The position numbers and the translations under genes are program-made. The notes beneath the pieces were generated by a model. That model was not told the DNA's origin. It searched no databases and saw only the letters and a program-made list of their open reading frames with translations. Shown here piece by piece: positions 1 to 64,000 of a stretch of DNA of 64,000 bases; the first letter of the stretch is position 1, and each line of letters starts with the position of its first letter. The stretch lies in contig NZ_SWBQ01000001.1 in assembly GCF_005116445.1 (NCBI RefSeq), positions 1,054,001 to 1,118,000 on the forward strand, in the 5' to 3' direction. This DNA is from Pedobacter frigoris (GTDB taxonomy: Bacteria; Bacteroidota; Bacteroidia; Sphingobacteriales; Sphingobacteriaceae).

Positions 1-399
1 GTAGCATTTTGTATTGTCATTGTCTGGATCCTATCAGGTCCGGTCTTCAACTATTCTGACACCTGGCAGCTGGTGATCAATACTGGTACTACTATTATCA
101 CCTTTCTAATGGTCTTTCTGATTCAGAAGTCGCAAAATAAGGATTCAAAAGCTATACAATTGAAACTTAATGAACTAATCGCAGCGAGCAGACATGCTAG
201 CAACAGAATGGTGGATATTGAAGATTTAAGTGAATCTGAATTGGACGTGCTGCACAAATATTACCAAAAGCTTTCTGACATCGCAGAAGAAGACCGTGAC
301 ATTCATACATCACACTCTATTGATGCTGCAGTACACCTTCAAAATATAAAGCAAGCCAAAATATCAAGAAAGAAGTCAGATACCACTGGCGATATGTAG
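1..399 (+). CDS. low-affinity iron permease family protein, C-terminal part
   Basis: The reading frame is open from base 1, so the gene starts upstream of the window. The visible 132 residues begin with a hydrophobic stretch (VAFCIVIVWILSGPVF), then an acidic/aromatic turn and a second membrane segment ending in FLMVFLIQ. A soluble tail follows with the pattern QNKDSKAIQLKLNELI and a DIEDLSESEL segment. This order is typical of the small low-affinity iron permease family (PF04120). Members are inner-membrane proteins of about 140-170 residues; an iron transport role is inherited from the family name and is weakly supported in bacteria. A GTG lies in frame at base 73, but the membrane segment upstream of it is clearly coding, so it is not the start. 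A hairpin lies downstream. Confidence 0.75.
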   Translation, partial: VAFCIVIVWILSGPVFNYSDTWQLVINTGTTIITFLMVFLIQKSQNKDSKAIQLKLNELIAASRHASNRMVDIEDLSESELDVLHKYYQKLSDIAEEDRDIHTSHSIDAAVHLQNIKQAKISRKKSDTTGDM

Positions 400-480
400 A
401 ATTAACCCCATTTATTTAGCCTATTATTAGCAGGTAAGTAGCTAACCAGGTAAATACAAGCTTATGACAAGGCTTATCAA

Positions 481-525
481 GGGAGTATACACGGTAATTA
501 ACCGGGTATAAAGCGTATATACTCC
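481..525 (+). terminator. imperfect hairpin after the permease gene
   Basis: The arms GGGAGTATA and TATACTCCC pair over 9 bp, with a smaller nested hairpin (CGGT/ACCG) in the loop. The right arm is followed by TGTTTAG, a weak T-tract. It lies between the permease stop and the convergent VOC gene, so it could stop transcription from both sides. Confidence 0.45.
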
Positions 526-546
526 CTGTTTAGTGTAAACACCTTA

Positions 547-1389
547 TTAGGCATTTTCCAGATTGACTACGATGAGCTTTTTCATTTTCATTAAAGCTCC
601 CATCACGCGTTGTGCACGCTCTGGATCTTTAACTAATTCCATAAGTACCTTCGGAATGATCTGCCAGCTCAGACCATATTTGTCTACCAGCCATCCACAT
701 TGAATTTCCCGACCACCATTGAAAGTAAGTGTGTCCCAGTATTTATCAATTTCCGCCTGGTCCTCACATTCTACTACAAATGATATGGCATCATTGAAGC
801 CAAAGCCGTGCTCGAAGGAACTGTCCATTGCCATAGTGATATAGTCCTTTATTTTAAACTGTCCATGTTTTACATAATCCGTGTTGTCACCTTCTCCTTC
901 AGCATATTTCATGATTCCGTTTATCCCCGAACGAGGATACAGGTTAGTATAAAAAGCCATTGCTTCGGCAGCTTTTCCCGACTGTTTGCCTGTAAACATC
1001 AGTGTAGGACAGAATTTCTGAGGCGTATCTGCTTTACTTCCAGTATATAGCTGCCATGAAACACCAAATTTATCCTGTACCCATCCATATTTTGGACTCC
1101 AGGGATAACTGCCCAACTCCATTAGACTGCTGCCGCCTTCAATAATTTTATGCCAATAAGCCTCGGTTTCATCCGCGGTCTCACTAATCACCATGAACGA
1201 AATTGATGGGTTTGGTAATGAGGTTGGGCCGTCGTTCAATAACATGAATTTTTCTCCGCTTAATGAGATGCTAATTACAAAAGGGGAGGTTTGGGTAATC
1301 TTCCCGTCGCCAAAAGTAGCAATGTAAAAGTCTGCTGCCTCAGCGACTTTTCCTTTAAGGGTTAGACAAGGATAAATAGAGGTTTTCAT
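547..1389 (-). CDS. tandem-domain VOC (PhnB-like glyoxalase superfamily) protein
   Basis: This 280-residue protein has two copies of the PhnB-type VOC fold (PF06983, once named 3-demethylubiquinone-9 3-methyltransferase). The first starts at MKTSIYPCLTLKGKVAEAADFY and ends near YGWVQDKFGVSWQLY. The second starts near PTLMFTGKQSGKAAEAMAFY and ends at YGLSWQIIP. Both carry the conserved W-x-x-D-K-[FY]-G-[VL]-S-W-Q ending. I chose the ATG at 1389 because the VOC fold begins there; an upstream in-frame ATG at 1536 adds 49 unrelated residues. No signal peptide, so cytoplasmic. The family does not fix a substrate. No operon partner. Confidence 0.88.
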   Translation of the reverse strand: MKTSIYPCLTLKGKVAEAADFYIATFGDGKITQTSPFVISISLSGEKFMLLNDGPTSLPNPSISFMVISETADETEAYWHKIIEGGSSLMELGSYPWSPKYGWVQDKFGVSWQLYTGSKADTPQKFCPTLMFTGKQSGKAAEAMAFYTNLYPRSGINGIMKYAEGEGDNTDYVKHGQFKIKDYITMAMDSSFEHGFGFNDAISFVVECEDQAEIDKYWDTLTFNGGREIQCGWLVDKYGLSWQIIPKVLMELVKDPERAQRVMGALMKMKKLIVVNLENA

Positions 1390-1554
1390 AATCTTAGTTT
1401 TGTTTATCAAAATTACATTTATGGATAGAAAAATATACTGTGTCAACACGACAATAAATGGGTGAATTGCGACATTAGATTCAGATTCCATCCTTAAAAA
1501 AGCATTTTTTTGTAAGTTAGCGAGATTAGAAGCCAATTTTAACTCCGGATACTT

Positions 1555-2115
1555 ATGAGGAAGATTTCAATTCTACTGCTCATTTTGATTGTTTTTTTGC
1601 AAAGCTGCGGGCTGAATGAACGGGAAAAAAAGATCAAAGCACAACAAGCGGAAATTGTAAAAAAAGAACAACAGCTCATTTTATGGGGACAACGCCTGAA
1701 GATGAAAGAGCAGCAGTTGGAGTATACAAAGCAATCTCTGGATAGTGCTAAAAAACAAATAGATTTTGTTGGTGTAAAAAAACCTTTGATCATAGGCAAA
1801 TGGGCTGTTAAGATGAGTTGTATTGAAACTACGTGTGAAGGTTCTGCCCTCGGAGATACTAAAACGGAGCAATGGAATTTTAGTTACAACGGCAATACTA
1901 TTGTAGTTAAAGCATATTCGGGAAAAGTATTGACCCGTATTTATGTGGGTACTTATAAAGACCATTTGCTGCACATCATCGACGAACAACAAAATTCAGG
2001 TGTTATGATCAGTGCGATGCTGAAGATATCTAATAACCGGATGGACGGAAAAAGAGAGATCGTTCAAAAAGACTGTAAAATAGTGTACTCATTAACTGCA
2101 GAGAAGTTAAAATAA
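1555..2115 (+). CDS. hypothetical lipoprotein with coiled coil
   Basis: The 186-residue product starts with a type II signal peptide (ISILLLILIVFLQSCGL) with the lipidated cysteine near residue 18. Residues about 22-65 are highly charged and rich in K, E and Q, and should form a coiled coil. The C-terminal half is a compact beta-rich domain from about GKWAVKMSC with three further cysteines (ETTCEGSA, KDCK). I do not recognise a family. It probably sits on the periplasmic face of the inner or outer membrane. It begins 165 bp from the divergent VOC gene and ends 19 bp before the antiporter gene, so the two may be co-transcribed. Confidence 0.7.
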   Translation: MRKISILLLILIVFLQSCGLNEREKKIKAQQAEIVKKEQQLILWGQRLKMKEQQLEYTKQSLDSAKKQIDFVGVKKPLIIGKWAVKMSCIETTCEGSALGDTKTEQWNFSYNGNTIVVKAYSGKVLTRIYVGTYKDHLLHIIDEQQNSGVMISAMLKISNNRMDGKREIVQKDCKIVYSLTAEKLK

Positions 2116-2134
2116 CTTTTCAAACCAATTGCTT

Positions 2135-4299
2135 ATGATATTATTATCTTCTTTAGATTTTACCTTACCACTGCATAATCCTGTTATTATCTTTTCTCTG
2201 GTGCTATTTATCATCTTATTTGCACCGATCATCTTTAATAAAATAAAAGTTCCTCATATTATAGGGCTAATCATAGCTGGAGTTCTTGTTGGTCCATATG
2301 GCTTAAATTTACTAAAAAGGGATAGTAGCATTGTGTTGTTTGGCACGGTGGGTCTGCTATATATTATGTTCCTGGCTGGATTGGAGATTGACCTTGCAGA
2401 ATTTAAAAAGAACAGGAAGCGTATCCTGGTATTTGGCTTGCTTACCTTCATATTTCCATTGACAGTAGGCACAATTGCCAGTTACTATGTGTTGGGCTAT
2501 AGTTTTTTATCTTCTTTATTGCTGGCCAGTATGTTTTCTACACATACTTTGGTGTCTTATCCTATAGCCAGTAAATATGGTGTGATCCGCAACAGGGCGA
2601 TTAGCTTGACGGTAGGCGGGACTATGATCACAGATATTCTTGCGTTGTTAATTCTGGCTGGTGTCGCTGGAATGACGAAAGAAGATGTATCCTCTGCCTT
2701 CTGGTTACAACTGGGCTTGTCGACTATAGTTTTCGTAGCTATTGTTTTTGCGGTTTTCCCCATTATTATACGTTGGTTTTTCAAGCATTATGACGATAGT
2801 ATTTCTCAATATATTTTTGTCCTGGCTATGGTCTTTCTGGCTTCTTTTCTTGCAGAAGCTGCGGGTGTTGAAGCTATCATTGGAGCCTTCTTCTCGCGGG
2901 ACTGGTGCTGAATAAATTTGTACCGCACAGTTCTCCATTAATGAACAGAATAGACTTTGTTGGAAATGCTTTGTTTATTCCTTTTTTTCTGATCAGCGTG
3001 GGTATGCTCGTTGATGTTACTATGCTCGTTAAAGGATGGGGGGCGTTGAGGGTCGCCGGGATTATTCTTTTTGTTGCATTGGCGACAAAATATCTTGCTG
3101 CCTGGCTTACGCAAAGGATCTTTAAACTTACGGCTACTGAAGGGAAAATGATATTTGGTCTGAGTGCTTCACATGCGGCTGCAACATTGGCCATCATCTT
3201 GGTGGGATATAATATCATAACCGGAGAAACTGCTTCAGGAGAACCCATCAGACTTTTAAATGAGGATGTGCTTAACGGAACGATCATACTGATATTGGTG
3301 AGCTGTGGCGTGAGTTCATTTGTCGTAGAAGATGCATCAAAAAAAATGGCGCTTGATCAGGATCAAGAAGATACAAATGTGTCAGATGAACAGATAAATG
3401 AAAAGATATTGGTGTCGCTGGCCTACCCGGATATGGTGACCCAACTTGTGGATTTTGGGGTAATGCTGAAATCTAAGAAAGCACATGCTCCAATTTACGG
3501 CCTCAATGTGATCGATGATGAGGGGAACAATACTTTAGGGGCTTCGAGGAAAATTCTGGAAAAAGCTGTTTCTCATGCTGCGGCTTCAGAAAATAATATC
3601 ATTCCGGTTACCAGATATGATTCAAGTATCAGTAATGGTATTGTCTACACGATTAAAGAATACGAAGTTAGCGATATCGTGATTGGACTGCACAAGAAAT
3701 CAGATCAGCATACTTTTTTGGGTACTAAGGCCGAGAATATTATCAGAAGGGTTCATGAAACCATCTATATCTACAGGCCTACGCAGCCTCTTAATACCTT
3801 TAAGCGAATTGTAGTTGCTATGCCACCCAAAGCGGAAACAGAGCCAGGCTTTCTTCACTGGCTGAAGAAACTAATGATGATTGCTAAAGAAGCCGGTATA
3901 GCTGTCAATTTTTATGGTACACCGGTTACCAATCACGCCATTGAAAAGATTATAGAGCGGTCTCCCGATGTGGTGAAAATAAACTTTAACGAGTTCGGTA
4001 ACTGGGATGATTTTCTGATTTTCAGCAGGGAGTTAAAAGCAAATGATTTATTTATCATTGTCTCATCGCGTAAAGGGCACAATTCTCACATTCCTCAACT
4101 CAACAAATTGCCTTATTATTTGTCGAATTATTTCCTGGATCAGAGTCTGATCATTTTATATCCTAAGCAATTGGAATCAGGAATCAATATGGGCGATATA
4201 GAACAGGCAGATAGTAATCTTATAGAAACAATTTCTGAGCAAATTGGAGCGATTGGTAAAGCTGGTAAATACATAAAAGATCTTTTTACTAACAGATAG
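2135..4299 (+). pseudogene. CPA2-type cation/H+ antiporter, split by a frameshift
   Basis: The first part (2135-2911) holds an N-terminal Kef/NhaS-like Na+/H+ exchanger domain: KVPHIIGLIIAGVLVGPYGL is the hallmark start. The second part (from about 2896) continues AGLVLNKFVPHSSPLMNRID, then more membrane helices and two universal-stress-like domains up to 4299. The family reads GAFFAGLVLN across the junction. Here the codons TTC TTC (2888-2893) are followed by TC (2894-2895) and then by GCG GGA CTG in another frame, so two bases are extra (or one is missing). Without the shift the product would be about 720 residues, normal for this family. Unless the shift is a sequencing error, the antiporter is truncated inside its membrane domain. 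ATG 2135 is preferred over the TTG at 2129. Confidence 0.85.
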
Positions 4300-4378
4300 A
4301 CTTTTATTTTATTATCGGTTCATCTATGGGTCTGGCATGAAAGTAGTACAGGTAGTGTAAAGTACTTAATATAAACGG

Positions 4379-4936
4379 ATGAGCAGGATGAATATGAAGA
4401 AGGGATTTAGTCTGAGTAGAGTAAAGTCAGGGATCAAATTCGGGTTTAATGAGCTTTCGAAAGGCGGTTTTAAACAGATCTTTAGTCAGATAGACCAGTT
4501 AGGGATAAAGAAAGGTGTGGATACAATCGGCATTGATAGATTTGTAAATCAATGTGCTTTAATGGCTGCGGGGTCTGGATTGATTACAGGAGCCGGGGGG
4601 ATAAGTACAATGGCTATAGGTATTCCTCTGGATGTCATTAACCTAATCACTCAACAGTTTAGGGTAACTTTAGCGGTATCTTATCATAATACCGGAAGAT
4701 ATAAAATCAGATTCGAAGATTTCTTTAAGATTGTTGCCTCTTCTGTTAAAGCTGATACAGGGCTTGCCATTAGTAAAAACATTATGGAAGAAGTGGCAGA
4801 GAAAATTATCCTGAATGTGGGTTCAAAGACCGCCCAGCGCTTGATCCCGATAGTAGGGGGAGCGATAGGCGGTACTGTAAATTACCTGTTTATAAAAGGA
4901 GTGGCTAAGACCCTCCAAAAAGTGGATAAAAACTAA
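4379..4936 (+). CDS. EcsC-like hypothetical protein
   Basis: The 185-residue product has no signal peptide. It has a basic, amphipathic N-terminus (MKKGFSLSRVKSGIKFGFNE), then a glycine-rich hydrophobic stretch (MAAGSGLITGAGG) followed by GIPLDVINLITQQFRVTLAVSY. The C-terminus is a second glycine-rich hydrophobic hairpin (LIPIVGGAIGGTVNYLFI). This layout resembles the EcsC family (PF12787), whose biochemical role is unknown and whose members are often membrane-associated. The match is from memory of pattern only. It follows the antiporter gene by 79 bp and converges with the repeat-protein gene, leaving one base between the stops. Confidence 0.65.
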   Translation: MSRMNMKKGFSLSRVKSGIKFGFNELSKGGFKQIFSQIDQLGIKKGVDTIGIDRFVNQCALMAAGSGLITGAGGISTMAIGIPLDVINLITQQFRVTLAVSYHNTGRYKIRFEDFFKIVASSVKADTGLAISKNIMEEVAEKIILNVGSKTAQRLIPIVGGAIGGTVNYLFIKGVAKTLQKVDKN

Positions 4937-4937
4937 C

Positions 4938-5357
4938 TTACTGATTTACGACCACTGAATGTGTGCCATCGGGATTTACGATGATGCTCACAGCGCCGTG
5001 ATCAATCATTGTAGAGTGGGTTCCGTTTGGATTAACAATAGTTGAAACGCTACCATGACTGATCACTGTTGAAACTCCGCCATTCGGTTGAATAACTGTT
5101 GTAACGTCGCCATTTTTTACTGCTGTAGCTACCTGGCCATTCGGTTTAATGATGGTGGTAATGTTTCCGTTTTTAATAAGCGTCGATAAACCTCCGGCAG
5201 GATTGATCAATGTGCTGATGTGTCCATTTTTAACCAAAGTAGATATGCCTCCCGAAGGATTGACAATGGTTTTTGTCAGGCAGGTATCAGTTTTGAGTTG
5301 GGCTTGTGCAGCCAGGCCTATGGGCAATGCCAATAGGATCATAAAGATTTTTTTCAT
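4938..5357 (-). CDS. secreted protein built of 19-residue tandem repeats
   Basis: The 139-residue product has a Sec signal peptide (MKKIFMILLALPIGLAAQAQ) and a short linker with one cysteine. From residue 33 to the end it is five full repeats and a partial sixth of 19 residues. The unit is roughly N-P-x-G-G-x-S-T-x-I-x-N-G-x-x-[ST]-T-x-I. The regular G/N turns and alternating T/I/V positions suggest a beta-solenoid or stacked beta-hairpins, but I know no named family for it. It should be periplasmic or surface-exposed. It stands alone and converges with the EcsC-like gene. Function unknown. Confidence 0.8.
   Translation of the reverse strand: MKKIFMILLALPIGLAAQAQLKTDTCLTKTIVNPSGGISTLVKNGHISTLINPAGGLSTLIKNGNITTIIKPNGQVATAVKNGDVTTVIQPNGGVSTVISHGSVSTIVNPNGTHSTMIDHGAVSIIVNPDGTHSVVVNQ
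4941..5261 (-). repeat. 57-bp in-frame coding repeat, 5.6 copies
   Basis: The repeat units of the secreted protein are 57 bp each: 5205-5261, 5148-5204, 5091-5147, 5034-5090, 4977-5033, and a partial unit at 4941-4976. The protein repeat is much better kept than the DNA, which has drifted at synonymous sites, so the array is old and under protein-level selection. Confidence 0.85.
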
Positions 5358-5544
5358 AATGCATCATTTGTGTGTGTAATTAAATTTACAGATAATTTTT
5401 GCTATGAAGAAATAAAGTGTCTGAAAGACAGTAGTGTTAAGTAATGTTGTTGTTACTGTAATTCTCTATTGTCTACATAAATTGAATTCTAAAAAAGTGA
5501 TATGATAAACAGATGCTTTTTTAAACTGAGTATATTCGCAGGAT

Positions 5545-6000
5545 ATGGATTTAAAAAAAGCCGGCTTATTTGCCATATTGATTATGGCACTAGAGGGATG
5601 TATTCAGACAGGTTATGAGGATGTCTCTAAAAACCCTATAATAAGGTATGTAGCGGATAACAATGGAGATACTGCCATTGCTACGATTGAGATGCTATCA
5701 CCGGCAACCTTCAAAGGGGTACTGGAGATTCGTTATCGTGGCGCATATAAAGATTCAGGCGATATACGTGGTGTTGTGAGGGGAGATACGATGATCGGAG
5801 ATTATAATTTCCAACATTATGGCTTGCCAAAATGGAACAGAAATCCATTGGCATTACTCAAAAGAGGAGATAGACTGATCATGGGGGAAGGAATGGTAAT
5901 GTATACAGTAGGAATACCTCATTACAATCCAAATACTCCGATTGATTATGACGAAAGTAAGAGATTTGTGTTTTTTAAGGATACCATATCTGCAAAATAG
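5545..6000 (+). CDS. hypothetical lipoprotein
   Basis: The 151-residue product starts with a lipoprotein signal (KKAGLFAILIMALEGC), lipidated cysteine at residue 19. The rest is a beta-rich domain with the signatures FKGVLEIRYRG and DIRGVVRGDTMIGDYNFQ. This pattern is common in small Bacteroidota lipoproteins that I cannot assign to a named family. A TATATTCG box (5531-5538), close to the TAnnTTTG -7 element, sits just upstream, but I see no TTG -33 box at the right distance. No operon partner; tRNA-Lys follows on the other strand. Confidence 0.7.
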   Translation: MDLKKAGLFAILIMALEGCIQTGYEDVSKNPIIRYVADNNGDTAIATIEMLSPATFKGVLEIRYRGAYKDSGDIRGVVRGDTMIGDYNFQHYGLPKWNRNPLALLKRGDRLIMGEGMVMYTVGIPHYNPNTPIDYDESKRFVFFKDTISAK

Positions 6001-6070
6001 TTAGTTGCTTTTATTGATGAAGGATGTAAATTATACTATAAGGATTTGCATATTGATTCTAAACAAAAAA

Positions 6071-6090
6071 GCCTCAAATTTCTCTGAGGC
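6071..6090 (-). terminator. tRNA-Lys terminator
   Basis: Read on the minus strand the hairpin is GCCTCAGA-GAAA-TTTGAGGC followed by six T. It lies six bases past the tRNA 3' end. It is almost identical to the terminator after the third tRNA-Lys copy at 44855-44874. Confidence 0.85.
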
Positions 6091-6096
6091 TTTTTG

Positions 6097-6169
6097 TGAT
6101 CCCGCTGGGATTCGAACCCAGGACCACTACATTAAAAGTGTAATGCTCTACCAGCTGAGCTACGGAATC
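6097..6169 (-). tRNA. tRNA-Lys (anticodon UUU), copy 1
   Basis: A 73-nt cloverleaf. The acceptor stem is GATTCCG/CGGGATC, the D arm is GCTC-AGCTGGTA-GAGC, the anticodon stem is TTACA/TGTAG around loop CTTTTAA (anticodon TTT), and the T arm is CTGGG-TTCGAAT-CCCAG. CCA is not encoded. It is base-for-base identical to the copies at 43944-44016 and 44776-44848. Confidence 0.97.
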
Positions 6170-6190
6170 ATCTTCTGTTTGAAGAGGGTG

Positions 6191-6198
6191 CAAAGATA
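6191..6198 (-). promoter_or_regulatory. -7 box of tRNA-Lys copy 1
   Basis: On the minus strand the sequence is TATCTTTG followed by CACC, matching the Bacteroidota -7 consensus TAnnTTTG. It ends 21 bases before the tRNA 5' end. I see no clear TTG -33 box at the usual 17-23 base spacing. Confidence 0.6.
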
Positions 6199-6282
6199 GA
6201 ATTTTAAATTTATTTTGCTAAATAAATTGCAAAAAAGTTTAGGTTATTTTCATGAAAGTAGCTAACTCACTTATTCTCATTA

Positions 6283-8220
6283 CTATTTAATTCTCTTCAA
6301 TATGATCGGATCTGGTATGTCTACAGTTAATGGTACTTGCTCAACGGTAACAAAACTTGAATCTAATCCAAAACCTCGTCTTTCTGATATACTCAGATGT
6401 TTTAGTATTCTATGGTAAGCCATGGTGATACGCTCTATAAATTTAAGGCTATTTGAATTGGACAGGATTTTTTCCAACACAACAAAACGAAAATCTCCAG
6501 GGATTTTGAGCGCCTGTAGGGATTGATATTTACTTGTAATGTCGATTTCGCCGCTTTTTACCAGTTCTTCGACTACTTTTCTAAATAAAACATTAACACG
6601 TTGTTCAACCCTGAAGCCCAATCTGAAGTCAATTCTTATTAGTTTCCCGGGAATCATTGGGTCGACTTCATATTCCATAGTATAGGGTTCATCGGTAACG
6701 TCCACATGCAGCAACCAGTATACGTCGGCTCTTTTTGGATGTTTTTGAATGATAGAGTAAATAACAGAAGATTCAACTTCTGTATTGAAATTCGCACTGG
6801 TCAGGTAAACCAGGTTAGAGGCATACTTTGCAATCGAAGCATCAGCACTGATGTTTTTGATCATCGGGAAAAACTCCTCAATATCAACAAATTTCATGTA
6901 TCTATTCCTTATTCTACGTCCGTTAGACCAGGTCCACATAACTGAGAATAAAGCGATACCAAGAATTAATGTGAACCAGCCACCATGAAGTATCTTCGCT
7001 GCGTTTCCTGCCAGGAACGTCAGTTCGATGATTCCATAAATCGTCAGGAATACAATGATAAAACCCATAGGTACTTTCTTCCGCATCAGGAAAACCGAAA
7101 CAAGAATGGTAGTCATAAGCATTGCCACAGTAATAGACAATCCATAAGCAGCCTCCATATTTACTGATTTCTCGAATATAAGTACCACTATAATACAGCC
7201 TGCCCAGAGAATCCAGTTCATAGATGGTACATATAGTTGTCCTTTTTGTTCACTGGGATAGTTGATTTTTACTTTAGGCCATAAATTCAGCCTTACAGCT
7301 TCAGCAATCAGCGTAAAAGATCCGGAGATCAATGCCTGACTGGCTATGGCAGCAGCAACCGTTGCAATGGCTATACCGTAAATCAGGAACCAATCTGGCA
7401 TCAGGTGGTAAAACGGATTTACATCGCCAAGTTTGGTACCCTGTAGCTTCCATAACCAAACACCCTGGCCCATATAATTCAAAACCAGACAAGCCTTTAC
7501 ATAAATCCAGCTAATGCGGATGTTTGACCGGCCACAATGTCCGAGATCTGAATATAAAGCTTCCGCTCCGGTAGTACAAAGGAATACCGCTCCGATGATT
7601 AAAAAGGCTTCAGGGTTTGTAGTTAAAATATGAATGGCATAATAAGGGTTAATCGCCTTAAGGATCTCCGGAAGTTCCAATATGTAAATAAAGCCCAGCA
7701 CGGCGATCATGGTGAACCATAACCACATGATGGGGCCAAAGGCTTTTCCCACAAGTGAAGTTCCAAATTGCTGGAGAATGAAGAGTGCTGTGATAATGGC
7801 AAGTACAATAGGGACGGTCGGTAGGTCCTGGTAAATGAGACTTAATCCTTCAATGGCAGCAGAAACAGTTACAGCAGGTGTCATAATTCCATCAGCCAGC
7901 AGTGCTGCACCACCAATCATCGCAGGAATGATGAGCCATTTCGCCTTACGCTTCACCAAAGAATATAACGAGAAAATACCACCTTCACCTTTATTGTCTG
8001 CTTGTAAGGTGATGACCACGTATTTGATGGTAGTTTGAAGTGTTAGCGTCCAGAAGATACAGGAGAGTCCCCCCAGAATCAAATCCTGGGTGATCAACCT
8101 TTCTCCAATTATTGCTTTAAAAACGTAAAGTGGAGATGTACCTATATCACCGTATATGATTCCAAGACTAATTAATAAACCCGCTGCACTTAATTTTTGA
8201 ATGTTTTTATGATGGCCCAT
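6283..8220 (-). CDS. kup: KUP-family potassium uptake protein
   Basis: This is a proton-coupled K+ importer of the inner membrane. The N-terminal signature GIIYGDIGTSPLYVFK is diagnostic for KUP/HAK/KT transporters. Next come DNKGEGGIFSLYSL, LLADGIMTPAVTVSAAIEGL and a further series of hydrophobic helices (about 12 in all). The C-terminal 200 residues form the soluble tail. At 645 residues the length is normal. I chose the ATG at 8220 (MGHHKNIQKLSA); an in-frame ATG at 8265 adds 15 residues and cannot be excluded. It is a single gene between tRNA-Lys and the glycoside hydrolase genes. Confidence 0.96.
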   Translation of the reverse strand: MGHHKNIQKLSAAGLLISLGIIYGDIGTSPLYVFKAIIGERLITQDLILGGLSCIFWTLTLQTTIKYVVITLQADNKGEGGIFSLYSLVKRKAKWLIIPAMIGGAALLADGIMTPAVTVSAAIEGLSLIYQDLPTVPIVLAIITALFILQQFGTSLVGKAFGPIMWLWFTMIAVLGFIYILELPEILKAINPYYAIHILTTNPEAFLIIGAVFLCTTGAEALYSDLGHCGRSNIRISWIYVKACLVLNYMGQGVWLWKLQGTKLGDVNPFYHLMPDWFLIYGIAIATVAAAIASQALISGSFTLIAEAVRLNLWPKVKINYPSEQKGQLYVPSMNWILWAGCIIVVLIFEKSVNMEAAYGLSITVAMLMTTILVSVFLMRKKVPMGFIIVFLTIYGIIELTFLAGNAAKILHGGWFTLILGIALFSVMWTWSNGRRIRNRYMKFVDIEEFFPMIKNISADASIAKYASNLVYLTSANFNTEVESSVIYSIIQKHPKRADVYWLLHVDVTDEPYTMEYEVDPMIPGKLIRIDFRLGFRVEQRVNVLFRKVVEELVKSGEIDITSKYQSLQALKIPGDFRFVVLEKILSNSNSLKFIERITMAYHRILKHLSISERRGFGLDSSFVTVEQVPLTVDIPDPIILKRIK

Positions 8221-8288
8221 GGCTGTTAAAATAATGCGCCAAATGTATGAAAATAATGCATTCAAAAAATCTTTGTTTTTAAATAAAT

Positions 8289-8321
8289 AAAAGGCTGATA
8301 TCTTCTAAAGATCAGCCTTTT
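8289..8321 (-). terminator. bidirectional terminator after the GH127 gene
   Basis: The arms AAAAGGCTGAT and ATCAGCCTTTT pair over 11 bp around an 11-nt loop. A/T tracts flank both sides. It closes the glycoside hydrolase unit on the minus strand and separates it from the kup promoter region. Confidence 0.85.
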
Positions 8322-8347
8322 ATAAAGAATTTTTAATCCCTGTTATT

Positions 8348-10411
8348 TTATTTTACTACCGGGAAAGCAGAAATTCTCAGTCTCGCGCCGCCCATAGGTA
8401 CTAAGGTTAACGTAGTTACTGCTTCTTCAGTTATCACAGGGCTCTGAGGAAGCACAGCAGCTAATCCATATTGATCGATTCCCCATTTGGGGATCAGTTT
8501 CCCTTTAGCTTTTAGCTCGATAGGAGCATTGCTGTTTGTGAAGGGGTTATTGTCTTTAGGCCAGGCTTTTTTAACAATGCTAAAAGACTTTTCAGGATGC
8601 TTTGCATCCAGTATCAGTCCGTAGTTCCATGCGGTTTTAGGGTGGATTTCATAAGAAGGCCATTTTTTGGGGTCAGCACCAGGCTGCCATTGTGAATCTC
8701 CAATAGCAGTTTGTTTACTATCTTTTTGTATATAATCCTCTTCGATTTTTAAAGAATACGTCAATGGGCCGTAGTTTACGCTTACACTGTTCTTGTTTTT
8801 CTCCCAGGTCTTTACCTTTAAACTCATTGGGAGCTCTAAAGCGATTTTATCTCCGTTCTTCCATGATCCGCTCAGTTTAATGTATTCACTGCCGCTGGTA
8901 TTTACAGGGATCATTTTGTTATTCACTTTTACAATGGGATTTTTGCACCATTCCGGTACACGGAGGTATAGCGGGAAGTTTACTGCTTTTGGCGTTTTAA
9001 CTGTGATGTTGATCAAATCGTCAAAAGGATATTTCGTAGTTTGGGTAAGAGTGATATCAGTGCCGGTGCCTACTTTTACTTTAACTTCACCCTCCACATA
9101 AAGCTGGACAGCAATTCCGTTATCAGGTGTAGCCATCCAGGTATTCTCAGCATAGTATACCCATCCGGCAGCATGGTTGTGCTGACAGCATCTGCTGCTG
9201 AAAGGATTCATCATCAGAAAGGGGCCGGTATTATCTATGCCGGGATGGTGGTTTTTCGCATCACTGATCACCATGTTCGGGGCGGTTAAATAACGCAAAG
9301 CCCTATAATCTGGAGTAAACGCTGCAGAAAAGGTATTTAAAGCTACATCTTCACAGTTTTCTGCCCAAAATGTATCTCCTGTTATGCCGAGCATCATTTG
9401 GTCAGAAGTCATTTGTTCTACCAGGCCACAGGTTTCTACAGCTTGTCTGGGATCGTCATAACCCTTTCTGGAGTTTTCATCGCCTCCAAACATACCTCCG
9501 GGAACTTGTCCATAGATATTCCTGATCAGTTGATGGTTGCTATAAGAAGCTGCCAGGTCATTCTTGTCATGACTTTGCAGGTAATAGGTAGCCGGCTCCC
9601 TGAAACATTGTGCAATATTTACATTGTGCCAGTTGGGCAGGTTGTCTGTTTGTCTCCAGTTGGCAGTGTTCTTGTCAATCTTCGTTGCGAGATCAAGCAA
9701 CCATTTGTCACCGGTACGGTTGTAAAGCCAATAGATACTGGTAATGTTATCTCCGCCCCGGCTTTTTTCCCAGTAATCTTCCAATAATTTATCATCAGGA
9801 ATGCTCAATTGCCATTTGAAATATTTGGTCATCAGATCGATAACCCTTGAATCTTTAGTATACTCATAGTAAGATTGAAGGCACCAAAGCATCGGCATAT
9901 TTGTCCAAAGATCCCGTTTACCATTTCCTTTTTCTACAAATGGGCCAAAATCACCATTGTCACGTTGATTGTTCAATGTCGCATTGATCCAGAATTTGGT
10001 TTCTGTGATCATTTTATCGTCGTTGAGCATGTAGCCTATATTGGAATAGCCCTTTAGCCAGTAGGGCAATTCTTCCCATCCGTGTTTTCCCACACCGCTT
10101 TTATTCAACCATGCATTGTCGTTTTTAGAAAGCCAAATACTGATCTCTCCTAGATTTCCTGTCAAGCCATTTTTTTGGAGTACTAACGCTTGCTTAAGCC
10201 ATCCTCCCGGGCTAATGGTGCCAATAGGCAATTTTATAAAGTGATTGTTGAGCAGGGGAGCTTTATTACTTACATAGTAGCTGTTAGGTATATTATTGCT
10301 GGTCGTTTTTACTACCTCCGCTTTGATACTTTGGGCAATACTATATTGTACAGGTAATCCTGACAGCGAGAAAGCCATCAGGATTATTGTATTTTTTATG
10401 TTAAAACTCAT
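8348..10411 (-). CDS. GH127-type beta-L-arabinofuranosidase (DUF1680)
   Basis: A secreted glycoside hydrolase of 687 residues with a signal peptide at the N-terminus (TIILMAFSLSGLPVQYSIAQ). The fold is an (alpha/alpha)6 barrel followed by beta-sandwich domains. The GH127 zinc/cysteine active site is visible: E326-T-C328 (VETCGLVEQM) and the pair C408-C409 (SSRCCQHNHAAGW). Spacing matches the Glu/Cys/Cys-Cys set known from the Bifidobacterium enzyme HypBA1. Members release beta-L-arabinofuranose from plant glycoproteins or pectin side chains; GH146 is a close alternative. It lies 10 bp downstream of the GH2 gene, probably in one operon, with a terminator after it. Confidence 0.9.
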   Translation of the reverse strand: MSFNIKNTIILMAFSLSGLPVQYSIAQSIKAEVVKTTSNNIPNSYYVSNKAPLLNNHFIKLPIGTISPGGWLKQALVLQKNGLTGNLGEISIWLSKNDNAWLNKSGVGKHGWEELPYWLKGYSNIGYMLNDDKMITETKFWINATLNNQRDNGDFGPFVEKGNGKRDLWTNMPMLWCLQSYYEYTKDSRVIDLMTKYFKWQLSIPDDKLLEDYWEKSRGGDNITSIYWLYNRTGDKWLLDLATKIDKNTANWRQTDNLPNWHNVNIAQCFREPATYYLQSHDKNDLAASYSNHQLIRNIYGQVPGGMFGGDENSRKGYDDPRQAVETCGLVEQMTSDQMMLGITGDTFWAENCEDVALNTFSAAFTPDYRALRYLTAPNMVISDAKNHHPGIDNTGPFLMMNPFSSRCCQHNHAAGWVYYAENTWMATPDNGIAVQLYVEGEVKVKVGTGTDITLTQTTKYPFDDLINITVKTPKAVNFPLYLRVPEWCKNPIVKVNNKMIPVNTSGSEYIKLSGSWKNGDKIALELPMSLKVKTWEKNKNSVSVNYGPLTYSLKIEEDYIQKDSKQTAIGDSQWQPGADPKKWPSYEIHPKTAWNYGLILDAKHPEKSFSIVKKAWPKDNNPFTNSNAPIELKAKGKLIPKWGIDQYGLAAVLPQSPVITEEAVTTLTLVPMGGARLRISAFPVVK

Positions 10412-10421
10412 AATACGCTTA

Positions 10422-12257
10422 TTATTTAAGTTCTACCAGTGATTTATTGTACAATTTATTCGTCACCTCTTTAAGTTTTGCCTCAGGTACTTTGATTATC
10501 TTTCTGTCATAAGTCATCAATCCGTTGGTTTCCTGTTCCACATCTGTAGTCTGTGTATATACAGCAGCTGAAAGCCCTTTTTTGATCAGGTATTCCATTC
10601 TGTTCATAAACGATGCGTATTTCTCGAAAAGCTCATCAGCAGTTTTGAAACTCTGGTATCCCCAGTTATCTTTCTCTTTCCAGGTATGCCCGGGTACCGG
10701 TAATCCCAATCCGCCATACTCACCCAATACGATGGCATGAGTAGGGCCAAATAGATCAGGACGAGGCATCTGAGGGTCAGGGTAATGATGGAGGTCAACG
10801 ATATCACCGGTGATCACATGATTGCCGCCACTCGCACTATTGACCAGGCGAGAAGGATCTTTTGCTTTAGTCCATTCAGCAATCTCTTTGGTTTTAAACT
10901 GTCCCCATGCTTCGTTGAAAGGTGTCCACACAATAATGCTCGGAAAGTTATGTAGATCATCCATGATTTCTTTCCATTCTTTGCGGTACATTGCTTCAGA
11001 TTCTGGTGTCCGGTTCTTATCTGTTCCGCCCATTTGGCCCAGTTTAGGCTCCCAATGGTTACCTAGATCTCCGCTTGGCATGTCTTGCCATACCAGCATC
11101 CCCATTTTATCGCATTCATAATACCAGCGTGCAGGTTCAACTTTAATGTGTTTTCGGATCATATTAAAACCCATTTCCTTAGTTTTAATGATGTCAAATT
11201 TCAACGCTTCGTCAGTAGGGGCTGTGTATAATCCATCTGGCCACCATCCCTGATCTAAGGGCCCATATTGAAATACAAATTCATTATTTAACAGCATGCG
11301 CTGCACACCATTTTTATCCAAGCCGATTGAAGATTTACGCATGGCAAAGTAGCTGCCTGCTTCATCAATCACTTTACCGTTTCTAATAACGGCAATCTTC
11401 AGGTCGTATAAGAATGGGTCGGTTGGTGACCATAATTTTGGATTGGCGATAGCTAATGTGGCGTTTGTATTTGCATCAACTTCCTGTTCCGCTATCTTGG
11501 TTTTGTCATCAAAAGCAGTGATCCTGATTTTGTCACCACTAACAATCGACTGTACATCTGCGCTTACTGAGATTGTTTTCGCATCAATATCAGGTGTGTG
11601 TTTGGTTGAAGCTATATAAGTTTTAGGTACACTTTCGAGCCAGACTGTCTGCCAAATCCCACTAACCGGAGTATACCAAATGCCTTCAGGTTTTTTTACT
11701 TGTTTACCTCTTGGCTGGGGTCCTTCATCTGTTGGATCCCATACGCTGATGGTAAGTTCCTGTTTCCCGCTTTTTCTAACAAACACGGTAATATCAAATG
11801 TAAACGGATCGAATCCACCTTCATGCGAACCAACTTTTTGTCCGTTTACCCAAATGTCTGTTTTCCAGTCTACGGCACCAAAATGAAGCAAAATGCTGTT
11901 CTTCATTGTCGAAGGGATAATAAAGCTGGTTTTATACCAAAGCAGATTGTTCTTATCTATGGTTTTTCCAACTCCTGATAAAGAAGACTCCAGAGCAAAA
12001 GGAACAAGGATTTTTCCCTGATACGCCTTAGGTGTTTCATTTTTTCCAGTGATGGCATAATCCCACAAGCCATTTAGATTTTTCCAGTTGTTGTTCCTGG
12101 TCAGGTGTGGCCGAGGGTATTCTGGTAAAGGTTTTAAAGGATCTACTTTTTCCGCCCATGGTGAAGCAATTTTTCCTGGTACAGGCTTCCATGTTTGTGC
12201 TGAGACGATAAGAGATTGGCTAAGGAATAGTCCGACTACATAGGTCTTTAGTTTCAT
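10422..12257 (-). CDS. glycoside hydrolase family 2 enzyme
   Basis: A 611-residue secreted enzyme with a signal peptide ending near SLIVSAQ (residue 21). The N-terminal jelly-roll sugar-binding domain (about 50-210, with LLHFGAVDWKTDIWVNG) is followed by an Ig-like domain (215-305) and a TIM barrel (310-605). The catalytic acid/base is E449 in PFNEAWGQF and the nucleophile is probably E513 in VLGEYGGLG. GH2 covers beta-galactosidase, beta-glucuronidase and beta-mannosidase; the sequence does not settle which, and alpha-L-arabinofuranosidase members also exist. The neighbour GH127 suggests an arabinose-rich plant glycan. It is the first gene of the two-gene unit and is divergent from the hybrid regulator, its likely activator. 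Confidence 0.92.
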   Translation of the reverse strand: MKLKTYVVGLFLSQSLIVSAQTWKPVPGKIASPWAEKVDPLKPLPEYPRPHLTRNNNWKNLNGLWDYAITGKNETPKAYQGKILVPFALESSLSGVGKTIDKNNLLWYKTSFIIPSTMKNSILLHFGAVDWKTDIWVNGQKVGSHEGGFDPFTFDITVFVRKSGKQELTISVWDPTDEGPQPRGKQVKKPEGIWYTPVSGIWQTVWLESVPKTYIASTKHTPDIDAKTISVSADVQSIVSGDKIRITAFDDKTKIAEQEVDANTNATLAIANPKLWSPTDPFLYDLKIAVIRNGKVIDEAGSYFAMRKSSIGLDKNGVQRMLLNNEFVFQYGPLDQGWWPDGLYTAPTDEALKFDIIKTKEMGFNMIRKHIKVEPARWYYECDKMGMLVWQDMPSGDLGNHWEPKLGQMGGTDKNRTPESEAMYRKEWKEIMDDLHNFPSIIVWTPFNEAWGQFKTKEIAEWTKAKDPSRLVNSASGGNHVITGDIVDLHHYPDPQMPRPDLFGPTHAIVLGEYGGLGLPVPGHTWKEKDNWGYQSFKTADELFEKYASFMNRMEYLIKKGLSAAVYTQTTDVEQETNGLMTYDRKIIKVPEAKLKEVTNKLYNKSLVELK

Positions 12258-12358
12258 AAAATCGAATATTTGGTTTTTTGTGGTTAAAATATTTATTGGC
12301 GCAGTCTTAGGTGTTGCGACAATTAATATTCAAATAAAACGCTTTAGCTTCATTAATA

Positions 12359-12387
12359 TGTCTCAATTTTTATGCATTTTGTCTCAA
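12359..12387. promoter_or_regulatory. TGTCTCAA direct repeat, candidate regulator operator
   Basis: TGTCTCAATTT at 12359 and TGTCTCAAATTT at 12380 are direct repeats spaced 21 bp, two helical turns. This is the geometry expected for an AraC-family DNA-binding domain. They lie between the GH2 gene and the hybrid regulator and span the regulator's first ATG. Confidence 0.45.
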
Positions 12388-15300
12388 ATTTCTGGCAGCA
12401 ACATAATGCGTCCGCTACAATTGTATCATGTCTAACAACCAAATATAAATTGAAAAGGTTATTCTTAATTTTGCTTTTTCTGTGTAACTGCGCTAATTTA
12501 CTGAAAGCACAGCCTTTTCATTTCCGACATTACCAGGTTGAACAGGGGCTGTCATACAACTCTGTATTTAGTATTTTGCAGGATTCCAAAGGATTTTTGT
12601 GGTTTGGCACTAAAGACGGACTCAATCGCTTCGATGGTTATAATTTTAAGGTATTCAGAAATGATCCCAAGGACCAGAAGAGTATAGGGAATAATGTAAT
12701 TCGCTCCATTTGCGAAGATAAATCCGGTAGCTTATGGATTGGCACTTCTTTTGGATTATATCTTTATCAGAATACTACGGAGGTATTTAAGGGTATAGCA
12801 TCGACGAGGAAATCAGCAGTATGGGATTTATTGGATGATAGGGAAGGCAGCATACTTTTTATTTCTAATTTTACCATTTATCGATACAATAAAGCCAGGA
12901 ATGAGGTAGTACCGCTCAGTAATAACCAGAATTTTGAAGCATCGTCCATTTGCTTTACAGCTGACGGTACTTTATGGGCATCAACAAGGACGGGAGAGAT
13001 TCAACGTTACAACAAAGCCAAAGATTACTTTGAAGGATTTGATTTGTATAACCATTCGTCTGAGGTCATTTCAAAATGGATAGATAAAATTTATCCGGCA
13101 GGGAATTCTATCTTAATAGGTACTTCACATCAGGGTGTTAAGCTGTTTGACATTAAATCATTATCATATAGAGATGTGCTGACTTTTAATCAGGATAAAA
13201 CCAGCATTTATGCTAAGAATTTTCTTCATTACGAAGGAGATATCTATTGGATCGCAACCGAGTCCGGCGTATTTGTATACAATATCAGTACGGGCAAGTA
13301 TGCTAATTTACGAAAAAACTTCAGTGATCCTTATGCCATTTCAGACAACGCAATCTATGCGCTGTCTAAAGATAAGGAGGGTGGCGTATGGGTGGGTACT
13401 TATTTTGGAGGCGTTAATTACTATCCTAAACCTTTTACTTCCTTTGATAAATTCTTCGCTCAGGGCAAAGGGAAAGAGAAGTCGCTCAGTGGGAATGCAG
13501 TTCGGGAAATTACTAAAGATAAGTTTGGCAATTTATGGATCGGGACTGAAGACGCCGGATTGAATAAATTAGCTGCAGGTCAAAATATACTTAGCGTTTT
13601 TAGTCCTGATGGTGCAAAAACCAATATATCACATACCAATATCCATGCGCTCATGGCAGTTGATGATGAACTATGGATTGGTACTTACGAGCAGGGGCTG
13701 GATGTGATGAATATCCGTACTGGTAAAGTTGTCCGCCATTACGAAAAGGGAGCTGGGTTGAATTCCCTTAATTCCAATTTCATTGAATGTATTTATCGTA
13801 CTCGTGCAGGACAGATTTTGGTCGGTACTGCTTATGGATTATACCAATACAATACAGGTTCAAACGATTTTACCTTGATTAAAGATGTTCCGGATTATTT
13901 GTTCGTCATGAGCATCAATGAGGATAAAGACGGAAACATTTGGGTGGGACCCATCCGGGAAGGGCTCTATTTTTATAATCCAGTCACCAGGAAAAAGGGA
14001 TTTTATAAATATCACCCTGAAAAGCTCAATAGTCTAAGTAATGATTTTGTGAATAATGTATTTATTGCAAAAGACAATACCATATGGGTTTCTACAGAAA
14101 ACGGACTTAACAAACTGGATAAGGCAAAAGGTACGTTTACCAGGTATGGGACAGATGAGGGATTTCCAAGTAATGTCTTTTACAGGATAGAAGAAGACGA
14201 AGAGCGTAATTTATGGCTGAGTACTTCGAAGGGTTTGGTATGTTTTAATCCCATCACAGAAAAAATGCGTGTCTATACAAAGGCTAATGGCCTGTTGAAC
14301 GATCAGTTTAATTACAATTCGTCCTTTAAAGATGATTCAGGAAAGATGTTCTTTGGAAGTGTAAATGGAATGATCGCTTTTAATCCATCTGGTTTTGTAA
14401 AAAACGCCATCGTTCCGGAGGTGCAGATTACAGGTTTCCAGGTGTTCAATGAAGAGTTGCGTATTGATGAAGGCAATTCGCCATTGAAAAGATCTATCAC
14501 TTTTACCGACCAGATTAATCTCACCTATGACCAGTCTACTTTTAGTATTGATTTTGCGGCTCCAGTATATACAGACTATGAAACTGCTGAATATGCCTAT
14601 AAACTCGAAGGAGTGGATAAGGATTATACCTATCTCAAAAAGAACAGAAAGGTATTCTATACCAAACTGTCTCCAGGTATTTATACCTTTTTGGTGAAGG
14701 CAACGAATAGTAGTGGCCAGTGGAATGAGACACCCAGAAAATTGACTATTCGTATTTCACCTCCATTTTGGTTGAGCATCTGGGCCTATATTTTTTATCT
14801 TGTACTGTGTTTATCTGTACTATATTTTACTGTTCGATATTTTAACAACAAGGTAAAGCTTCGTAACCAACGAAAATTGGAGGTGTTGAAAAATCAGAAA
14901 GAAAAGGAGCTTTATGAAGCTAAAATCGAGTTCTTTACACAGATTACGCATGAGATCAGGACCCCTTTGACTTTGATTAAGGGGCCAATAGAAACAGTAA
15001 TAAATAAATTTAATCCAGGTACGGAGGTGTTAAATTACCTGCATACTATGGAAAAAAATGCGGACAGGTTACTTGATCTCACTAACCAGTTACTGGATTT
15101 CAGGAAAATTGAATCGAAGGAATATCAATTGCATTACATTAAATCGGACGTCTGTGCCTTGTTACATGCAAACTTTGTGAGATTTGAAGCTGCGACAGAA
15201 GGGAAGAAAATTAATTATGAAATCCAATTGCCGGAAAATCCGGTTTATGCTTCCTTAGATTCTGAGGCAGTTAATAAAATACTTAGTAACCTGCTCAGCA

Positions 15301-16439
15301 ATGCAGTTAAGTACGCAAAAAGCACCATTAATGTAAAACTCGAAGTTTGTGCTGATCCTGATGAAACTTTGCAGATCATTTTTAGAAATGACGGTTACTT
15401 AATTCCTTATGGTATGAGGGAGCGGATTTTTGAATCTTTTGTAAGACTCGACGAAACTTCTTCTGAAGTTGGTACAGGTATAGGTCTTGCCCTTGCACGT
15501 TCTTTAGCAAAATTACATAGCGGAAAGCTTAGTGTTCATGATGAAGGGGGAATGAATGTTTTTGTTCTTAGTCTTCCAATACAACAGAAACAGGAAAGTC
15601 GCCCCTTTAAAGGCGTTGATGTCGGCAGCTCCTATGAACAAATTTCAGGAAAGACAAACTCTTTGGAGGAAAAACCATTGATCGTGCTGGTAGATGATAA
15701 TTTAGATATTATTGATTATCTGTCCGGAGAACTTGGTAGTAATTACAACATTTTGAAAGCCGCAAATGGATTCGAAGCATTAGGTCTTATCAAGACTCAT
15801 GCTGTACAACTCGTGGTTAGTGATGTCATGATGCCACTGATGGATGGTTTTGAGCTTTGTACTGCTATTAAAGCGGACATAGAGATCAGTCATATCCCTG
15901 TGATTTTGCTTACCGCAAAAACTACATCTCAGTCTAAAATAACCGGACTGGAGATTGGGGCAGATGCTTACATGGAAAAACCTTTTTCACCTAATCATCT
16001 CATGGCACAAATACAAAGCCTATTAAATAACAGGGCTAAACTAAGAGCATATTTTGCGAGTTCTCCTTTGATACACCTAAAGAGTATTGCCCATTCTAAA
16101 CCGGATGAGATACTGCTGGATAAGCTGAATAGCTTTATTGTCAAAAATCTCTCCAATAGAGATCTGGATGTAGATCAGCTGGCAGACATCATGAACATGA
16201 GCAGAGCTACTTTCTATCGGAAAGTCAAATCTATATCTAACCTTTCACCTAATGAACTCATCAATATCACAAGATTGAAAAGGGCAGCGGAACTGCTGAT
16301 CAAAACAGATCATAAGATTCAACAGGTTGCAGACATGACGGGTTTTAGTTCCCAGGCACAGTTTGGTAGGTCATTTACAAAGCAATTTGGAATTACACCG
16401 TCGGCCTATGTTCACGAAAAAAAGCAAACTTTTGAATAG
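12372..16439 (+). CDS. hybrid two-component sensor/regulator (HTCS)
   Basis: A 1355-residue one-protein signal system. A signal peptide (RLFLILLFLCNCANLLKAQ) leads to a periplasmic sensor of two-component propeller repeats (about 45-670; repeated LWIGT and GLNRFDG motifs) and a Y_Y_Y domain. A membrane helix follows (WLSIWAYIFYLVLCLSVLYF, about 798-817). Inside are a histidine kinase with H860 in THEIRTPLTL, an ATPase domain (GTGIGLALA), a receiver with D1151 (VVSDVMMPLMDG) and a C-terminal AraC helix-turn-helix. HTCS proteins bind glycan fragments and activate adjacent utilisation genes; here the divergent GH2-GH127 pair is the obvious target. The signal peptide would fit better with a TTG start at 12450, which also leaves the TGTCTCAA repeats outside the gene. 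Confidence 0.95.
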   Translation: MHFVSNFWQQHNASATIVSCLTTKYKLKRLFLILLFLCNCANLLKAQPFHFRHYQVEQGLSYNSVFSILQDSKGFLWFGTKDGLNRFDGYNFKVFRNDPKDQKSIGNNVIRSICEDKSGSLWIGTSFGLYLYQNTTEVFKGIASTRKSAVWDLLDDREGSILFISNFTIYRYNKARNEVVPLSNNQNFEASSICFTADGTLWASTRTGEIQRYNKAKDYFEGFDLYNHSSEVISKWIDKIYPAGNSILIGTSHQGVKLFDIKSLSYRDVLTFNQDKTSIYAKNFLHYEGDIYWIATESGVFVYNISTGKYANLRKNFSDPYAISDNAIYALSKDKEGGVWVGTYFGGVNYYPKPFTSFDKFFAQGKGKEKSLSGNAVREITKDKFGNLWIGTEDAGLNKLAAGQNILSVFSPDGAKTNISHTNIHALMAVDDELWIGTYEQGLDVMNIRTGKVVRHYEKGAGLNSLNSNFIECIYRTRAGQILVGTAYGLYQYNTGSNDFTLIKDVPDYLFVMSINEDKDGNIWVGPIREGLYFYNPVTRKKGFYKYHPEKLNSLSNDFVNNVFIAKDNTIWVSTENGLNKLDKAKGTFTRYGTDEGFPSNVFYRIEEDEERNLWLSTSKGLVCFNPITEKMRVYTKANGLLNDQFNYNSSFKDDSGKMFFGSVNGMIAFNPSGFVKNAIVPEVQITGFQVFNEELRIDEGNSPLKRSITFTDQINLTYDQSTFSIDFAAPVYTDYETAEYAYKLEGVDKDYTYLKKNRKVFYTKLSPGIYTFLVKATNSSGQWNETPRKLTIRISPPFWLSIWAYIFYLVLCLSVLYFTVRYFNNKVKLRNQRKLEVLKNQKEKELYEAKIEFFTQITHEIRTPLTLIKGPIETVINKFNPGTEVLNYLHTMEKNADRLLDLTNQLLDFRKIESKEYQLHYIKSDVCALLHANFVRFEAATEGKKINYEIQLPENPVYASLDSEAVNKILSNLLSNAVKYAKSTINVKLEVCADPDETLQIIFRNDGYLIPYGMRERIFESFVRLDETSSEVGTGIGLALARSLAKLHSGKLSVHDEGGMNVFVLSLPIQQKQESRPFKGVDVGSSYEQISGKTNSLEEKPLIVLVDDNLDIIDYLSGELGSNYNILKAANGFEALGLIKTHAVQLVVSDVMMPLMDGFELCTAIKADIEISHIPVILLTAKTTSQSKITGLEIGADAYMEKPFSPNHLMAQIQSLLNNRAKLRAYFASSPLIHLKSIAHSKPDEILLDKLNSFIVKNLSNRDLDVDQLADIMNMSRATFYRKVKSISNLSPNELINITRLKRAAELLIKTDHKIQQVADMTGFSSQAQFGRSFTKQFGITPSAYVHEKKQTFE

Positions 16440-16478
16440 AATCCAATTGACTTTTTTATGTAATTTATTCAATGAAAC

Positions 16479-16508
16479 TTGTGTGTTTTGATTAGGTTTC
16501 TATATTTG
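16479..16508 (+). promoter_or_regulatory. Bacteroidota-type promoter
   Basis: TTG at 16479-16481, a 19-base spacer, then TATATTTG at 16501-16508 match the -33 TTG and -7 TAnnTTTG elements. The start codon of the small secreted protein lies 33 bases downstream. Confidence 0.7.
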
Positions 16509-16541
16509 CAATGTTGACACACCAATCACGATCAGGGACAA

Positions 16542-16850
16542 ATGTTTAAAAAATTAACAGGTTTACTTATTCTAATATCATTTTTGATGATAAAGAGTGC
16601 CTCGTTTGTAATGTGTAATGATGAAGAGGTTTTGATCAGTTATCATTTGCAACAACCAGGTGAAGAATTCCCAGATGATTCAAAAGAAGACAAACAAGTG
16701 GAGTTTTCACTGGATGATGAAATAAGTCCTGGCTTTGAATGGATCGAACAGCTTCGGTCTTCCGAGAAACTGAATCATTTTAGTTTTCCAGAAACCGTTA
16801 AGGTACATTTGTCGCTCCCTAGTCCTCCTCCCAACATCCTGGTTGGTTAA
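16542..16850 (+). CDS. small secreted hypothetical protein
   Basis: The 102-residue product begins with a hydrophobic signal segment (LTGLLILISFLMIKSASFV). The mature part is acidic (EEFPDDSKEDK, FSLDDEISPGFEW) and ends in a proline-rich tail (LPSPPPNILVG). I recognise no family. A well-formed promoter precedes it. It sits between the glycan regulator and the megasynthase gene and reads in the same direction as both; whether it belongs with either is not clear. Confidence 0.6.
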   Translation: MFKKLTGLLILISFLMIKSASFVMCNDEEVLISYHLQQPGEEFPDDSKEDKQVEFSLDDEISPGFEWIEQLRSSEKLNHFSFPETVKVHLSLPSPPPNILVG

Positions 16851-16928
16851 ATTAAAAAAGAATACTTATTTATTAACGAGATCCGGGCATTATCATGTCA
16901 GGGAAATTTTGAATCCAATTATAATTTT

Positions 16929-17366
16929 ATGAGATATCCATTAATACTGAAGGGGTCTGCAATAGGCCTTTTATTTACTGCATTTACTTTATCCGCAAAT
17001 GCACAAAAAATTGAAGAACAACAATTGAAGATTAAAATAGGTAAGATTGAAAACTCTACACAACACCTAAAGAACCTGGAACCGGTTACTTTTAAATATG
17101 ATGTAGATAAATATAAATACCTTAAACTTCCGGTGGGAGAGCAGTATGGTTTTTTGGCCAGCAATGTAAGACCAGAATTTCCAGAAATGGTTTATGAAGC
17201 TTCTAAAGTGTACAACGAAGGAAAAAATGCCTCAAAGGTAGCCAGATACAGTGAAGTTAATACCGAAAGTATGATTCCTTTACTGGTTGCAGCTATCAAA
17301 GAACAACAGGCAGAAATTGAACTCTTGAAAAAAGAGTTAAATCTTTTGAAAGAGAAATCCAAATAG
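16929..17366 (+). CDS. tail-fibre/endosialidase-chaperone (S74)-like secreted protein
   Basis: The 145-residue product has a signal peptide (GLLFTAFTLSANA). The middle reads KNLEPVTFKYDVDKY and EQYGFLASNVRPEFPEMVYE, then the SMIPLLVAAIKEQQAEIE helix and a C-terminal coiled coil of K/E/L heptads. This order matches the intramolecular chaperone domain of tail spikes (Peptidase_S74, PF13884), but without the long beta-helical passenger and with no phage genes nearby. Bacteroidota genomes carry many such stand-alone copies, with unknown role. The self-cleaving Ser/Lys dyad of S74 is not obvious. A strong terminator follows, so it is separate from the megasynthase gene. Confidence 0.75.
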   Translation: MRYPLILKGSAIGLLFTAFTLSANAQKIEEQQLKIKIGKIENSTQHLKNLEPVTFKYDVDKYKYLKLPVGEQYGFLASNVRPEFPEMVYEASKVYNEGKNASKVARYSEVNTESMIPLLVAAIKEQQAEIELLKKELNLLKEKSK

Positions 17367-17391
17367 CAGTTTTTTTAGTTTAGTGTTTTTG

Positions 17392-17418
17392 AAAAAGGCC
17401 ATCCTTGTGATGGCCTTT
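17392..17418 (+). terminator. rho-independent terminator
   Basis: The arms AAAAGGCCATC and GATGGCCTTTT pair perfectly over 11 bp around a 5-nt loop, CTTGT, with a T-run in the right arm. It lies 25 bases past the S74-like stop and isolates the megasynthase gene from upstream transcription. Confidence 0.9.
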
Positions 17419-17488
17419 TATAACAACTTTGATGCATGAATTAAATTGGCGGAGTTATTGGTATATACTGATAGTCATTAACGCTATT

Positions 17489-17493
17489 AAGGA
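17489..17493 (+). promoter_or_regulatory. ribosome binding site for a TTG start
   Basis: AAGGA sits six bases upstream of the TTG at 17500. Shine-Dalgarno sites are rare in this phylum, so its presence helps to fix the non-ATG start. The next in-frame ATG (codon 34, MGDQYLSY) lies inside the adenylation domain and would remove its first strand. Confidence 0.5.
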
Positions 17494-17499
17494 ATAAAA

Positions 17500-20400
17500 T
17501 TGAGCCACAACAAAGCATATCAAATTAACCCGGATGTAGTAATACATCAATTGTTCGAAGCACGAGTTTTGAATAATTCTCATCTCACCGCTGTTCAAAT
17601 GGGAGATCAATATCTCAGCTATCAGCAGCTCAACGAAAGGGCTAATGCGCTTGCAGCAACCATTGGACATGCAGCCCCTAAATCTGAGATTATAGGTATA
17701 AGCACAACGCGTAGTATTGATACAATTGTCTGTCTTCTTGCTATATTAAAAGCAGGAAAGGCCTATTTACCTCTTGATCCTGCTATGCCTTATGCAAGGT
17801 TGAAAGACATCATTGAAGATGCAGGTTTGGATATTTGTGTTGCTCCGCTTTTAGATAAGAAAATTTTTGAAGATTTGATTAATAAGGTCATTGTGCCTAA
17901 CGAAAATGTTTCTATAAGGGAGTCGGAAATTATTTCTGAGAAACAAAAGTTAGCCTATGTCATCTATACATCAGGGTCGACAGGAAAACCGAAAGGGGTC
18001 GGTATTGATCATCCTGCGGTGATCAATTTGATTCAGTGGCATGAGGAAATTTCTCCATATTTAGAGCAAGGTTTCCGCACTCTTCAATTTTCCCCATTGT
18101 CATTTGACGTATCGGTAATGGAAATATTTTGTACCATTTGCTCTGGTGGTACTTTAGTGCTTGTGGACGAAGAAACACGCCTTGATCCCCTAAAATTGTT
18201 GGATTATATTGAAAAATATGAGATCAACAGGCTCAGTCTACCATTTGTAGCTTTACAATACCTTACAGAAGTTGCAGATATTGAAAAGCGGCACCCTTCT
18301 TCTTTGCAGGAGGTGATTACTGCTGGTGAACAGCTTAAGATCAGCCCGCAGATTTCCCGGTTTTTTCAGGCCTTGCCTGGTTGCGTATTTTACAATATGT
18401 ATGGGCCAACTGAAACTACTGTATTTGCGACAGCATTAAGACTAGAAGGTAAACCGGAAAGCTGGCCATTACTGCCCTCAATTGGGAAACCTGTGGCCAA
18501 TTCATCAATATTTGTATTGGACGAAGAAATGAAACAAGTTCCTATTGGAAAGGAGGGAGAACTTTGTATCACCGGAATTAACGTAGCTAATGGTTATCTT
18601 AACAATTCTGAACTCACGGCTGAAAAATTTATTGATTGGATAGATGAGGATGGAAACATTGTGCATTTGTATAGGAGTGGTGATTTATGTCGAATACTTT
18701 CAGATAACAATATTGAATTTCTGGGACGCAAAGATACCCAGGTAAAAATTAGAGGTAACAGGGTAGAGCTGGGTGAAATAGAAGCACACTTAAATCAAAT
18801 TGAAGGTATACAACAATGTGTTGTAGTTGCATCTGAGGATCCTCAGGGACAAAAACGCCTCATCGCTTATATGCAATCTTCGGGTATCAAAAAGGATTTT
18901 TCATTTTTAAGAATTAATCTGGGTGATCAGCTTCCTGATTATATGATCCCCGCTCTATTTATTTGGGTAGATAGTTTTGAAAAGACAAGCAGCGGTAAAA
19001 TAGATCGCAAAGCACTGCCCTTGCCTGATCTGCAACGTCCGGAATTATCAATTCCTTATTCTGCACCAATTTCTGCGACAGAGATTCGGATAGCAGCATT
19101 GTGGGCTGAATTGCTTCAGCTTAACCGGATTGGAAGAAATGACAATTTTTTCGAAGTGGGAGGTAACTCTTTACTTGCAGTCAAGAGTGTTACTGAATTG
19201 AAAAAGAGGTATGAGGAAGTATTGCCCATCACAAAGCTATACCAATACCCAACAGTAAGCGGTATTGGTGACTATCTGGAAAACAAGGAGACAATTTCAA
19301 GATTCGTCCCACTTAAAATAGGTCGATCAGAAAAAAAGAAAGACGTTGCGGTGATTGGTATGTCACTACGTTTTCCTGGTGCCAATAGCATAGAGGAACT
19401 TTGGGAGATATTGGCCAAAGGAAAGGAAACGGTATCCTTTTTTACTGATGCTGAACTGGATGCAAGTATAGCCCAGGAACTGAAAGATGCAACTCACTAC
19501 GTAAAAGCTAGAGGAGTAATTGAAAACGCAGGAGATTTTGATGCTAACTTCTTTGGAATTCCACCTAACGTAGCTGAACTGATGGATCCTCAGCAGCGCA
19601 TATTCCTTGAGTTAGCTTGGGAAGCACTTGAAAACAGTGGTCACATTCCTGAAAAATATAGCGGAAAAATAGGTGTATTTGCTGGTAGTGGAAACAATAC
19701 TTACTATACAAAAAATGTGCTTTCCAATCCTGAGCTCGTGAGTAATGTGGGTGATTTTCTGGTTTCTACTTTAAATGAAAAGGATTATATAGCCACGAGA
19801 GCGGCATACGAATTGAATTTGAATGGTCCGGCTGTGAGCGTGCATGCAGCATGTTCAACATCTTTACTGGCTATTGTACAAGCTGCAGAAAGTATACGCA
19901 ACGGACAGTGTGACGTTGCTCTGGCTGGTGGATCATCAGTACATACTCCGGTCAATAGCGGACATTTATATCAACAGGGGACTATGTTGAGTGGTGACGG
20001 GCACTGCCGGTCATTTGACGCAAAGGCTGACGGAACAATATTTAGCGATGGAGCGGGTATAGTAGTGCTTAAAGGGCTTGAAGAAGCACAACGAGACGGT
20101 GATGTCATATATGCAGTGCTCAAAGGGGTGGGACTAAATAATGATGGCCATGCGAAAGCCAGCTTTACAGCGCCAAGTGCTTTAGGGCAAGCGGGAGCTA
20201 TTGCTATGGCAATAAATGATGCAGGTATAGAACCTGGGTCTATCAGCTATGTAGAAGCTCACGGTACTGGTACTATTTTGGGAGATCCTATCGAAATTGA
20301 AGGATTGAAACTTGCTTTTGGTAAGCAGGAAAGCAAACAGTTTTGTGCCATTGGTTCTATAAAAAGCAATATGGGGCATCTGGTGGCAGCAGCGGGTGTA

Positions 20401-23400
20401 GCTGGATTTATCAAAACCGTACTTTCATTACATCATCAGCAATTGCCGGCTACATTATTTTATGACAAGCCAAATCCAAATATTGATTTTGAAAACAGTC
20501 CCTTCTTTGTAAATGACAAGTTAAAGCATTGGAATACCGAAAATAAGCGAATTGCCGGTGTGAGTTCTTTTGGTGTAGGCGGAACAAATGTACATGTGAT
20601 CCTGGAAGAATATTTACCGGAGCCTAAGGAAACCTCATCTTCGCGTTCTCTGCAGCTGGTCTCCTGGTCGGCAAAAACACCTGCAAGTGCGGTACATTAT
20701 GCAGAAAGAATTTTAGAGTATGTTCAAAAAAATCCCGACGTAGAATTGGCAGATATTGCCTGGAACCTGCATACCCGCCGAGCCGGCTTTAAAGAGAGAA
20801 ATTTCATAGTAGCGGCCAATAGAGATGAACTCTTACAGCAATTGAGCGACTTTAGAAGAAATAGCGAGAGTTCGTTGTCTTTAAAAAATAAAGCAAATAC
20901 TCTGGTGTTTATGTTTCCCGGACAAGGATCTCAATATGCAAACATGGGGCTTGAACTGTATCAAAATGAAAGGGTATTCTGTGAGGCAGTGGATGAATGC
21001 TTGTCTATACTCAATGGTCCTTCTTATGAGCAGTTAATAAGTGGGGATCCACGGTTTACACAATCTGCTATGTTTGTAACCTCGTATGCAGTCAGTAAAC
21101 TATGGTTGAGCTGGGGGATAACGCCAACAATGTTTGTTGGACATAGTATAGGTGAATTTGTAGCTGCTCATTTTGCCGGGATATTTAGTCTGTCTGATGT
21201 ATTAAGGCTGATTACAGAAAGGATTAAATTAGTTGGAGAATTACCTGGGGGAAGCATGCTTTCCGTAAGGATGGAAAGTGAACAGCTGAAAAAAATATTG
21301 CCGGAAAAATTATCGGTTGCTGTGATAAATACGGACAAGCTTTGTGTTGTGGCTGGCGAGACTACAGAGGTTGATAAATTCTCTGCTGTCCTCAAACAAC
21401 ACGGGGTACCTGCGATCGTATTGAATACAAGCCATGCCTTTCATTCAGAAATGATGGAGCCCATAGTGGCAAAATTTGAAGCAGTCTTAAGAACTGTTAA
21501 ATTCAATAAACCATCTTTGCCTATAATATCTACGGTAACAGGTGATTATCTGACTGATGAAGAGGCAACGGATCCCCGATATTGGGCGCAGCACATCAGA
21601 AAAACAGTACGTTTTGATAGGGCAATCAATACACTCTCAGTAAAAGGAGATTGTCTGCTGCTTGAAGCGGGACCCGGCCACGCTCTTACAACATTTGCTA
21701 AGCAACAGACACAAGGTAAAAACCTAAGCGCAATCATCAGAGGAATAACACATTCAGTAGAACAGAATGAATACCGATCGTTCTTAAAGTCGGCCGGACA
21801 GCTTTGGCTTAATGGCGTAGACATAGATTGGACATCCTTCTACGAAACAGAGGGGAGAAGATTGAGGTTGCCATCTTATGCTTTTGACCATAAAAGATAT
21901 TGGGTAAAACCAAATCAACAAATTATTATAAATACCCCCGACACAGTAACTGTATCGATACCTCAAAATGCAAAGATAGCGGGCGGCTTGCTGGAAAAAC
22001 AACTGAAAGCGATTTTTGAAGATGCTTCAGGTATAGAAATGAAGGATGTAGCAGGTGATATCAGTTTTGCTGAACTTGGATTTGACTCTTTATTACTTAC
22101 ACAGATTGCGACCAACATTAACAAGATTTTTAAAGTTCATATCACCTTTAGAAGACTATTTGAAACCCTAAATTCTATAGACCGTCTATCTGCTTTTCTG
22201 AGTGAAAATTTTTCTCCTCAGTCTTTGTCGTCTGCTGTTACCGTAGAGCCGGTGTTGCCCGTACTCGATGAGGAAGAGATGAGTTTAGTTAATAAACCCT
22301 TCGGTGCTGCTGCTCGTATAGAAAAACAAAGTAAAGGATTGATTGACAGTCAACAGTCTTTTTTAAGTAAACTGATTATTGACTATAACAAAAGGACCTC
22401 GGGGAGTAAAAATAAAACACAGGAAAGTCGTTCTTACATGGCAGATCCGCGTGTTGTCAGTGGTTTCAGACCTATGACGAAAGAGCTGGTTTATCCTGTT
22501 ATAGTAAAACACTCTAAAGGTAGCCGTCTCTGGGATGTGGATGGTAATGAATATATAGATGCGCTCAACGGGTTTGGTTCCAATATGTTCGGCTATCAGC
22601 CTGAGTTCATTAAAGATGCCCTTCATCAACAAATTGAAAGGGGTTATGAGATCGGTCCCCAGCATGAACTGGCCGGAGAAGTTGCTAAACTGTTGTGTGA
22701 ATTTACTGGTTTTGACCGCGCAGGACTTTGTAATACTGGGTCTGAAGCTGTTTTGGGTGCTATGCGGATTGCGAGAAGCGTAACTGGTAAGCAGCTGATT
22801 GTTGCTTTCAGCGGCTCTTACCATGGAATCATTGATGAAGTGATTGTACGAGGCACAAAAAACTTAAAAAGTATTCCTGCGGCGTCCGGCATCTTACCCG
22901 GAGCAGTGCAGAATATGCTGATTCTTGATTACGGCACAGATGAATCTTTAAAGATCATCGGAGAAAGGGCACATGAAATAGCGGCGGTATTGGTGGAACC
23001 TGTTCAAAGTCGCCGGCCCGATTTCCAACCTGTTGAGTTTCTTAAGGAACTAAGAGTGATCACGGGCCGAAATCAGATAGCGCTTGTATTTGATGAAGTG
23101 ATTACAGGATTTCGTATGCATCCGGGTGGGGCACAGGCCCTGTTTGGAATCAAGGCTGATCTTGCTACTTACGGTAAGGTAATTGGCGGAGGTTTGTCTA
23201 TAGGGGTTATTGCGGGTATTAAAGCATACATGGACGCATTAGACGGAGGTTACTGGAAATACGGAGATGCTTCGATGCCAGAGGTAGGGGTTACTTATTT
23301 TGCAGGTACTTTCGTGAGGCATCCGCTGGCTTTGGCATCAGCAAAGGCTTCTTTGCTGCATATGAAGCAAGCAGGAAATACATTACAGGAGAATTTAACT

Positions 23401-26400
23401 AGAATTACACAGCAGTTTATTCTGGATATGGATGCTGTTTGCAAGAGAGAAAAACTGCCACTTACTGTGGTGGGTTTTGGATCTTTATGGAGACTCAGAT
23501 TTACCGAAGATGTTCCGTATAGCGAATTGTTATTTACCCTGATGCGGTTGAAAGGGATTCATATATTGGATGGCTTCCCATGTTTTATGACTACAGCACA
23601 TACTGATGCAGATATTTCCGCGATAGTAAAGGCTTTTGAAGAGAGCATTGAGGAAATGATCAAGGCTGGTTTTTTATATACTTCAGGTGATTCTAAAATT
23701 GTTGAAGCTACGAACAGGGAAGATATTTTGACTGTACCGGCAACTGAATCGCAACTTGAAATTTGGACTGCTTGTCTGATTGGCGGTTCGCAGGCCAGCT
23801 GTGCTTACAATGATTCGGCTTCAATCGAATTGAGCGGGGCATTTAATCAAGAAGCGATGCGAAAAGCATTACAGATAATTTCTGACAGACATGAATCTCT
23901 ACGTGCTGTATTCAGCGCTGAGGGTCAGCAGATGATCGTCCGAAAAGAGTTGCCTGTAAATATAAGTGTCCATGATTTATCGGCAAAAAAGGAGAATCTA
24001 AAGGAAGAGTTTATTGCTAAGGACAATTATGAGTCTGCAACCATGGAACTCGACTTGGCGAATGGACCATTATTTAAAGCTACAATATTTAAGCTAAGTC
24101 ATACCCGGTATATAGTGAAGTTGCTGCTCCATCATATCATTTGCGATGGCTGGTCTATTGGCATTCTGATGCAGGAAATTAGTAAGATTTATTCGTCGCT
24201 TGTTAAAAGAGAGCCATTACAGCTGCCTCCCGCACAACTTTTCAGTGAATATGCAGAGGAAGAGCATCGTAAACTTAATGTTGAAAATGAGAAATACTGG
24301 CTTGAGCAATTTGAAGGCGGTCATAATCCACTGGATATACCAACTGATAAGTCAAGACCAGTACAAAGGACATACAAAAGCAAGCGTGCAGATTTTGATC
24401 TGGATGCTGATTTGGTTAAAGAAATAAAACAGGTAGCACGTAAGGCAGGCAGCAGCTTTGTAACCACAATGCTTGGAGCATTTGAGCTATTTTTGCAACA
24501 ATTAACAGGGCAGGAAGAAATCATAATTGGATTGCCGGTTGCCGGACAATCTGCAACAGGTAAATATGGTTTGGTAGGTCATTGCGTAAATCTTTTACCT
24601 TTAAGGAGCTTTCCGGATGTAAACAAATCTTTTTCAAGTTATCTGAAACAAAGGACTACGGAGATATTAGATGCATATGATCACCAGGGCTATACTTTTG
24701 GTACTTTACTTAAGAAATTAAACCTGCGGAGGGATCCTTCACGATTGGCTTTAATACCTGTAATCTTCAATATTGACATAGGTATGGACGAAGGTGTGGA
24801 ATTTGAAGGCCTTACCCACAGATACATCAGCAATCCCCGTGAATATGAAACCTTCGAGATTTTTCTGAATATCACCAATAACGGTGATGCGCTGATATTG
24901 GAATGGTCATACAATACAGCGTTGTTTGATTCAGCCAGTATCGAAAAAATGATGCAGCGCTATGAATACCTTTTGCGTCAGCTTGTTATTGCACCAGATA
25001 CCCCTATCAGAAATTCTTTTTCAAAAATTGATGATGAACAGATAGATCAGTTGAAAAAGTGGAACAATACTGCCTGTTTTTATCCGGAAGATCAATCGTT
25101 GCCTCAGCTCATTAGCGATGTGGTGGCCATGTATCCTGATCATAGTGCTTTGACATTTAAAGACGTATCATTTACTTATTCTGAACTTAATGCAAAAGCC
25201 AATCAGCTTGCCGCACTCTTGATAGAAAATGGACTGAAAAAGGGCGACAAAATTGCAGTTTCGCTCGACAGGTCTGCAGAATTGGTCGTTGGAATACTGG
25301 CCGCTATAAAGGCCGGTGGTGTATATGTACCTCTTGATCCTAAATTCCCCGCAAACCGAATCAATTATATGCTTGAAGACTCAGGTGCGGTATTTTTACT
25401 GACCAGCTCATCCGGTAAAATAGAAAATAAAGCGGGGATAAGGGAGATTGTATTGAATGAGACACTGCATAAACTCGATGGTTACCCTTCGACAAATCCT
25501 GAAGTAATTATAACGGGTACGGATTTATTATATGTTCTTTATACTTCAGGTTCTACCGGACAGCCAAAAGGAGTAATGGTTGCGCATCATAATATGGTTA
25601 ATTTCCTGTATAGCATGAAAAAGCGACCGGGGCTTATGGCTGCTGACAAATTACTTGCTGTAACCACTATTAGTTTTGACATCGCGGGACTAGAACTCTT
25701 TTTGCCCTTGATTTCTGGTGCTGAAATTGTGCTGGCAGATGATGAATCCATAAAAGATGGACGTGCGTTACTAGATATCATAAAAAATGAGGCGATAACA
25801 GTAATGCAGGCTACACCATATACCTGGAGAATGCTACTCGAAGCCGGTTGGGGAGAGGAAAAAATAAAAGCCATATGTGGTGGTGAAGCTTTACCCTTAG
25901 ATCTGGCAAAGAACATCTTAAAACGTGCATCATCTTTATGGAATGTTTACGGGCCTACTGAAACTACAGTATGGTCTACCGTAACAGAAGTTAAGGCTGA
26001 AGACAACTATGTTAGCATTGGTCGCCCAATTGATAATACCACTATCTATTTGCTCGACCAATTTGGAAATCCGGTGGCAACCGAGACGGCGGGTGAAATT
26101 TATGTAGGAGGGGCAGGAGTAACCAAAGGTTATCTAAATCAGGCAGCACTTACAGCCGACAAATTCATCGATGATCCATTCTCTGAAATAAAAGACGCTA
26201 AAATGTACCGTACCGGCGATTTGGCGAGACTTAATGAAGAAGGAGAACTGATCTATATTTCGAGGATCGACCAACAGGTTAAAATAAGGGGTTATAGAAT
26301 AGAAACGGCAGAAATTGAGCATTTCCTATGCCAGGAAAAGGAAATAAAACAAGCTGTAGTAATGCCCCTTGCTGATCACAGGAACATCAACAGATTAATT

Positions 26401-27678
26401 GCTTTCGTGGTATTGAATTATGGGTTTGAAAGAGGTAACAATGAAGTTGCGAAAGACTGGAGAAATACATTAAAAACATCTCTTCCTGAATATATGGTCC
26501 CTGATGATTTTGTGATATTGACAGAAATGCCCTTGACTCCGAATGGTAAAATCGACAGGAAACAATTGAGTAATCAGGCTAATGTGATTCCGGAATCCAG
26601 GAATTATCAGCATATGGCGCCTCGTACTGATGTAGAACAAATGGTCGCAGAGATCTGGAAAAAAAGCCTGGGTATTGAAAATATCGGTATCCATGATAAT
26701 TTCTTTGAATTGGGAGGCCATTCACTTATCGCTGTGGAGGTTATGTCGAAGATTGAAAAAGAGACAGGTAAGCGGTTGCCTTTAGCAGTACTTTTTGAAA
26801 ATTCAACAGTAGAAAGGCTGGCGTTAATGCTAAATATGGATGGTAAGTCTATAACTTGGGATTCTCTGGTCCCAATAAAAACATCAGGTACTAAAATCCC
26901 TATCTATATTGTTCATGGTGCCGGACTAAATGTATTGCTGTTCAATACACTTGCTATGCATATGGATGAGGGCCAACCTGTTTATGGTTTGCAGGCAAAA
27001 GGATTAAATGGGGTAGACGAACCGTTGGAAAGGATAGAAGATATCGCTGCACATTATATCTCCGCCATACTAGCACAAAATCCCAACGGTCCGTATGCAC
27101 TTGCAGGTTATTCATTTGGTGGAATAATTGCGTTTGAAATGGCAAAGCAGCTTGAAGCACAAAATAAAGAGGTAAGAATGCTGGCAATGTTTGATACTTA
27201 CGCTTACAGGACCCCTCATTATGATCCGTTTATTACTAAATACATCAATAAAGGGTTATATTTTGGTAGAAAAATGTGGTATTCATTAACTTTTCAGGAA
27301 GGGATACAAAAAACGATTGCACATAGGAGCCAGGCTGTTAAACGTGCGCTAACAAGAGTTTACTGGAAACTCAAATATGGAAAGCAGCAGGTGCAGGAAG
27401 GTTTTTTCGGTTATGCCAATGAAATAGATGAAAAGAATGATATCGCTTCCAGGCTTTATCAAATTACACCTTACAATATTGCCATAGAAGTTTTCAGTGC
27501 GCAGGAACGGTCATTTTATGTAGATGACTTTGAATATATGGGCTGGAAACCATATGCATTGAAGGGTGTGAATATACATAAGGTGCCAGGCGAACACAAC
27601 ACAATTTTTAAAGCACCTAATGATAGAATATTTGCTGAAGTATTGCAGGAATGCTTAAATAAGATCAATAATGACTGA
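17500..27678 (+). CDS. hybrid NRPS-PKS megasynthase with in-cis aminotransferase
   Basis: A 3392-residue assembly line with domains in order. A1 (15-505; YVIYTSGSTGKPKG, K500). PCP1 (S557 in GGNSL). KS (614-1035; C785, H921, H960 all present). AT (1133-1430; S1216 in GHSIGE, H1315 in SHAFHS, the malonyl-type motif). ACP (S1530 in GFDSL). PLP aminotransferase (1640-2060; NTGSEA, FDEVITGFR, K1893 in YGKVIGGG), like the one in mycosubtilin/iturin synthases. C (2085-2510; H2212 and D2216 in HHIICDG). A2 (2525-3020; K3017). PCP2 (S3075 in GGHSL). TE (3130-3388; S3205 in GYSFGG). There is no reducing domain, so the beta-ketone should meet the aminotransferase. The aligned specificity residues of A2 read D-I-L-Q-I-G-V-V-W-K, close to glycine codes; A1 reads D-V-M-S-I-A-M-V-F-K, unassigned. 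Start is TTG. Confidence 0.97.
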   Translation: MSHNKAYQINPDVVIHQLFEARVLNNSHLTAVQMGDQYLSYQQLNERANALAATIGHAAPKSEIIGISTTRSIDTIVCLLAILKAGKAYLPLDPAMPYARLKDIIEDAGLDICVAPLLDKKIFEDLINKVIVPNENVSIRESEIISEKQKLAYVIYTSGSTGKPKGVGIDHPAVINLIQWHEEISPYLEQGFRTLQFSPLSFDVSVMEIFCTICSGGTLVLVDEETRLDPLKLLDYIEKYEINRLSLPFVALQYLTEVADIEKRHPSSLQEVITAGEQLKISPQISRFFQALPGCVFYNMYGPTETTVFATALRLEGKPESWPLLPSIGKPVANSSIFVLDEEMKQVPIGKEGELCITGINVANGYLNNSELTAEKFIDWIDEDGNIVHLYRSGDLCRILSDNNIEFLGRKDTQVKIRGNRVELGEIEAHLNQIEGIQQCVVVASEDPQGQKRLIAYMQSSGIKKDFSFLRINLGDQLPDYMIPALFIWVDSFEKTSSGKIDRKALPLPDLQRPELSIPYSAPISATEIRIAALWAELLQLNRIGRNDNFFEVGGNSLLAVKSVTELKKRYEEVLPITKLYQYPTVSGIGDYLENKETISRFVPLKIGRSEKKKDVAVIGMSLRFPGANSIEELWEILAKGKETVSFFTDAELDASIAQELKDATHYVKARGVIENAGDFDANFFGIPPNVAELMDPQQRIFLELAWEALENSGHIPEKYSGKIGVFAGSGNNTYYTKNVLSNPELVSNVGDFLVSTLNEKDYIATRAAYELNLNGPAVSVHAACSTSLLAIVQAAESIRNGQCDVALAGGSSVHTPVNSGHLYQQGTMLSGDGHCRSFDAKADGTIFSDGAGIVVLKGLEEAQRDGDVIYAVLKGVGLNNDGHAKASFTAPSALGQAGAIAMAINDAGIEPGSISYVEAHGTGTILGDPIEIEGLKLAFGKQESKQFCAIGSIKSNMGHLVAAAGVAGFIKTVLSLHHQQLPATLFYDKPNPNIDFENSPFFVNDKLKHWNTENKRIAGVSSFGVGGTNVHVILEEYLPEPKETSSSRSLQLVSWSAKTPASAVHYAERILEYVQKNPDVELADIAWNLHTRRAGFKERNFIVAANRDELLQQLSDFRRNSESSLSLKNKANTLVFMFPGQGSQYANMGLELYQNERVFCEAVDECLSILNGPSYEQLISGDPRFTQSAMFVTSYAVSKLWLSWGITPTMFVGHSIGEFVAAHFAGIFSLSDVLRLITERIKLVGELPGGSMLSVRMESEQLKKILPEKLSVAVINTDKLCVVAGETTEVDKFSAVLKQHGVPAIVLNTSHAFHSEMMEPIVAKFEAVLRTVKFNKPSLPIISTVTGDYLTDEEATDPRYWAQHIRKTVRFDRAINTLSVKGDCLLLEAGPGHALTTFAKQQTQGKNLSAIIRGITHSVEQNEYRSFLKSAGQLWLNGVDIDWTSFYETEGRRLRLPSYAFDHKRYWVKPNQQIIINTPDTVTVSIPQNAKIAGGLLEKQLKAIFEDASGIEMKDVAGDISFAELGFDSLLLTQIATNINKIFKVHITFRRLFETLNSIDRLSAFLSENFSPQSLSSAVTVEPVLPVLDEEEMSLVNKPFGAAARIEKQSKGLIDSQQSFLSKLIIDYNKRTSGSKNKTQESRSYMADPRVVSGFRPMTKELVYPVIVKHSKGSRLWDVDGNEYIDALNGFGSNMFGYQPEFIKDALHQQIERGYEIGPQHELAGEVAKLLCEFTGFDRAGLCNTGSEAVLGAMRIARSVTGKQLIVAFSGSYHGIIDEVIVRGTKNLKSIPAASGILPGAVQNMLILDYGTDESLKIIGERAHEIAAVLVEPVQSRRPDFQPVEFLKELRVITGRNQIALVFDEVITGFRMHPGGAQALFGIKADLATYGKVIGGGLSIGVIAGIKAYMDALDGGYWKYGDASMPEVGVTYFAGTFVRHPLALASAKASLLHMKQAGNTLQENLTRITQQFILDMDAVCKREKLPLTVVGFGSLWRLRFTEDVPYSELLFTLMRLKGIHILDGFPCFMTTAHTDADISAIVKAFEESIEEMIKAGFLYTSGDSKIVEATNREDILTVPATESQLEIWTACLIGGSQASCAYNDSASIELSGAFNQEAMRKALQIISDRHESLRAVFSAEGQQMIVRKELPVNISVHDLSAKKENLKEEFIAKDNYESATMELDLANGPLFKATIFKLSHTRYIVKLLLHHIICDGWSIGILMQEISKIYSSLVKREPLQLPPAQLFSEYAEEEHRKLNVENEKYWLEQFEGGHNPLDIPTDKSRPVQRTYKSKRADFDLDADLVKEIKQVARKAGSSFVTTMLGAFELFLQQLTGQEEIIIGLPVAGQSATGKYGLVGHCVNLLPLRSFPDVNKSFSSYLKQRTTEILDAYDHQGYTFGTLLKKLNLRRDPSRLALIPVIFNIDIGMDEGVEFEGLTHRYISNPREYETFEIFLNITNNGDALILEWSYNTALFDSASIEKMMQRYEYLLRQLVIAPDTPIRNSFSKIDDEQIDQLKKWNNTACFYPEDQSLPQLISDVVAMYPDHSALTFKDVSFTYSELNAKANQLAALLIENGLKKGDKIAVSLDRSAELVVGILAAIKAGGVYVPLDPKFPANRINYMLEDSGAVFLLTSSSGKIENKAGIREIVLNETLHKLDGYPSTNPEVIITGTDLLYVLYTSGSTGQPKGVMVAHHNMVNFLYSMKKRPGLMAADKLLAVTTISFDIAGLELFLPLISGAEIVLADDESIKDGRALLDIIKNEAITVMQATPYTWRMLLEAGWGEEKIKAICGGEALPLDLAKNILKRASSLWNVYGPTETTVWSTVTEVKAEDNYVSIGRPIDNTTIYLLDQFGNPVATETAGEIYVGGAGVTKGYLNQAALTADKFIDDPFSEIKDAKMYRTGDLARLNEEGELIYISRIDQQVKIRGYRIETAEIEHFLCQEKEIKQAVVMPLADHRNINRLIAFVVLNYGFERGNNEVAKDWRNTLKTSLPEYMVPDDFVILTEMPLTPNGKIDRKQLSNQANVIPESRNYQHMAPRTDVEQMVAEIWKKSLGIENIGIHDNFFELGGHSLIAVEVMSKIEKETGKRLPLAVLFENSTVERLALMLNMDGKSITWDSLVPIKTSGTKIPIYIVHGAGLNVLLFNTLAMHMDEGQPVYGLQAKGLNGVDEPLERIEDIAAHYISAILAQNPNGPYALAGYSFGGIIAFEMAKQLEAQNKEVRMLAMFDTYAYRTPHYDPFITKYINKGLYFGRKMWYSLTFQEGIQKTIAHRSQAVKRALTRVYWKLKYGKQQVQEGFFGYANEIDEKNDIASRLYQITPYNIAIEVFSAQERSFYVDDFEYMGWKPYALKGVNIHKVPGEHNTIFKAPNDRIFAEVLQECLNKINND

Positions 27679-28405
27679 AATGTACACGCTTAAGAATTCA
27701 TTTGCTGATCACATCATTTGGGACGGTCCGGTGTATGAGTTGGAGTCAAATCAAATACATGTTTTTGACATTAGGATAAGTATGTATTTACAACGGTTAG
27801 ATGAATTTATTTCTTTATTAAGTCCGGATGAAATAGCCAGAGCAAATAGGTACTTTCAGCAAAAAGATCGTGAACGCTTTAGGATAAGCAGAGGCATGCA
27901 GCGGATTATTTTGGGTAAATATTTAAATCTACCTGCCTGTTCATTACAATTCAAATTAGACAATCATAAAAAGCCATTCTTATTGAACGATACATCTGAA
28001 ATCTATTATAACCTTTCACACGCTGCAGATGTGATACTTTTGGTTATATCTACTGCACCAATAGGAGTTGATGTAGAATATATCAATCCTGATTTTCCTT
28101 ATCAGGAGGTAATTAAAGATCATTTTACTCAGGAAGAGATAAGTCATATTAATGAGATGAATTCCTCTGAAAGGTTTTTTAAACTTTGGACAAGAAAAGA
28201 AGCATTTTTAAAAGCGACAGGTCAGGGGATTGGCGATGATTTGAAACTGTACCCAACCCTGGATGGCGAACATATACTTCAAAAGAACGTAGTAAGTAAT
28301 AGTCAAAACTGGCAACAGCTAAGTTTTAAACTAGACGAAAATTACATAAGCAGCATAACTTCATGCGCAGGAAAAATTAGTTATTGTTTTTCTAAACCTG
28401 ACTAA
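27671..28405 (+). CDS. Sfp-type 4'-phosphopantetheinyl transferase
   Basis: This 244-residue enzyme moves phosphopantetheine from CoA to carrier-domain serines. The two family motifs are intact: D134 and E136 in IGVDVEYI (magnesium), and W173, K176, E177 in LWTRKEAFLKATGQG. The length is typical of Sfp. The ATG lies inside the end of the megasynthase gene (8-bp overlap), so the two are translationally coupled and this enzyme very probably activates S557, S1530 and S3075 of that protein. It may also serve other carriers in the cell. Its 3' end overlaps the convergent amidohydrolase gene by 14 bp. Confidence 0.95.
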   Translation: MTEMYTLKNSFADHIIWDGPVYELESNQIHVFDIRISMYLQRLDEFISLLSPDEIARANRYFQQKDRERFRISRGMQRIILGKYLNLPACSLQFKLDNHKKPFLLNDTSEIYYNLSHAADVILLVISTAPIGVDVEYINPDFPYQEVIKDHFTQEEISHINEMNSSERFFKLWTRKEAFLKATGQGIGDDLKLYPTLDGEHILQKNVVSNSQNWQQLSFKLDENYISSITSCAGKISYCFSKPD

Positions 28406-29732
28406 AAACACGTCTTCCATTATGATAAAGTGCTTTGATATCGGAGTTTCGTGCAACAGCTTCAGCTGAACAACTCGCATCTATTAAGTTAAAATTAGCC
28501 TGATCTCCGGCCTTCGGCCACTGTTGGTTGCCACCCTGATCTAAGGGCAAGATATCGTTTGTCGCGATGCGAAGACATCTGGACAGTTCTAGCTCAGATG
28601 AATAACCATAAAGCTGAGCCATTAGATTAGCCTTTTGTAGCATACTGCCCGTTCCAAATGGACTCCAATGATCTACAACGCTGTCCGTACCAGTCATTAC
28701 TTTAATCCCATATTGATATAAAGTTGGAATAGGCATGATCAGGCGACCGAATGGAATTGTGGATATAATTCCAATTTTAGCTGCCGCCAGTTGCTCACAG
28801 GTATCTTTTAAGGTTTTTTCTGATAAGGATCCCAGAACAAAACAATGACTTAGAAAGGTTTTTCCTTTCAAAACAGGATTTTCATTGACCTTATTAATCA
28901 GGTATTGCACGGCTTTCAAACCGCTTTCTCCTGATTCGTGTAAGTGAATATCAATTCCACGATGGTAATCCAACGCCAGTTGCACTGTAAAATCCAGGGA
29001 TTTCTCTACACTACCGTCAATTGAGTATGGATCCAGTCCGCCTATAAAGTTAATATCCATTTGAGCAGCTTCCTTCATGAGAGATTCCGATTTGGACTTA
29101 AAGAGTCCATGCTGCGGGAAAGCAACAAGCTCTGTTCCAAACCCATCTTTCTTACGTTCAATAGCTTTGTATAGGTTTTTTAACGAATTTAATTGTGAGG
29201 TCGGCTCTATATTAACATGGCTTCTCGCAAAATCAGATCCTTTTGATTGCAACAGTTCTATGATCCTTTCTGCGTGTTCAGTTGATTTTTTTAATAGCTC
29301 AGGTATGATTTTTTCTTCCAGTGCAATCATATCTTTTACCGATCGCTGACGTTTGGAATGCGCTTTCCAAGGCCCACCATAATAAGTTTTATCGAGGTGG
29401 ATGTGCATATCCTTCATCGCCGGCAGCATTAAGTAACCTTTAGCGTCTATTGTTCCCGCAATATTGCCATTTGGTGCTATTTCTTTTATTTTTCCATTTT
29501 CTATTATGATTACATACAGTTCGGTTTTTGTACCTGTTACCTCAAAATCGTCTTTGGTAAAGCCGGTTTCCAGCCTTACATTTTTTAAAACCAACCGATC
29601 TGTTATTTTATAATCCGCTCCTGTTTCCATAGCAGATAACGTACCCGGTAACGTGGAAGATAATAACCCGTAGCCCATAACATTCATGGTTTGTTTAATA
29701 AATTTTTTACGTGTAAGGCCGTCTGTGTTCAT
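28392..29732 (-). CDS. amidohydrolase, cytosine-deaminase-like, exported
   Basis: A 446-residue metal-dependent hydrolase. The N-terminus (LTRKKFIKQTMNVMGYGLLSS) resembles a signal, possibly Tat-like but lacking the twin arginine (it reads RKK). Metal and catalytic residues align with CodA: H110-I-H112 (HIHLD), H263 and E266 in HLHE, H296 in SHCF and D350 in TGTDS. The true substrate is unknown; N-isopropylammelide or creatinine-type deaminases share this fold. It converges with the PPTase gene with a 14-bp overlap and no terminator between them. A link to the NRPS product, for example hydrolysis of a lactam, is only a guess from position. Confidence 0.85.
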   Translation of the reverse strand: MNTDGLTRKKFIKQTMNVMGYGLLSSTLPGTLSAMETGADYKITDRLVLKNVRLETGFTKDDFEVTGTKTELYVIIIENGKIKEIAPNGNIAGTIDAKGYLMLPAMKDMHIHLDKTYYGGPWKAHSKRQRSVKDMIALEEKIIPELLKKSTEHAERIIELLQSKGSDFARSHVNIEPTSQLNSLKNLYKAIERKKDGFGTELVAFPQHGLFKSKSESLMKEAAQMDINFIGGLDPYSIDGSVEKSLDFTVQLALDYHRGIDIHLHESGESGLKAVQYLINKVNENPVLKGKTFLSHCFVLGSLSEKTLKDTCEQLAAAKIGIISTIPFGRLIMPIPTLYQYGIKVMTGTDSVVDHWSPFGTGSMLQKANLMAQLYGYSSELELSRCLRIATNDILPLDQGGNQQWPKAGDQANFNLIDASCSAEAVARNSDIKALYHNGRRVFSQV

Positions 29733-29808
29733 ATTGAAAATTGTATACCCAAAAGTAACGTCAAATGCTTATTCTTTTTTATAGAAAAAGCGCTAATACT
29801 TGTAATAA

Positions 29809-30651
29809 TTATAACTTATCTCTGAATTCCTTTGGCGAAACCCCCATTTTTCTTTTGAAGAAATTAGAAAAATATGCCTGATCATTAAACCCCAGTTCAT
29901 AAGCAATCTGTTTAATCGTCATTTCAGAAATATGCAGTAATCGTTTTATTTCCAGTATCTGTCGATTTTGTATGATCGTGTTGGCTGATAGACGTGCATA
30001 TTTTTGACACAAGATGTTGAGATAGTTGGGAGTGATGTTCAATAAATCAGCATAAAAGGAAACAGATTTTTCTTGTTTGTAATATTCATCTATCAGGTTG
30101 ATGTATCTGGCAACGATAGGATTGTTTTTTAAAGCACTTAAGTCTTTAAATGACTTTTCCATTTCCCGCTCGATAAACAAGGCGATCAGTTTACTTCTCA
30201 GCAAAACGATATCCCATTGCGGCTTTGCTTGCGTGGTCTCCTGCTCAAATTGTTTGAATTCATAATTCAGTTGCTCAAAAGATTCCGTGTTTAAAGTAAT
30301 AACGGGATGCTTAAAATAAAGAATGGGTGAAAAGCTAAGGTGATTGCTGAATGTTTGAAACAACTTTTTACCGATCATCAGCTGATAGCCCTTTGTGTTT
30401 TCCTGCAACTCCCATTGATGTACTTGTCCGGGAAGTAAAATGTGTATTTGATGATCTGTAACAGGGTGATTAACGAAATCAATTGTATGTGTACCGCTAC
30501 TATGTGCTACGAGGAAAAACAGGTAAAAATCATGACTGTGTGCTGTCTTAATTTTATTATTACCGTGGGTCACGTGATTTAACAAACAGATTTCGGCTGC
30601 TTCACTGGTATGAAAATTTTCCAGACCCAATATTGGAAATTCTTCGCTCAT
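29809..30651 (-). CDS. AraC-family transcriptional regulator
   Basis: A 280-residue one-component regulator. The N-terminal half is a cupin-like ligand pocket (KTAHSHDFYLFFLV, HILLPGQVHQWEL). The C-terminal half is a double helix-turn-helix ending in MTIKQIAYELGFNDQAYF and the usual FKRKMGVSPKEFR. It is cytoplasmic. It is the last gene of a leftward set with the DUF4180 and histidine phosphatase genes (gaps of 9 and 6 bp). The ligand is unknown. Confidence 0.93.
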   Translation of the reverse strand: MSEEFPILGLENFHTSEAAEICLLNHVTHGNNKIKTAHSHDFYLFFLVAHSSGTHTIDFVNHPVTDHQIHILLPGQVHQWELQENTKGYQLMIGKKLFQTFSNHLSFSPILYFKHPVITLNTESFEQLNYEFKQFEQETTQAKPQWDIVLLRSKLIALFIEREMEKSFKDLSALKNNPIVARYINLIDEYYKQEKSVSFYADLLNITPNYLNILCQKYARLSANTIIQNRQILEIKRLLHISEMTIKQIAYELGFNDQAYFSNFFKRKMGVSPKEFRDKL

Positions 30652-30660
30652 CGATCTTTT

Positions 30661-31023
30661 CTAAGTTTTCGACAATCTCTCTATAGCTGACGCTACAGAA
30701 TCGAGAAAATTAACCTGTCTGCCTCTATTACTTTCATAGATGAAGTCTTTAATGCTATTTCCAGGATATTTACTGAATTCACCAATAATGAATAATTGCA
30801 TTCTATAGTTAGATACCTTCTGAAGAATTTCTCCTGCAATTCCAGATTTTAAATTAAAGAAATCTGGAGTGATATTCTTTTCATGGATGATAATTTTATC
30901 GAAATCCTGATAATAAACATCTACAAGCAGTTGGAGGCCCTCTTCTGCATTTTTAACAATGACTTCAGCTGATACTACTTCTGCTATTTTAATATTGCCA
31001 ATCTCGTGTGCCTTTATATCCAT
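30661..31023 (-). CDS. DUF4180 domain protein
   Basis: The 120-residue product matches DUF4180 from end to end: the N-terminal HEIGNIKIAEV, the middle DKIIIHEKNITPDFFNLKSGIAGEILQK and the C-terminal FIYESNRGRQVNF. It is a small soluble alpha/beta protein of unknown function, often found next to AraC or TetR regulators. It lies between the histidine phosphatase and the AraC regulator, probably in one operon. Confidence 0.85.
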   Translation of the reverse strand: MDIKAHEIGNIKIAEVVSAEVIVKNAEEGLQLLVDVYYQDFDKIIIHEKNITPDFFNLKSGIAGEILQKVSNYRMQLFIIGEFSKYPGNSIKDFIYESNRGRQVNFLDSVASAIERLSKT

Positions 31024-31029
31024 AATAGA

Positions 31030-31524
31030 CTAAATTTTGCCATAAGTATTCGTTTTAAGTTCAGTCTTGTTGCCGTTTAAAGTCAAATGAAATATGTTGT
31101 TAAATTCATCATCTGTTATTTTTGCTTTTGGCCGCTGAATACCGAAGGCCTCTATGGTTTCCAAAACAGTGTTAGAATGACCGGCAATGATTATTTTTTT
31201 GCCCGAATAGTTTTTCCTGATGTCATCAACAAGGGTGGTGATGCTTTTGTAATCGGTTATACTGATCTTGTTTTTCTTTGCCAGAGGATCTAATGTTTGA
31301 TGTGTTCTTTTATAAGGCGTGCTAAATGCAGCGTCAAATTTAAATTTAGCTAAAATAACAGCGAGATCTTCAGCTCGTTTTTTACCCTTGTCAGAAAGAT
31401 CCGGATCATTGGGATTGTTCACACCTTTTTCTGCATGACGGACAATCCATATTTCAGTTTTCTGTGCCAGAGCGGTCTGAAAGATAGAAAATAGGAGCGA
31501 TAAAAATAAGATGAATTTTTTCAT
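31030..31524 (-). CDS. exported histidine phosphatase
   Basis: The 164-residue product has a signal peptide (FILFLSLLFSIFQTALAQ). The phosphoglycerate-mutase superfamily motif is WIVRHAEKG, with the catalytic histidine in RHA, and the second histidine is in IAGHSNTV. The short length matches SixA-like members. It should act on a small phosphate ester or phosphoprotein in the periplasm; the substrate is unknown. It is the first gene of a three-gene leftward unit. I see no clear -7/-33 promoter in the 211 bp upstream. Confidence 0.9.
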   Translation of the reverse strand: MKKFILFLSLLFSIFQTALAQKTEIWIVRHAEKGVNNPNDPDLSDKGKKRAEDLAVILAKFKFDAAFSTPYKRTHQTLDPLAKKNKISITDYKSITTLVDDIRKNYSGKKIIIAGHSNTVLETIEAFGIQRPKAKITDDEFNNIFHLTLNGNKTELKTNTYGKI

Positions 31525-31677
31525 AGCTTGCTTAGAATAAAGCTACTAAACAAATTGGTTAGGAAGGAAGTTAAAATTCTCATATATATCTATTCCATGA
31601 TGCATTCATATCAATCAATGGTCATTTAAGCTAAAATATGCAAAATATTTTCAACTAGTTGATATCTTGAAGAATAG

Positions 31678-31709
31678 TTGGTATTAACAACTCAATTTAG
31701 TTAAATTCG
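31678..31709 (+). promoter_or_regulatory. probable promoter of the VOC gene
   Basis: TTG at 31678-31680, a 21-base spacer and TAAATTCG at 31702-31709. This differs from TAnnTTTG at one position. The start codon is 27 bases downstream. Confidence 0.5.
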
Positions 31710-31735
31710 GGTAACAAAACTTAAAATCTACAATT

Positions 31736-32128
31736 ATGAATCAAAACATCGTCTGCTGGTTTGAAATCTATGTTAAGGACATGGAACGAGCAAAGAAATT
31801 TTACAATGCAGTATTAGGTACTAATTTTATAGATAGTCCTATGCCAGGCGAATCACCCGGAGGTATGAAAATGTCATTTTTCTCACCTACGGAAAATCAG
31901 GGCGTTTCGGGAGCTTTAATTGAAATGCCTGGCACCAAAGAAGGTGACGGACACTGTGTCAATACGATGGTGTATTTTCCATGCCAGGACTGTAGCGTAG
32001 AAGAAGCCCGTATTCAATCTGCGGGTGGAATGGTTAACCGGTCCAAGTTTTCTATCGGAGAATTTGGCTTTTGCGCTATTTGTGTGGATACTGAAGGAAA
32101 CCCTTTTGGTTTGTTTTCGATGGAATAA
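31736..32128 (+). CDS. VOC family protein (glyoxalase-like)
   Basis: A 130-residue single VOC domain. The start CWFEIYVKDMERAKKFYNAV is typical, as are the inner motif GGMKMSFF and the C-terminal ICVDTEGNPFGLFS. It is soluble and cytoplasmic. The sequence resembles proteins annotated as lactoylglutathione lyase-like or bleomycin-resistance-like, but substrate cannot be assigned. It is monocistronic. Confidence 0.9.
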   Translation: MNQNIVCWFEIYVKDMERAKKFYNAVLGTNFIDSPMPGESPGGMKMSFFSPTENQGVSGALIEMPGTKEGDGHCVNTMVYFPCQDCSVEEARIQSAGGMVNRSKFSIGEFGFCAICVDTEGNPFGLFSME

Positions 32129-32198
32129 GGCAGGATTAACACGTTATTAAGCTTATATTAGGTTTTTTAGGAATCCAAATCATCAATTTTTAAAAGTA

Positions 32199-32561
32199 AT
32201 GAAGCGTATAGTTAATTATGCCTGTCTGCTCTTGGTCTTTGTTTTGACTTCTTTTTCCGGAAAAAAAGATAAAAAAATAAATATTGTTTTTATAGGTGAC
32301 AGTATAACTGAGGGTGGTGCTTTGGCACATCCAGAAACAGGTCATGCGAGTAATTACCGGATCACTACACAAATGTATATGGATTCTGTAAAGTGGGCAG
32401 ACGCAAGGGTTGGGAGAATTTTAACAGCATTAAAAGCAAGATCTACCTACGATAATGAAGACTGGTTAATTGTCGTATCAACAGATCATGGAGGCGATCT
32501 TGGACATGGAGGATCCAGTTATCCAGAGCGAAATGCCTTCATTATATTGAACAAAATTTAA
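32199..32561 (+). pseudogene. chimeric remnant: SGNH hydrolase start joined to phosphatase/sulfatase-like end
   Basis: The 120-residue open frame is a join of two families. Residues 1-47 are the signal peptide and first block of an SGNH/GDSL esterase (INIVFIGDSITEGG). From about residue 53 on it reads like the C-terminal end of a secreted alkaline-phosphatase/sulfatase-type protein (YMDSVKWADARVGRIL, STDHGGDLGHGG). Neither half can fold alone. The simplest history is a deletion that fused two formerly adjacent polysaccharide-utilisation genes in frame, near base 32345. Expression is possible but a function is unlikely. Confidence 0.7.
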
Positions 32562-32652
32562 ATATTTTTTCCCTAAAGTTTAATTGTAGGATCGATGAGC
32601 ATAAAAACCTGTTTAAATTTTCAAAGTATTTCTGCTAATCGACAATAAGTTG

Positions 32653-32701
32653 AATAAGTAAGAGGGCGATTTTCGTTATGAAAATCGCCCTCTTACTTAT
32701 T
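32653..32701. terminator. 22-bp perfect palindrome next to the phosphatase stop codon
   Basis: The arms 32653-32674 and 32680-32701 are perfect reverse complements, 22 bp each, around a 5-nt loop. On the minus strand it starts three bases after the phosphatase stop codon. It lacks a real T-tract on either side, so it may be a transcript-stabilising or repeat hairpin instead of a classic terminator. Confidence 0.7.
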
Positions 32702-32704
32702 GTA

Positions 32705-33517
32705 TTATTTAGTATAATCTGCTCTTAGTTGGGCTATTTCCTTTGGCCCTATGGCTAATTCTTGCTGAAGAAAATTTTCTACACTTCCATATTGTTTTTT
32801 TAATTCGTTAAAAAAATCGCGTAAAAGGTCTGGCTTTAAAACCATTTCATTCTCCACTTGTTCAACAGTCAAACCACTCATTTTAGCCAATGGTGCAAAC
32901 ATATCTTTATTTGCTTTTGCCAGGTAAATATTAGAAGCTACATAATCAGCTTCGATGGTTTCTTGTGGTACCTTTAAAATATATAAAAGTAAGGCTGTAG
33001 CCATTCCCGTACGGTCTCTACCGCCAGTGCAATGATACAACACAGCTTCTTTTTTATCTACGGTAAGCAATTTCATGAACAAAGAACGAAAACGATCACC
33101 AGCGTATTTAGCACCATCTACACCGTACATTTTTCCTAAAAAGCCACCTTGCTTTAATAATGCAACCATTTGTGCAGCATCTGGCAGATTTTCACTTCCA
33201 GCAGGGCTTAACGTATAATCTGTATTTTTTGATAAACGATCTGGAGCTGCGGCAGCCTCTTTAGTGCCTCTAAAATCTACCACAGTACGTATTCCTTTTT
33301 TATCTAATAATAACAAATCTGCATCAGTAAGTTTATTTATGGCAGCACTACGATAAACTTTACCCCAAACTACTTCTTTCCCATCGGTTGTTTTATAGCC
33401 GCCTATGTCGCGAAAATTTGCAGCATTTACAGGTACTAATCTCTTGCTACTATCTGCCAACTGCGCAGAAGCTATAACTGGTGTAAGTAAAACGATGGCA
33501 ATAATTATTTTTTTCAT
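32705..33517 (-). CDS. exported CX5R tyrosine/dual-specificity phosphatase
   Basis: The 270-residue product has a signal peptide (IIIAIVLLTPVIASAQ). It matches the PF13350 type: FRDIGGYKTTDGKEV near residue 35, VDFRGTKEA near 80, and the P-loop H162-C163-TGGRD-R169-TG, which gives Cys nucleophile and Arg in CX5R. It is periplasmic and removes phosphate from a phosphotyrosine or a small ester. It lies 34 bp downstream of a TonB receptor gene on the same strand, so the pair may take up and dephosphorylate a common ligand (inference). A 22-bp hairpin follows at once. Confidence 0.92.
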   Translation of the reverse strand: MKKIIIAIVLLTPVIASAQLADSSKRLVPVNAANFRDIGGYKTTDGKEVVWGKVYRSAAINKLTDADLLLLDKKGIRTVVDFRGTKEAAAAPDRLSKNTDYTLSPAGSENLPDAAQMVALLKQGGFLGKMYGVDGAKYAGDRFRSLFMKLLTVDKKEAVLYHCTGGRDRTGMATALLLYILKVPQETIEADYVASNIYLAKANKDMFAPLAKMSGLTVEQVENEMVLKPDLLRDFFNELKKQYGSVENFLQQELAIGPKEIAQLRADYTK

Positions 33518-33551
33518 GATTTCTATGTTATTTTTTTTTAATGATGTGTGA

Positions 33552-36437
33552 TTATAAAATATCTAAACGGATACCGGCTTGACCTCTACTTCCGTAAGAT
33601 TCTGAAGAGGTTAAACGACGCTTATCGCCCATGTACATTTTAACAGGAGAATTACTCAAGTTATTAAGCTCAATAAAAGCTTTTAATTTTTTAGTGATAG
33701 CTACCGTTGCAGATGCATCAATGGTAAAGTTAGCAGCAGACCAAGTGTAAAAATCTGGACCCAATTGCTGGTTAATAGTTTCAACAGAATTACCACGATA
33801 ATTACCTGCTAAACGAACCATAACACCATTACGCTCGTAAAACAAAATAGAGTTAAACAAGTGTTTAGATTGATTTGGTAAACCAGTTTTATCCAATTGG
33901 TTTGCATTACCTAAACGCGGTACTTCGGTTTTCGAATCGATAAAAGAGTAGTTAACTTCTACACCAAATCCGCTCCAAAATCCATTAAGAAAATCGAAAC
34001 GTTTATTAATACCTGCTTCAAAACCAAATAAAGTTGCTTTGTTTAAGTTTTTAGCCTGAGTTACCATAAAATCGCTACCACCAACATTTTGCATATTTAC
34101 ATCTGTGAAGATGATGTCTGTAATGTCTTTATAAAAAACACCTCCAGATAAAATACCAATGTTATTAAAATAGTATTCTCCCATCAAGTCAAAATTATTA
34201 CTGAATGTTGGTTTCAAATCAGGATTTCCTTGAGAAATGGTCATTGGTGCGCTTGTTGTATTGGTTGAGCCACCCGGAGTCATATCGCCAAAGTTTGGGC
34301 GTACAAAAGAGCGAGTGTAAGCAGCACGAATGTTTGCTTTTTCGGTAAGTTTATATTTAAAATGCAACATTGGTAAAAATGCATTGTAATTATTTTCCAC
34401 AACAGACGGACTAACGTTTACAACAGCAGGAGTACCGGATGTTGTTGATTTCATGCCGTTTAGTGTAGTGCTGGTATACTCATTTCTAATACCTGCAACA
34501 ATTTTTAAACGTTCAGTTGCATCAATTTCTGCCATGGCGTAGCCAGAGGTTACATTTTCTTCGGCTGTATAAAGTGCTGTAGCGTTTGTTTTAGCAGTAG
34601 CATCAATAACACCGTTTGCAGCTTGAAAAGTAGCACCAAACATATCAAACAGTTGTTCTTTTACTAACGGATTTACAATATATTGGTCGTAATTGCCTTT
34701 CATGGTTCCAAAAAACGTTGTGCCTTTTGGGAAACTACTGGTTTGCAATGAAGATAAGCTACGTAATGCAGGTGAGTTTGGTATGCCCAATGCTGCACCA
34801 GGTAAATAAACTAAGTTAGATCCGAAAGTACTGGTACGATCTTTTTCACGATACTTAGCTCCAAATTTAAAATGAATTTTAGCCGAAGCATCAACTTTTA
34901 GGTTAAGTTGTCCTATTTGATCATGCTCGCTATTATCTAATTGTGCAATAACCAATTGCGAAAGCAATAATTTATTAGGATTAATTACCTCTGTAACATC
35001 TTTTATTCCCGATTGAAATTCATCGGCTGTGCCACCAACACCATTTGGAGAATCGAAGCTCCAATAACGTTTACCATCACTTGATAAATTGTTAAAACCA
35101 CTGGTAATTTTTTGGCGGAAGGTAGCGATTGGTAATCCTTTGCCATTAGCAGTAGGAGGGGTATCTAAAAAGTAGTCAGATTTGTGGTTGCTATAACTCC
35201 AATCTAATTTAAATTTTGACGATAACTGATTTTCCCCACCAATTTCTATTCCATTTAAGGTAGTTTGGTAATGCGAATAACGGTAATTGTATTGAAAACG
35301 GGTATTGGTATAATCTACATATGATTCGTATACTGGGCGTATGTCATCAAATTTATTAACCATTCCTCTAAAGAAAATTTTATGCGAAGGCGTAATTTTA
35401 TACTCTGCACCAACATTTAAACCTTTGGTTTCACGTTCGCCCATGTAGCGCTTAAATAAAACGGTATTGATAGAGTTTTTTTGTTGAAGATTAGCTAATC
35501 CAGTATTATAAGAAGTAACAAGCTCATCAGATCCCCATTGTCTGCTCCAAATGGCACCAGCTACAATAATACCTAGTTTATTATTAAAAAATCTATCACC
35601 ATATACTAATGACCCGTTATAGGTGCTATTTTTACTAAAAGTATTGTAACCACCTGCACCACTAATATTTAAGGTGCGTTTAGTGGGTGCTGTACGGGTA
35701 ATAAAATTGATAGAACCACCAATTGCATCGCCTTCCATATCTGGCGTAATTGCTTTAGCAACTTGCACATATTGGATAATTTCTGAAGGCACAACATCTA
35801 ATACAGAAGAACGGTTACCCAATACATTTGAACTTGGTAAACGGTTATTGTTAAATAATGTAGAAGTCCAAGAAAAAGGTGTGCCTCTAACTGCAGCTTG
35901 GTCTGCCTCGCCGTGATAGCGAGCAACGGCTACACCTTGCATACGTTGTACTGCTTCGGCAGCATTACGATCTGGTAATTTACCTATAGCATCTGCAGCC
36001 ATTACATCCATAATTGCGTTCGAATTTCTTTTAATGCTATACGCTTTGGCTTGCGAAGGTGCCATTGTCCCTTTAACTACAACTTCTCCCAAAGTACCTT
36101 TGGTGTCTGGCAACATTTTAACTAACCCGATTTCATTAACGCCTTTAACTAACTTTAATGTAACAGATTTCATTTCGTATCCAATGTAGCTCAACTCAAT
36201 GGTAACTAAACCAGTATCTGGTGCAACTAAAGTAAAAACACCTTGCAGATCAGACGAGACTGCTCTTTTAAATGAAATGCCCTTAACGCTAGCTCCTGGC
36301 AAGGTTCCTGCATCACTCACTACAGTACCTTTAATGGTTTGGCTTAATGCAGGTAAGGTAACACCCGTAGTTAGCATAGCAATTGCAAATAGCTGCTTGT
36401 AAATTGCCCAAGGTTTTAAAGTAAAAATTTTAAACAT
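33552..36437 (-). CDS. TonB-dependent receptor (TIGR01782-like)
   Basis: A 961-residue outer-membrane transporter. After a signal peptide (LFAIAMLTTGVTLPALSQ) comes a carboxypeptidase-regulatory-like domain (about 32-120). The plug has IGKLPDRNAAEAVQRMQGV, the signature of the Xanthomonas/Caulobacter TonB receptor class, and is followed by a beta-barrel. The terminal strand ends GQAGIRLDIL. It is not of the SusC type and has no SusD partner. I chose ATG 36437; an ATG at 36485 would put 16 extra residues over the promoter. It shares its upstream region with the divergent AraC gene and is followed by the phosphatase, so control by that AraC protein is likely. Confidence 0.93.
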   Translation of the reverse strand: MFKIFTLKPWAIYKQLFAIAMLTTGVTLPALSQTIKGTVVSDAGTLPGASVKGISFKRAVSSDLQGVFTLVAPDTGLVTIELSYIGYEMKSVTLKLVKGVNEIGLVKMLPDTKGTLGEVVVKGTMAPSQAKAYSIKRNSNAIMDVMAADAIGKLPDRNAAEAVQRMQGVAVARYHGEADQAAVRGTPFSWTSTLFNNNRLPSSNVLGNRSSVLDVVPSEIIQYVQVAKAITPDMEGDAIGGSINFITRTAPTKRTLNISGAGGYNTFSKNSTYNGSLVYGDRFFNNKLGIIVAGAIWSRQWGSDELVTSYNTGLANLQQKNSINTVLFKRYMGERETKGLNVGAEYKITPSHKIFFRGMVNKFDDIRPVYESYVDYTNTRFQYNYRYSHYQTTLNGIEIGGENQLSSKFKLDWSYSNHKSDYFLDTPPTANGKGLPIATFRQKITSGFNNLSSDGKRYWSFDSPNGVGGTADEFQSGIKDVTEVINPNKLLLSQLVIAQLDNSEHDQIGQLNLKVDASAKIHFKFGAKYREKDRTSTFGSNLVYLPGAALGIPNSPALRSLSSLQTSSFPKGTTFFGTMKGNYDQYIVNPLVKEQLFDMFGATFQAANGVIDATAKTNATALYTAEENVTSGYAMAEIDATERLKIVAGIRNEYTSTTLNGMKSTTSGTPAVVNVSPSVVENNYNAFLPMLHFKYKLTEKANIRAAYTRSFVRPNFGDMTPGGSTNTTSAPMTISQGNPDLKPTFSNNFDLMGEYYFNNIGILSGGVFYKDITDIIFTDVNMQNVGGSDFMVTQAKNLNKATLFGFEAGINKRFDFLNGFWSGFGVEVNYSFIDSKTEVPRLGNANQLDKTGLPNQSKHLFNSILFYERNGVMVRLAGNYRGNSVETINQQLGPDFYTWSAANFTIDASATVAITKKLKAFIELNNLSNSPVKMYMGDKRRLTSSESYGSRGQAGIRLDIL

Positions 36438-36458
36438 AATTGTGGATTGTTTTTTCGA

Positions 36459-36466
36459 CAAAAGTA
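36459..36466 (-). promoter_or_regulatory. -7 box of the TonB receptor gene
   Basis: On the minus strand TACTTTTG fits TAnnTTTG and lies 21 bases before the ATG at 36437. This supports 36437 as the start. I see no matching -33 TTG. Confidence 0.5.
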
Positions 36467-36505
36467 GAAGGGGATTTTCGCCCATTCGACCGTCTTGAAC
36501 AACAC

Positions 36506-36549
36506 GTACTTGTATTGGTATTAATTATTTTATTGGCACTACCAAGTAC
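36506..36549. promoter_or_regulatory. inverted repeat in the divergent intergenic region
   Basis: GTACTTG-TATT-GGTA (36506-36520) and TACCAAGTAC (36540-36549) form an imperfect inverted repeat, with 19 bases between. It lies midway between the divergent TonB receptor and AraC genes. It could be the operator of the AraC protein. Confidence 0.45.
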
Positions 36550-36635
36550 TGATTATCAGTTTATTATGCTTTGTTATTAAAATGTTAACGCTAGACTATT
36601 GATGTTTTGTTAACATGGAGCTAACACCGATTTGC

Positions 36636-36643
36636 TACTTTTG
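36636..36643 (+). promoter_or_regulatory. -7 box of the membrane-bound AraC gene
   Basis: TACTTTTG matches TAnnTTTG and is 19 bases upstream of the ATG at 36663. This argues against an in-frame ATG at 36615. A TTG occurs at 36607, 26 bases away, a little too far for a normal -33. Confidence 0.5.
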
Positions 36644-36662
36644 TATAAATGATAGCACTTAT

Positions 36663-37871
36663 ATGAAGTATATTATTGCAATAGGCATATTTCAGGCTTT
36701 AGCTGCAACTATTTTATTATGGAGAAGTAGAATTCGTAACCAAGCAGACGATCTTTTGATTGCACTTTTGGTTAGCATTTGCCTACACCTTTCTATCAAA
36801 TTTTTTATATATAGTTTTGTGTTAGATACTGAGGTGTTAACGATGATGAACACATTTATATGGTTCTGTTATTTGCCGTTACTTTATCTATATACCCTAA
36901 AAACTATTCAGCCTAGTTTTATACCAGCATCTAAATGGTATGTATTTGTTCCGCTTATTATTGGCGCTATCTGTTTTTTTTCTGTAGTAAGTGCGTTAGT
37001 CACCAGTACTAAAGCGGGGCATCAAATTTTATCGTGGTATAACGCAATTAGTGTATGGGCAATTTTATCATTCGATGCCATTATGGCTTGTTGGATTATT
37101 ATTTATGCTAATAAAAAGCTAAACACTCAATCTAATGAAAGGAGATTAATTATTCAGTTAGCCTCATTATTTTTGGCTACGAGTTTGTTGAGTTTTAGTT
37201 TTATAGTAATCAAACCATTTGGCTTTGCTCATAATTACATTGGTAGAAGTATAATTTATTCGGTGCTTATTGTAATTTGTATTAGAATTATCACTTTCAG
37301 ATATTCGGCTTTTATGAATGTTGCAATAGAAAATTTTGGTCTAAATTCTATTTCTCAAAATAATCAAGATAAATTTAAGCAGGTTGGTAATGTTGATCAA
37401 GATTTACCATTAGCAATAAAAAATTCGCCACAAGAAAATAAATTAACACTATCTTCCTCATCTGCAATAATGATAAACGAAAGGAAAGAATTGTTAAGCA
37501 TGGATGAAATGTTAAGCATTGCACTAAAACTAGAAAACGCAATGAATATAGAAAGATATTATAGTGATAGTGAACTCACACTCGATAAGCTTTCATCTCT
37601 AACTAAACATAATAAGTACCACATTAGCGAAACACTTAACCATTTTTTACATAAGCCTTTTTATACTTTCGTGAATGAGTATAGGATAAAATATGTAAAG
37701 CAGCAGATAGAAAACTTATCGCAAAAAGATATCGAAATAAATATGCTTTCCTTGGCTTATGATGCTGGTTTTAATTCTAAATCTTCATTCAATAGGTATT
37801 TTAAAGAGATTGTTGGACAAACGCCAACAGCCTATTTAAAAATGATTACGCATCATTTAGAGATCGCTTAG
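36663..37871 (+). CDS. membrane-anchored AraC-family regulator
   Basis: A 402-residue regulator with about seven hydrophobic segments in the first 220 residues (for example IIAIGIFQALAATILLW, WYVFVPLIIGAICFFSVV). A linker and a C-terminal AraC helix-turn-helix follow (INMLSLAYDAGFNSKSSFNRYF, FKEIVGQTPTAYL). This class senses an outside or membrane signal and binds DNA from the membrane. It is divergent from the TonB receptor and probably controls it and the phosphatase. The gene is strongly AT-rich by eye. Confidence 0.9.
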   Translation: MKYIIAIGIFQALAATILLWRSRIRNQADDLLIALLVSICLHLSIKFFIYSFVLDTEVLTMMNTFIWFCYLPLLYLYTLKTIQPSFIPASKWYVFVPLIIGAICFFSVVSALVTSTKAGHQILSWYNAISVWAILSFDAIMACWIIIYANKKLNTQSNERRLIIQLASLFLATSLLSFSFIVIKPFGFAHNYIGRSIIYSVLIVICIRIITFRYSAFMNVAIENFGLNSISQNNQDKFKQVGNVDQDLPLAIKNSPQENKLTLSSSSAIMINERKELLSMDEMLSIALKLENAMNIERYYSDSELTLDKLSSLTKHNKYHISETLNHFLHKPFYTFVNEYRIKYVKQQIENLSQKDIEINMLSLAYDAGFNSKSSFNRYFKEIVGQTPTAYLKMITHHLEIA

Positions 37872-37943
37872 CTATTTAGTAATGATATTGGTAGTTGTAC
37901 GGAAAGTATTTTTTGAAAAATGCCTTTTAAAATACATTTTAAA

Positions 37944-37975
37944 TACCAAAGGCGCAATTTCTTGCGCCTTTGGTA
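37944..37975. terminator. 14-bp perfect hairpin
   Basis: TACCAAAGGCGCAA and TTGCGCCTTTGGTA pair perfectly around the loop TTTC. It is 73 bases past the AraC stop. There is no T-run on the right, so it is a weaker terminator candidate. Confidence 0.65.
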
Positions 37976-38049
37976 ACATCACCGACATCGAACACAAAAT
38001 CTGCGTTTTTAGGCATCTTAAGCAAGAGTAAAATCGTCGTGAAAACAGA

Positions 38050-38081
38050 AAACCATCTTTAAGTCGCCTTGAAGATGGTTT
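38050..38081 (+). terminator. terminator-like hairpin with T-tail
   Basis: The 10-bp arms AAACCATCTT and AAGATGGTTT enclose a 12-nt loop. The right arm runs into TTAATTTC. It may be the real terminator of the AraC gene or belong to a lost gene. Confidence 0.55.
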
Positions 38082-38189
38082 TTAATTTCTGTGAACCTCA
38101 CTGACATTTTCTCGAACCACTTTGTGTCAGATTTAAAACGTATAATTAATTTGGCCGATGAATTAGATGACAGATATTGAAAGTTATCT

Positions 38190-38358
38190 AGTAGAGTTTT
38201 TTATGATTTCACTACTATAGCATATTACTGAGTTCGTAAATTGTCTAAAATGGTATGTTGACTGGAGAAACTTATCGGAAAATTTGGAGTTTCAATGAGG
38301 ACAATTTACATAGATATCAAGCATTGGAAAAATCGCCTGTCTATCAGAAAACTCTACT
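38190..38358. repeat. 11-bp inverted repeats flanking 147 bp
   Basis: AGTAGAGTTTT at 38190-38200 and AAAACTCTACT at 38348-38358 are perfect reverse complements. They bracket the decayed regulator fragment. The element is 169 bp, the size of a small non-autonomous insertion, but I see no target-site duplication. Confidence 0.4.
38225..38352 (+). pseudogene. decayed HTH fragment of a YafY/WYL-type regulator
   Basis: From 38262 the frame reads LEKLIGKFGVSMRTIYIDI, matching the helix-turn-helix of YafY/DeoR-type regulators (LAEKFGVSxRTIYRDIKAL). One base is then missing: after GATATCAA a shifted frame continues ALEKSPVYQ, as the family would. An in-frame stop lies just upstream (TGA at 38259). 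Only about 35 codons survive, and there is no WYL domain. Confidence 0.55.
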
Positions 38359-38391
38359 CTTTTAGATATTTACGGGGTTTATTTGTAACAA

Positions 38392-40848
38392 TTAGAATTC
38401 AACAATAAAACCTATTGTAGGTGTAAATTGAGCCTCATCATTTTTAAGTAGCAAAGGAATAGCGTTGCTACCGTTAGGTTTTATTGGCGAGCCGTCTGTT
38501 GTTTCAAAAGCAGTATTGTCTGTAGTTCTCTGAAATGTATATGATGGAACTGCTGTGCTTTTTGCAGCGTACCAATTTGTTATATCAAGAAATAAATCAA
38601 TAGTCACTTTTTTCAAATTCCATTTTTTATCTATCCTAATATCACTCCCATTAAACCCGTTTAAACGAAGAGAGTTTAGTCTTGAATAATCAAATATTCC
38701 TTGCCCTTGAGATAAATAATTAGCTCTGGATTCTTCTTCATTAAAAGGTGTGTAAGGAGCACCGCCCTGATAACGGAATTTTATACCTAACTCCCAATTA
38801 CGGTTAAATTTATATCCGCTAGTAATGCTTAGCAAATGTCTATTGTCCCAACTGCTAGAGATCAATACATCATTTGCACCGCTATATTTACTTCTGAAAT
38901 AAGTATAAGAGAAGATGCCAAAGAAACGGTCGGTTAACTTTTTCTGTGCAAAAAATTCTAGTCCATAAGTATTACCTTTTCCATTGGTAGTTACTGCTTC
39001 ATTTCCTAACACATTAAAATCATTGCCTAAGTTTGTTAATGATATGCCAGTACGAACTGATACGGGTACATTGTTATAATTTTTATAAAAGCCTTCTACT
39101 GTAAAGCGTAAGCCATCATTTGGTAAATACTCAATACCTGTTACATAGTGGTCGCTTTTTTGATATTTGCTATTTCTATTCACTAAAGAATTATTGTTAT
39201 CGGCAAAGCCTAAAATTGTGTAGGGGGCGATTTTAAAATAACTACCTATTGAAGCGTTAGCTGTCCATTTGTCGGCTAAAACATAGCTTAATGAAACTCG
39301 AGGAGATAATGTTTCTAAAGGGTTGTTTCCGTTTGTTGTAAAGCTATTCATATCAGTACGTAAGCCTCCGCTTACACCCAAGCGGTTATCAAAAAAGCGT
39401 TTACTTAATTGCATAAAAGCACCGTATTTTAAGAAATTATTTAATGGACTATTAAAATTGAGAGATACATTTGGTTGAATAATATTACCATTATTATCTC
39501 TAAGTTCTTTCCTTAACACTGTGAATGTTTCATTATTATATTCTGCCAATTGTAACATTGCACCATAAGAAATCTTCCAACCGTTTTTGTTTTTGTTTAT
39601 GTCTATTCTTAATTTGTTTTCAACCTCGGTTGAGTTTAGAGATAATATTTGCTGAGATGGCAATTGCGATTTATTATCCTCAAACTGATTTATATTGTTA
39701 TCAAAATAATTACGACTTAATGCAATATTCAAAAACCCATTGTTAAGCAATTTTTTAAAAGTTAAGCCTGCTGTGTAGGTGTTTTGATCTATAAATGGCG
39801 CAGAATTAATAATATAAAGTTTTTCAGGAGTAGCTTGCTTAATTTCTCCAAATCTAAATTTGTCTAATGCTCCCAAGCCTATAAATGATAATGTGGTTTT
39901 TTCATCAATTTGATGTGTGATTTTTGTTTGAAAATCCCAATAATTTGGGCGAATCGGTAAATCAATTAAAGAGAATAGCAATTGTAAATAGGAACGTCTT
40001 GCAGATGCTAGAAAGGTTGTTTTTTTATTTTTTGATAAAGGACCTTCAAACGTTGTAGCTAATTCTGTTGCACTTAGCCTTACATTACCTTGCACCTTAT
40101 TTGGGTTTCCTGTACGTTGTTTAAATTGAAATACAGAACTTAATGCATTGTCATATCTTGCATCAAAAGCTGAAGAACTCAATTTCACATCTTCTATAAA
40201 TGATACATTCAAAATGCCTTGAGGGCCTCCAGAGCTTCCTTGTGTTTGAAAGTGATTGATAACTGGAACTTCAATACCGTCTAAATAAAATACATTTTCA
40301 TTTGGACCACCACCTCTAATAATAATGTCGTTTCTAAAACCGCCACCGCCTGCACCGCCGCCAACACCAGGTAAAGTTTGAATTACCTTACTTATATCAA
40401 AGTTGCCACCAGGGTTGGTTTTTATCTCTTCGGTAGTTAATTTTTGTACACTCAAAGGCGTTTCTAACGTTGCTGCTTCAACAGTCCGTTTATTTGATTT
40501 TACCACTACTTCTGATAAAAGACTAGCTGTAGGTTCTAATTCTACGTTTACATTGTTTTCATTTCCTGAATTTATTGTGATGTTATATAGCGTTACTGGT
40601 TTGTACCCAATATTTCTAAATGTGATATTATATGTTTTCAGTACTATTTCTTTGATTCTAAATGAACCGCTTGAATCTGCAACGGCAACTTTTGATGTCC
40701 CTTCTAAAAAGATGGTGGTATTGGGAATTGGTTTTTGTGTTAATTTATCAATTACTTTTCCAGAAAAGCTACCGCTGTTTTGGGCGTTTACGATTATTGG
40801 AAATATTAACAGTATAGAAATAGTTATAATTTTTTTTAAAATTTTCAT
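38392..40848 (-). CDS. TonB-dependent receptor with carboxypeptidase-regulatory domain
   Basis: An 818-residue outer-membrane receptor. After a signal peptide (ITISILLIFPIIVNAQ) comes a CarboxypepD_reg-like domain (25-110; GKVIDKLTQKPIPNTTIFLEG). The plug holds GGGFRNDIIIRGG and NVFYLDGIEVPVINHF, and a barrel follows. The C-terminus ends PTIGFIVEF, with a terminal phenylalanine as expected for barrel insertion. It has no STN domain and no SusD partner. The best known relatives take up siderophores or other metal or small ligands; the ligand here is unknown. The gene is AT-rich. Next leftward-reading genes upstream are the SDR and DUF2141 genes. Confidence 0.93.
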   Translation of the reverse strand: MKILKKIITISILLIFPIIVNAQNSGSFSGKVIDKLTQKPIPNTTIFLEGTSKVAVADSSGSFRIKEIVLKTYNITFRNIGYKPVTLYNITINSGNENNVNVELEPTASLLSEVVVKSNKRTVEAATLETPLSVQKLTTEEIKTNPGGNFDISKVIQTLPGVGGGAGGGGFRNDIIIRGGGPNENVFYLDGIEVPVINHFQTQGSSGGPQGILNVSFIEDVKLSSSAFDARYDNALSSVFQFKQRTGNPNKVQGNVRLSATELATTFEGPLSKNKKTTFLASARRSYLQLLFSLIDLPIRPNYWDFQTKITHQIDEKTTLSFIGLGALDKFRFGEIKQATPEKLYIINSAPFIDQNTYTAGLTFKKLLNNGFLNIALSRNYFDNNINQFEDNKSQLPSQQILSLNSTEVENKLRIDINKNKNGWKISYGAMLQLAEYNNETFTVLRKELRDNNGNIIQPNVSLNFNSPLNNFLKYGAFMQLSKRFFDNRLGVSGGLRTDMNSFTTNGNNPLETLSPRVSLSYVLADKWTANASIGSYFKIAPYTILGFADNNNSLVNRNSKYQKSDHYVTGIEYLPNDGLRFTVEGFYKNYNNVPVSVRTGISLTNLGNDFNVLGNEAVTTNGKGNTYGLEFFAQKKLTDRFFGIFSYTYFRSKYSGANDVLISSSWDNRHLLSITSGYKFNRNWELGIKFRYQGGAPYTPFNEEESRANYLSQGQGIFDYSRLNSLRLNGFNGSDIRIDKKWNLKKVTIDLFLDITNWYAAKSTAVPSYTFQRTTDNTAFETTDGSPIKPNGSNAIPLLLKNDEAQFTPTIGFIVEF

Positions 40849-41000
40849 AAGTAATTTTTTACACTAAATACTTTTTGTGATAACTTAATTGCATATTTAA
40901 AATTAATGGTTTATAGCTACAATATATTTTGTTCTTAGGTTGAAATAGTTAACTTGATTTTTAGATATTATGTATAATATTTAAAAAATAGCTTGCTTTC

Positions 41001-41927
41001 TTAAGAATTAGTCCTTTTTCTACCAAGCTCATCAAGATAAAAAACATCAGTCATCTCTTCGCTTACCTGCCATAAATTTTTGGCAACTTCCTCGTCATTT
41101 GTGTATTCATCAGCTTCTACTAGGGTAGGATAACCCCTTAATTGTTGAAAGCCATCTGGGCCAACAAATTCTCCACCTTTTATATCATCACTTAGGGCAG
41201 CGTACAAAACGGGTAGTGCGCCAATTTCTGCAGGCTGTAAGAAAAGACTGCCTAAAGGCCTAATCAAACTTGGGAAGTACTGATCTAGGTTTGTTTTAGC
41301 TAGTCCAGGATGTGCAGCTACAGAAATGGTGCTATAATTGGCTGAAGCCAGCCTCTTATTTAGTTCAAAAGCAAAAATTAAACAAGCTCGCTTACTTTGC
41401 CCGTAAGCTGTCCGTTTACTATAACCTTTAAGGCCATGTAAATCATCAAAGTTGATTTTAGCCCATTTAAAGGATAAACTGCTTAGGTTGACAATTCGTG
41501 ATTTAGGCGTGCTTATAAGTAAAGGTAATAACAAGCCTGTTAACGCAAAATGGCCAATATAATTAGTAGCAAGCTGGTTTTCAAAGCCGTCTTGCGTCAC
41601 TTTATAAGGCGACATCATTATACCGGCATTGTTAAGTAACAAGTCTAACTTATTGTAATGGATTTTAAAATCGTCGGCAAATTTTCTTACATCCGCTAAT
41701 TTGCTTAAGTCAAGTAACATTAATTTGATGTTTGCTCTTGGGTGTTTACGTAATATTTTTACCTTTACTTCTTCAGCTTTTTGCATGTTTCTACATGCCA
41801 TAATCACCTCAAAATTTTTTTTCACCAAACCAATTGTAGTTTGGTATCCAATTCCGCTATTAGCACCGGTAACAATAGCTACTTTGCCTTGCTGAGAAGG
41901 TAACTTATCAATATTCCATTTATCCAT
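41001..41927 (-). CDS. short-chain dehydrogenase/reductase
   Basis: A 308-residue cytoplasmic SDR of the retinol-dehydrogenase/WWOX-like type. It has the nucleotide-binding motif TGANSGIG (20-27), NNAG (99-102) and the catalytic Y175-G-Q-S-K179. The substrate is unknown, probably an aldehyde, ketone or alcohol of modest size. It lies between the TonB receptor and DUF2141 genes, all on the minus strand with gaps of 68-152 bp. Confidence 0.92.
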   Translation of the reverse strand: MDKWNIDKLPSQQGKVAIVTGANSGIGYQTTIGLVKKNFEVIMACRNMQKAEEVKVKILRKHPRANIKLMLLDLSKLADVRKFADDFKIHYNKLDLLLNNAGIMMSPYKVTQDGFENQLATNYIGHFALTGLLLPLLISTPKSRIVNLSSLSFKWAKINFDDLHGLKGYSKRTAYGQSKRACLIFAFELNKRLASANYSTISVAAHPGLAKTNLDQYFPSLIRPLGSLFLQPAEIGALPVLYAALSDDIKGGEFVGPDGFQQLRGYPTLVEADEYTNDEEVAKNLWQVSEEMTDVFYLDELGRKRTNS

Positions 41928-41995
41928 TTATTTTATCAAATATTTAAGCTTAATGTAAAACCAAACTTGTTTATTTATCTAATGCTGAGTGTAAA

Positions 41996-42427
41996 CTAGA
42001 ATACTTTATACAGCTTTATTTCTTGCGGTTTTAATGTTGCTGTAAAAGCTATCAAACAAGATTCATATTTAGGCTCACCAAATGGCTTGTAATTATTTCC
42101 AAAGCCTACTGGTTCTTTTGGAATACCAATAAAATTCATGTCGGTTTCTCCATTTGAGTTTAGATCTTGATAGATAGTAACTGCGTAGTTGCCATAAGGT
42201 ACTTGAAAAGAAGCTGTTTGAACTTCTTGGTTGGTTAATAAAACCACTTTCCGAAAAGGAGTTTTCAGCCAATTATTTTTGGCGTTGTAGATTTCTACAA
42301 TAATTTTTCCGCTGTTTATTTTAATATTTGAGACTTTAATGTTTAAAGCCTCTTGCCCAAAAGATTTAAGGTTTGTTAGTGAAATCACCATGATAATGAT
42401 GGCAATACTTTTTATAATTTGCTTCAT
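41996..42427 (-). CDS. DUF2141 secreted protein
   Basis: The 143-residue product has a signal peptide (SIAIIIMVISLTNLKSFGQ). It matches DUF2141: VSNIKINSGKIIVEIYNAK, VPYGNYAVTIYQDLNSNGE and GIPKEPVGFGNNYKPFGEPKY. It is a small periplasmic beta-sandwich protein of unknown function. I chose ATG 42427 over 42472 because the signal peptide begins there. Confidence 0.85.
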   Translation of the reverse strand: MKQIIKSIAIIIMVISLTNLKSFGQEALNIKVSNIKINSGKIIVEIYNAKNNWLKTPFRKVVLLTNQEVQTASFQVPYGNYAVTIYQDLNSNGETDMNFIGIPKEPVGFGNNYKPFGEPKYESCLIAFTATLKPQEIKLYKVF

Positions 42428-42498
42428 TTTATGCTTTTTAGGATTTTTTGATATTATAAATATCAGCAACAAATGTAAAGATAGTTTAGCGCAGAATG

Positions 42499-43413
42499 TT
42501 ATGAGGATTCTTGCACATGGTCGGACAAATCTTGCTTTAATAAGATTCTGTATTGTGAAGGAGTGAGGTTAGTAATTTGTTTGAAAAGCCTGCCAAAGTA
42601 AGAAGCATCAGAAAAATTTAGTTGGAAAGCAATTTGAGCAATATCTTTTGAGAGGTCTTGCAATAGTACTTTACTGTTATAAATTACCACTTCATTAATA
42701 TGTTGTTTAGGTGCTTTGTTTGTTACTTGTTTTACACATCTGTTCAAATAATTTTCAGAAATAGCTAACAAATCAGCATAAAACTTTACGTCTCTATTGC
42801 GCATATAATTTTCATATAGCAATTCTTTAAAACGCATGGAAATTTCTGACTGACGATTTGATTTAGATAAGGAATTTGGCCAAGTCTCCGCCAGTTTTAT
42901 TACAATTGCTTTAAGTAATGAAACTTCAGTTTGTTCAGAAGCTGAAAAATTATTTTTATGGTTAATTAACAATTGACAGCATTGGCATAACCAATCCATT
43001 TCCAATTTAGAGATAGCATGTTTTGGATTAAAAGTGAATCGGTTTAGTACAGCTTTATCAGGGAAAATTTGAGACAAAAGAAGGCTATCAATGTAAATAT
43101 AATAACCATCTGTTGAAGGAAGAATTGATTTTATTGCATTTAAGTGCCCTTCCCTTATAAACAATACATCGTTTGCTTGTAGCTTTATTAAATCATTATC
43201 CACTTGTTGTTCGCCACCACCATCTAAAAAAAGCAGTAAAAAATTATAATCTGTTCTAAATAATGGAATAGGGACTTTTATGAAAGAAAAGGCAATATTT
43301 AAAGAATATATTTGAATTGGACTTTGTTTAAATTCAAAAGATTTTGTTGGATTACCCATAAATTGGTCAACAAAGCCTTCGAAGTTTACGATATCAAAAT
43401 TTTTATTGCTCAT
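42499..43413 (-). CDS. AraC-family transcriptional regulator
   Basis: A 304-residue regulator with a cupin-type N-domain and a C-terminal AraC double helix-turn-helix (QIAFQLNFSDASYFGRLF, FKQITNLTPSQYR). It is cytoplasmic and reads in the same direction as the DUF2141, SDR and TonB receptor genes, so it may control them. Ligand unknown. Confidence 0.92.
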   Translation of the reverse strand: MSNKNFDIVNFEGFVDQFMGNPTKSFEFKQSPIQIYSLNIAFSFIKVPIPLFRTDYNFLLLFLDGGGEQQVDNDLIKLQANDVLFIREGHLNAIKSILPSTDGYYIYIDSLLLSQIFPDKAVLNRFTFNPKHAISKLEMDWLCQCCQLLINHKNNFSASEQTEVSLLKAIVIKLAETWPNSLSKSNRQSEISMRFKELLYENYMRNRDVKFYADLLAISENYLNRCVKQVTNKAPKQHINEVVIYNSKVLLQDLSKDIAQIAFQLNFSDASYFGRLFKQITNLTPSQYRILLKQDLSDHVQESS

Positions 43414-43890
43414 ATTTATTCTAAAAATAGGTAACCATAGAAGTCATTTAATGATCAAAAATAAATTAAGGCTTATGAATAAAGATCTTTAAAGAATCAT
43501 TGTAAATAATAATAAATCACCAAATCATTTTATAAAATTCGACAGTATTTCACAAACAGGTCTTAAGCAAGAACCAAAGCGCTACAAACCCCATAATTAT
43601 AGGTATTGTTTTAAACTTCATATGTTTATATATGAATCTAATATATATCTAATTTTGCGAAAAATTGTAATTGAAGCTTTACGATCTTTAAGAAGTATGA
43701 ACTCTCAGATGCATGCGAAAGCAGCTTGAAGGTTCATCAAAAAACGGTCCTTTTTTAATAATCGAAATGTTAAAAGAGCAAAATGTCGTTTAAGAAATCG
43801 TGAAATCTCTTATTGAAGTACATATATAATTGGTAGCTAACAAGATTCTGGTAATCATTTATGATGTAATTAATATCCATAGAATCAAAA
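43414..43890. other. AT-rich intergenic stretch
   Basis: It holds the upstream region of the AraC gene and otherwise very AT-rich sequence. I find no gene, repeat or hairpin that I can support here. Together with the next 1.1 kb it forms the least coding part of the window. Confidence 0.6.
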
Positions 43891-43933
43891 AATCGGAAAA
43901 ATTTATCCCTAGTAGAGATATACTTTTCCGATT
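43891..43933 (-). terminator. terminator of tRNA-Lys copy 2
   Basis: AATCGGAAAA (43891-43900) and TTTTCCGATT (43924-43933) pair over 10 bp. Read on the minus strand, downstream of the tRNA, the second arm is followed by six T. It differs from the terminators of the other two copies. Confidence 0.75.
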
Positions 43934-43943
43934 ATTTTTTATG

Positions 43944-44016
43944 TGATCCCGCTGGGATTCGAACCCAGGACCACTACATTAAAAGTGTAATGCTCTACCA
44001 GCTGAGCTACGGAATC
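43944..44016 (-). tRNA. tRNA-Lys (anticodon UUU), copy 2
   Basis: Same 73 bases, same strand and same anticodon loop (CTTTTAA) as copy 1 at 6097-6169. The two copies are therefore 37.8 kb direct repeats. CCA is not encoded. Confidence 0.97.
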
Positions 44017-44065
44017 ATCGTTCTAATTTGAACTTTTACTCTAAGCGTTTCCGTTTAAAGTGGTG

Positions 44066-44073
44066 CAAATATA
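44066..44073 (-). promoter_or_regulatory. -7 box upstream of tRNA-Lys copy 2
   Basis: On the minus strand TATATTTG is followed by CACC, as at copy 1. It is 49 bases from the tRNA 5' end, further than at the other two copies (20-21 bases). Confidence 0.5.
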
Positions 44074-44158
44074 GGATTGTAGCCTCTATTCTGCAAATTA
44101 TTAATCCATAAATTATATAGTGTGCTGATTCTAAGACAGATTATTACTTCATCACAGT

Positions 44159-44351
44159 TTACAATACGTTAACAATGCCTAAATATTGACTATTACTCCT
44201 TGTTTTGCAGTCCTCAGCAACAAATGCCAGGTATACATGAACAGCTTTTCCGGAAAATTTATCGCTTAGCAGGAGGATGCCTGCTTCTGCATAACGCCTT
44301 ACCGCCATAGTGTCATATTCAGCCTTCTCGTTCCCGATATCAAAACCAAAT
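44159..44351 (-). pseudogene. C-terminal fragment resembling DUF6266
   Basis: On the minus strand an open frame ends at 44159. It includes YAEAGILLLSDKFSGKAVHV and then YLAFVAEDCKTRSNSQYLG before the stop. The last part resembles the C-terminus of DUF6266 proteins of Bacteroidota (VHVYLAFISEDGKxVSNSxYLG, from memory). The frame is closed by a stop just upstream (near 44352), so only about 63 codons remain of a usual 200 or so. The first ATG is at 44308. Confidence 0.45.
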
Positions 44352-44406
44352 CATGGAGATATAGCTATAACAGGATAAGACATCATAGCAGTTAAGCTGC
44401 TATTTT

Positions 44407-44461
44407 CTCTTGCTTTTGTCTTGCTTTTCTCTTGCTCCTCTCTTGCTATTGTCTTGCTTTT
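44407..44461. repeat. five tandem copies of an 11-bp repeat
   Basis: The units are CTCTTGCTTTT, GTCTTGCTTTT, CTCTTGCTCCT, CTCTTGCTATT and GTCTTGCTTTT, exactly contiguous over 55 bp. The core TCTTGCT is invariant. The 11-bp period is close to one helical turn. It is not part of any supported gene. Confidence 0.9.
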
Positions 44462-44747
44462 GCAGGAAAAACCCAAAATTCAAGCTATAATTAAGTAAGC
44501 TAAAAACAAGATTAAAATACTGCTGAGTATATAGCGATCGTTATAGGGTTGACTGCAATAATTGCCTTAAGTCATCCAATGTATTGATGTCATCCGCTTT
44601 TTAATTGAATAGGGGGGATATAAAGGAAAAAGGATGAGATACCTATTACTTTTGGAATCATAAATATTTAACAGACTGGATTAAAATGCGGTAGAGATAA
44701 ATTTCAAGAAAATCTACAAATGACTGGGAAAAGCTAAAGAATAATTA

Positions 44748-44755
44748 TATTTTTG
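44748..44755 (+). promoter_or_regulatory. -7 box of tRNA-Lys copy 3
   Basis: TATTTTTG followed by CAC fits TAnnTTTG and ends 20 bases before the tRNA start, as at copy 1. Confidence 0.6.
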
Positions 44756-44775
44756 CACTTCTTAAAAAAAGAGCT

Positions 44776-44848
44776 GATTCCGTAGCTCAGCTGGTAGAGC
44801 ATTACACTTTTAATGTAGTGGTCCTGGGTTCGAATCCCAGCGGGATCA
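44776..44848 (+). tRNA. tRNA-Lys (anticodon UUU), copy 3
   Basis: The same 73 bases as copies 1 and 2 but on the plus strand. It forms an inverted repeat with copy 2, 759 bp away, and with copy 1, 38.6 kb away. It has its own promoter box and terminator, so it should be active. Confidence 0.97.
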
Positions 44849-44854
44849 CAAAAA

Positions 44855-44874
44855 GCCTCAGAGAAATCTGAGGC
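44855..44874 (+). terminator. terminator of tRNA-Lys copy 3
   Basis: GCCTCAGA-GAAA-TCTGAGGC is a perfect 8-bp stem with a GAAA tetraloop, followed by seven T. It is nearly the same as the terminator of copy 1. Confidence 0.92.
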
Positions 44875-45011
44875 TTTTTTGTTTTATATTACTTTGTCGT
44901 TTCAAGTATGCGAAGAATCTCAAAGTAAGACACATGGGGAATAATAAGTAATTTATGCTGGTAAGCATATTACTACCTATAATATTTGTTTATTTTTGAA
45001 TAAAAAACACT

Positions 45012-46139
45012 ATGTCTTTTGAATCATTAGGTCTATCCATTTCATTATTAAAAGCGCTTTCAGATCAGTATTTCACACTGCCTACCCCTGTTCAGAAAGC
45101 TGCTATACCGGCTATAATAGATAAAAAAGACGTTTTGGGAATCGCTAAAACAGGATCAGGTAAAACAGCAGCCTATGTATTGCCGCTGCTGATGAGCCTT
45201 CAGGCAAAGCCAGGTATTAAAAACCGACATGTCAACATCCTTGTTCTCGTACCCACCCGTGAACTGGCGGAGCAGGTAAAAGAAGTGTTCAAAAAATTCA
45301 GCCAGGGCTTGCCCCAGCCCGTTAAGACACTGGCCGTATATGGTGGTGTTTCCATCAACCCACAAATGATGGCCATGCAGGGCGTAAATGTGCTGATTGC
45401 CACACCTGGCCGATTGCTGGAGCTGGTGGAAGTCAACTCAGTTCATTTATCAACCATTCAGACATTAGTACTCGACGAGGCAGATAAGATGCTTAATCTG
45501 GGCTTCCAGGAAGAAGTTAATAAAATCATCGCCTTATTGCCTGAACAGCGTCAAAACCTCTTATTCTCTGCTACTTTGAGTGCGGATATCCAAAATATTC
45601 ATCAGGTATTGTTGCATGAGCCCGTCATTGTTCAGATCGAGGCGGAAGAAGAATCACTGGATCTGATTAAGCAGGTCGCTTACCTGGTTTCAACGGAAAA
45701 GAAGGGGCCTTATTTGCGTCACCTGATTGAACATCACCAGATGGAACAGGTGTTGATTTTTGCTTCTTCCGTTCATCAGGTAGACGCGATTGTCCACAAG
45801 CTTCTTAAACATAAGATCGACGCCAGGGCGATCCATAGCAAAAAGAGCCAGGGATCACGAACAGAATCCCTTGCCCATTTCAAGTCGGGAAAGCTCAGGG
45901 TGCTGGTCGCTACCGACCTGATGGCCAGGGGTATTGATATCAACGACCTGCCTTTTGTGATCAATTACGAATTGCCTAGGTCTCCAAAGGATTATGTGCA
46001 CCGTATAGGTCGTACCGGGCGGGCGGCAGCTACCGGAGAAGCGATATCGCTGGTCAATGCGAGCGAACTGCATCATTTTGAGGTGATCCAAAAAAAGATG
46101 GGCAGGAAAGTAGAGCTGATTGACATCGAGCGATTATAG
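45012..46139 (+). CDS. DEAD-box ATP-dependent RNA helicase (RhlE-like)
   Basis: A 375-residue RNA helicase with all core motifs: Q motif (FTLPTPVQKAAIP), Walker A AKTGSGKT with K51, PTRELAEQ (81-88), D155-E-A-D158, SAT (186-188), ATDLMARGID and HRIGRTGRA. It consists of the two RecA-like domains and almost no C-terminal tail, so it lacks the basic extension seen in many RhlE proteins. It acts in the cytoplasm on structured RNA. The small coiled-coil gene follows 24 bp later. Confidence 0.96.
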   Translation: MSFESLGLSISLLKALSDQYFTLPTPVQKAAIPAIIDKKDVLGIAKTGSGKTAAYVLPLLMSLQAKPGIKNRHVNILVLVPTRELAEQVKEVFKKFSQGLPQPVKTLAVYGGVSINPQMMAMQGVNVLIATPGRLLELVEVNSVHLSTIQTLVLDEADKMLNLGFQEEVNKIIALLPEQRQNLLFSATLSADIQNIHQVLLHEPVIVQIEAEEESLDLIKQVAYLVSTEKKGPYLRHLIEHHQMEQVLIFASSVHQVDAIVHKLLKHKIDARAIHSKKSQGSRTESLAHFKSGKLRVLVATDLMARGIDINDLPFVINYELPRSPKDYVHRIGRTGRAAATGEAISLVNASELHHFEVIQKKMGRKVELIDIERL

Positions 46140-46163
46140 AAAAAACTGTACCTTCGCGACAAT

Positions 46164-46475
46164 ATGGCTTACACAAAAGAAAGAAAAAAGCTGGAAAAGC
46201 TTTCTGAAAAAACTGCTGCTCTTCAGAACTATGATGACAAAAGCTTAGCAGTCATAACAGATATATATGAACAGTATTCGCATACGGCAAGGATATTGAA
46301 AAATAAGGACGCTGAATTGTTTAACAACCTTTATTTGAACGAATTAAATCAGGTGAAAGAATGCAAAAGATCACTTAAAGCAGCGGAAGACCGTCAGGCT
46401 AATTTTATCAAATACAAAGAAACTTTATTGGATGCTTTAAACAAAACGGTTCAGGCGGCGAAGGATGTTATATAA
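46164..46475 (+). CDS. small charged coiled-coil protein
   Basis: The 103-residue product is rich in K, E, N and L with no signal peptide or membrane segment. Long helices with heptad character dominate (RKKLEKLSEKTAALQ, LKAAEDRQANFIKYKETLL). I recognise no family. A TACCTTCG box lies eight bases upstream of the start, so it may have its own promoter or a leaderless-like short leader. Confidence 0.6.
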   Translation: MAYTKERKKLEKLSEKTAALQNYDDKSLAVITDIYEQYSHTARILKNKDAELFNNLYLNELNQVKECKRSLKAAEDRQANFIKYKETLLDALNKTVQAAKDVI

Positions 46476-46593
46476 GTACTTCTTTACTCATTGTAAAAAG
46501 GAAATCAATTAGTACATTATCTTGTTTCTCCGGTGATTTGAACTAACTTTAGATTAACCAAGAGATGTAGAGCATAAGATATATCAAAATAAG

Positions 46594-46851
46594 ATGGAAA
46601 AAAAGGAGCCGGGAGAAGCAGCAACTCACTACGATCAATTTTTCGGTCCCTTATTCTTTGAGCCATTTGCCATAGAAGTAGCAAAACGAATTGCACCTAA
46701 CCAAGTTTCTATTGCACTGGAAATTGCCGCAGGAACGGGTGTCACTCGTCATATTAGAGAATGTATTCCAAACTCCGCAAAACTGATCGCTCCGATAAGT
46801 GCTGTGATCTGTGAGGGGGTGGAAATAAGAGCTAGGGTTTTGCATTCTTGA
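46594..46851 (+). pseudogene. truncated SAM-dependent methyltransferase
   Basis: The first 66 residues read like the start of a class I methyltransferase: HYDQFFGPLFFEPFAIEVA, then the SAM-binding motif I (ALEIAAGTGVTRHI) and NSAKLIA. In the family an acidic residue (usually ATD-x-N) follows LIA. Here the frame goes on into PISAVICEGVEIRARVLHS and stops, after 85 residues instead of the usual 250 or more. The rest of the fold is absent downstream, so the gene is a 5' fragment. Confidence 0.75.
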
Positions 46852-46910
46852 ATTATTGGGATGTTATAAAATAGATTTCAATTGATATAGGTGACTTTAG
46901 AAAGGATTAT

Positions 46911-46918
46911 TAAATTTG
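46911..46918 (+). promoter_or_regulatory. -7 box of the small HTH gene
   Basis: TAAATTTG matches TAnnTTTG and lies 17 bases upstream of the ATG at 46936. The nearest TTG (46882) is 26 bases away, slightly beyond the usual spacing. Confidence 0.45.
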
Positions 46919-46935
46919 CCGCCTAAATCAAATAA

Positions 46936-47202
46936 ATGGAAAAGAACGATTTTATATCCATCTGGCTTGAAGAAAACGGAAATCCAGCAATAAAGGAGCT
47001 AACTGAGATGAATATGGATCTGGCAGCTAGAGCGGTCAAAACACTGGCTTATGAAGGTCTTTCAGAAAATGACCTTGCTGTTTCTCTGGATATCAATCCT
47101 GACAAAATCAAAAGGTGGCTTACGGGCAGGCATTCTTTTAGCATAAACATGATAAAGAAAATCTCAGAAACGCTCGCTACAAAACAAGGAAATGCTATAT
47201 AA
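46936..47202 (+). CDS. small XRE-like helix-turn-helix protein
   Basis: An 88-residue cytoplasmic protein. The C-terminal half reads as an XRE-type helix-turn-helix (LSENDLAVSLDINPDKIKRWLTGRHSFSINMIKKI). The N-terminal half resembles the leader of antitoxin-like HTH proteins of Bacteroidota. It could be an orphan antitoxin or a regulator; no toxin gene is next to it. Its own promoter box precedes it. Confidence 0.75.
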   Translation: MEKNDFISIWLEENGNPAIKELTEMNMDLAARAVKTLAYEGLSENDLAVSLDINPDKIKRWLTGRHSFSINMIKKISETLATKQGNAI

Positions 47203-47319
47203 CACATTTGCCGAAGTGCTGTTTGATGTTTTGTAAAGTTGAGGGGTGTGAGGGGCATGTGTCACACCTTGTGCAAATGTAAATATGGTTTAAAGTTGTT
47301 TTTTCCTGGAATATAAAAA

Positions 47320-47343
47320 GCCCCTAAACTTTAGTTTAGAGGC
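47320..47343 (-). terminator. terminator of the SusCD operon
   Basis: GCCCCTAAAC and GTTTAGAGGC pair with one C/A mismatch around a 4-nt loop. On the minus strand it is followed by a run of five T. It lies 21 bases past the last gene of the leftward operon. Confidence 0.85.
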
Positions 47344-47364
47344 TTCTATTACTTATATTTTTTA

Positions 47365-47901
47365 TTAGTTCATGCGTACTGCAGGAATGGATTTCTTCGT
47401 CATCTTCTCCAATCCGGCAGCATAACTGTCAAACTCGGCATTCAGCTGTTTCACCAAAGCTTGTTTTCCATCTCCATCACCACTCACTAAAGCTCTCCAC
47501 ATTACATTGGTTTTGCTGCCATTGGCCTTAAAGAAAATGGCGTATTGTGCCGCTTTAATTCCCTTAGGCAGCTTGGTGTCATCAAAACTTATGGCTATCA
47601 GCTTATTGTGTGCCTCATTCTGGGTGATACTTTCTAAACGGCTGTCGCCATTTGAAAAAACAATCTTTCTAGATATCGGCATGGCCGCGTCTATAACTTC
47701 TATCGCACTTACATAACCATTCGAGGCTTTTTTTAATAACTCATTATTGTTAAAAACCTCCCAGATTGCGTCCAGTTCCATGTTTATCTCCACGCCTTTT
47801 TCAACATCCCATTTAACCTTTTGGGCAGCTTCCATCTGTGCATAGCTCTTTATAGCAGTTAAACCTGTCAGGAGTAACAAGGATAATATGATTTTCTTCA
47901 T
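47365..47901 (-). CDS. secreted SRPBCC-like protein
   Basis: The 178-residue product has a signal peptide (IILSLLLLTGLTAIKSYAQ). The mature part has the START/polyketide-cyclase-like pattern: VEINMELDAIWEVFNN at the start, the YVSAIEVID and SNGDSRLESITQ strands, and a long C-terminal helix (ALVKQLNAEFDSYAAGLEKM). Such proteins bind small hydrophobic ligands; the ligand is unknown. It is the last gene of the operon, 12 bp after the TlpA-like gene. Confidence 0.75.
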   Translation of the reverse strand: MKKIILSLLLLTGLTAIKSYAQMEAAQKVKWDVEKGVEINMELDAIWEVFNNNELLKKASNGYVSAIEVIDAAMPISRKIVFSNGDSRLESITQNEAHNKLIAISFDDTKLPKGIKAAQYAIFFKANGSKTNVMWRALVSGDGDGKQALVKQLNAEFDSYAAGLEKMTKKSIPAVRMN

Positions 47902-47913
47902 TTTCTTAGGTGT

Positions 47914-49074
47914 TTATTTACCAAATATTTTTTCCATGGCTTTATCTAACGATTCTCCACGAACATTTTTCTCTACGATTTTCCCATCTTTATCTACTAC
48001 AACCAAGTAAGGGATCCCACTGAACAGGTAAGAAGCCATTACAGGTTTAGATTCTACAGCATTGATCTGTGGCCAGGTCATGCGTTCTTCTGCCATTGCT
48101 TTTTTCCAGTCAGCAGGTTTTGCATCAACTGACACTGATAGAATCTCAAGACCTTGATCTTTGTACTTTTTATACACTTCTTTTAAGTGAGGAATTTCCT
48201 GGCGACAAGGGCCGCACCATGAAGCCCAGAAATCGATAATCAGGTATTTCCCTCTGAAATCTTTAGGACCCCATTTTTTACCATTTACATCAGGGAAAGC
48301 GAAATCTGGCGTTTTTTGTCCATCGGCAATTTTTGCTGCCTGCGCAATTCCGTCAAGGATTTCTTTTTTCTTGTTTTTCGCCAGATCCAGGTTAGGGAAT
48401 TTTTTGGTCAGGTTGTCAAGGGTAGACATGATCAGTTCCTGATCTCTTTTTGGACTTAAATAGTTAAGTGCGTAGAGTACCGACGGCTGATCTTTGTATT
48501 TGTTAATCAGGTATTTGATACGAAAGTCCCGGTCTTTGCCAATGCGGGTGAATCCATCTTTCATGTATTCTATCCATTTAGGCTCTTTTGAAAGGCCTGC
48601 CTGATATTGTTCCTGACCCACGGCAATCATTTGCTGATAATCAAGGTAAGAAACCAGGTTCACATCATTGATCAGATCGTTAGCCGCCGTCGTATTTTCC
48701 ATGTAGATGTAGGGCGGATTCTTGATTTTCATTTTTGCAGTATCAATACCTCTTACATTCACATGAATATTATCTTTATCAGCCCAGAAATCTATGCGGT
48801 CGAAATAGTAAACGCGAACCTGGTAAAAGTCTGGCTTGTCCGCAGGCACTTTAAATGAGAAGTTGTTATTCGCATCTAATTTTGTGCTGTCTATAGCTTT
48901 GAATGCTCTTTTGAATCCTTCTCCTTCATATCTACCGAGGTAAATCGGGTATTTGTTCTCTGTATCCGGGAATTTTACATTTCCGGTAAAAGTCACTGTT
49001 TTTCCTTTTTGGGCAAAGCTGCTGCTCAGTATAAACAGGGCGGCAACTACCAGCATTAAACCTTTTTTAATCAT
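47914..49074 (-). CDS. TlpA-like thioredoxin-fold protein with DUF4369-type N-domain
   Basis: A 386-residue exported protein (signal peptide LMLVVAALFILSSSFAQ). Residues about 25-120 form a beta-rich N-domain like DUF4369. A helical middle follows, and the C-terminal 140 residues are a TlpA/AhpC-type thioredoxin domain with the active site W286-C-G-P-C290 and PYLVVVDKDGKIV. It should reduce disulfides or act as a periplasmic oxidoreductase. It lies between the other thioredoxin gene and the SRPBCC gene in the SusCD operon. Confidence 0.92.
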   Translation of the reverse strand: MIKKGLMLVVAALFILSSSFAQKGKTVTFTGNVKFPDTENKYPIYLGRYEGEGFKRAFKAIDSTKLDANNNFSFKVPADKPDFYQVRVYYFDRIDFWADKDNIHVNVRGIDTAKMKIKNPPYIYMENTTAANDLINDVNLVSYLDYQQMIAVGQEQYQAGLSKEPKWIEYMKDGFTRIGKDRDFRIKYLINKYKDQPSVLYALNYLSPKRDQELIMSTLDNLTKKFPNLDLAKNKKKEILDGIAQAAKIADGQKTPDFAFPDVNGKKWGPKDFRGKYLIIDFWASWCGPCRQEIPHLKEVYKKYKDQGLEILSVSVDAKPADWKKAMAEERMTWPQINAVESKPVMASYLFSGIPYLVVVDKDGKIVEKNVRGESLDKAMEKIFGK

Positions 49075-49105
49075 TGTTTTTCGTGTTATATATTTAAGTT
49101 AATTT

Positions 49106-50305
49106 TTAATCTCTCATCATTGGGGGTGTCATTTGTCCCTTTTTGGCAGCCTCACTTCTTAGTTCCTGCGCTTTATTAGCCATTACTTCCGATTCGGCGG
49201 TTTTACCCTGTTTTTTAAGAATCCTTTTTCTAAGATCTGCCAGTTGTATGCTGGTAAAAAGGTCAGGATTGCTCTTTTCCAGTTGATTACTCCATTTTAT
49301 AGCGTCAGGGTAGTATTTGGCAGGTGCCGCAGTCCCGATGTCGTTGGCCGAGCTGATTACAAAACCTGCTTTTCTTGGAAAATCATTATCCGCCATTACT
49401 GCATTTACTTTTGCACAGAATTTATCCCACTGGTTAGCGGCGGCAAATTCGATCAGGTCCAGCTGGGCAAGCATTGAAACTGCCCCGGCGGTAGGTTTTG
49501 TCTGTAGTTTCCTAATGGCAGTAGCAATTTCTTTAGCTTCTTTCAGGTTGGTCTTTTTCTCGTAGGATCTTTTTACAGCGTAAACAGACATGTTCATGGT
49601 ACGTTCGAAATACATGTTTGCCTGGCTTGCGGGATACGTCTTTTCCAGCTCAGCTTTGTTTGTATATAAGTAAGCAAACGCCTGTGAAGAGGGGTTGTTC
49701 AAGTATTTTAATGCCAGCTCCCAGTTGTTTTTTTCCAATAGGGATGATTTTGGCAGCCCATCAAAATAGATTTTAGCTACAGTACCCATCTTTTCGGCTT
49801 CATAGGCTTTTTCCAATGCTTCCATATAAGCAATGGCTGTACCGTCAGAATGGTCGCCGGAGTTGAATTTTTTAGCGAGTCCAAATGCAGTGCTTTCTGG
49901 TTTCATCGCCTTGCTGGCTTCTGCCATAAACTCACCGGCAGGCATGCTGCCTACAATTTTATGCACCACCTCTCCATCGCCATTGATAAACAGGTAGGTA
50001 GGGTAGGCACTTACGCCGAATTTATCTTTCAGTGCAGGACCTTCACCTTTTTCCATATCGTATTTTACGTTATGGAAGCTACTGTTGAACAGATCGGCTA
50101 CACTATCTTTGGTGAATACGTCTTTGGCCATCATCTTACAGGGGCCACACCAGGTGGTGTAAGCGTCGAAAAAGATGATCTTGTTTTCTTTTTTTGCTGT
50201 TGCCAGCTGTGTTTTCCAGTCTGCTTCCTTAAATAGGATCTCTCGGTTTTGAGCGGAAGCGGATAGAACCATAATGCAGGCAAGTCCGGTTAATATTTTT
50301 TTCAT
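49106..50305 (-). CDS. exported thioredoxin-family protein
   Basis: A 399-residue protein with a signal peptide (LTGLACIMVLSASA). The thioredoxin domain is N-terminal, active site W52-C-G-P-C56 (TTWCGPCKMM), followed by the cis-proline region SAYPTYLF. Residues about 140-399 form an alpha-helical, TPR-like region of unknown role. It is 7 bp downstream of SusD and clearly co-transcribed. Two distinct secreted thioredoxin-fold proteins in one SusCD operon point to a substrate or partner with disulfides. Confidence 0.92.
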   Translation of the reverse strand: MKKILTGLACIMVLSASAQNREILFKEADWKTQLATAKKENKIIFFDAYTTWCGPCKMMAKDVFTKDSVADLFNSSFHNVKYDMEKGEGPALKDKFGVSAYPTYLFINGDGEVVHKIVGSMPAGEFMAEASKAMKPESTAFGLAKKFNSGDHSDGTAIAYMEALEKAYEAEKMGTVAKIYFDGLPKSSLLEKNNWELALKYLNNPSSQAFAYLYTNKAELEKTYPASQANMYFERTMNMSVYAVKRSYEKKTNLKEAKEIATAIRKLQTKPTAGAVSMLAQLDLIEFAAANQWDKFCAKVNAVMADNDFPRKAGFVISSANDIGTAAPAKYYPDAIKWSNQLEKSNPDLFTSIQLADLRKRILKKQGKTAESEVMANKAQELRSEAAKKGQMTPPMMRD

Positions 50306-50312
50306 GTTATCT

Positions 50313-51839
50313 TTATAAAGGATTCTGTTCTAAATTGTTATTCAACAGAATTTCTCCTGGTGGCAAAGGATAGATTATACGTTTGTCGTTGGCCTGAATC
50401 GTTAAAGGAGTGTTTGTCGAATAATCTGTATAATTTCTTATCATAGCTAGGCCGTTGCGGAAGTTATCGTATGATGAATGTCCTTCCCATGCCAGTTCCA
50501 GTCTGCGCTCATTTAAAACCGCCTGAAATACCGTCATATTTGCCGTCGCAAGACTTACCGTGGTCCAGGCAGGTGCTGTTGCTCTTGTCCTGACAATATT
50601 CAGGGCAATTAAAGCATCGCCGTTGTTGCCCATTTTAGCAAGCGCTTCAGCCTTGTTCAAATACATCTCAGCAATGCGCAGATAAGGTGTGCCGCTTCTA
50701 GTATGTGCATTGAAATCAAAACCTCCAGGCGGCGCTATTTGCTGATAATTGAATTTGTTGACTGAATTCCGGCTTTTGTCAGCAAGCGTTATCCGCTTAT
50801 CTGTTTCCACGGTAATGAAGTTCTTCCTCAAATCAGAAGGGTTTTGGTTTAAGATAGCCATGTAATCAGGTGATGCAGCATATTCGCCCTGGTATGGGTT
50901 TCCGAATACATCCCTTGCTATCAGAAATTCGTTGATCTTATTTCCGTTGGCATCATCATGTCTGAATGCAAATATGTATTCCTTATTGGTTTTACTATCT
51001 ATGGCAAAAGATGTACTGTATGCTGTACCTTGCAGCAAAGTATATTTGCCAGCGGAAATTACCTTGTCGGCATATTCGATAGCTTTAGTGTTATAGTCGT
51101 TCTGAGGAGCTGAAGGTGTGCCGCCCATATAAACATATACACGTGATAACAAGGCCCATGCAGCTTCTTTGCTCGCGTAATTGTTTGGATTTCCTGTACG
51201 CGGTTGTGTCATCAGGGCAGCGGCCTTTTCAAGATCGGCAACGACCTGTGTATATACCTCTTTAACTGTATTCCTTGTAGGTGCATAATCTTTATCCACC
51301 ATTGAACTTAAGGATAATGGGACAGCAAGTCCTGAAGCGTTATTTTCATAATATGGACGGCCATAAACCCTGACCATATTGAAATATGCCAGCGCACGTA
51401 AGAAATAGTTTTCCCCTTTAAGCTGGTCGTATGCAGCTCCCTGTCCATCCTGAACGGCATCAATGATTTTATTGGCACCAAATACAAGACGGTAAGACAT
51501 TCTCCAGAAAGGAGCAGTGGGACCCTGACTGGGTGAGTTGTTGAATATATAGCTATCATTTCTGGTCTGTGGAAAGGCCTGTGTAACCGACAACAGGTTA
51601 TTGCCTTTCAGTTCACTTAAATTAAACCAGTTCATGGCATATTGGGTATCACCTGCCGATTGGGTAACTAGTAGGGCATAGTTGCCGTTTGTTGCCAACG
51701 CCAGTCCGTCAAGGGTAGCTAAGAGCTCCTTGTCAGATTTATCATTAAATGGTCTAATGTTTTCGTCGATTGCTTTTTTGCAGCCAAACAATACAATTGC
51801 TGCAAAAAATAGATATGCGTTTAGTATGTACTTTTTCAT
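50313..51839 (-). CDS. SusD/RagB-family lipoprotein
   Basis: A 508-residue outer-membrane lipoprotein with the lipobox LFGC (C20). It has the SusD pattern: YQLKGENYFLRALAYFNMV-like helices (LKGENYFLRALAYFN), TPR-like segments, and the C-terminal LERRLELAWEGH-type motif (NERRLELAWEGHSSYD). The end YPLPPGEILLNNNLEQNP is the usual RagB ending. It caps the SusC barrel and captures the ligand. The gap to SusC is 11 bp. Confidence 0.96.
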   Translation of the reverse strand: MKKYILNAYLFFAAIVLFGCKKAIDENIRPFNDKSDKELLATLDGLALATNGNYALLVTQSAGDTQYAMNWFNLSELKGNNLLSVTQAFPQTRNDSYIFNNSPSQGPTAPFWRMSYRLVFGANKIIDAVQDGQGAAYDQLKGENYFLRALAYFNMVRVYGRPYYENNASGLAVPLSLSSMVDKDYAPTRNTVKEVYTQVVADLEKAAALMTQPRTGNPNNYASKEAAWALLSRVYVYMGGTPSAPQNDYNTKAIEYADKVISAGKYTLLQGTAYSTSFAIDSKTNKEYIFAFRHDDANGNKINEFLIARDVFGNPYQGEYAASPDYMAILNQNPSDLRKNFITVETDKRITLADKSRNSVNKFNYQQIAPPGGFDFNAHTRSGTPYLRIAEMYLNKAEALAKMGNNGDALIALNIVRTRATAPAWTTVSLATANMTVFQAVLNERRLELAWEGHSSYDNFRNGLAMIRNYTDYSTNTPLTIQANDKRIIYPLPPGEILLNNNLEQNPL

Positions 51840-51850
51840 TGTCTGCGTAA

Positions 51851-54800
51851 TTAAAATGTTAACTGTAAACCCAATAGATACTTACGGCTGGCGCCATAAC
51901 CTGCACTTACACCAAAGTTGTTGGTGTCGCCGGCCAGGTTTCCTTCAGGATCAACCCCATAGAACGTCTTTTTAGTGAAAACGAAGAGATTATCGCCACT
52001 GAGGTAAATGTTTGCCCTGTTTAATTTGGCTTTGTTGATCAGTTTTGCAGGCAATGAATAGCTTAACCTCACGTTGCGCACTCTGATATGGCTTGCATCT
52101 TCCCAAAATCTCGACATCAATTGCTGGTCAACACCATCCGTGCGGCCGCGATAAATCATAGGGTCAGAGGCTTGGTCGCCAGGTTTGTCCCATATCATTT
52201 GCCCCTCTCTCGGTTTCACCTGGTTGTACCTTAACACGTTATTTCCTTCAGAAGAAAAGTAACTGGTTCTTGAATTGTTATACACCAGGTAGTCAGCTGC
52301 AAAATTTAACAGCACTGATAGTTCAAATCCGCTGTAGCCGAACGTATTCAGCATGCCGCCGTAGTACCTTGGCGTAGAATTTCCTACCTTTTGAAACTGT
52401 GCCGAAGAGGCATCCCCAACTAAACCTGCAAATACTGCATCATAAGTGTTTACTATTTTTCCGATATAAGAATTTGTAGCGGCATCAAACTCAAGACGCT
52501 CAAACTGAGGTTTGCCTGTCTGTGAATCTACACCCATCCATTTCACTGCACGTATGGTAGCAATGTCATCACCCTCTTTGGTGATGCCAAAGGTTCCGTT
52601 TGTCAGTTTTCCGTCGTATAGCTTGGTGACTTTATTCTTATTGAAAGTCAGGTTTAAACCAGTTTCCCAGGTAAATTTACCAACCAGGTTTTTACTGGAC
52701 AATACCAGTTCCACACCACGGTTTAGCATAGCACCAATGTTTTGATACTGGCTGGGTACACCCAGTACTGATGGCGTAGCTACCCTTTGCAGCAGGTCGG
52801 TATTACGTTTCCTGTAAAAATCTGCTGAGAGGGTGATCCTGTTGAACAATCCAAGGTCTATACCAAGGTTACCAACATAAGCGCGTTCCCAGGTAATCGT
52901 TCTGTTCCCCAGCTGGTTGATGATACCGGCAGGATCGCCACCATATTGATAATTGAAATTATAGAAACTCTCAGTCAGAAAATCTTCTCCTGCAACTTTT
53001 CCGCTGGTTCCGTAACTGGCCCTGATTTTTAAGTTGGTCAGGTATTTATTGCCACGTAAAAATTGCTCATTTGTAGCCAGCCACGCACCACTTACTGAGT
53101 AAAAGTGTCCATCCCTTTTGTCTATGCCAAAGTTTGTTGAGTAGTCCATCCTATAAGAAGCATTTGCAAAGTAGCGGTCGTCATAGTTATAGTTACCTTC
53201 CGAGAATAGTGAGTAAGAAGCTCTGGCATAACGTTCTCCACGGAACGACTTTCCACTGAAGGTATTCCAAACCTCTGCAGCAGCTGAAGGAACTTTAACC
53301 CCGGTAGGCATGTTCTTTACTGCAAGCGCATTGAACTCAGAGTTGTTCCTGTTGTATTCAAAACCTCCCAAACCACCTACAGTATGTAAGCCATATTGCT
53401 TGCGTGCAGTGATTAGGTTTGAAGTCATGAATGAATTTGAGTTGGTTTTATTCTGTGTCAGTCTCCCTTTATCTGCCAATCCGGTTAATGATAGCCTGTC
53501 CTCATAAAAATCCCCATTGACGAACGTGGTATTGTAAGAGTTGTTAGACGATAAGGTCAGCCAGTCGAACACTTTATATTTTGCAGAGAATACGCCGAGT
53601 ACTTGCTGGGTTTTTGTGAGGTTTGTATTATAAGGTAAATCGTACACAGGATTTTGGGAGACATTGCCCAGCGCATCTGTACCAAGTACTTTTTTAGGAA
53701 TCCCATCACTGCTGTCGAGTGTATACCATGGAAGTAGAGAAAGCGGGTTTAGTCCGCCAATAGGGCTTCTGTTTCCTCTGTCAAATATCGTACTGATATT
53801 GGCATTTAAACTCAGCTTACTGGTGATATTGTGATCCAGGTTCAATTTAAAACTGTTTCTCAACAAGTCATTTCCTTTTAAAGGTCCTTGCTCATCATAC
53901 CTGTTGGCGCCAAAATAGTAGCGTGTTTTTTCCGTTCCGCCGGATAAACCAATATCTACAGTTCTGTTTAACGCATCGCGGTAAATGATATCGTTCCAGT
54001 CCGTGTAGGTATCCAAAACTGAAGCAGGCGGTAGATATTTGGCTAGGTAAGCTTCTTCAGTTAAGTTTTCATTTTTTAGAGTAAAAGAGTTGATGAGCAT
54101 TTTGCGCTGATAGTCATACAGCTCCCTGCTGTTCATGAATTCAATCTTCCCCATATACCTTTTACTAACGCCGAAAGTGCTGTTGATGTCCAGCTTCATG
54201 CTGCCGGCAACACCCTTTTTGGTGGTGATGACCAATACACCCTGACTGGCACGGGAACCATATATAGCTGTTGATGCTGCATCCTTTAATAAAGTAATAG
54301 ATTCTATATCAGTTGATGACACGATATCACTGGGGTAGGATACATCTGCATAGATAATTCCATCTACTACGATCAGTGGGTTGAGGTTATTGCTCACACG
54401 CAAATTTGCAGTTCCCCCAGTTATGGGTAAAGTACCTTGTCCGCGCACAACAAAAGAGGCTTTGTTATTTGGATCTCCTGAAGGTTCCGTAATATACATA
54501 CCCGCAACTTTTCCTTTTAACAGGGAAATCAGGTTGTTGGTGGTTACACCTTCCAGTTGCTTGGCGCTGAAAGTCTGTAGGGAACCGGTAATTTCGCTGG
54601 CTTTTTTGGTGCTGTAACCTAAAATCACAGCCTCCTGCAGTTGAGCAATAGCTGGATTTAAGACAATATTTATTTCTGAGTCATCAGTCTCGGTAACTAC
54701 CTTTTGAATGCTTTTGCTTTCATAGCCGATAGAGCTGAAAACAATGCGGTAGGTGCCGGGGGTAAGGTTTAAGGTGAAATAACCGTTGTCATCCGTAAAG

Positions 54801-55243
54801 GCTACAATGTTAGTACCGTCAACCTTAACTGATATTCTTGATATGGGGTCTTTACCATCTGTTACCCTTCCACGGATCACTTTCCTGGATGCGGCACTAT
54901 CATCTTTGTCGCTAAGCTCTGTCTTTGGCCTTATGATGACAGTATTACTGACAATGATGAAAGTCAACGGCTGATCGCTTAAGGCTTGTTTTAGTGCCTG
55001 GTCTATGGTTACGTTTTTTAGCGAAAGATTTATTTTTGCCGGATTTTTTCGGAGCAAGTCTACTTTGTAAAAGAAGGAGTAGCCGCTTTGCTGCTCGATC
55101 TTTTTAATAACGCTTTCTATGCTTGCGTTTTTTTCACTCAAGCTGATATTCTGGCTAAATGCTACCGCACTGGCCTGAAAACTGATGATTAGTAAGCATA
55201 TAATTAATTTCATGACTCTTAATGCGTCTAAAATTTTATTCAT
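51851..55243 (-). CDS. SusC/RagA TonB-linked outer membrane protein with STN domain
   Basis: A 1130-residue transporter. The signal segment (MKLIICLLIISFQASAVAFS) precedes an STN (secretin/TonB N-terminal) domain at about 35-110, a CarboxypepD_reg-like domain (125-205), the plug (SLLKGKVAGMYITEPSG, ASTAIYGSRASQGVLVITTKKG) and a large barrel. The STN domain is what a FecR anti-sigma factor contacts, and the FecR gene lies just upstream, so the receptor can signal its own induction. The ligand is not known; the co-transcribed thioredoxins argue for a peptide or protein fragment over a plain glycan (inference). Confidence 0.96.
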   Translation of the reverse strand: MNKILDALRVMKLIICLLIISFQASAVAFSQNISLSEKNASIESVIKKIEQQSGYSFFYKVDLLRKNPAKINLSLKNVTIDQALKQALSDQPLTFIIVSNTVIIRPKTELSDKDDSAASRKVIRGRVTDGKDPISRISVKVDGTNIVAFTDDNGYFTLNLTPGTYRIVFSSIGYESKSIQKVVTETDDSEINIVLNPAIAQLQEAVILGYSTKKASEITGSLQTFSAKQLEGVTTNNLISLLKGKVAGMYITEPSGDPNNKASFVVRGQGTLPITGGTANLRVSNNLNPLIVVDGIIYADVSYPSDIVSSTDIESITLLKDAASTAIYGSRASQGVLVITTKKGVAGSMKLDINSTFGVSKRYMGKIEFMNSRELYDYQRKMLINSFTLKNENLTEEAYLAKYLPPASVLDTYTDWNDIIYRDALNRTVDIGLSGGTEKTRYYFGANRYDEQGPLKGNDLLRNSFKLNLDHNITSKLSLNANISTIFDRGNRSPIGGLNPLSLLPWYTLDSSDGIPKKVLGTDALGNVSQNPVYDLPYNTNLTKTQQVLGVFSAKYKVFDWLTLSSNNSYNTTFVNGDFYEDRLSLTGLADKGRLTQNKTNSNSFMTSNLITARKQYGLHTVGGLGGFEYNRNNSEFNALAVKNMPTGVKVPSAAAEVWNTFSGKSFRGERYARASYSLFSEGNYNYDDRYFANASYRMDYSTNFGIDKRDGHFYSVSGAWLATNEQFLRGNKYLTNLKIRASYGTSGKVAGEDFLTESFYNFNYQYGGDPAGIINQLGNRTITWERAYVGNLGIDLGLFNRITLSADFYRKRNTDLLQRVATPSVLGVPSQYQNIGAMLNRGVELVLSSKNLVGKFTWETGLNLTFNKNKVTKLYDGKLTNGTFGITKEGDDIATIRAVKWMGVDSQTGKPQFERLEFDAATNSYIGKIVNTYDAVFAGLVGDASSAQFQKVGNSTPRYYGGMLNTFGYSGFELSVLLNFAADYLVYNNSRTSYFSSEGNNVLRYNQVKPREGQMIWDKPGDQASDPMIYRGRTDGVDQQLMSRFWEDASHIRVRNVRLSYSLPAKLINKAKLNRANIYLSGDNLFVFTKKTFYGVDPEGNLAGDTNNFGVSAGYGASRKYLLGLQLTF

Positions 55244-55424
55244 ATTTTTGTTTGGTTTAGTCGTGGCGCTACGGGTTCCCTTTTTTAGAGATTCAGTAAG
55301 CCCCGATGATGGGTTGATAATTTAATGTGGTCTATCCCGATTTCATTTTTATTTACCTGAAACTTAAGTCCGGAGGTGGTCGAAACACTTCCGGCTTTCT
55401 TGCTTTAAAGTAACTGTCTTGTTA

Positions 55425-56585
55425 TTATTTTACAATAAGCGTTCTCCCTTCTTTTTTTACGTTAATACCATTGATTTCAAGTAAGTTCATCACCTCATTC
55501 AGATTGAGGTTTCTTTGGATTTTAAAGTGAAAGAGATCGGTAGCAGGTTTGCTTTCAAAAACCACATCGATATCATACCACCGTGATAACTGTTTCATGA
55601 TGCTGCCGAGATCAGACTCGTTAAACTGAAAGTACCCATCTTTCCATGCTATGCTTTCTTGTGTATCTACAATACGTGTAGTTAAATTATTGTTATCCAA
55701 GATAGATTGTTGGCCTGGAAGCAGTGTAGTGGTTTTTCCTATGCCGACCTGCGAAACCCGTACGGCACCTTCGAGCAGTGTCGTTTTAGTCACTCCTTCA
55801 TCTGCATAGCTGTTTACATTGAAATGTGTACCCAACACCTGTACTTCCTGCTTGTCCGTCGCTACTATAAAAGGATGTTTCTCGTCTTTTGCTACTTCAA
55901 AATAGGCTTCTCCCGACAATTCAACTCTGCGTTTATTACCATTAAAGGCTGTCGGGTATTTTAATGAGGATGCTGCATTGAGCCATATTTTGGTACCATC
56001 AGGAAGATTAATCTGGTATTGTCCGCCACGCGGTGTAATGACTGTATTGTAGACAGGATCTGTTTTAGTATCACTTTTCGTACTGGAGACAATATTATAA
56101 ACCAATCGTCCGTCTTTAGTTTTGGTGATCTCTATTCCAGCCTGTTGTGCGATGCTGCCGCTTCCAACGCTGTCCAGATAGATTACTTTTCCATTTGCCA
56201 GTGTTAAAGTTGCCTTATTGCTACCGGGTCCAATGTCACTCAGCGTTTCCGTATTCTGATCAAGAGCAGGCTTGTTAGATTTATAGAAATAAAGTGCTGC
56301 ACTTAAAGCAATCACTACAGATGCTGCCGCTGCATATCTGTACCATTTTATTTTTTTGACAGGAGATCTTTTGTGCTGGGTTAAAATTTCCGCCAACATA
56401 TCTTCCGCATTTTCCGGGGCCTGGAATTCGCTGATGTTGATTTTATTCCAGGTGCCGTCGAGAAGAGTGGCGATCTGCGGCTCATCGGAATTAGCGGCTA
56501 TGATAGAAAAAAGTTCTGCTCGTTCTTCTTCAGTACAGGTTTCGTCAACATATCGCTGGTATAAATAGTCTAATTTTGTATTCAT
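55425..56585 (-). CDS. FecR-family anti-sigma factor
   Basis: A 386-residue inner-membrane protein. The cytoplasmic N-domain (to about 80) holds the sigma factor. One membrane helix follows (YRYAAAASVVIALSAALYFY). The periplasmic FecR domain carries the DGTKIWLNAASSLKYP and GEAYFEVAKDEKHPFIV motifs. A C-terminal DUF4974 domain ends the protein (ESDLGSIMKQLSRWYDIDVVF). It transmits the signal from the STN domain of the SusC protein. The gene is between sigma and SusC, gaps 81 and 181 bp. Confidence 0.96.
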   Translation of the reverse strand: MNTKLDYLYQRYVDETCTEEERAELFSIIAANSDEPQIATLLDGTWNKINISEFQAPENAEDMLAEILTQHKRSPVKKIKWYRYAAAASVVIALSAALYFYKSNKPALDQNTETLSDIGPGSNKATLTLANGKVIYLDSVGSGSIAQQAGIEITKTKDGRLVYNIVSSTKSDTKTDPVYNTVITPRGGQYQINLPDGTKIWLNAASSLKYPTAFNGNKRRVELSGEAYFEVAKDEKHPFIVATDKQEVQVLGTHFNVNSYADEGVTKTTLLEGAVRVSQVGIGKTTTLLPGQQSILDNNNLTTRIVDTQESIAWKDGYFQFNESDLGSIMKQLSRWYDIDVVFESKPATDLFHFKIQRNLNLNEVMNLLEINGINVKKEGRTLIVK

Positions 56586-56666
56586 AGATAGGATGTTTTT
56601 ATGCTCCCTTTCTTATATAGACCCCCGGCGGGGAGAAGAGGAGTAGTGAGTAATGAAAAAAAATAA

Positions 56667-57281
56667 TTAATGCTTTTCGGCGAGCAAAGTCATCAGGATT
56701 ACCAGTATGGCAATATCAGTATGGGTGCTTACATAATTGCGCAGGAAACGCAGGGCATGTTGCATATGAGTTTTTACCGTTAACCTGGATATGTTAAGCT
56801 TTTCAGCAGCTTCTTCATACTTAAGGCCTTCCTGGTGACACAGGTGGTACACCAGTTTTTGCTGTGGCGGCAGTTTTTCAATAGCCTGGTTTAAAATCTT
56901 TTCAGAATCCTTAAAAATGATGTATTCTTCAGTATCGTTGTGATTTTCCCGGTAATCTTTAGCCAATATCTTATTGGTCCTGATTTCCAGTGCCAGCCTT
57001 CGCAAAACTTTTAAAGTGTGATTTCTCGTAATTACACGCAGGTAGGCGTCGAGGTTCTCAATAGAGGTTAACTGTTCACCCAGGTTCCATATTTTTACAA
57101 ATACCTCTTGTATAATTTCCTCGGCAAGGGATTCAGATTTGACAATTTTTAAAGCATAAGTATAAACTTTAGGGCTATAGCGATGAAAAAAGATGCCGAA
57201 AGCCTTTGAATCACCGGTTGAAATCTGGTGTAAAAGTATCTTTTCGTCATTGAAATTTGCATCAAGCTTCGATTCTGTCAT
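56667..57281 (-). CDS. ECF RNA polymerase sigma factor
   Basis: A 204-residue sigma-70 factor of the ECF type. Region 2 is FGIFFHRYSPKVYTYALKIV with the EEIIQEVFVKIWN end. Region 4 is YEEAAEKLNISRLTVKTHMQ. A hydrophobic tail (IAILVILMTLL) closes it, as in many Bacteroidota ECF factors. It should direct transcription of the SusC-to-SRPBCC genes when FecR releases it. Confidence 0.96.
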   Translation of the reverse strand: MTESKLDANFNDEKILLHQISTGDSKAFGIFFHRYSPKVYTYALKIVKSESLAEEIIQEVFVKIWNLGEQLTSIENLDAYLRVITRNHTLKVLRRLALEIRTNKILAKDYRENHNDTEEYIIFKDSEKILNQAIEKLPPQQKLVYHLCHQEGLKYEEAAEKLNISRLTVKTHMQHALRFLRNYVSTHTDIAILVILMTLLAEKH

Positions 57282-57352
57282 GTTCTGCTGAAGATCCCCT
57301 TGGTCGGTATATCGTTTCCCAAAGTAAAGATAAAAAAAACAATAATAACGCG

Positions 57353-59566
57353 CTAGTTATCCTTTTTTGGTATCAGGAAATAAAAACAGGTGCCTTGCGG
57401 CCGGTCACTTTCTGCCCAGATCTGTCCGCCGTGCTTATGTACAAAATCATAGCAGAGACTTAGTCCGAGTCCTGTACCTTTTTCTCCGGAAGTTCCATAA
57501 GTGGTATAGTTTGTATTCTTGTCGAAAAGAGTTTTAATCTTTTCTTCGGGAATTCCAATGCCATTGTCGCATACGGAGAACAGTACGCCATTTTCTTTAT
57601 TCTGGATTGCCAATATTACATTACCACCAGTGTGGGTGAATTTTATAGCATTGGCAAGCAGATTACGGATAATCGTTTCTAACATGTCTTTATCGGCCAT
57701 GAACTGGAACTGTCCATCTACCTGTTGAGCGATTTCAATATGTTTCTTAACAGCCATTGGCCCAATGGTCTGGATGGATTTAATAAATAATCCTGAAATG
57801 TCAGTGATGACTTCAGGATTGAAGCTTATGGCATTGAATTGTGATTTTGCCCAGGTCAGCAAGTCTTCCAAAAGGTTATTGGCATTGGAAAGCTCCTGCT
57901 TCATCATGGAAAGATAGGTATGTACCTCATCGGCAGAACTGGAAGCAAAATCGTCAAGTGTAAGATTCAGCAGCTGCAGGCTCCCTGATATGGGATTGCG
58001 AAGGTCATGCCCAATGATGGACAGGAGTTTGTTTTTCTGTTCATTAGAAGCAGTCAGCTCAGTATTTAAGGCCCTCAGTTCATTCTCATGGAATTTTCTG
58101 GCTGTTACGTCGCGCATACTGCCTTCGGTAGCTACGATAGCACCGTTTTCAACAACCAGTCGGGCATTAACCGACGCATAACGTAATTCCTTATCCTTGG
58201 TCTTGAGCCTCACCTCAAAATCAATCACAAACCCACTGGTACGCAGCGTATCAATTATTCTTTCACGGTCCTGCACATAAAAATAGAAATCAGAAACTGG
58301 TTGTCCGATGATTTCTTTGCGGGAATAACCTGAATACTGTTCAATTGAAGGACTGATCTCAGTCACCAACCCATTCTGATCTGTCTGGTAAAATACATCC
58401 TGAACATTTTCAAATATGGTTCTGTATTTCTTCTCGCTGAGGACCAGGTCGTTTTCTATTTCCTTTCTTCGGGTAATGTCTTCGATTTGAGATACATAAT
58501 ATAACGGATTATGCAGGCTGTCATACAGCATGGTAGCTGCAATAACCACCCAGATCACCCGACCATCCTTATGTAAGTACCTTTTCTCAAATTTAATTTT
58601 ATCAATCTTACCGGTAGTCATATCATCCAGACGAACTGCTGTGGTTGTAAGGTCTTCAGAGTGGGTGATCTCCCGTATGTTAAGCTGTTTCATTTCAGCT
58701 TCAGAATACCCGAGCATATCACATAAGCTTCTGTTTACGCGTTTGAATGCACCATCTGGTGTAAGCAGTGCCATACCGATAAGCGAATGTTCAAAAGCAA
58801 GCTTGAACTGAGCTTCACTTTGATACAATTCTTCCTCGAGTAGTTTGTTTTTAGTAACATTAAAGGCGATAGAACCGATCATGTTTCCTTCACCGGCCTC
58901 ATCAATAAAAGGGAATTTATAAACTTTATAGATTTGAGGATGTCCATGTTGATCCCTTACGGTCTGATGAAAGCTTTTTCCTTCCCCTGATTTTAAAACG
59001 AGGTCATTGCTTTCTTGTAAATTACGGGCAATATCAGAGCCAAATATAGCATTGTAATTTTTTCCGATCACATCATTACCTAGCCTGAGCGTGTCAAAAA
59101 AACACTTGTTGGCATATTTTAAGATGTTGGTATTGTCAGCAATCCAGCATAAACCTGGCAGCTCATCCATAAACAGCTGAAACCTTTTCTCATTTAAAGT
59201 GATATTTGTTTTGTGAGTTACATCCTCACTAGACATCATCATGCCACCTATTGCTCCATTATCGTCCAGCCAGTGTCTTACTTCCCATTTAAGCCACATT
59301 AACGTGCCATCTGCACGTAAGAAAGGATCGTTTTCACAATTCTGGTCCTTTCCAAGTAAACAATCAGCATGGATTTTTTTCCAGACATCTCCAATTTCAG
59401 GAAATACTTCATAATGAGACCGGCCAATAAGTACCTGATCTTCCAGGTGATAAAGACTGAGCCACTTTTCTGAAGCAGCAATGTAGCGCATTTCAGTGTC
59501 TACAACAGCTAAAGGTATCGGAGATATTGATATGATATTTTTAAAAGACAGCAAAGGGGTACTCAT
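57353..59566 (-). CDS. cytoplasmic PAS-domain sensor histidine kinase
   Basis: A 737-residue kinase with no membrane segment. It has four PAS domains in a row: 5-115, 125-235, 250-370 and 375-500; the PAC ends are visible as VTHKTNIT, VTKNKLLEEEL, ITRRKEIENDL and VTARKFHENEL. The HisKA domain is SIIGHDLRNPISGSLQLL (H in GHDLRNP). The HATPase has NAIKFTHTGG, CDNGIGIPEE and GTGLGLSLCYDF. It should sense redox, light or a small ligand inside the cell. No response regulator lies nearby, so it is an orphan kinase. It is 71 bp upstream of nothing on its strand except the sigma gene, which has its own start region. Confidence 0.94.
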   Translation of the reverse strand: MSTPLLSFKNIISISPIPLAVVDTEMRYIAASEKWLSLYHLEDQVLIGRSHYEVFPEIGDVWKKIHADCLLGKDQNCENDPFLRADGTLMWLKWEVRHWLDDNGAIGGMMMSSEDVTHKTNITLNEKRFQLFMDELPGLCWIADNTNILKYANKCFFDTLRLGNDVIGKNYNAIFGSDIARNLQESNDLVLKSGEGKSFHQTVRDQHGHPQIYKVYKFPFIDEAGEGNMIGSIAFNVTKNKLLEEELYQSEAQFKLAFEHSLIGMALLTPDGAFKRVNRSLCDMLGYSEAEMKQLNIREITHSEDLTTTAVRLDDMTTGKIDKIKFEKRYLHKDGRVIWVVIAATMLYDSLHNPLYYVSQIEDITRRKEIENDLVLSEKKYRTIFENVQDVFYQTDQNGLVTEISPSIEQYSGYSRKEIIGQPVSDFYFYVQDRERIIDTLRTSGFVIDFEVRLKTKDKELRYASVNARLVVENGAIVATEGSMRDVTARKFHENELRALNTELTASNEQKNKLLSIIGHDLRNPISGSLQLLNLTLDDFASSSADEVHTYLSMMKQELSNANNLLEDLLTWAKSQFNAISFNPEVITDISGLFIKSIQTIGPMAVKKHIEIAQQVDGQFQFMADKDMLETIIRNLLANAIKFTHTGGNVILAIQNKENGVLFSVCDNGIGIPEEKIKTLFDKNTNYTTYGTSGEKGTGLGLSLCYDFVHKHGGQIWAESDRPQGTCFYFLIPKKDN

Positions 59567-59600
59567 AGTTAGAATTAGGATGATTTTACAATAGGATAAA

Positions 59601-59608
59601 CAAATATA
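59601..59608 (-). promoter_or_regulatory. -7 box of the PAS kinase gene
   Basis: On the minus strand TATATTTG fits TAnnTTTG, 34 bases before the kinase ATG and just past the esterase stop codon. The kinase is therefore probably transcribed separately from the esterase. Confidence 0.5.
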
Positions 59609-59609
59609 G

Positions 59610-62039
59610 CTATTTCAAGTTCCAATTGTTGTCATAAAAACCTGCATATTCTACCTGGTCAATTCCATCTGTAAGCATTTTGAGTCTGAAGACCATGATA
59701 TCCGGAAAGCCGCTGCCGCCTGCAAAATACTGGTTGGCATTGGCTGCTTTCATGCCTTTCAATCCGCTGCCGGCAATGACTGAAACGGTATTTGACTGCG
59801 TGCCGGCAATAGGCCAGATAAAATAAGCACCAAGATCATCTCCGGTCAGTTTTTTGCTTCCTACAGTCACTGTGTTTTTGTTGACCTGCACCGGGCAGTC
59901 TGCGAGCAATATTTTCCAGGCCGAATTGGTGGTTCCATTGCCAATCAATACTACATTTCTGCCTGCATATTTTGCCTTGGAATATTCCTTATCAGCAATG
60001 ATATCTATTGCACCATTCCCTCTATAATACCAGCTTTCAGCATCAAAACGTGCCTTAGCTACACTCCATGCTTGTTCTTCATTTGTGCCTCCCGTGCCGT
60101 ACACGTATAACATGTGTTTATTGAAGCCTTCCTTAAAAGTGCCATATCGGTGCGGGCCTTTTACTTTCATATCAGGTACCTTTGCAAAGGTCCATGTGTT
60201 TCCCTGCTTTTCCAGAAACAGACTGTCTGCAGCGGAATGGGTGGTGTATTTGAGCGTATTCAGACTGTCCAATCTGATGTTTATCGCTTTGCCCTTAGGG
60301 AAATCTGATAAGCTTAGTTTTAATAAAGCTACATTTTCCAAAGTTCCACTGATCGTGCCTGAATCCAGATTTCTATTTAGTTTTATATTGCTGTATTTTA
60401 GTGGGATTACCTGTTGATGAATACTTACCCAGTAGTTGGAAGCTGATATACCCGGACTGGCCGTTGTAAAGTCAATCGTTTCTACTGTTTTGGATAGAGG
60501 TATCGTGTGCCATTTGAAAAAATCGAAGATAGGTAGCCAGTCTACACTATGATTGCCATACCAGTGTGATCCACCTGGATATTCATAATAGCTCATATCG
60601 GGATGGAACGCTGCCAACTGTGATTTCATTTGCCTCGCGTATTTCACGGACACGGTTTCGTCGGCATCTCCGTGTAATACATACACTCCAAGTTTTTTAT
60701 AATTATAAGCCAGTTTAGGTACATCGCTCTGATTACTTGTACGCAGCAGCAACTGGCCCAGTTCAGAAGAACTGCTTTCAGGAATTAGTCCGTCAGCAGA
60801 GCCATAACCTTTTAGGGTAGGGTATCCTGCACATGGCGCTATTGCCGCCCATTTATCCGGATAGGTAGCGCCCAGAAACCAGGTGCCATGTCCGCCCATG
60901 GAATGTCCCGTCAGGTAGATGCGTTGAGGGTCTGGCTCCAATTGCTTTTTTGCGATATTCAAGACTTCCAATGCATCAAGGCGGCCCCAGTCTTCCCAGT
61001 TAAAGCCCCTGGGTCTGCGGTTGGTAGGAGCCACCAGTGTTCCCCAGTCTTTAGACTGATAAGCCCTGGCCTGACCAATTGCTTCTACTCCGGCACCGTG
61101 CACAGAAAAGAATAATGCAGCATTTTTTTGCTCAGCACCAGTTTGTGGCGCTACTGCAAAGTATTGAAGACTTCCGTCGATGCCGCTCACAAATGTTTTT
61201 GCGTATTTGTCACCCGGCTTTACACTTTCTATCTTCAGTGTTTTCTGATCAATAACTTTATTTTCCTGAAGCAGTGAAAGTAAGCAGTCATTTTGACCCT
61301 CTCGTGCTGACTTTTCAAAGTCAAAATATACTTTTCTTGTGCTATATGCCGGGACTGCAGGCAAGGCAGTAGTCATTTCTTTTCCGGCCAGACTGCTGCG
61401 CATTTTAAGATTATGCAATGTTGCAGCTGTGGTATTCACAACAACAACAGCGGCCTTAAGTGATGTTTCTGTGCTGTGGGCTCCGGAAATAACTGGAACG
61501 GTAGCATCATTTATATCCAGGAAAACAGGGGTGGTAGGAAATGTAAGCACAGTTTGCCGGCCAATCCCGCGTACGAAAAATTCATTCTTTCCTTTTTTTA
61601 GCTTTAAAGGTATATTCATCCAGCCGGCAGCATATGGGTCACCCATATGTGGTTCCCCATTTACAAAAACGGTTGCATTTCCGGTGATATTTAATACTGC
61701 AGATTGAGCTTCGCTGGCAATATATTCATAATAAACATAACCATTGGAAGCACCTCTTCCCCTGAAACGGCTCTCGCCATCTACAGTAATCTTCGTCCAT
61801 TTGATGTCGTTTCCATCTTTGTCTTTTCCGAAGACCTCTCCCTCAAAGGGTGTACGCAGCGTATTGGTGTATAGCGCGTAAGCCAGTGGATCAGTATACA
61901 AGGCTTCCCTGCCATAACTGGTGCCAGCCCTTAAAAGCAAGCCGGAAGTAAACGTGTGTTTGTTTTGTGCAGATGCAGGGAAGATGATGCTGCAGAATAT
62001 AAGTGATACGAAGCAGCGATAAGATGAAAATTTAGCCAT
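59610..62039 (-). CDS. large secreted alpha/beta-hydrolase (esterase/prolyl-oligopeptidase-like)
   Basis: An 809-residue exported protein (signal peptide FVSLIFCSIIFPASAQ). The N-terminal region (about 60-300) is beta-rich with a carbohydrate-binding-like stretch (FVNGEPHMGDPYAAGWMN). The hydrolase core (about 300-520) has the nucleophile S380 in LTGHSMGGHGTW, an Asp in LHGDADETVSV and a His in GGSHWYGN. The C-terminal 280 residues are a beta-sandwich-like extension. Relatives are annotated as polyhydroxybutyrate-depolymerase-like or feruloyl/acetyl-esterase-like enzymes. Substrate unknown. It is monocistronic. Confidence 0.88.
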   Translation of the reverse strand: MAKFSSYRCFVSLIFCSIIFPASAQNKHTFTSGLLLRAGTSYGREALYTDPLAYALYTNTLRTPFEGEVFGKDKDGNDIKWTKITVDGESRFRGRGASNGYVYYEYIASEAQSAVLNITGNATVFVNGEPHMGDPYAAGWMNIPLKLKKGKNEFFVRGIGRQTVLTFPTTPVFLDINDATVPVISGAHSTETSLKAAVVVVNTTAATLHNLKMRSSLAGKEMTTALPAVPAYSTRKVYFDFEKSAREGQNDCLLSLLQENKVIDQKTLKIESVKPGDKYAKTFVSGIDGSLQYFAVAPQTGAEQKNAALFFSVHGAGVEAIGQARAYQSKDWGTLVAPTNRRPRGFNWEDWGRLDALEVLNIAKKQLEPDPQRIYLTGHSMGGHGTWFLGATYPDKWAAIAPCAGYPTLKGYGSADGLIPESSSSELGQLLLRTSNQSDVPKLAYNYKKLGVYVLHGDADETVSVKYARQMKSQLAAFHPDMSYYEYPGGSHWYGNHSVDWLPIFDFFKWHTIPLSKTVETIDFTTASPGISASNYWVSIHQQVIPLKYSNIKLNRNLDSGTISGTLENVALLKLSLSDFPKGKAINIRLDSLNTLKYTTHSAADSLFLEKQGNTWTFAKVPDMKVKGPHRYGTFKEGFNKHMLYVYGTGGTNEEQAWSVAKARFDAESWYYRGNGAIDIIADKEYSKAKYAGRNVVLIGNGTTNSAWKILLADCPVQVNKNTVTVGSKKLTGDDLGAYFIWPIAGTQSNTVSVIAGSGLKGMKAANANQYFAGGSGFPDIMVFRLKMLTDGIDQVEYAGFYDNNWNLK

Positions 62040-62170
62040 CCTTAAATGTAAGAAAAAATTGCTTTTCTTCTTCCTGATTTAGCTACGCTATCAATTAAAG
62101 TATCGGTATGTAAAAATCTACAATACATATTTTGTTGCCAAAAACTCCCATTTTCTTAATAGAAGAGTGA

Positions 62171-62623
62171 TCACACGCGGGATAAGCGTTTTAACGTCCA
62201 ATTCTCGTAGCTTAGCTCAAACTTGATCTCTCCATTGGGATAGATACCTGTTTGAATCCAACCTTGAAGAAGATAAAAATATTCAGCTCGGGTTTTGGGT
62301 GCCGTGCCTAATACAATTTTGTCTTTCGTCCGATCAAAATACCACTCTATCATTAAGCGGTGCAGTTCCTTTCCAACCCCTTTTTCTGCAAACTCAGGAT
62401 CTACAAATAATGCCCAGACGCTTTTGTCTTTCAAGTCGACGATAGAGAAGCCCACTAATTGATCATTTACCTCGCAAACCCAACCTTTTCCTTTCTCTGA
62501 AAGATAAAATGCCACATCTTTATCAGGAACAAGATCAGGACTACTCAATGTATTCTCCTTCACAAGATGTCTTACTACTTGCATCTGTTTAATATCCGAA
62601 AGTTCTGCGGCTCTAAAGATCAT
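62171..62623 (-). CDS. GNAT-family N-acetyltransferase
   Basis: A 150-residue acetyl-CoA-dependent transferase. The acetyl-CoA motif A is visible as WALFVDPEFAEKGVGKELHRLM and the N-terminal RAAELSDIKQMQ is typical. It is cytoplasmic; the acceptor is unknown. It follows the MmcQ/YjbR gene by 15 bp, and the two are probably co-transcribed. Confidence 0.92.
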   Translation of the reverse strand: MIFRAAELSDIKQMQVVRHLVKENTLSSPDLVPDKDVAFYLSEKGKGWVCEVNDQLVGFSIVDLKDKSVWALFVDPEFAEKGVGKELHRLMIEWYFDRTKDKIVLGTAPKTRAEYFYLLQGWIQTGIYPNGEIKFELSYENWTLKRLSRV

Positions 62624-62638
62624 GTATAATAGCTGATT

Positions 62639-62995
62639 TTAGCTGTTTCCGGTAATTGATTCCCGCAGATTTTTCGGTAAACTCGCCAGTACCAGTTCGT
62701 AAGAATGGTCAATTAATTCCCGGATCAGTCCCTGCTTTAATCCACCATCCATATAAACGGTATTCCAATGTTTTTTATTCATATGAAATCCTGGAATAAT
62801 CTCATGGTGTTGTTCCCGTAATTCAATGGCACGTTCAGGGTCGCACTTTGCATTAAAGCGATTAGCTTCCTCTAATCCAATCAGCAGAAAGATTTTATCG
62901 CCGACTTTAAATACAAGGGTTTGTTCTCCAAAAGGCAGGCCTTCGCTAGTTCCGGGTTTGCTTAGGCAATAGTCACGTAAATCTTCAATATTCAT
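62639..62995 (-). CDS. MmcQ/YjbR family protein
   Basis: A 118-residue protein with the full MmcQ/YjbR pattern: MNIEDLRDYCLSKPGTSEGL, PFGEQTLVFKVGDKIFLLIG, and HHEIIPGFHMNKKHWNTVYM, then GGLKQGLIRELIDHSYELV. The fold is CyaY-like; a DNA-binding role is often stated but not well shown. The ATG at 62995 is the family's normal start; the frame stays open far upstream to 63250 but that part is the shadow of the divergent metallopeptidase gene. Confidence 0.93.
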   Translation of the reverse strand: MNIEDLRDYCLSKPGTSEGLPFGEQTLVFKVGDKIFLLIGLEEANRFNAKCDPERAIELREQHHEIIPGFHMNKKHWNTVYMDGGLKQGLIRELIDHSYELVLASLPKNLRESITGNS

Positions 62996-63088
62996 AGATA
63001 GAGTAAATGTACTTGTTTTTATCAAATGTCTGAATGAATAATGGTTTTCCGATAAAACTCTTATTTTAGAGCATTGAAAATCAAAAAA

Positions 63089-64000
63089 ATGAAATCTTCC
63101 CCATTGTTTTATGCTGTTGCAGCTCTTTTTGTTGTCTGCACCTTTACCCAATGTAAGAAAAAAGAAGTTAGGCCTGCCGACAATTCCGGAACAGAAACAC
63201 CTGTCGTTCCACCACCCGCTGTTGCAGAAACACCAGTAATCTTTGAGCAAACTGAATTGCTTTCGGCTGAAAGTGAAAAGAAGCGGTTACAATTGAGCTG
63301 GTTGGCGACCGATTTTTCTGCTACAGGGCTGTATGTTACAACTTCAGCAATTATAAAGGTAAATGTGGAACAACAGTCCGGTACAAGATTGCCGACACTA
63401 TTGATCGGTACTTATTCAAGATATGGAACCTGGAACAGCCAGCCAGTCACGTTTAATTTAAAAGCGGGTCTGAATGAAATTACCAGTACTGCTGATGGCC
63501 TGATTTGGATCAGGTATACGAATGATAATCCCAATGCAAAGGCTAAGCTTACTTTTACCAGCGGTTTTAAAAAGATTCCTTACTACATAGCCGGTACGAC
63601 TACAAAAAATCAATGGAAAGAGATGCTCTCGAAATTGAATGGAGTACCTGATGTGATTTTGCAAGGAGAGCGTTGTATGATTGTTGTAGACCGCGCTTCT
63701 GCTATTAAATATCAGGAAGAAGATCAGGAAGCTCTATTGTCGAAAATATCAAGGATTATAAAGATAGAGGATGATTTTAGCGGACTTAATAGTGTCACTG
63801 ATCTTGATAAGCCCAATGTTCACCAAAGGTATCTGCTGACCCAGCATGAAGATAAAACCTATTATATGTTTGCTTATAATTACCGTACAGCCTATATCGG
63901 TACGTCAATTTCTGCGATACTAAAGCCTGCAGATGTTACCTGGGGTCCTTGGCATGAACTGGGACATTTACACCAGCAGTTGTGGACATGGGGAGCGATC
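63089..64000 (+). CDS. M60-like metallopeptidase lipoprotein, N-terminal part
   Basis: A frame opens at ATG 63089 and runs past the window end (304 codons). It begins with a lipoprotein signal (SSPLFYAVAALFVVCTFTQC). Residues 25-50 are proline-rich linker. From about residue 50 it matches the M60 (enhancin/mucinase-like) domain: ATGLYVTTSAIIKVN, GTYSRYGTWNSQP, NGVPDVILQGERCMIVV, and then the zinc motif H289-E-L-G-H293 in WGPWHELGHLHQQ, cut off soon after. M60 enzymes cleave mucin-like glycoproteins at the cell surface. It is divergent from the MmcQ/YjbR gene. The downstream glutamate ligand is outside the window. Confidence 0.9.
   Translation, partial: MKSSPLFYAVAALFVVCTFTQCKKKEVRPADNSGTETPVVPPPAVAETPVIFEQTELLSAESEKKRLQLSWLATDFSATGLYVTTSAIIKVNVEQQSGTRLPTLLIGTYSRYGTWNSQPVTFNLKAGLNEITSTADGLIWIRYTNDNPNAKAKLTFTSGFKKIPYYIAGTTTKNQWKEMLSKLNGVPDVILQGERCMIVVDRASAIKYQEEDQEALLSKISRIIKIEDDFSGLNSVTDLDKPNVHQRYLLTQHEDKTYYMFAYNYRTAYIGTSISAILKPADVTWGPWHELGHLHQQLWTWGAI

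Follow-up and report, generated by a model that had tools for sequence, protein, structure and literature searches.

SusCD systems are mostly read as importers of glycans, and SusCD pairs usually take larger ligands than ordinary TonB receptors do. Peptide uptake has been reported for RagAB of Porphyromonas gingivalis (PMC11817032). The parts of the open-licence literature consulted gave no description of an operon that joins SusCD, a thioredoxin, and a START protein, and the excerpt of PMC10434189 gives TlpA as a stand-alone table row.

We analyzed a 64,000-nucleotide stretch of the Pedobacter frigoris genome (the window), in which seven open reading frames, all on the minus strand, lie within positions 47365-57281. 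In gene order, they encode an ECF sigma factor of the TIGR02985 family with Sigma70_r2/r4 matches in Pfam (56667..57281), a FecR-type anti-sigma factor (55425..56585), a SusC/RagA TonB-dependent transporter with an STN signalling domain (51851..55243), a SusD lipoprotein lid (50313..51839), a predicted secreted thioredoxin (Trx; 49106..50305) with an all-helical, TPR-like C-terminal half, a DUF4369-TlpA thiol-disulfide oxidoreductase (TlpA; 47914..49074), and a predicted secreted protein of START/SRPBCC fold (START; 47365..47901). The sigma factor and FecR genes are 81 bp apart and the FecR and SusC genes 181 bp; from SusC through START the spacing is 7-31 bp. Open reading frames, Pfam, and fold comparison recovered every member of the gene set named in a preliminary description of this DNA. 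Its remark that no glycosidase is present also holds for the genes of the run: Pfam found no carbohydrate-active enzyme domain in any of the seven proteins, so the locus lacks the co-encoded enzyme that characterizes a polysaccharide utilization locus. Sister operons have the same labelled gene set. A PAS kinase gene (57353-59566) and an esterase gene (59610-62039), both upstream, were rejected as operon members because they are not kept in the sister operons. The promoter scan did no better than chance, with 22 found against 24.7 expected.

The STN domain on SusC had been matched to the neighboring FecR gene, and the domain searches agree: SusC carries STN (7.7e-10), CarbopepD_reg_2, Plug, and the TonB barrel, and the anti-sigma protein carries FecR (7.3e-22) plus FecR_C. 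An STN domain in the receptor with ECF sigma factor and FecR genes adjacent is the arrangement of FecI/FecR-type signalling. SusC scored 629.7 bits against TIGR04056 (cut-off 368), and the adjacent SusD matched SusD_RagB (3.6e-25) and SusD-like_3, which together with the plugged SusC/RagA barrel makes a SusCD import system. SusC matched nine solved sequences, RagA and BT_2264 among them. Its best solved relatives outscore RagA (8aa4, 297 bits; RagA, 220; BT_2264, 91), so the sequence of the transporter gives no lead toward peptides. We take the closest solved relatives to be a mix of carbohydrate and peptide importers, and the solved relatives of SusC or SusD do not tell a glycan from a peptide.

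The Trx protein (399 aa) has a signal-peptide-like N-terminus, a thioredoxin domain at residues 27-128 (Pfam), and the active-site motif WCGPC at 52-56. The thioredoxin domain was modelled with low confidence (block pLDDT about 30-70), so only the helical half of the model was used. This half was predicted with high confidence and weakly resembles TPR solenoids; Foldseek gave no match under 0.001. A conserved C-terminal tail, KGQMTPPMMRD, occurs in 15 of the 16 START-linked Trx proteins of alignment A4; it was found in none of the 25 other Trx proteins compared and in none of 83 in named START-less loci. The tail may reflect common descent, since the START-linked Trx proteins are close kin. 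The TlpA protein (386 aa) combines DUF4369 with AhpC-TSA/Redoxin and has WCGPC at 286-290; WASWCGPC is present in all 23 aligned TlpA sequences, a CxxC pair within a thioredoxin fold. The genome encodes one DsbD-type protein (one DsbD_TM match).

The START protein (178 aa) gave only a sub-threshold Pfam match, to Polyketide_cyc2 (E 0.054). Its predicted model (mean pLDDT 86) has the order strand-helix-helix-strands-helix, a helix-grip fold with a long C-terminal helix, and Foldseek returned 352 matches to START/Bet v 1 structures at E <= 0.001, with probability 1.00; ligand complexes are among them. The family profile matched the solved SRPBCC protein 7tmu (8.3e-7). Alignment A3 comprises the window protein and 27 others, L108 being left out. 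A single copy was found in the genome, and START occurs in 19 of 399 family genomes, which makes it the rarest and most specific component of the operon. Beyond the family, matches were weak (three genomes, E 7.2e-4 to 6.5e-6), and a separate search gave one (5.5e-4) with internal stops. START lacks cysteine, SusC has a single one inside its signal peptide, and the only one of SusD is that of the lipobox; the mature SusC and SusD of window-type operons have no conserved cysteine. These three proteins were rejected as clients of the redox enzymes for want of conserved cysteines, and the enzymes must therefore act on something else.

Conservation of the gene set across genomes had been proposed as a check. 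All 28 START genes in the fetched relatives, a count that excludes the window's own and to which several genomes contribute more than one copy, lie in SusCD operons, where 26 immediately follow a Trx-fold gene and 2 a tandem START copy; two of them, L107 and L108, are identical in gene sizes, spacings, and identities, and L103 and L042 have some of their receptor genes in the neighboring loci L101 and L041. START and a Trx at least 69% identical to that of the window co-occur in the same five of 99 genomes, P. frigoris included. In L039 and L042, the Trx-TlpA-START trio is 73-86% identical to that of the window, and the pair ahead of this trio is unrelated, with 28% identity for SusC and 25% for SusD. 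Their Trx proteins group with those of window-type operons (clade support 99/97), and their SusC genes fall in a different clade (100/100). Since the trio is kept behind an unrelated SusC and SusD, the receptor is the variable part. The redox genes are thus not variable neighbors, and the outcome that was to have refuted the preliminary description did not occur: the trio is constant and the SusCD pair varies. That the last three genes stay together when the importer changes suggests that they form one machine that deals with imported cargo other than a plain sugar.

To place the operon in its genome, we examined 51 SusD loci (PF14322 matches, 50 over the cut-off, the window's own included), ending downstream gene runs at gaps >200 bp. 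A Trx-fold gene, defined as a match to the A4 or A5 profile at 1e-5 with CxxC anywhere, stood behind SusD in 20 of the 51; a narrower count from match positions gave 13 of 51. Likewise, 17 of 20 DUF4369 matches have a SusD gene no more than 8 kb upstream. Redox genes thus often follow SusCD in this genome, so the surprise expressed at finding them here was justified only in part; the distinctive feature is the START protein. Glycosidases made up none of the 33 other proteins in Trx-linked operons, all scanned at E 1e-3, and about 13 of 82 in unlinked operons, where 82 of 103 were scanned at 1e-20, the remaining 21 being covered by an earlier tally alone (best 25 of 132 families listed), and where the figure 13 presumes that different glycosidase families are different proteins and leaves out GHL10. 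The difference (Fisher one-sided p 0.009, counting proteins as independent) concerns Trx-linked operons in general rather than the window operon singly. It lends weight to the earlier view that the ligand is not a glycan, against which stand the carbohydrate importers that we count among the solved SusC relatives.

Protease-related genes recur in sister operons. In class B operons, a gene for a lipoprotein of M43 metalloprotease descent separates SusD from the redox genes; window-type operons lack it. This M43 type is the commonest protease-like gene and is catalytically degenerate: the HExxH zinc motif is absent in 11 of 11 aligned proteins, which speaks against active proteases of the known type, and an active metalloprotease was rejected for the sister operons. 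An M16 peptidase with HxxEH is encoded in the sister operon L043, and papain-like and aspartyl protease genes occur in two other Trx-linked operons of P. frigoris. The peptide ligand put forward in the preliminary description gains from these protease-derived genes and loses from the degeneracy of the commonest one and from a SusC sequence that does not favor peptides.

We tentatively propose, at somewhat below an even chance, that the SusCD pair imports a polypeptide or peptide-like ligand and that a swappable Trx(TPR)-TlpA-START processing module reduces its disulfides and holds the cargo. Going by the protein families, ligand bound to SusC would signal through STN to FecR and free the ECF sigma factor. 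The presumed periplasmic unit, whose proteins are probably secreted, is inherited whole and has been placed behind different SusCD pairs. Its ligand would most likely be a polypeptide or peptide-like molecule, the disulfides of which Trx and TlpA may reduce in the periplasm after import, with the single DsbD-type protein maintaining both enzymes in reduced form. START might bind a hydrophobic part of the ligand or preserve its solubility until it is cleaved by peptidases of the periplasm. A more elaborate version, which we consider doubtful, is a receptor-swappable periplasmic machine in which the TPR-Trx and TlpA open the disulfides of imported polypeptides, START holds the chain, Trx and START dock through conserved unstructured Met/Pro tails, and the dead metalloprotease of the sister systems serves in surface capture.

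The ligand could instead be a hydrophobic small molecule (a natural product, a sterol- or polyketide-like compound, or a metal complex), with START as periplasmic carrier and the redox proteins reducing or releasing it. START/Bet v 1 folds bind such molecules, as the ligand complexes among the Foldseek matches illustrate, and START is the most specific component; however, the recurrent extra genes of sister operons are protease-derived and SusCD cargo is usually larger, and we regard this reading as unlikely but worth keeping in view. Envelope housekeeping by the redox proteins and START, such as thiol repair or quality control of outer-membrane proteins, simply co-induced with SusCD, would explain why TlpA/Trx genes follow so many different SusCD pairs and why the trio is indifferent to the pair preceding it. 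It sits poorly with a START protein confined to such operons in every copy examined and present in few genomes, and seems to us rather improbable. That this is an ordinary locus for the use of a glycan or glycopeptide, with its glycosidases encoded elsewhere, is very improbable: RagA and BT_2264 are more distant from SusC in sequence than are some solved SusC proteins presumed to import carbohydrates, but the operon lacks a glycosidase, as do the Trx-linked operons of this genome, and a module with the same genes is conserved in 28 operons of relatives.

A conserved redox-START module that recurs with different SusCD pairs would serve as a sequence signature of SusCD systems that take non-glycan ligands, and for some of the many glycosidase-less SusCD pairs it would suggest a class of ligand to test.

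Among known systems, the SusCD-type peptide importers RagAB and BT_2263/BT_2264 share the SusC/SusD architecture, and both RagA and BT_2264 are matched by the window SusC. That protein is nevertheless closer to other solved SusC proteins, sequence similarity does not single out a peptide ligand, and the excerpt of the RagAB paper mentions no co-encoded thioredoxin, TlpA, or START (PMC11817032). With START/SRPBCC (Bet v 1-like) proteins, the window START shares its fold and the profile match to 7tmu; it differs in its signal peptide, its SusCD-redox operon setting, and its sub-threshold Pfam score. Trx resembles the chaperedoxin YbbN/CnoX in having a thioredoxin domain followed by helices, here of weak TPR likeness, and YbbN (3qou) is in its Foldseek list at E 0.13. 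CnoX of E. coli, however, resides in the cytoplasm and has no CxxC pair, whereas the window Trx has a signal-like N-terminus and an intact WCGPC, and we rejected its identification as CnoX on these grounds. TlpA shares WCGPC, Redoxin/AhpC-TSA, and the N-terminal DUF4369 with ResA/TlpA oxidoreductases; unlike them, it reaches the cut-off of no NCBIfam model and is coupled to a SusCD receptor and START.

All seven genes that the preliminary description placed at 47365-57281 were real, with exact coordinates, and lie on the minus strand. Pfam and NCBIfam identified an ECF sigma factor, FecR (with FecR_C), SusC (STN, carboxypeptidase-regulatory-like, plug, and barrel domains), SusD, a thioredoxin (Trx), and a DUF4369-TlpA protein. 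The last protein of the operon had no above-threshold Pfam match. A model built on 28 aligned sequences gave it a START/Bet v 1 (SRPBCC) fold (mean pLDDT 86.1), and the profile of its family (START) matched the solved SRPBCC protein 7tmu. The C-terminal half of Trx is modelled as an all-helical solenoid that resembles TPR proteins only weakly.

Elsewhere in the window, a large hybrid NRPS/PKS gene (17500-28405; 3392 aa) encodes two AMP-binding stretches, condensation, ketosynthase, acyltransferase, and class-III aminotransferase domains, three carrier stretches, and a thioesterase, and is followed by a phosphopantetheinyl transferase gene. Two tRNA-Lys(ttt) genes on opposite strands (43943-44016 and 44776-44849) are separated by about 0.8 kb; a third is found at 6096-6169.

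Among 99 relatives' genomes (own included), START was present in the genome under study and in G012, G014, G026 (three copies), and G032, exactly those with a close Trx (at least 69% identity); one further distant match was doubtful. START occurred in 19 of the 399 family genomes drawn (3 of 25 genera), and across 395 genomes of the class just three matches, all weak, came from outside the family.

Comparison of these loci revealed two operon classes. Class A, to which the window belongs, has the order sigma-FecR-SusC1-SusD1-Trx-TlpA-START. Its variants lack TlpA (L102), are extended by an M16 peptidase plus another TlpA (L043), or have a different SusCD (L110, L111, and L112). Class B has the order SusC2-SusD2-M43-like lipoprotein-TlpA-TlpA-START, or a version with Trx, as in the named Pedobacter hiemivivus locus L124 (the species has a Trx 74% identical to the window's). 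Loci L039 (G012) and L042 (G026) carry a class B receptor followed by a Trx-TlpA-START trio 73-86% identical to the window's, with SusC and SusD only 28% and 25% identical. Their Trx sequences fall in a supported clade (99/97) alongside class A sequences, and their SusC genes (L041_12 was taken for L042) group with class B (100/100). Gene conversion may account for the G026 copy, because its two operons are tandem neighbours; in G012 the START gene was found just once. Regulators are variable as well: the receptors of L043 and L102 share 66% and 77% identity with the window's, the sigma factors just 26% and 25%. The trio is the constant part. In L101, L102, and L104, an extra TlpA gene (393-401 aa; 33-38% identical to the window's) lies directly upstream of the sigma gene.

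The interpretation offered in the preliminary description was supported in part: the redox genes do form a conserved module. The trio is constant across receptors, and all 28 START genes of the fetched stretches were in a SusCD operon, 26 directly behind a thioredoxin-fold gene and two behind a tandem START copy (the receptor genes of L103 and L042 lie partly in the neighbouring loci L101 and L041). A recognisable, receptor-independent module is worth an experiment. A conserved unstructured TPP/TPQ tail ends 15 of 16 START-linked Trx proteins and none of the others (0/25 and 0/83), and a short Met-containing tail ends START in 25/28 by a loose pattern. Such tails could serve for docking or could simply reflect shared ancestry.

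Surprise at redox genes behind SusCD was only partly warranted, as the co-directional run downstream of 20 of the 51 SusD-like matches in the same genome includes a CxxC thioredoxin-fold gene. Of the genome's 20 DUF4369 matches, 17 are no more than 8 kb downstream of a SusD gene. Counted from match positions, a DUF4369 neighbour accompanies 13 SusD loci, against a mean of 0.8 under random placement. Outside the family, SusD was at most five co-directional genes upstream in 25 of the 80 named loci with a Trx relative, and two of the 80 had START. The combination of SusCD and a redox gene is a theme within the phylum. A second redox-linked class in this genome is the recurrent SusC-SusD-DUF4843-PKD_2-TlpA operon (tested in L225 and L236; judged by gene sizes in L224, L226, L240, L242, and L253). 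A gene behind another SusCD pair (L219:10994-13270) encodes a protein of 758 aa in which the thioredoxin motif SWCGPCR occurs twice.

The substrate of Trx and TlpA is likely not co-encoded, because cysteines are few or unconserved in the neighbouring products. The window's SusC has one, in the signal peptide, SusD one, in the lipobox, and START none; in the START alignment, 19 of the 28 sequences lack cysteine. Mature SusC and SusD of the other class A operons have no conserved cysteine, and the class B M43-like lipoprotein has a lipobox cysteine plus further ones without conservation across the set. The likely substrates are therefore the imported cargo or envelope proteins in general, and the genome's single DsbD-type protein could feed electrons to both enzymes.

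As for the ligand, a plain glycan is unlikely, as the preliminary description had suggested; its disulfide-rich peptides we still only infer. None of the 33 proteins scanned from the genome's other Trx-linked SusCD operons was a glycosidase, whereas operons without a Trx-fold gene had about 13 in 82 re-scanned proteins of 103 (Fisher one-sided p 0.009). The Trx-linked proteins included seven with DUF4843, seven with PKD_2, and one papain-like and one aspartyl protease. Unlinked operons hold peptidases too (three M60 matches), so peptidases as such do not mark the Trx-linked ones. In L043, the M16 peptidase behind START keeps its HxxEH motif. HExxH is lost in 11/11 aligned M43-like lipoproteins while the M43 profile still matches elsewhere in the sequence, which suggests that they would bind polypeptide at the surface rather than cleave it. 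These proteins (L039:11811-13115, L042:1638-2909, L107:10261-11505, and eight others) are a candidate pseudo-protease surface-binding family.

The transporter itself gives no vote for peptides, since among solved chains SusC is closest to 8aa4, with RagA and BT_2264 ranking below. The parts of the literature searched held no description of the SusCD-Trx-TlpA-START gene set. Uptake of gingipain-cleaved peptides has been reported for RagAB (PMC11817032), and a SusCD pair of Flavobacterium psychrophilum is discussed together with collagenase and peptide import (PMC9723704).
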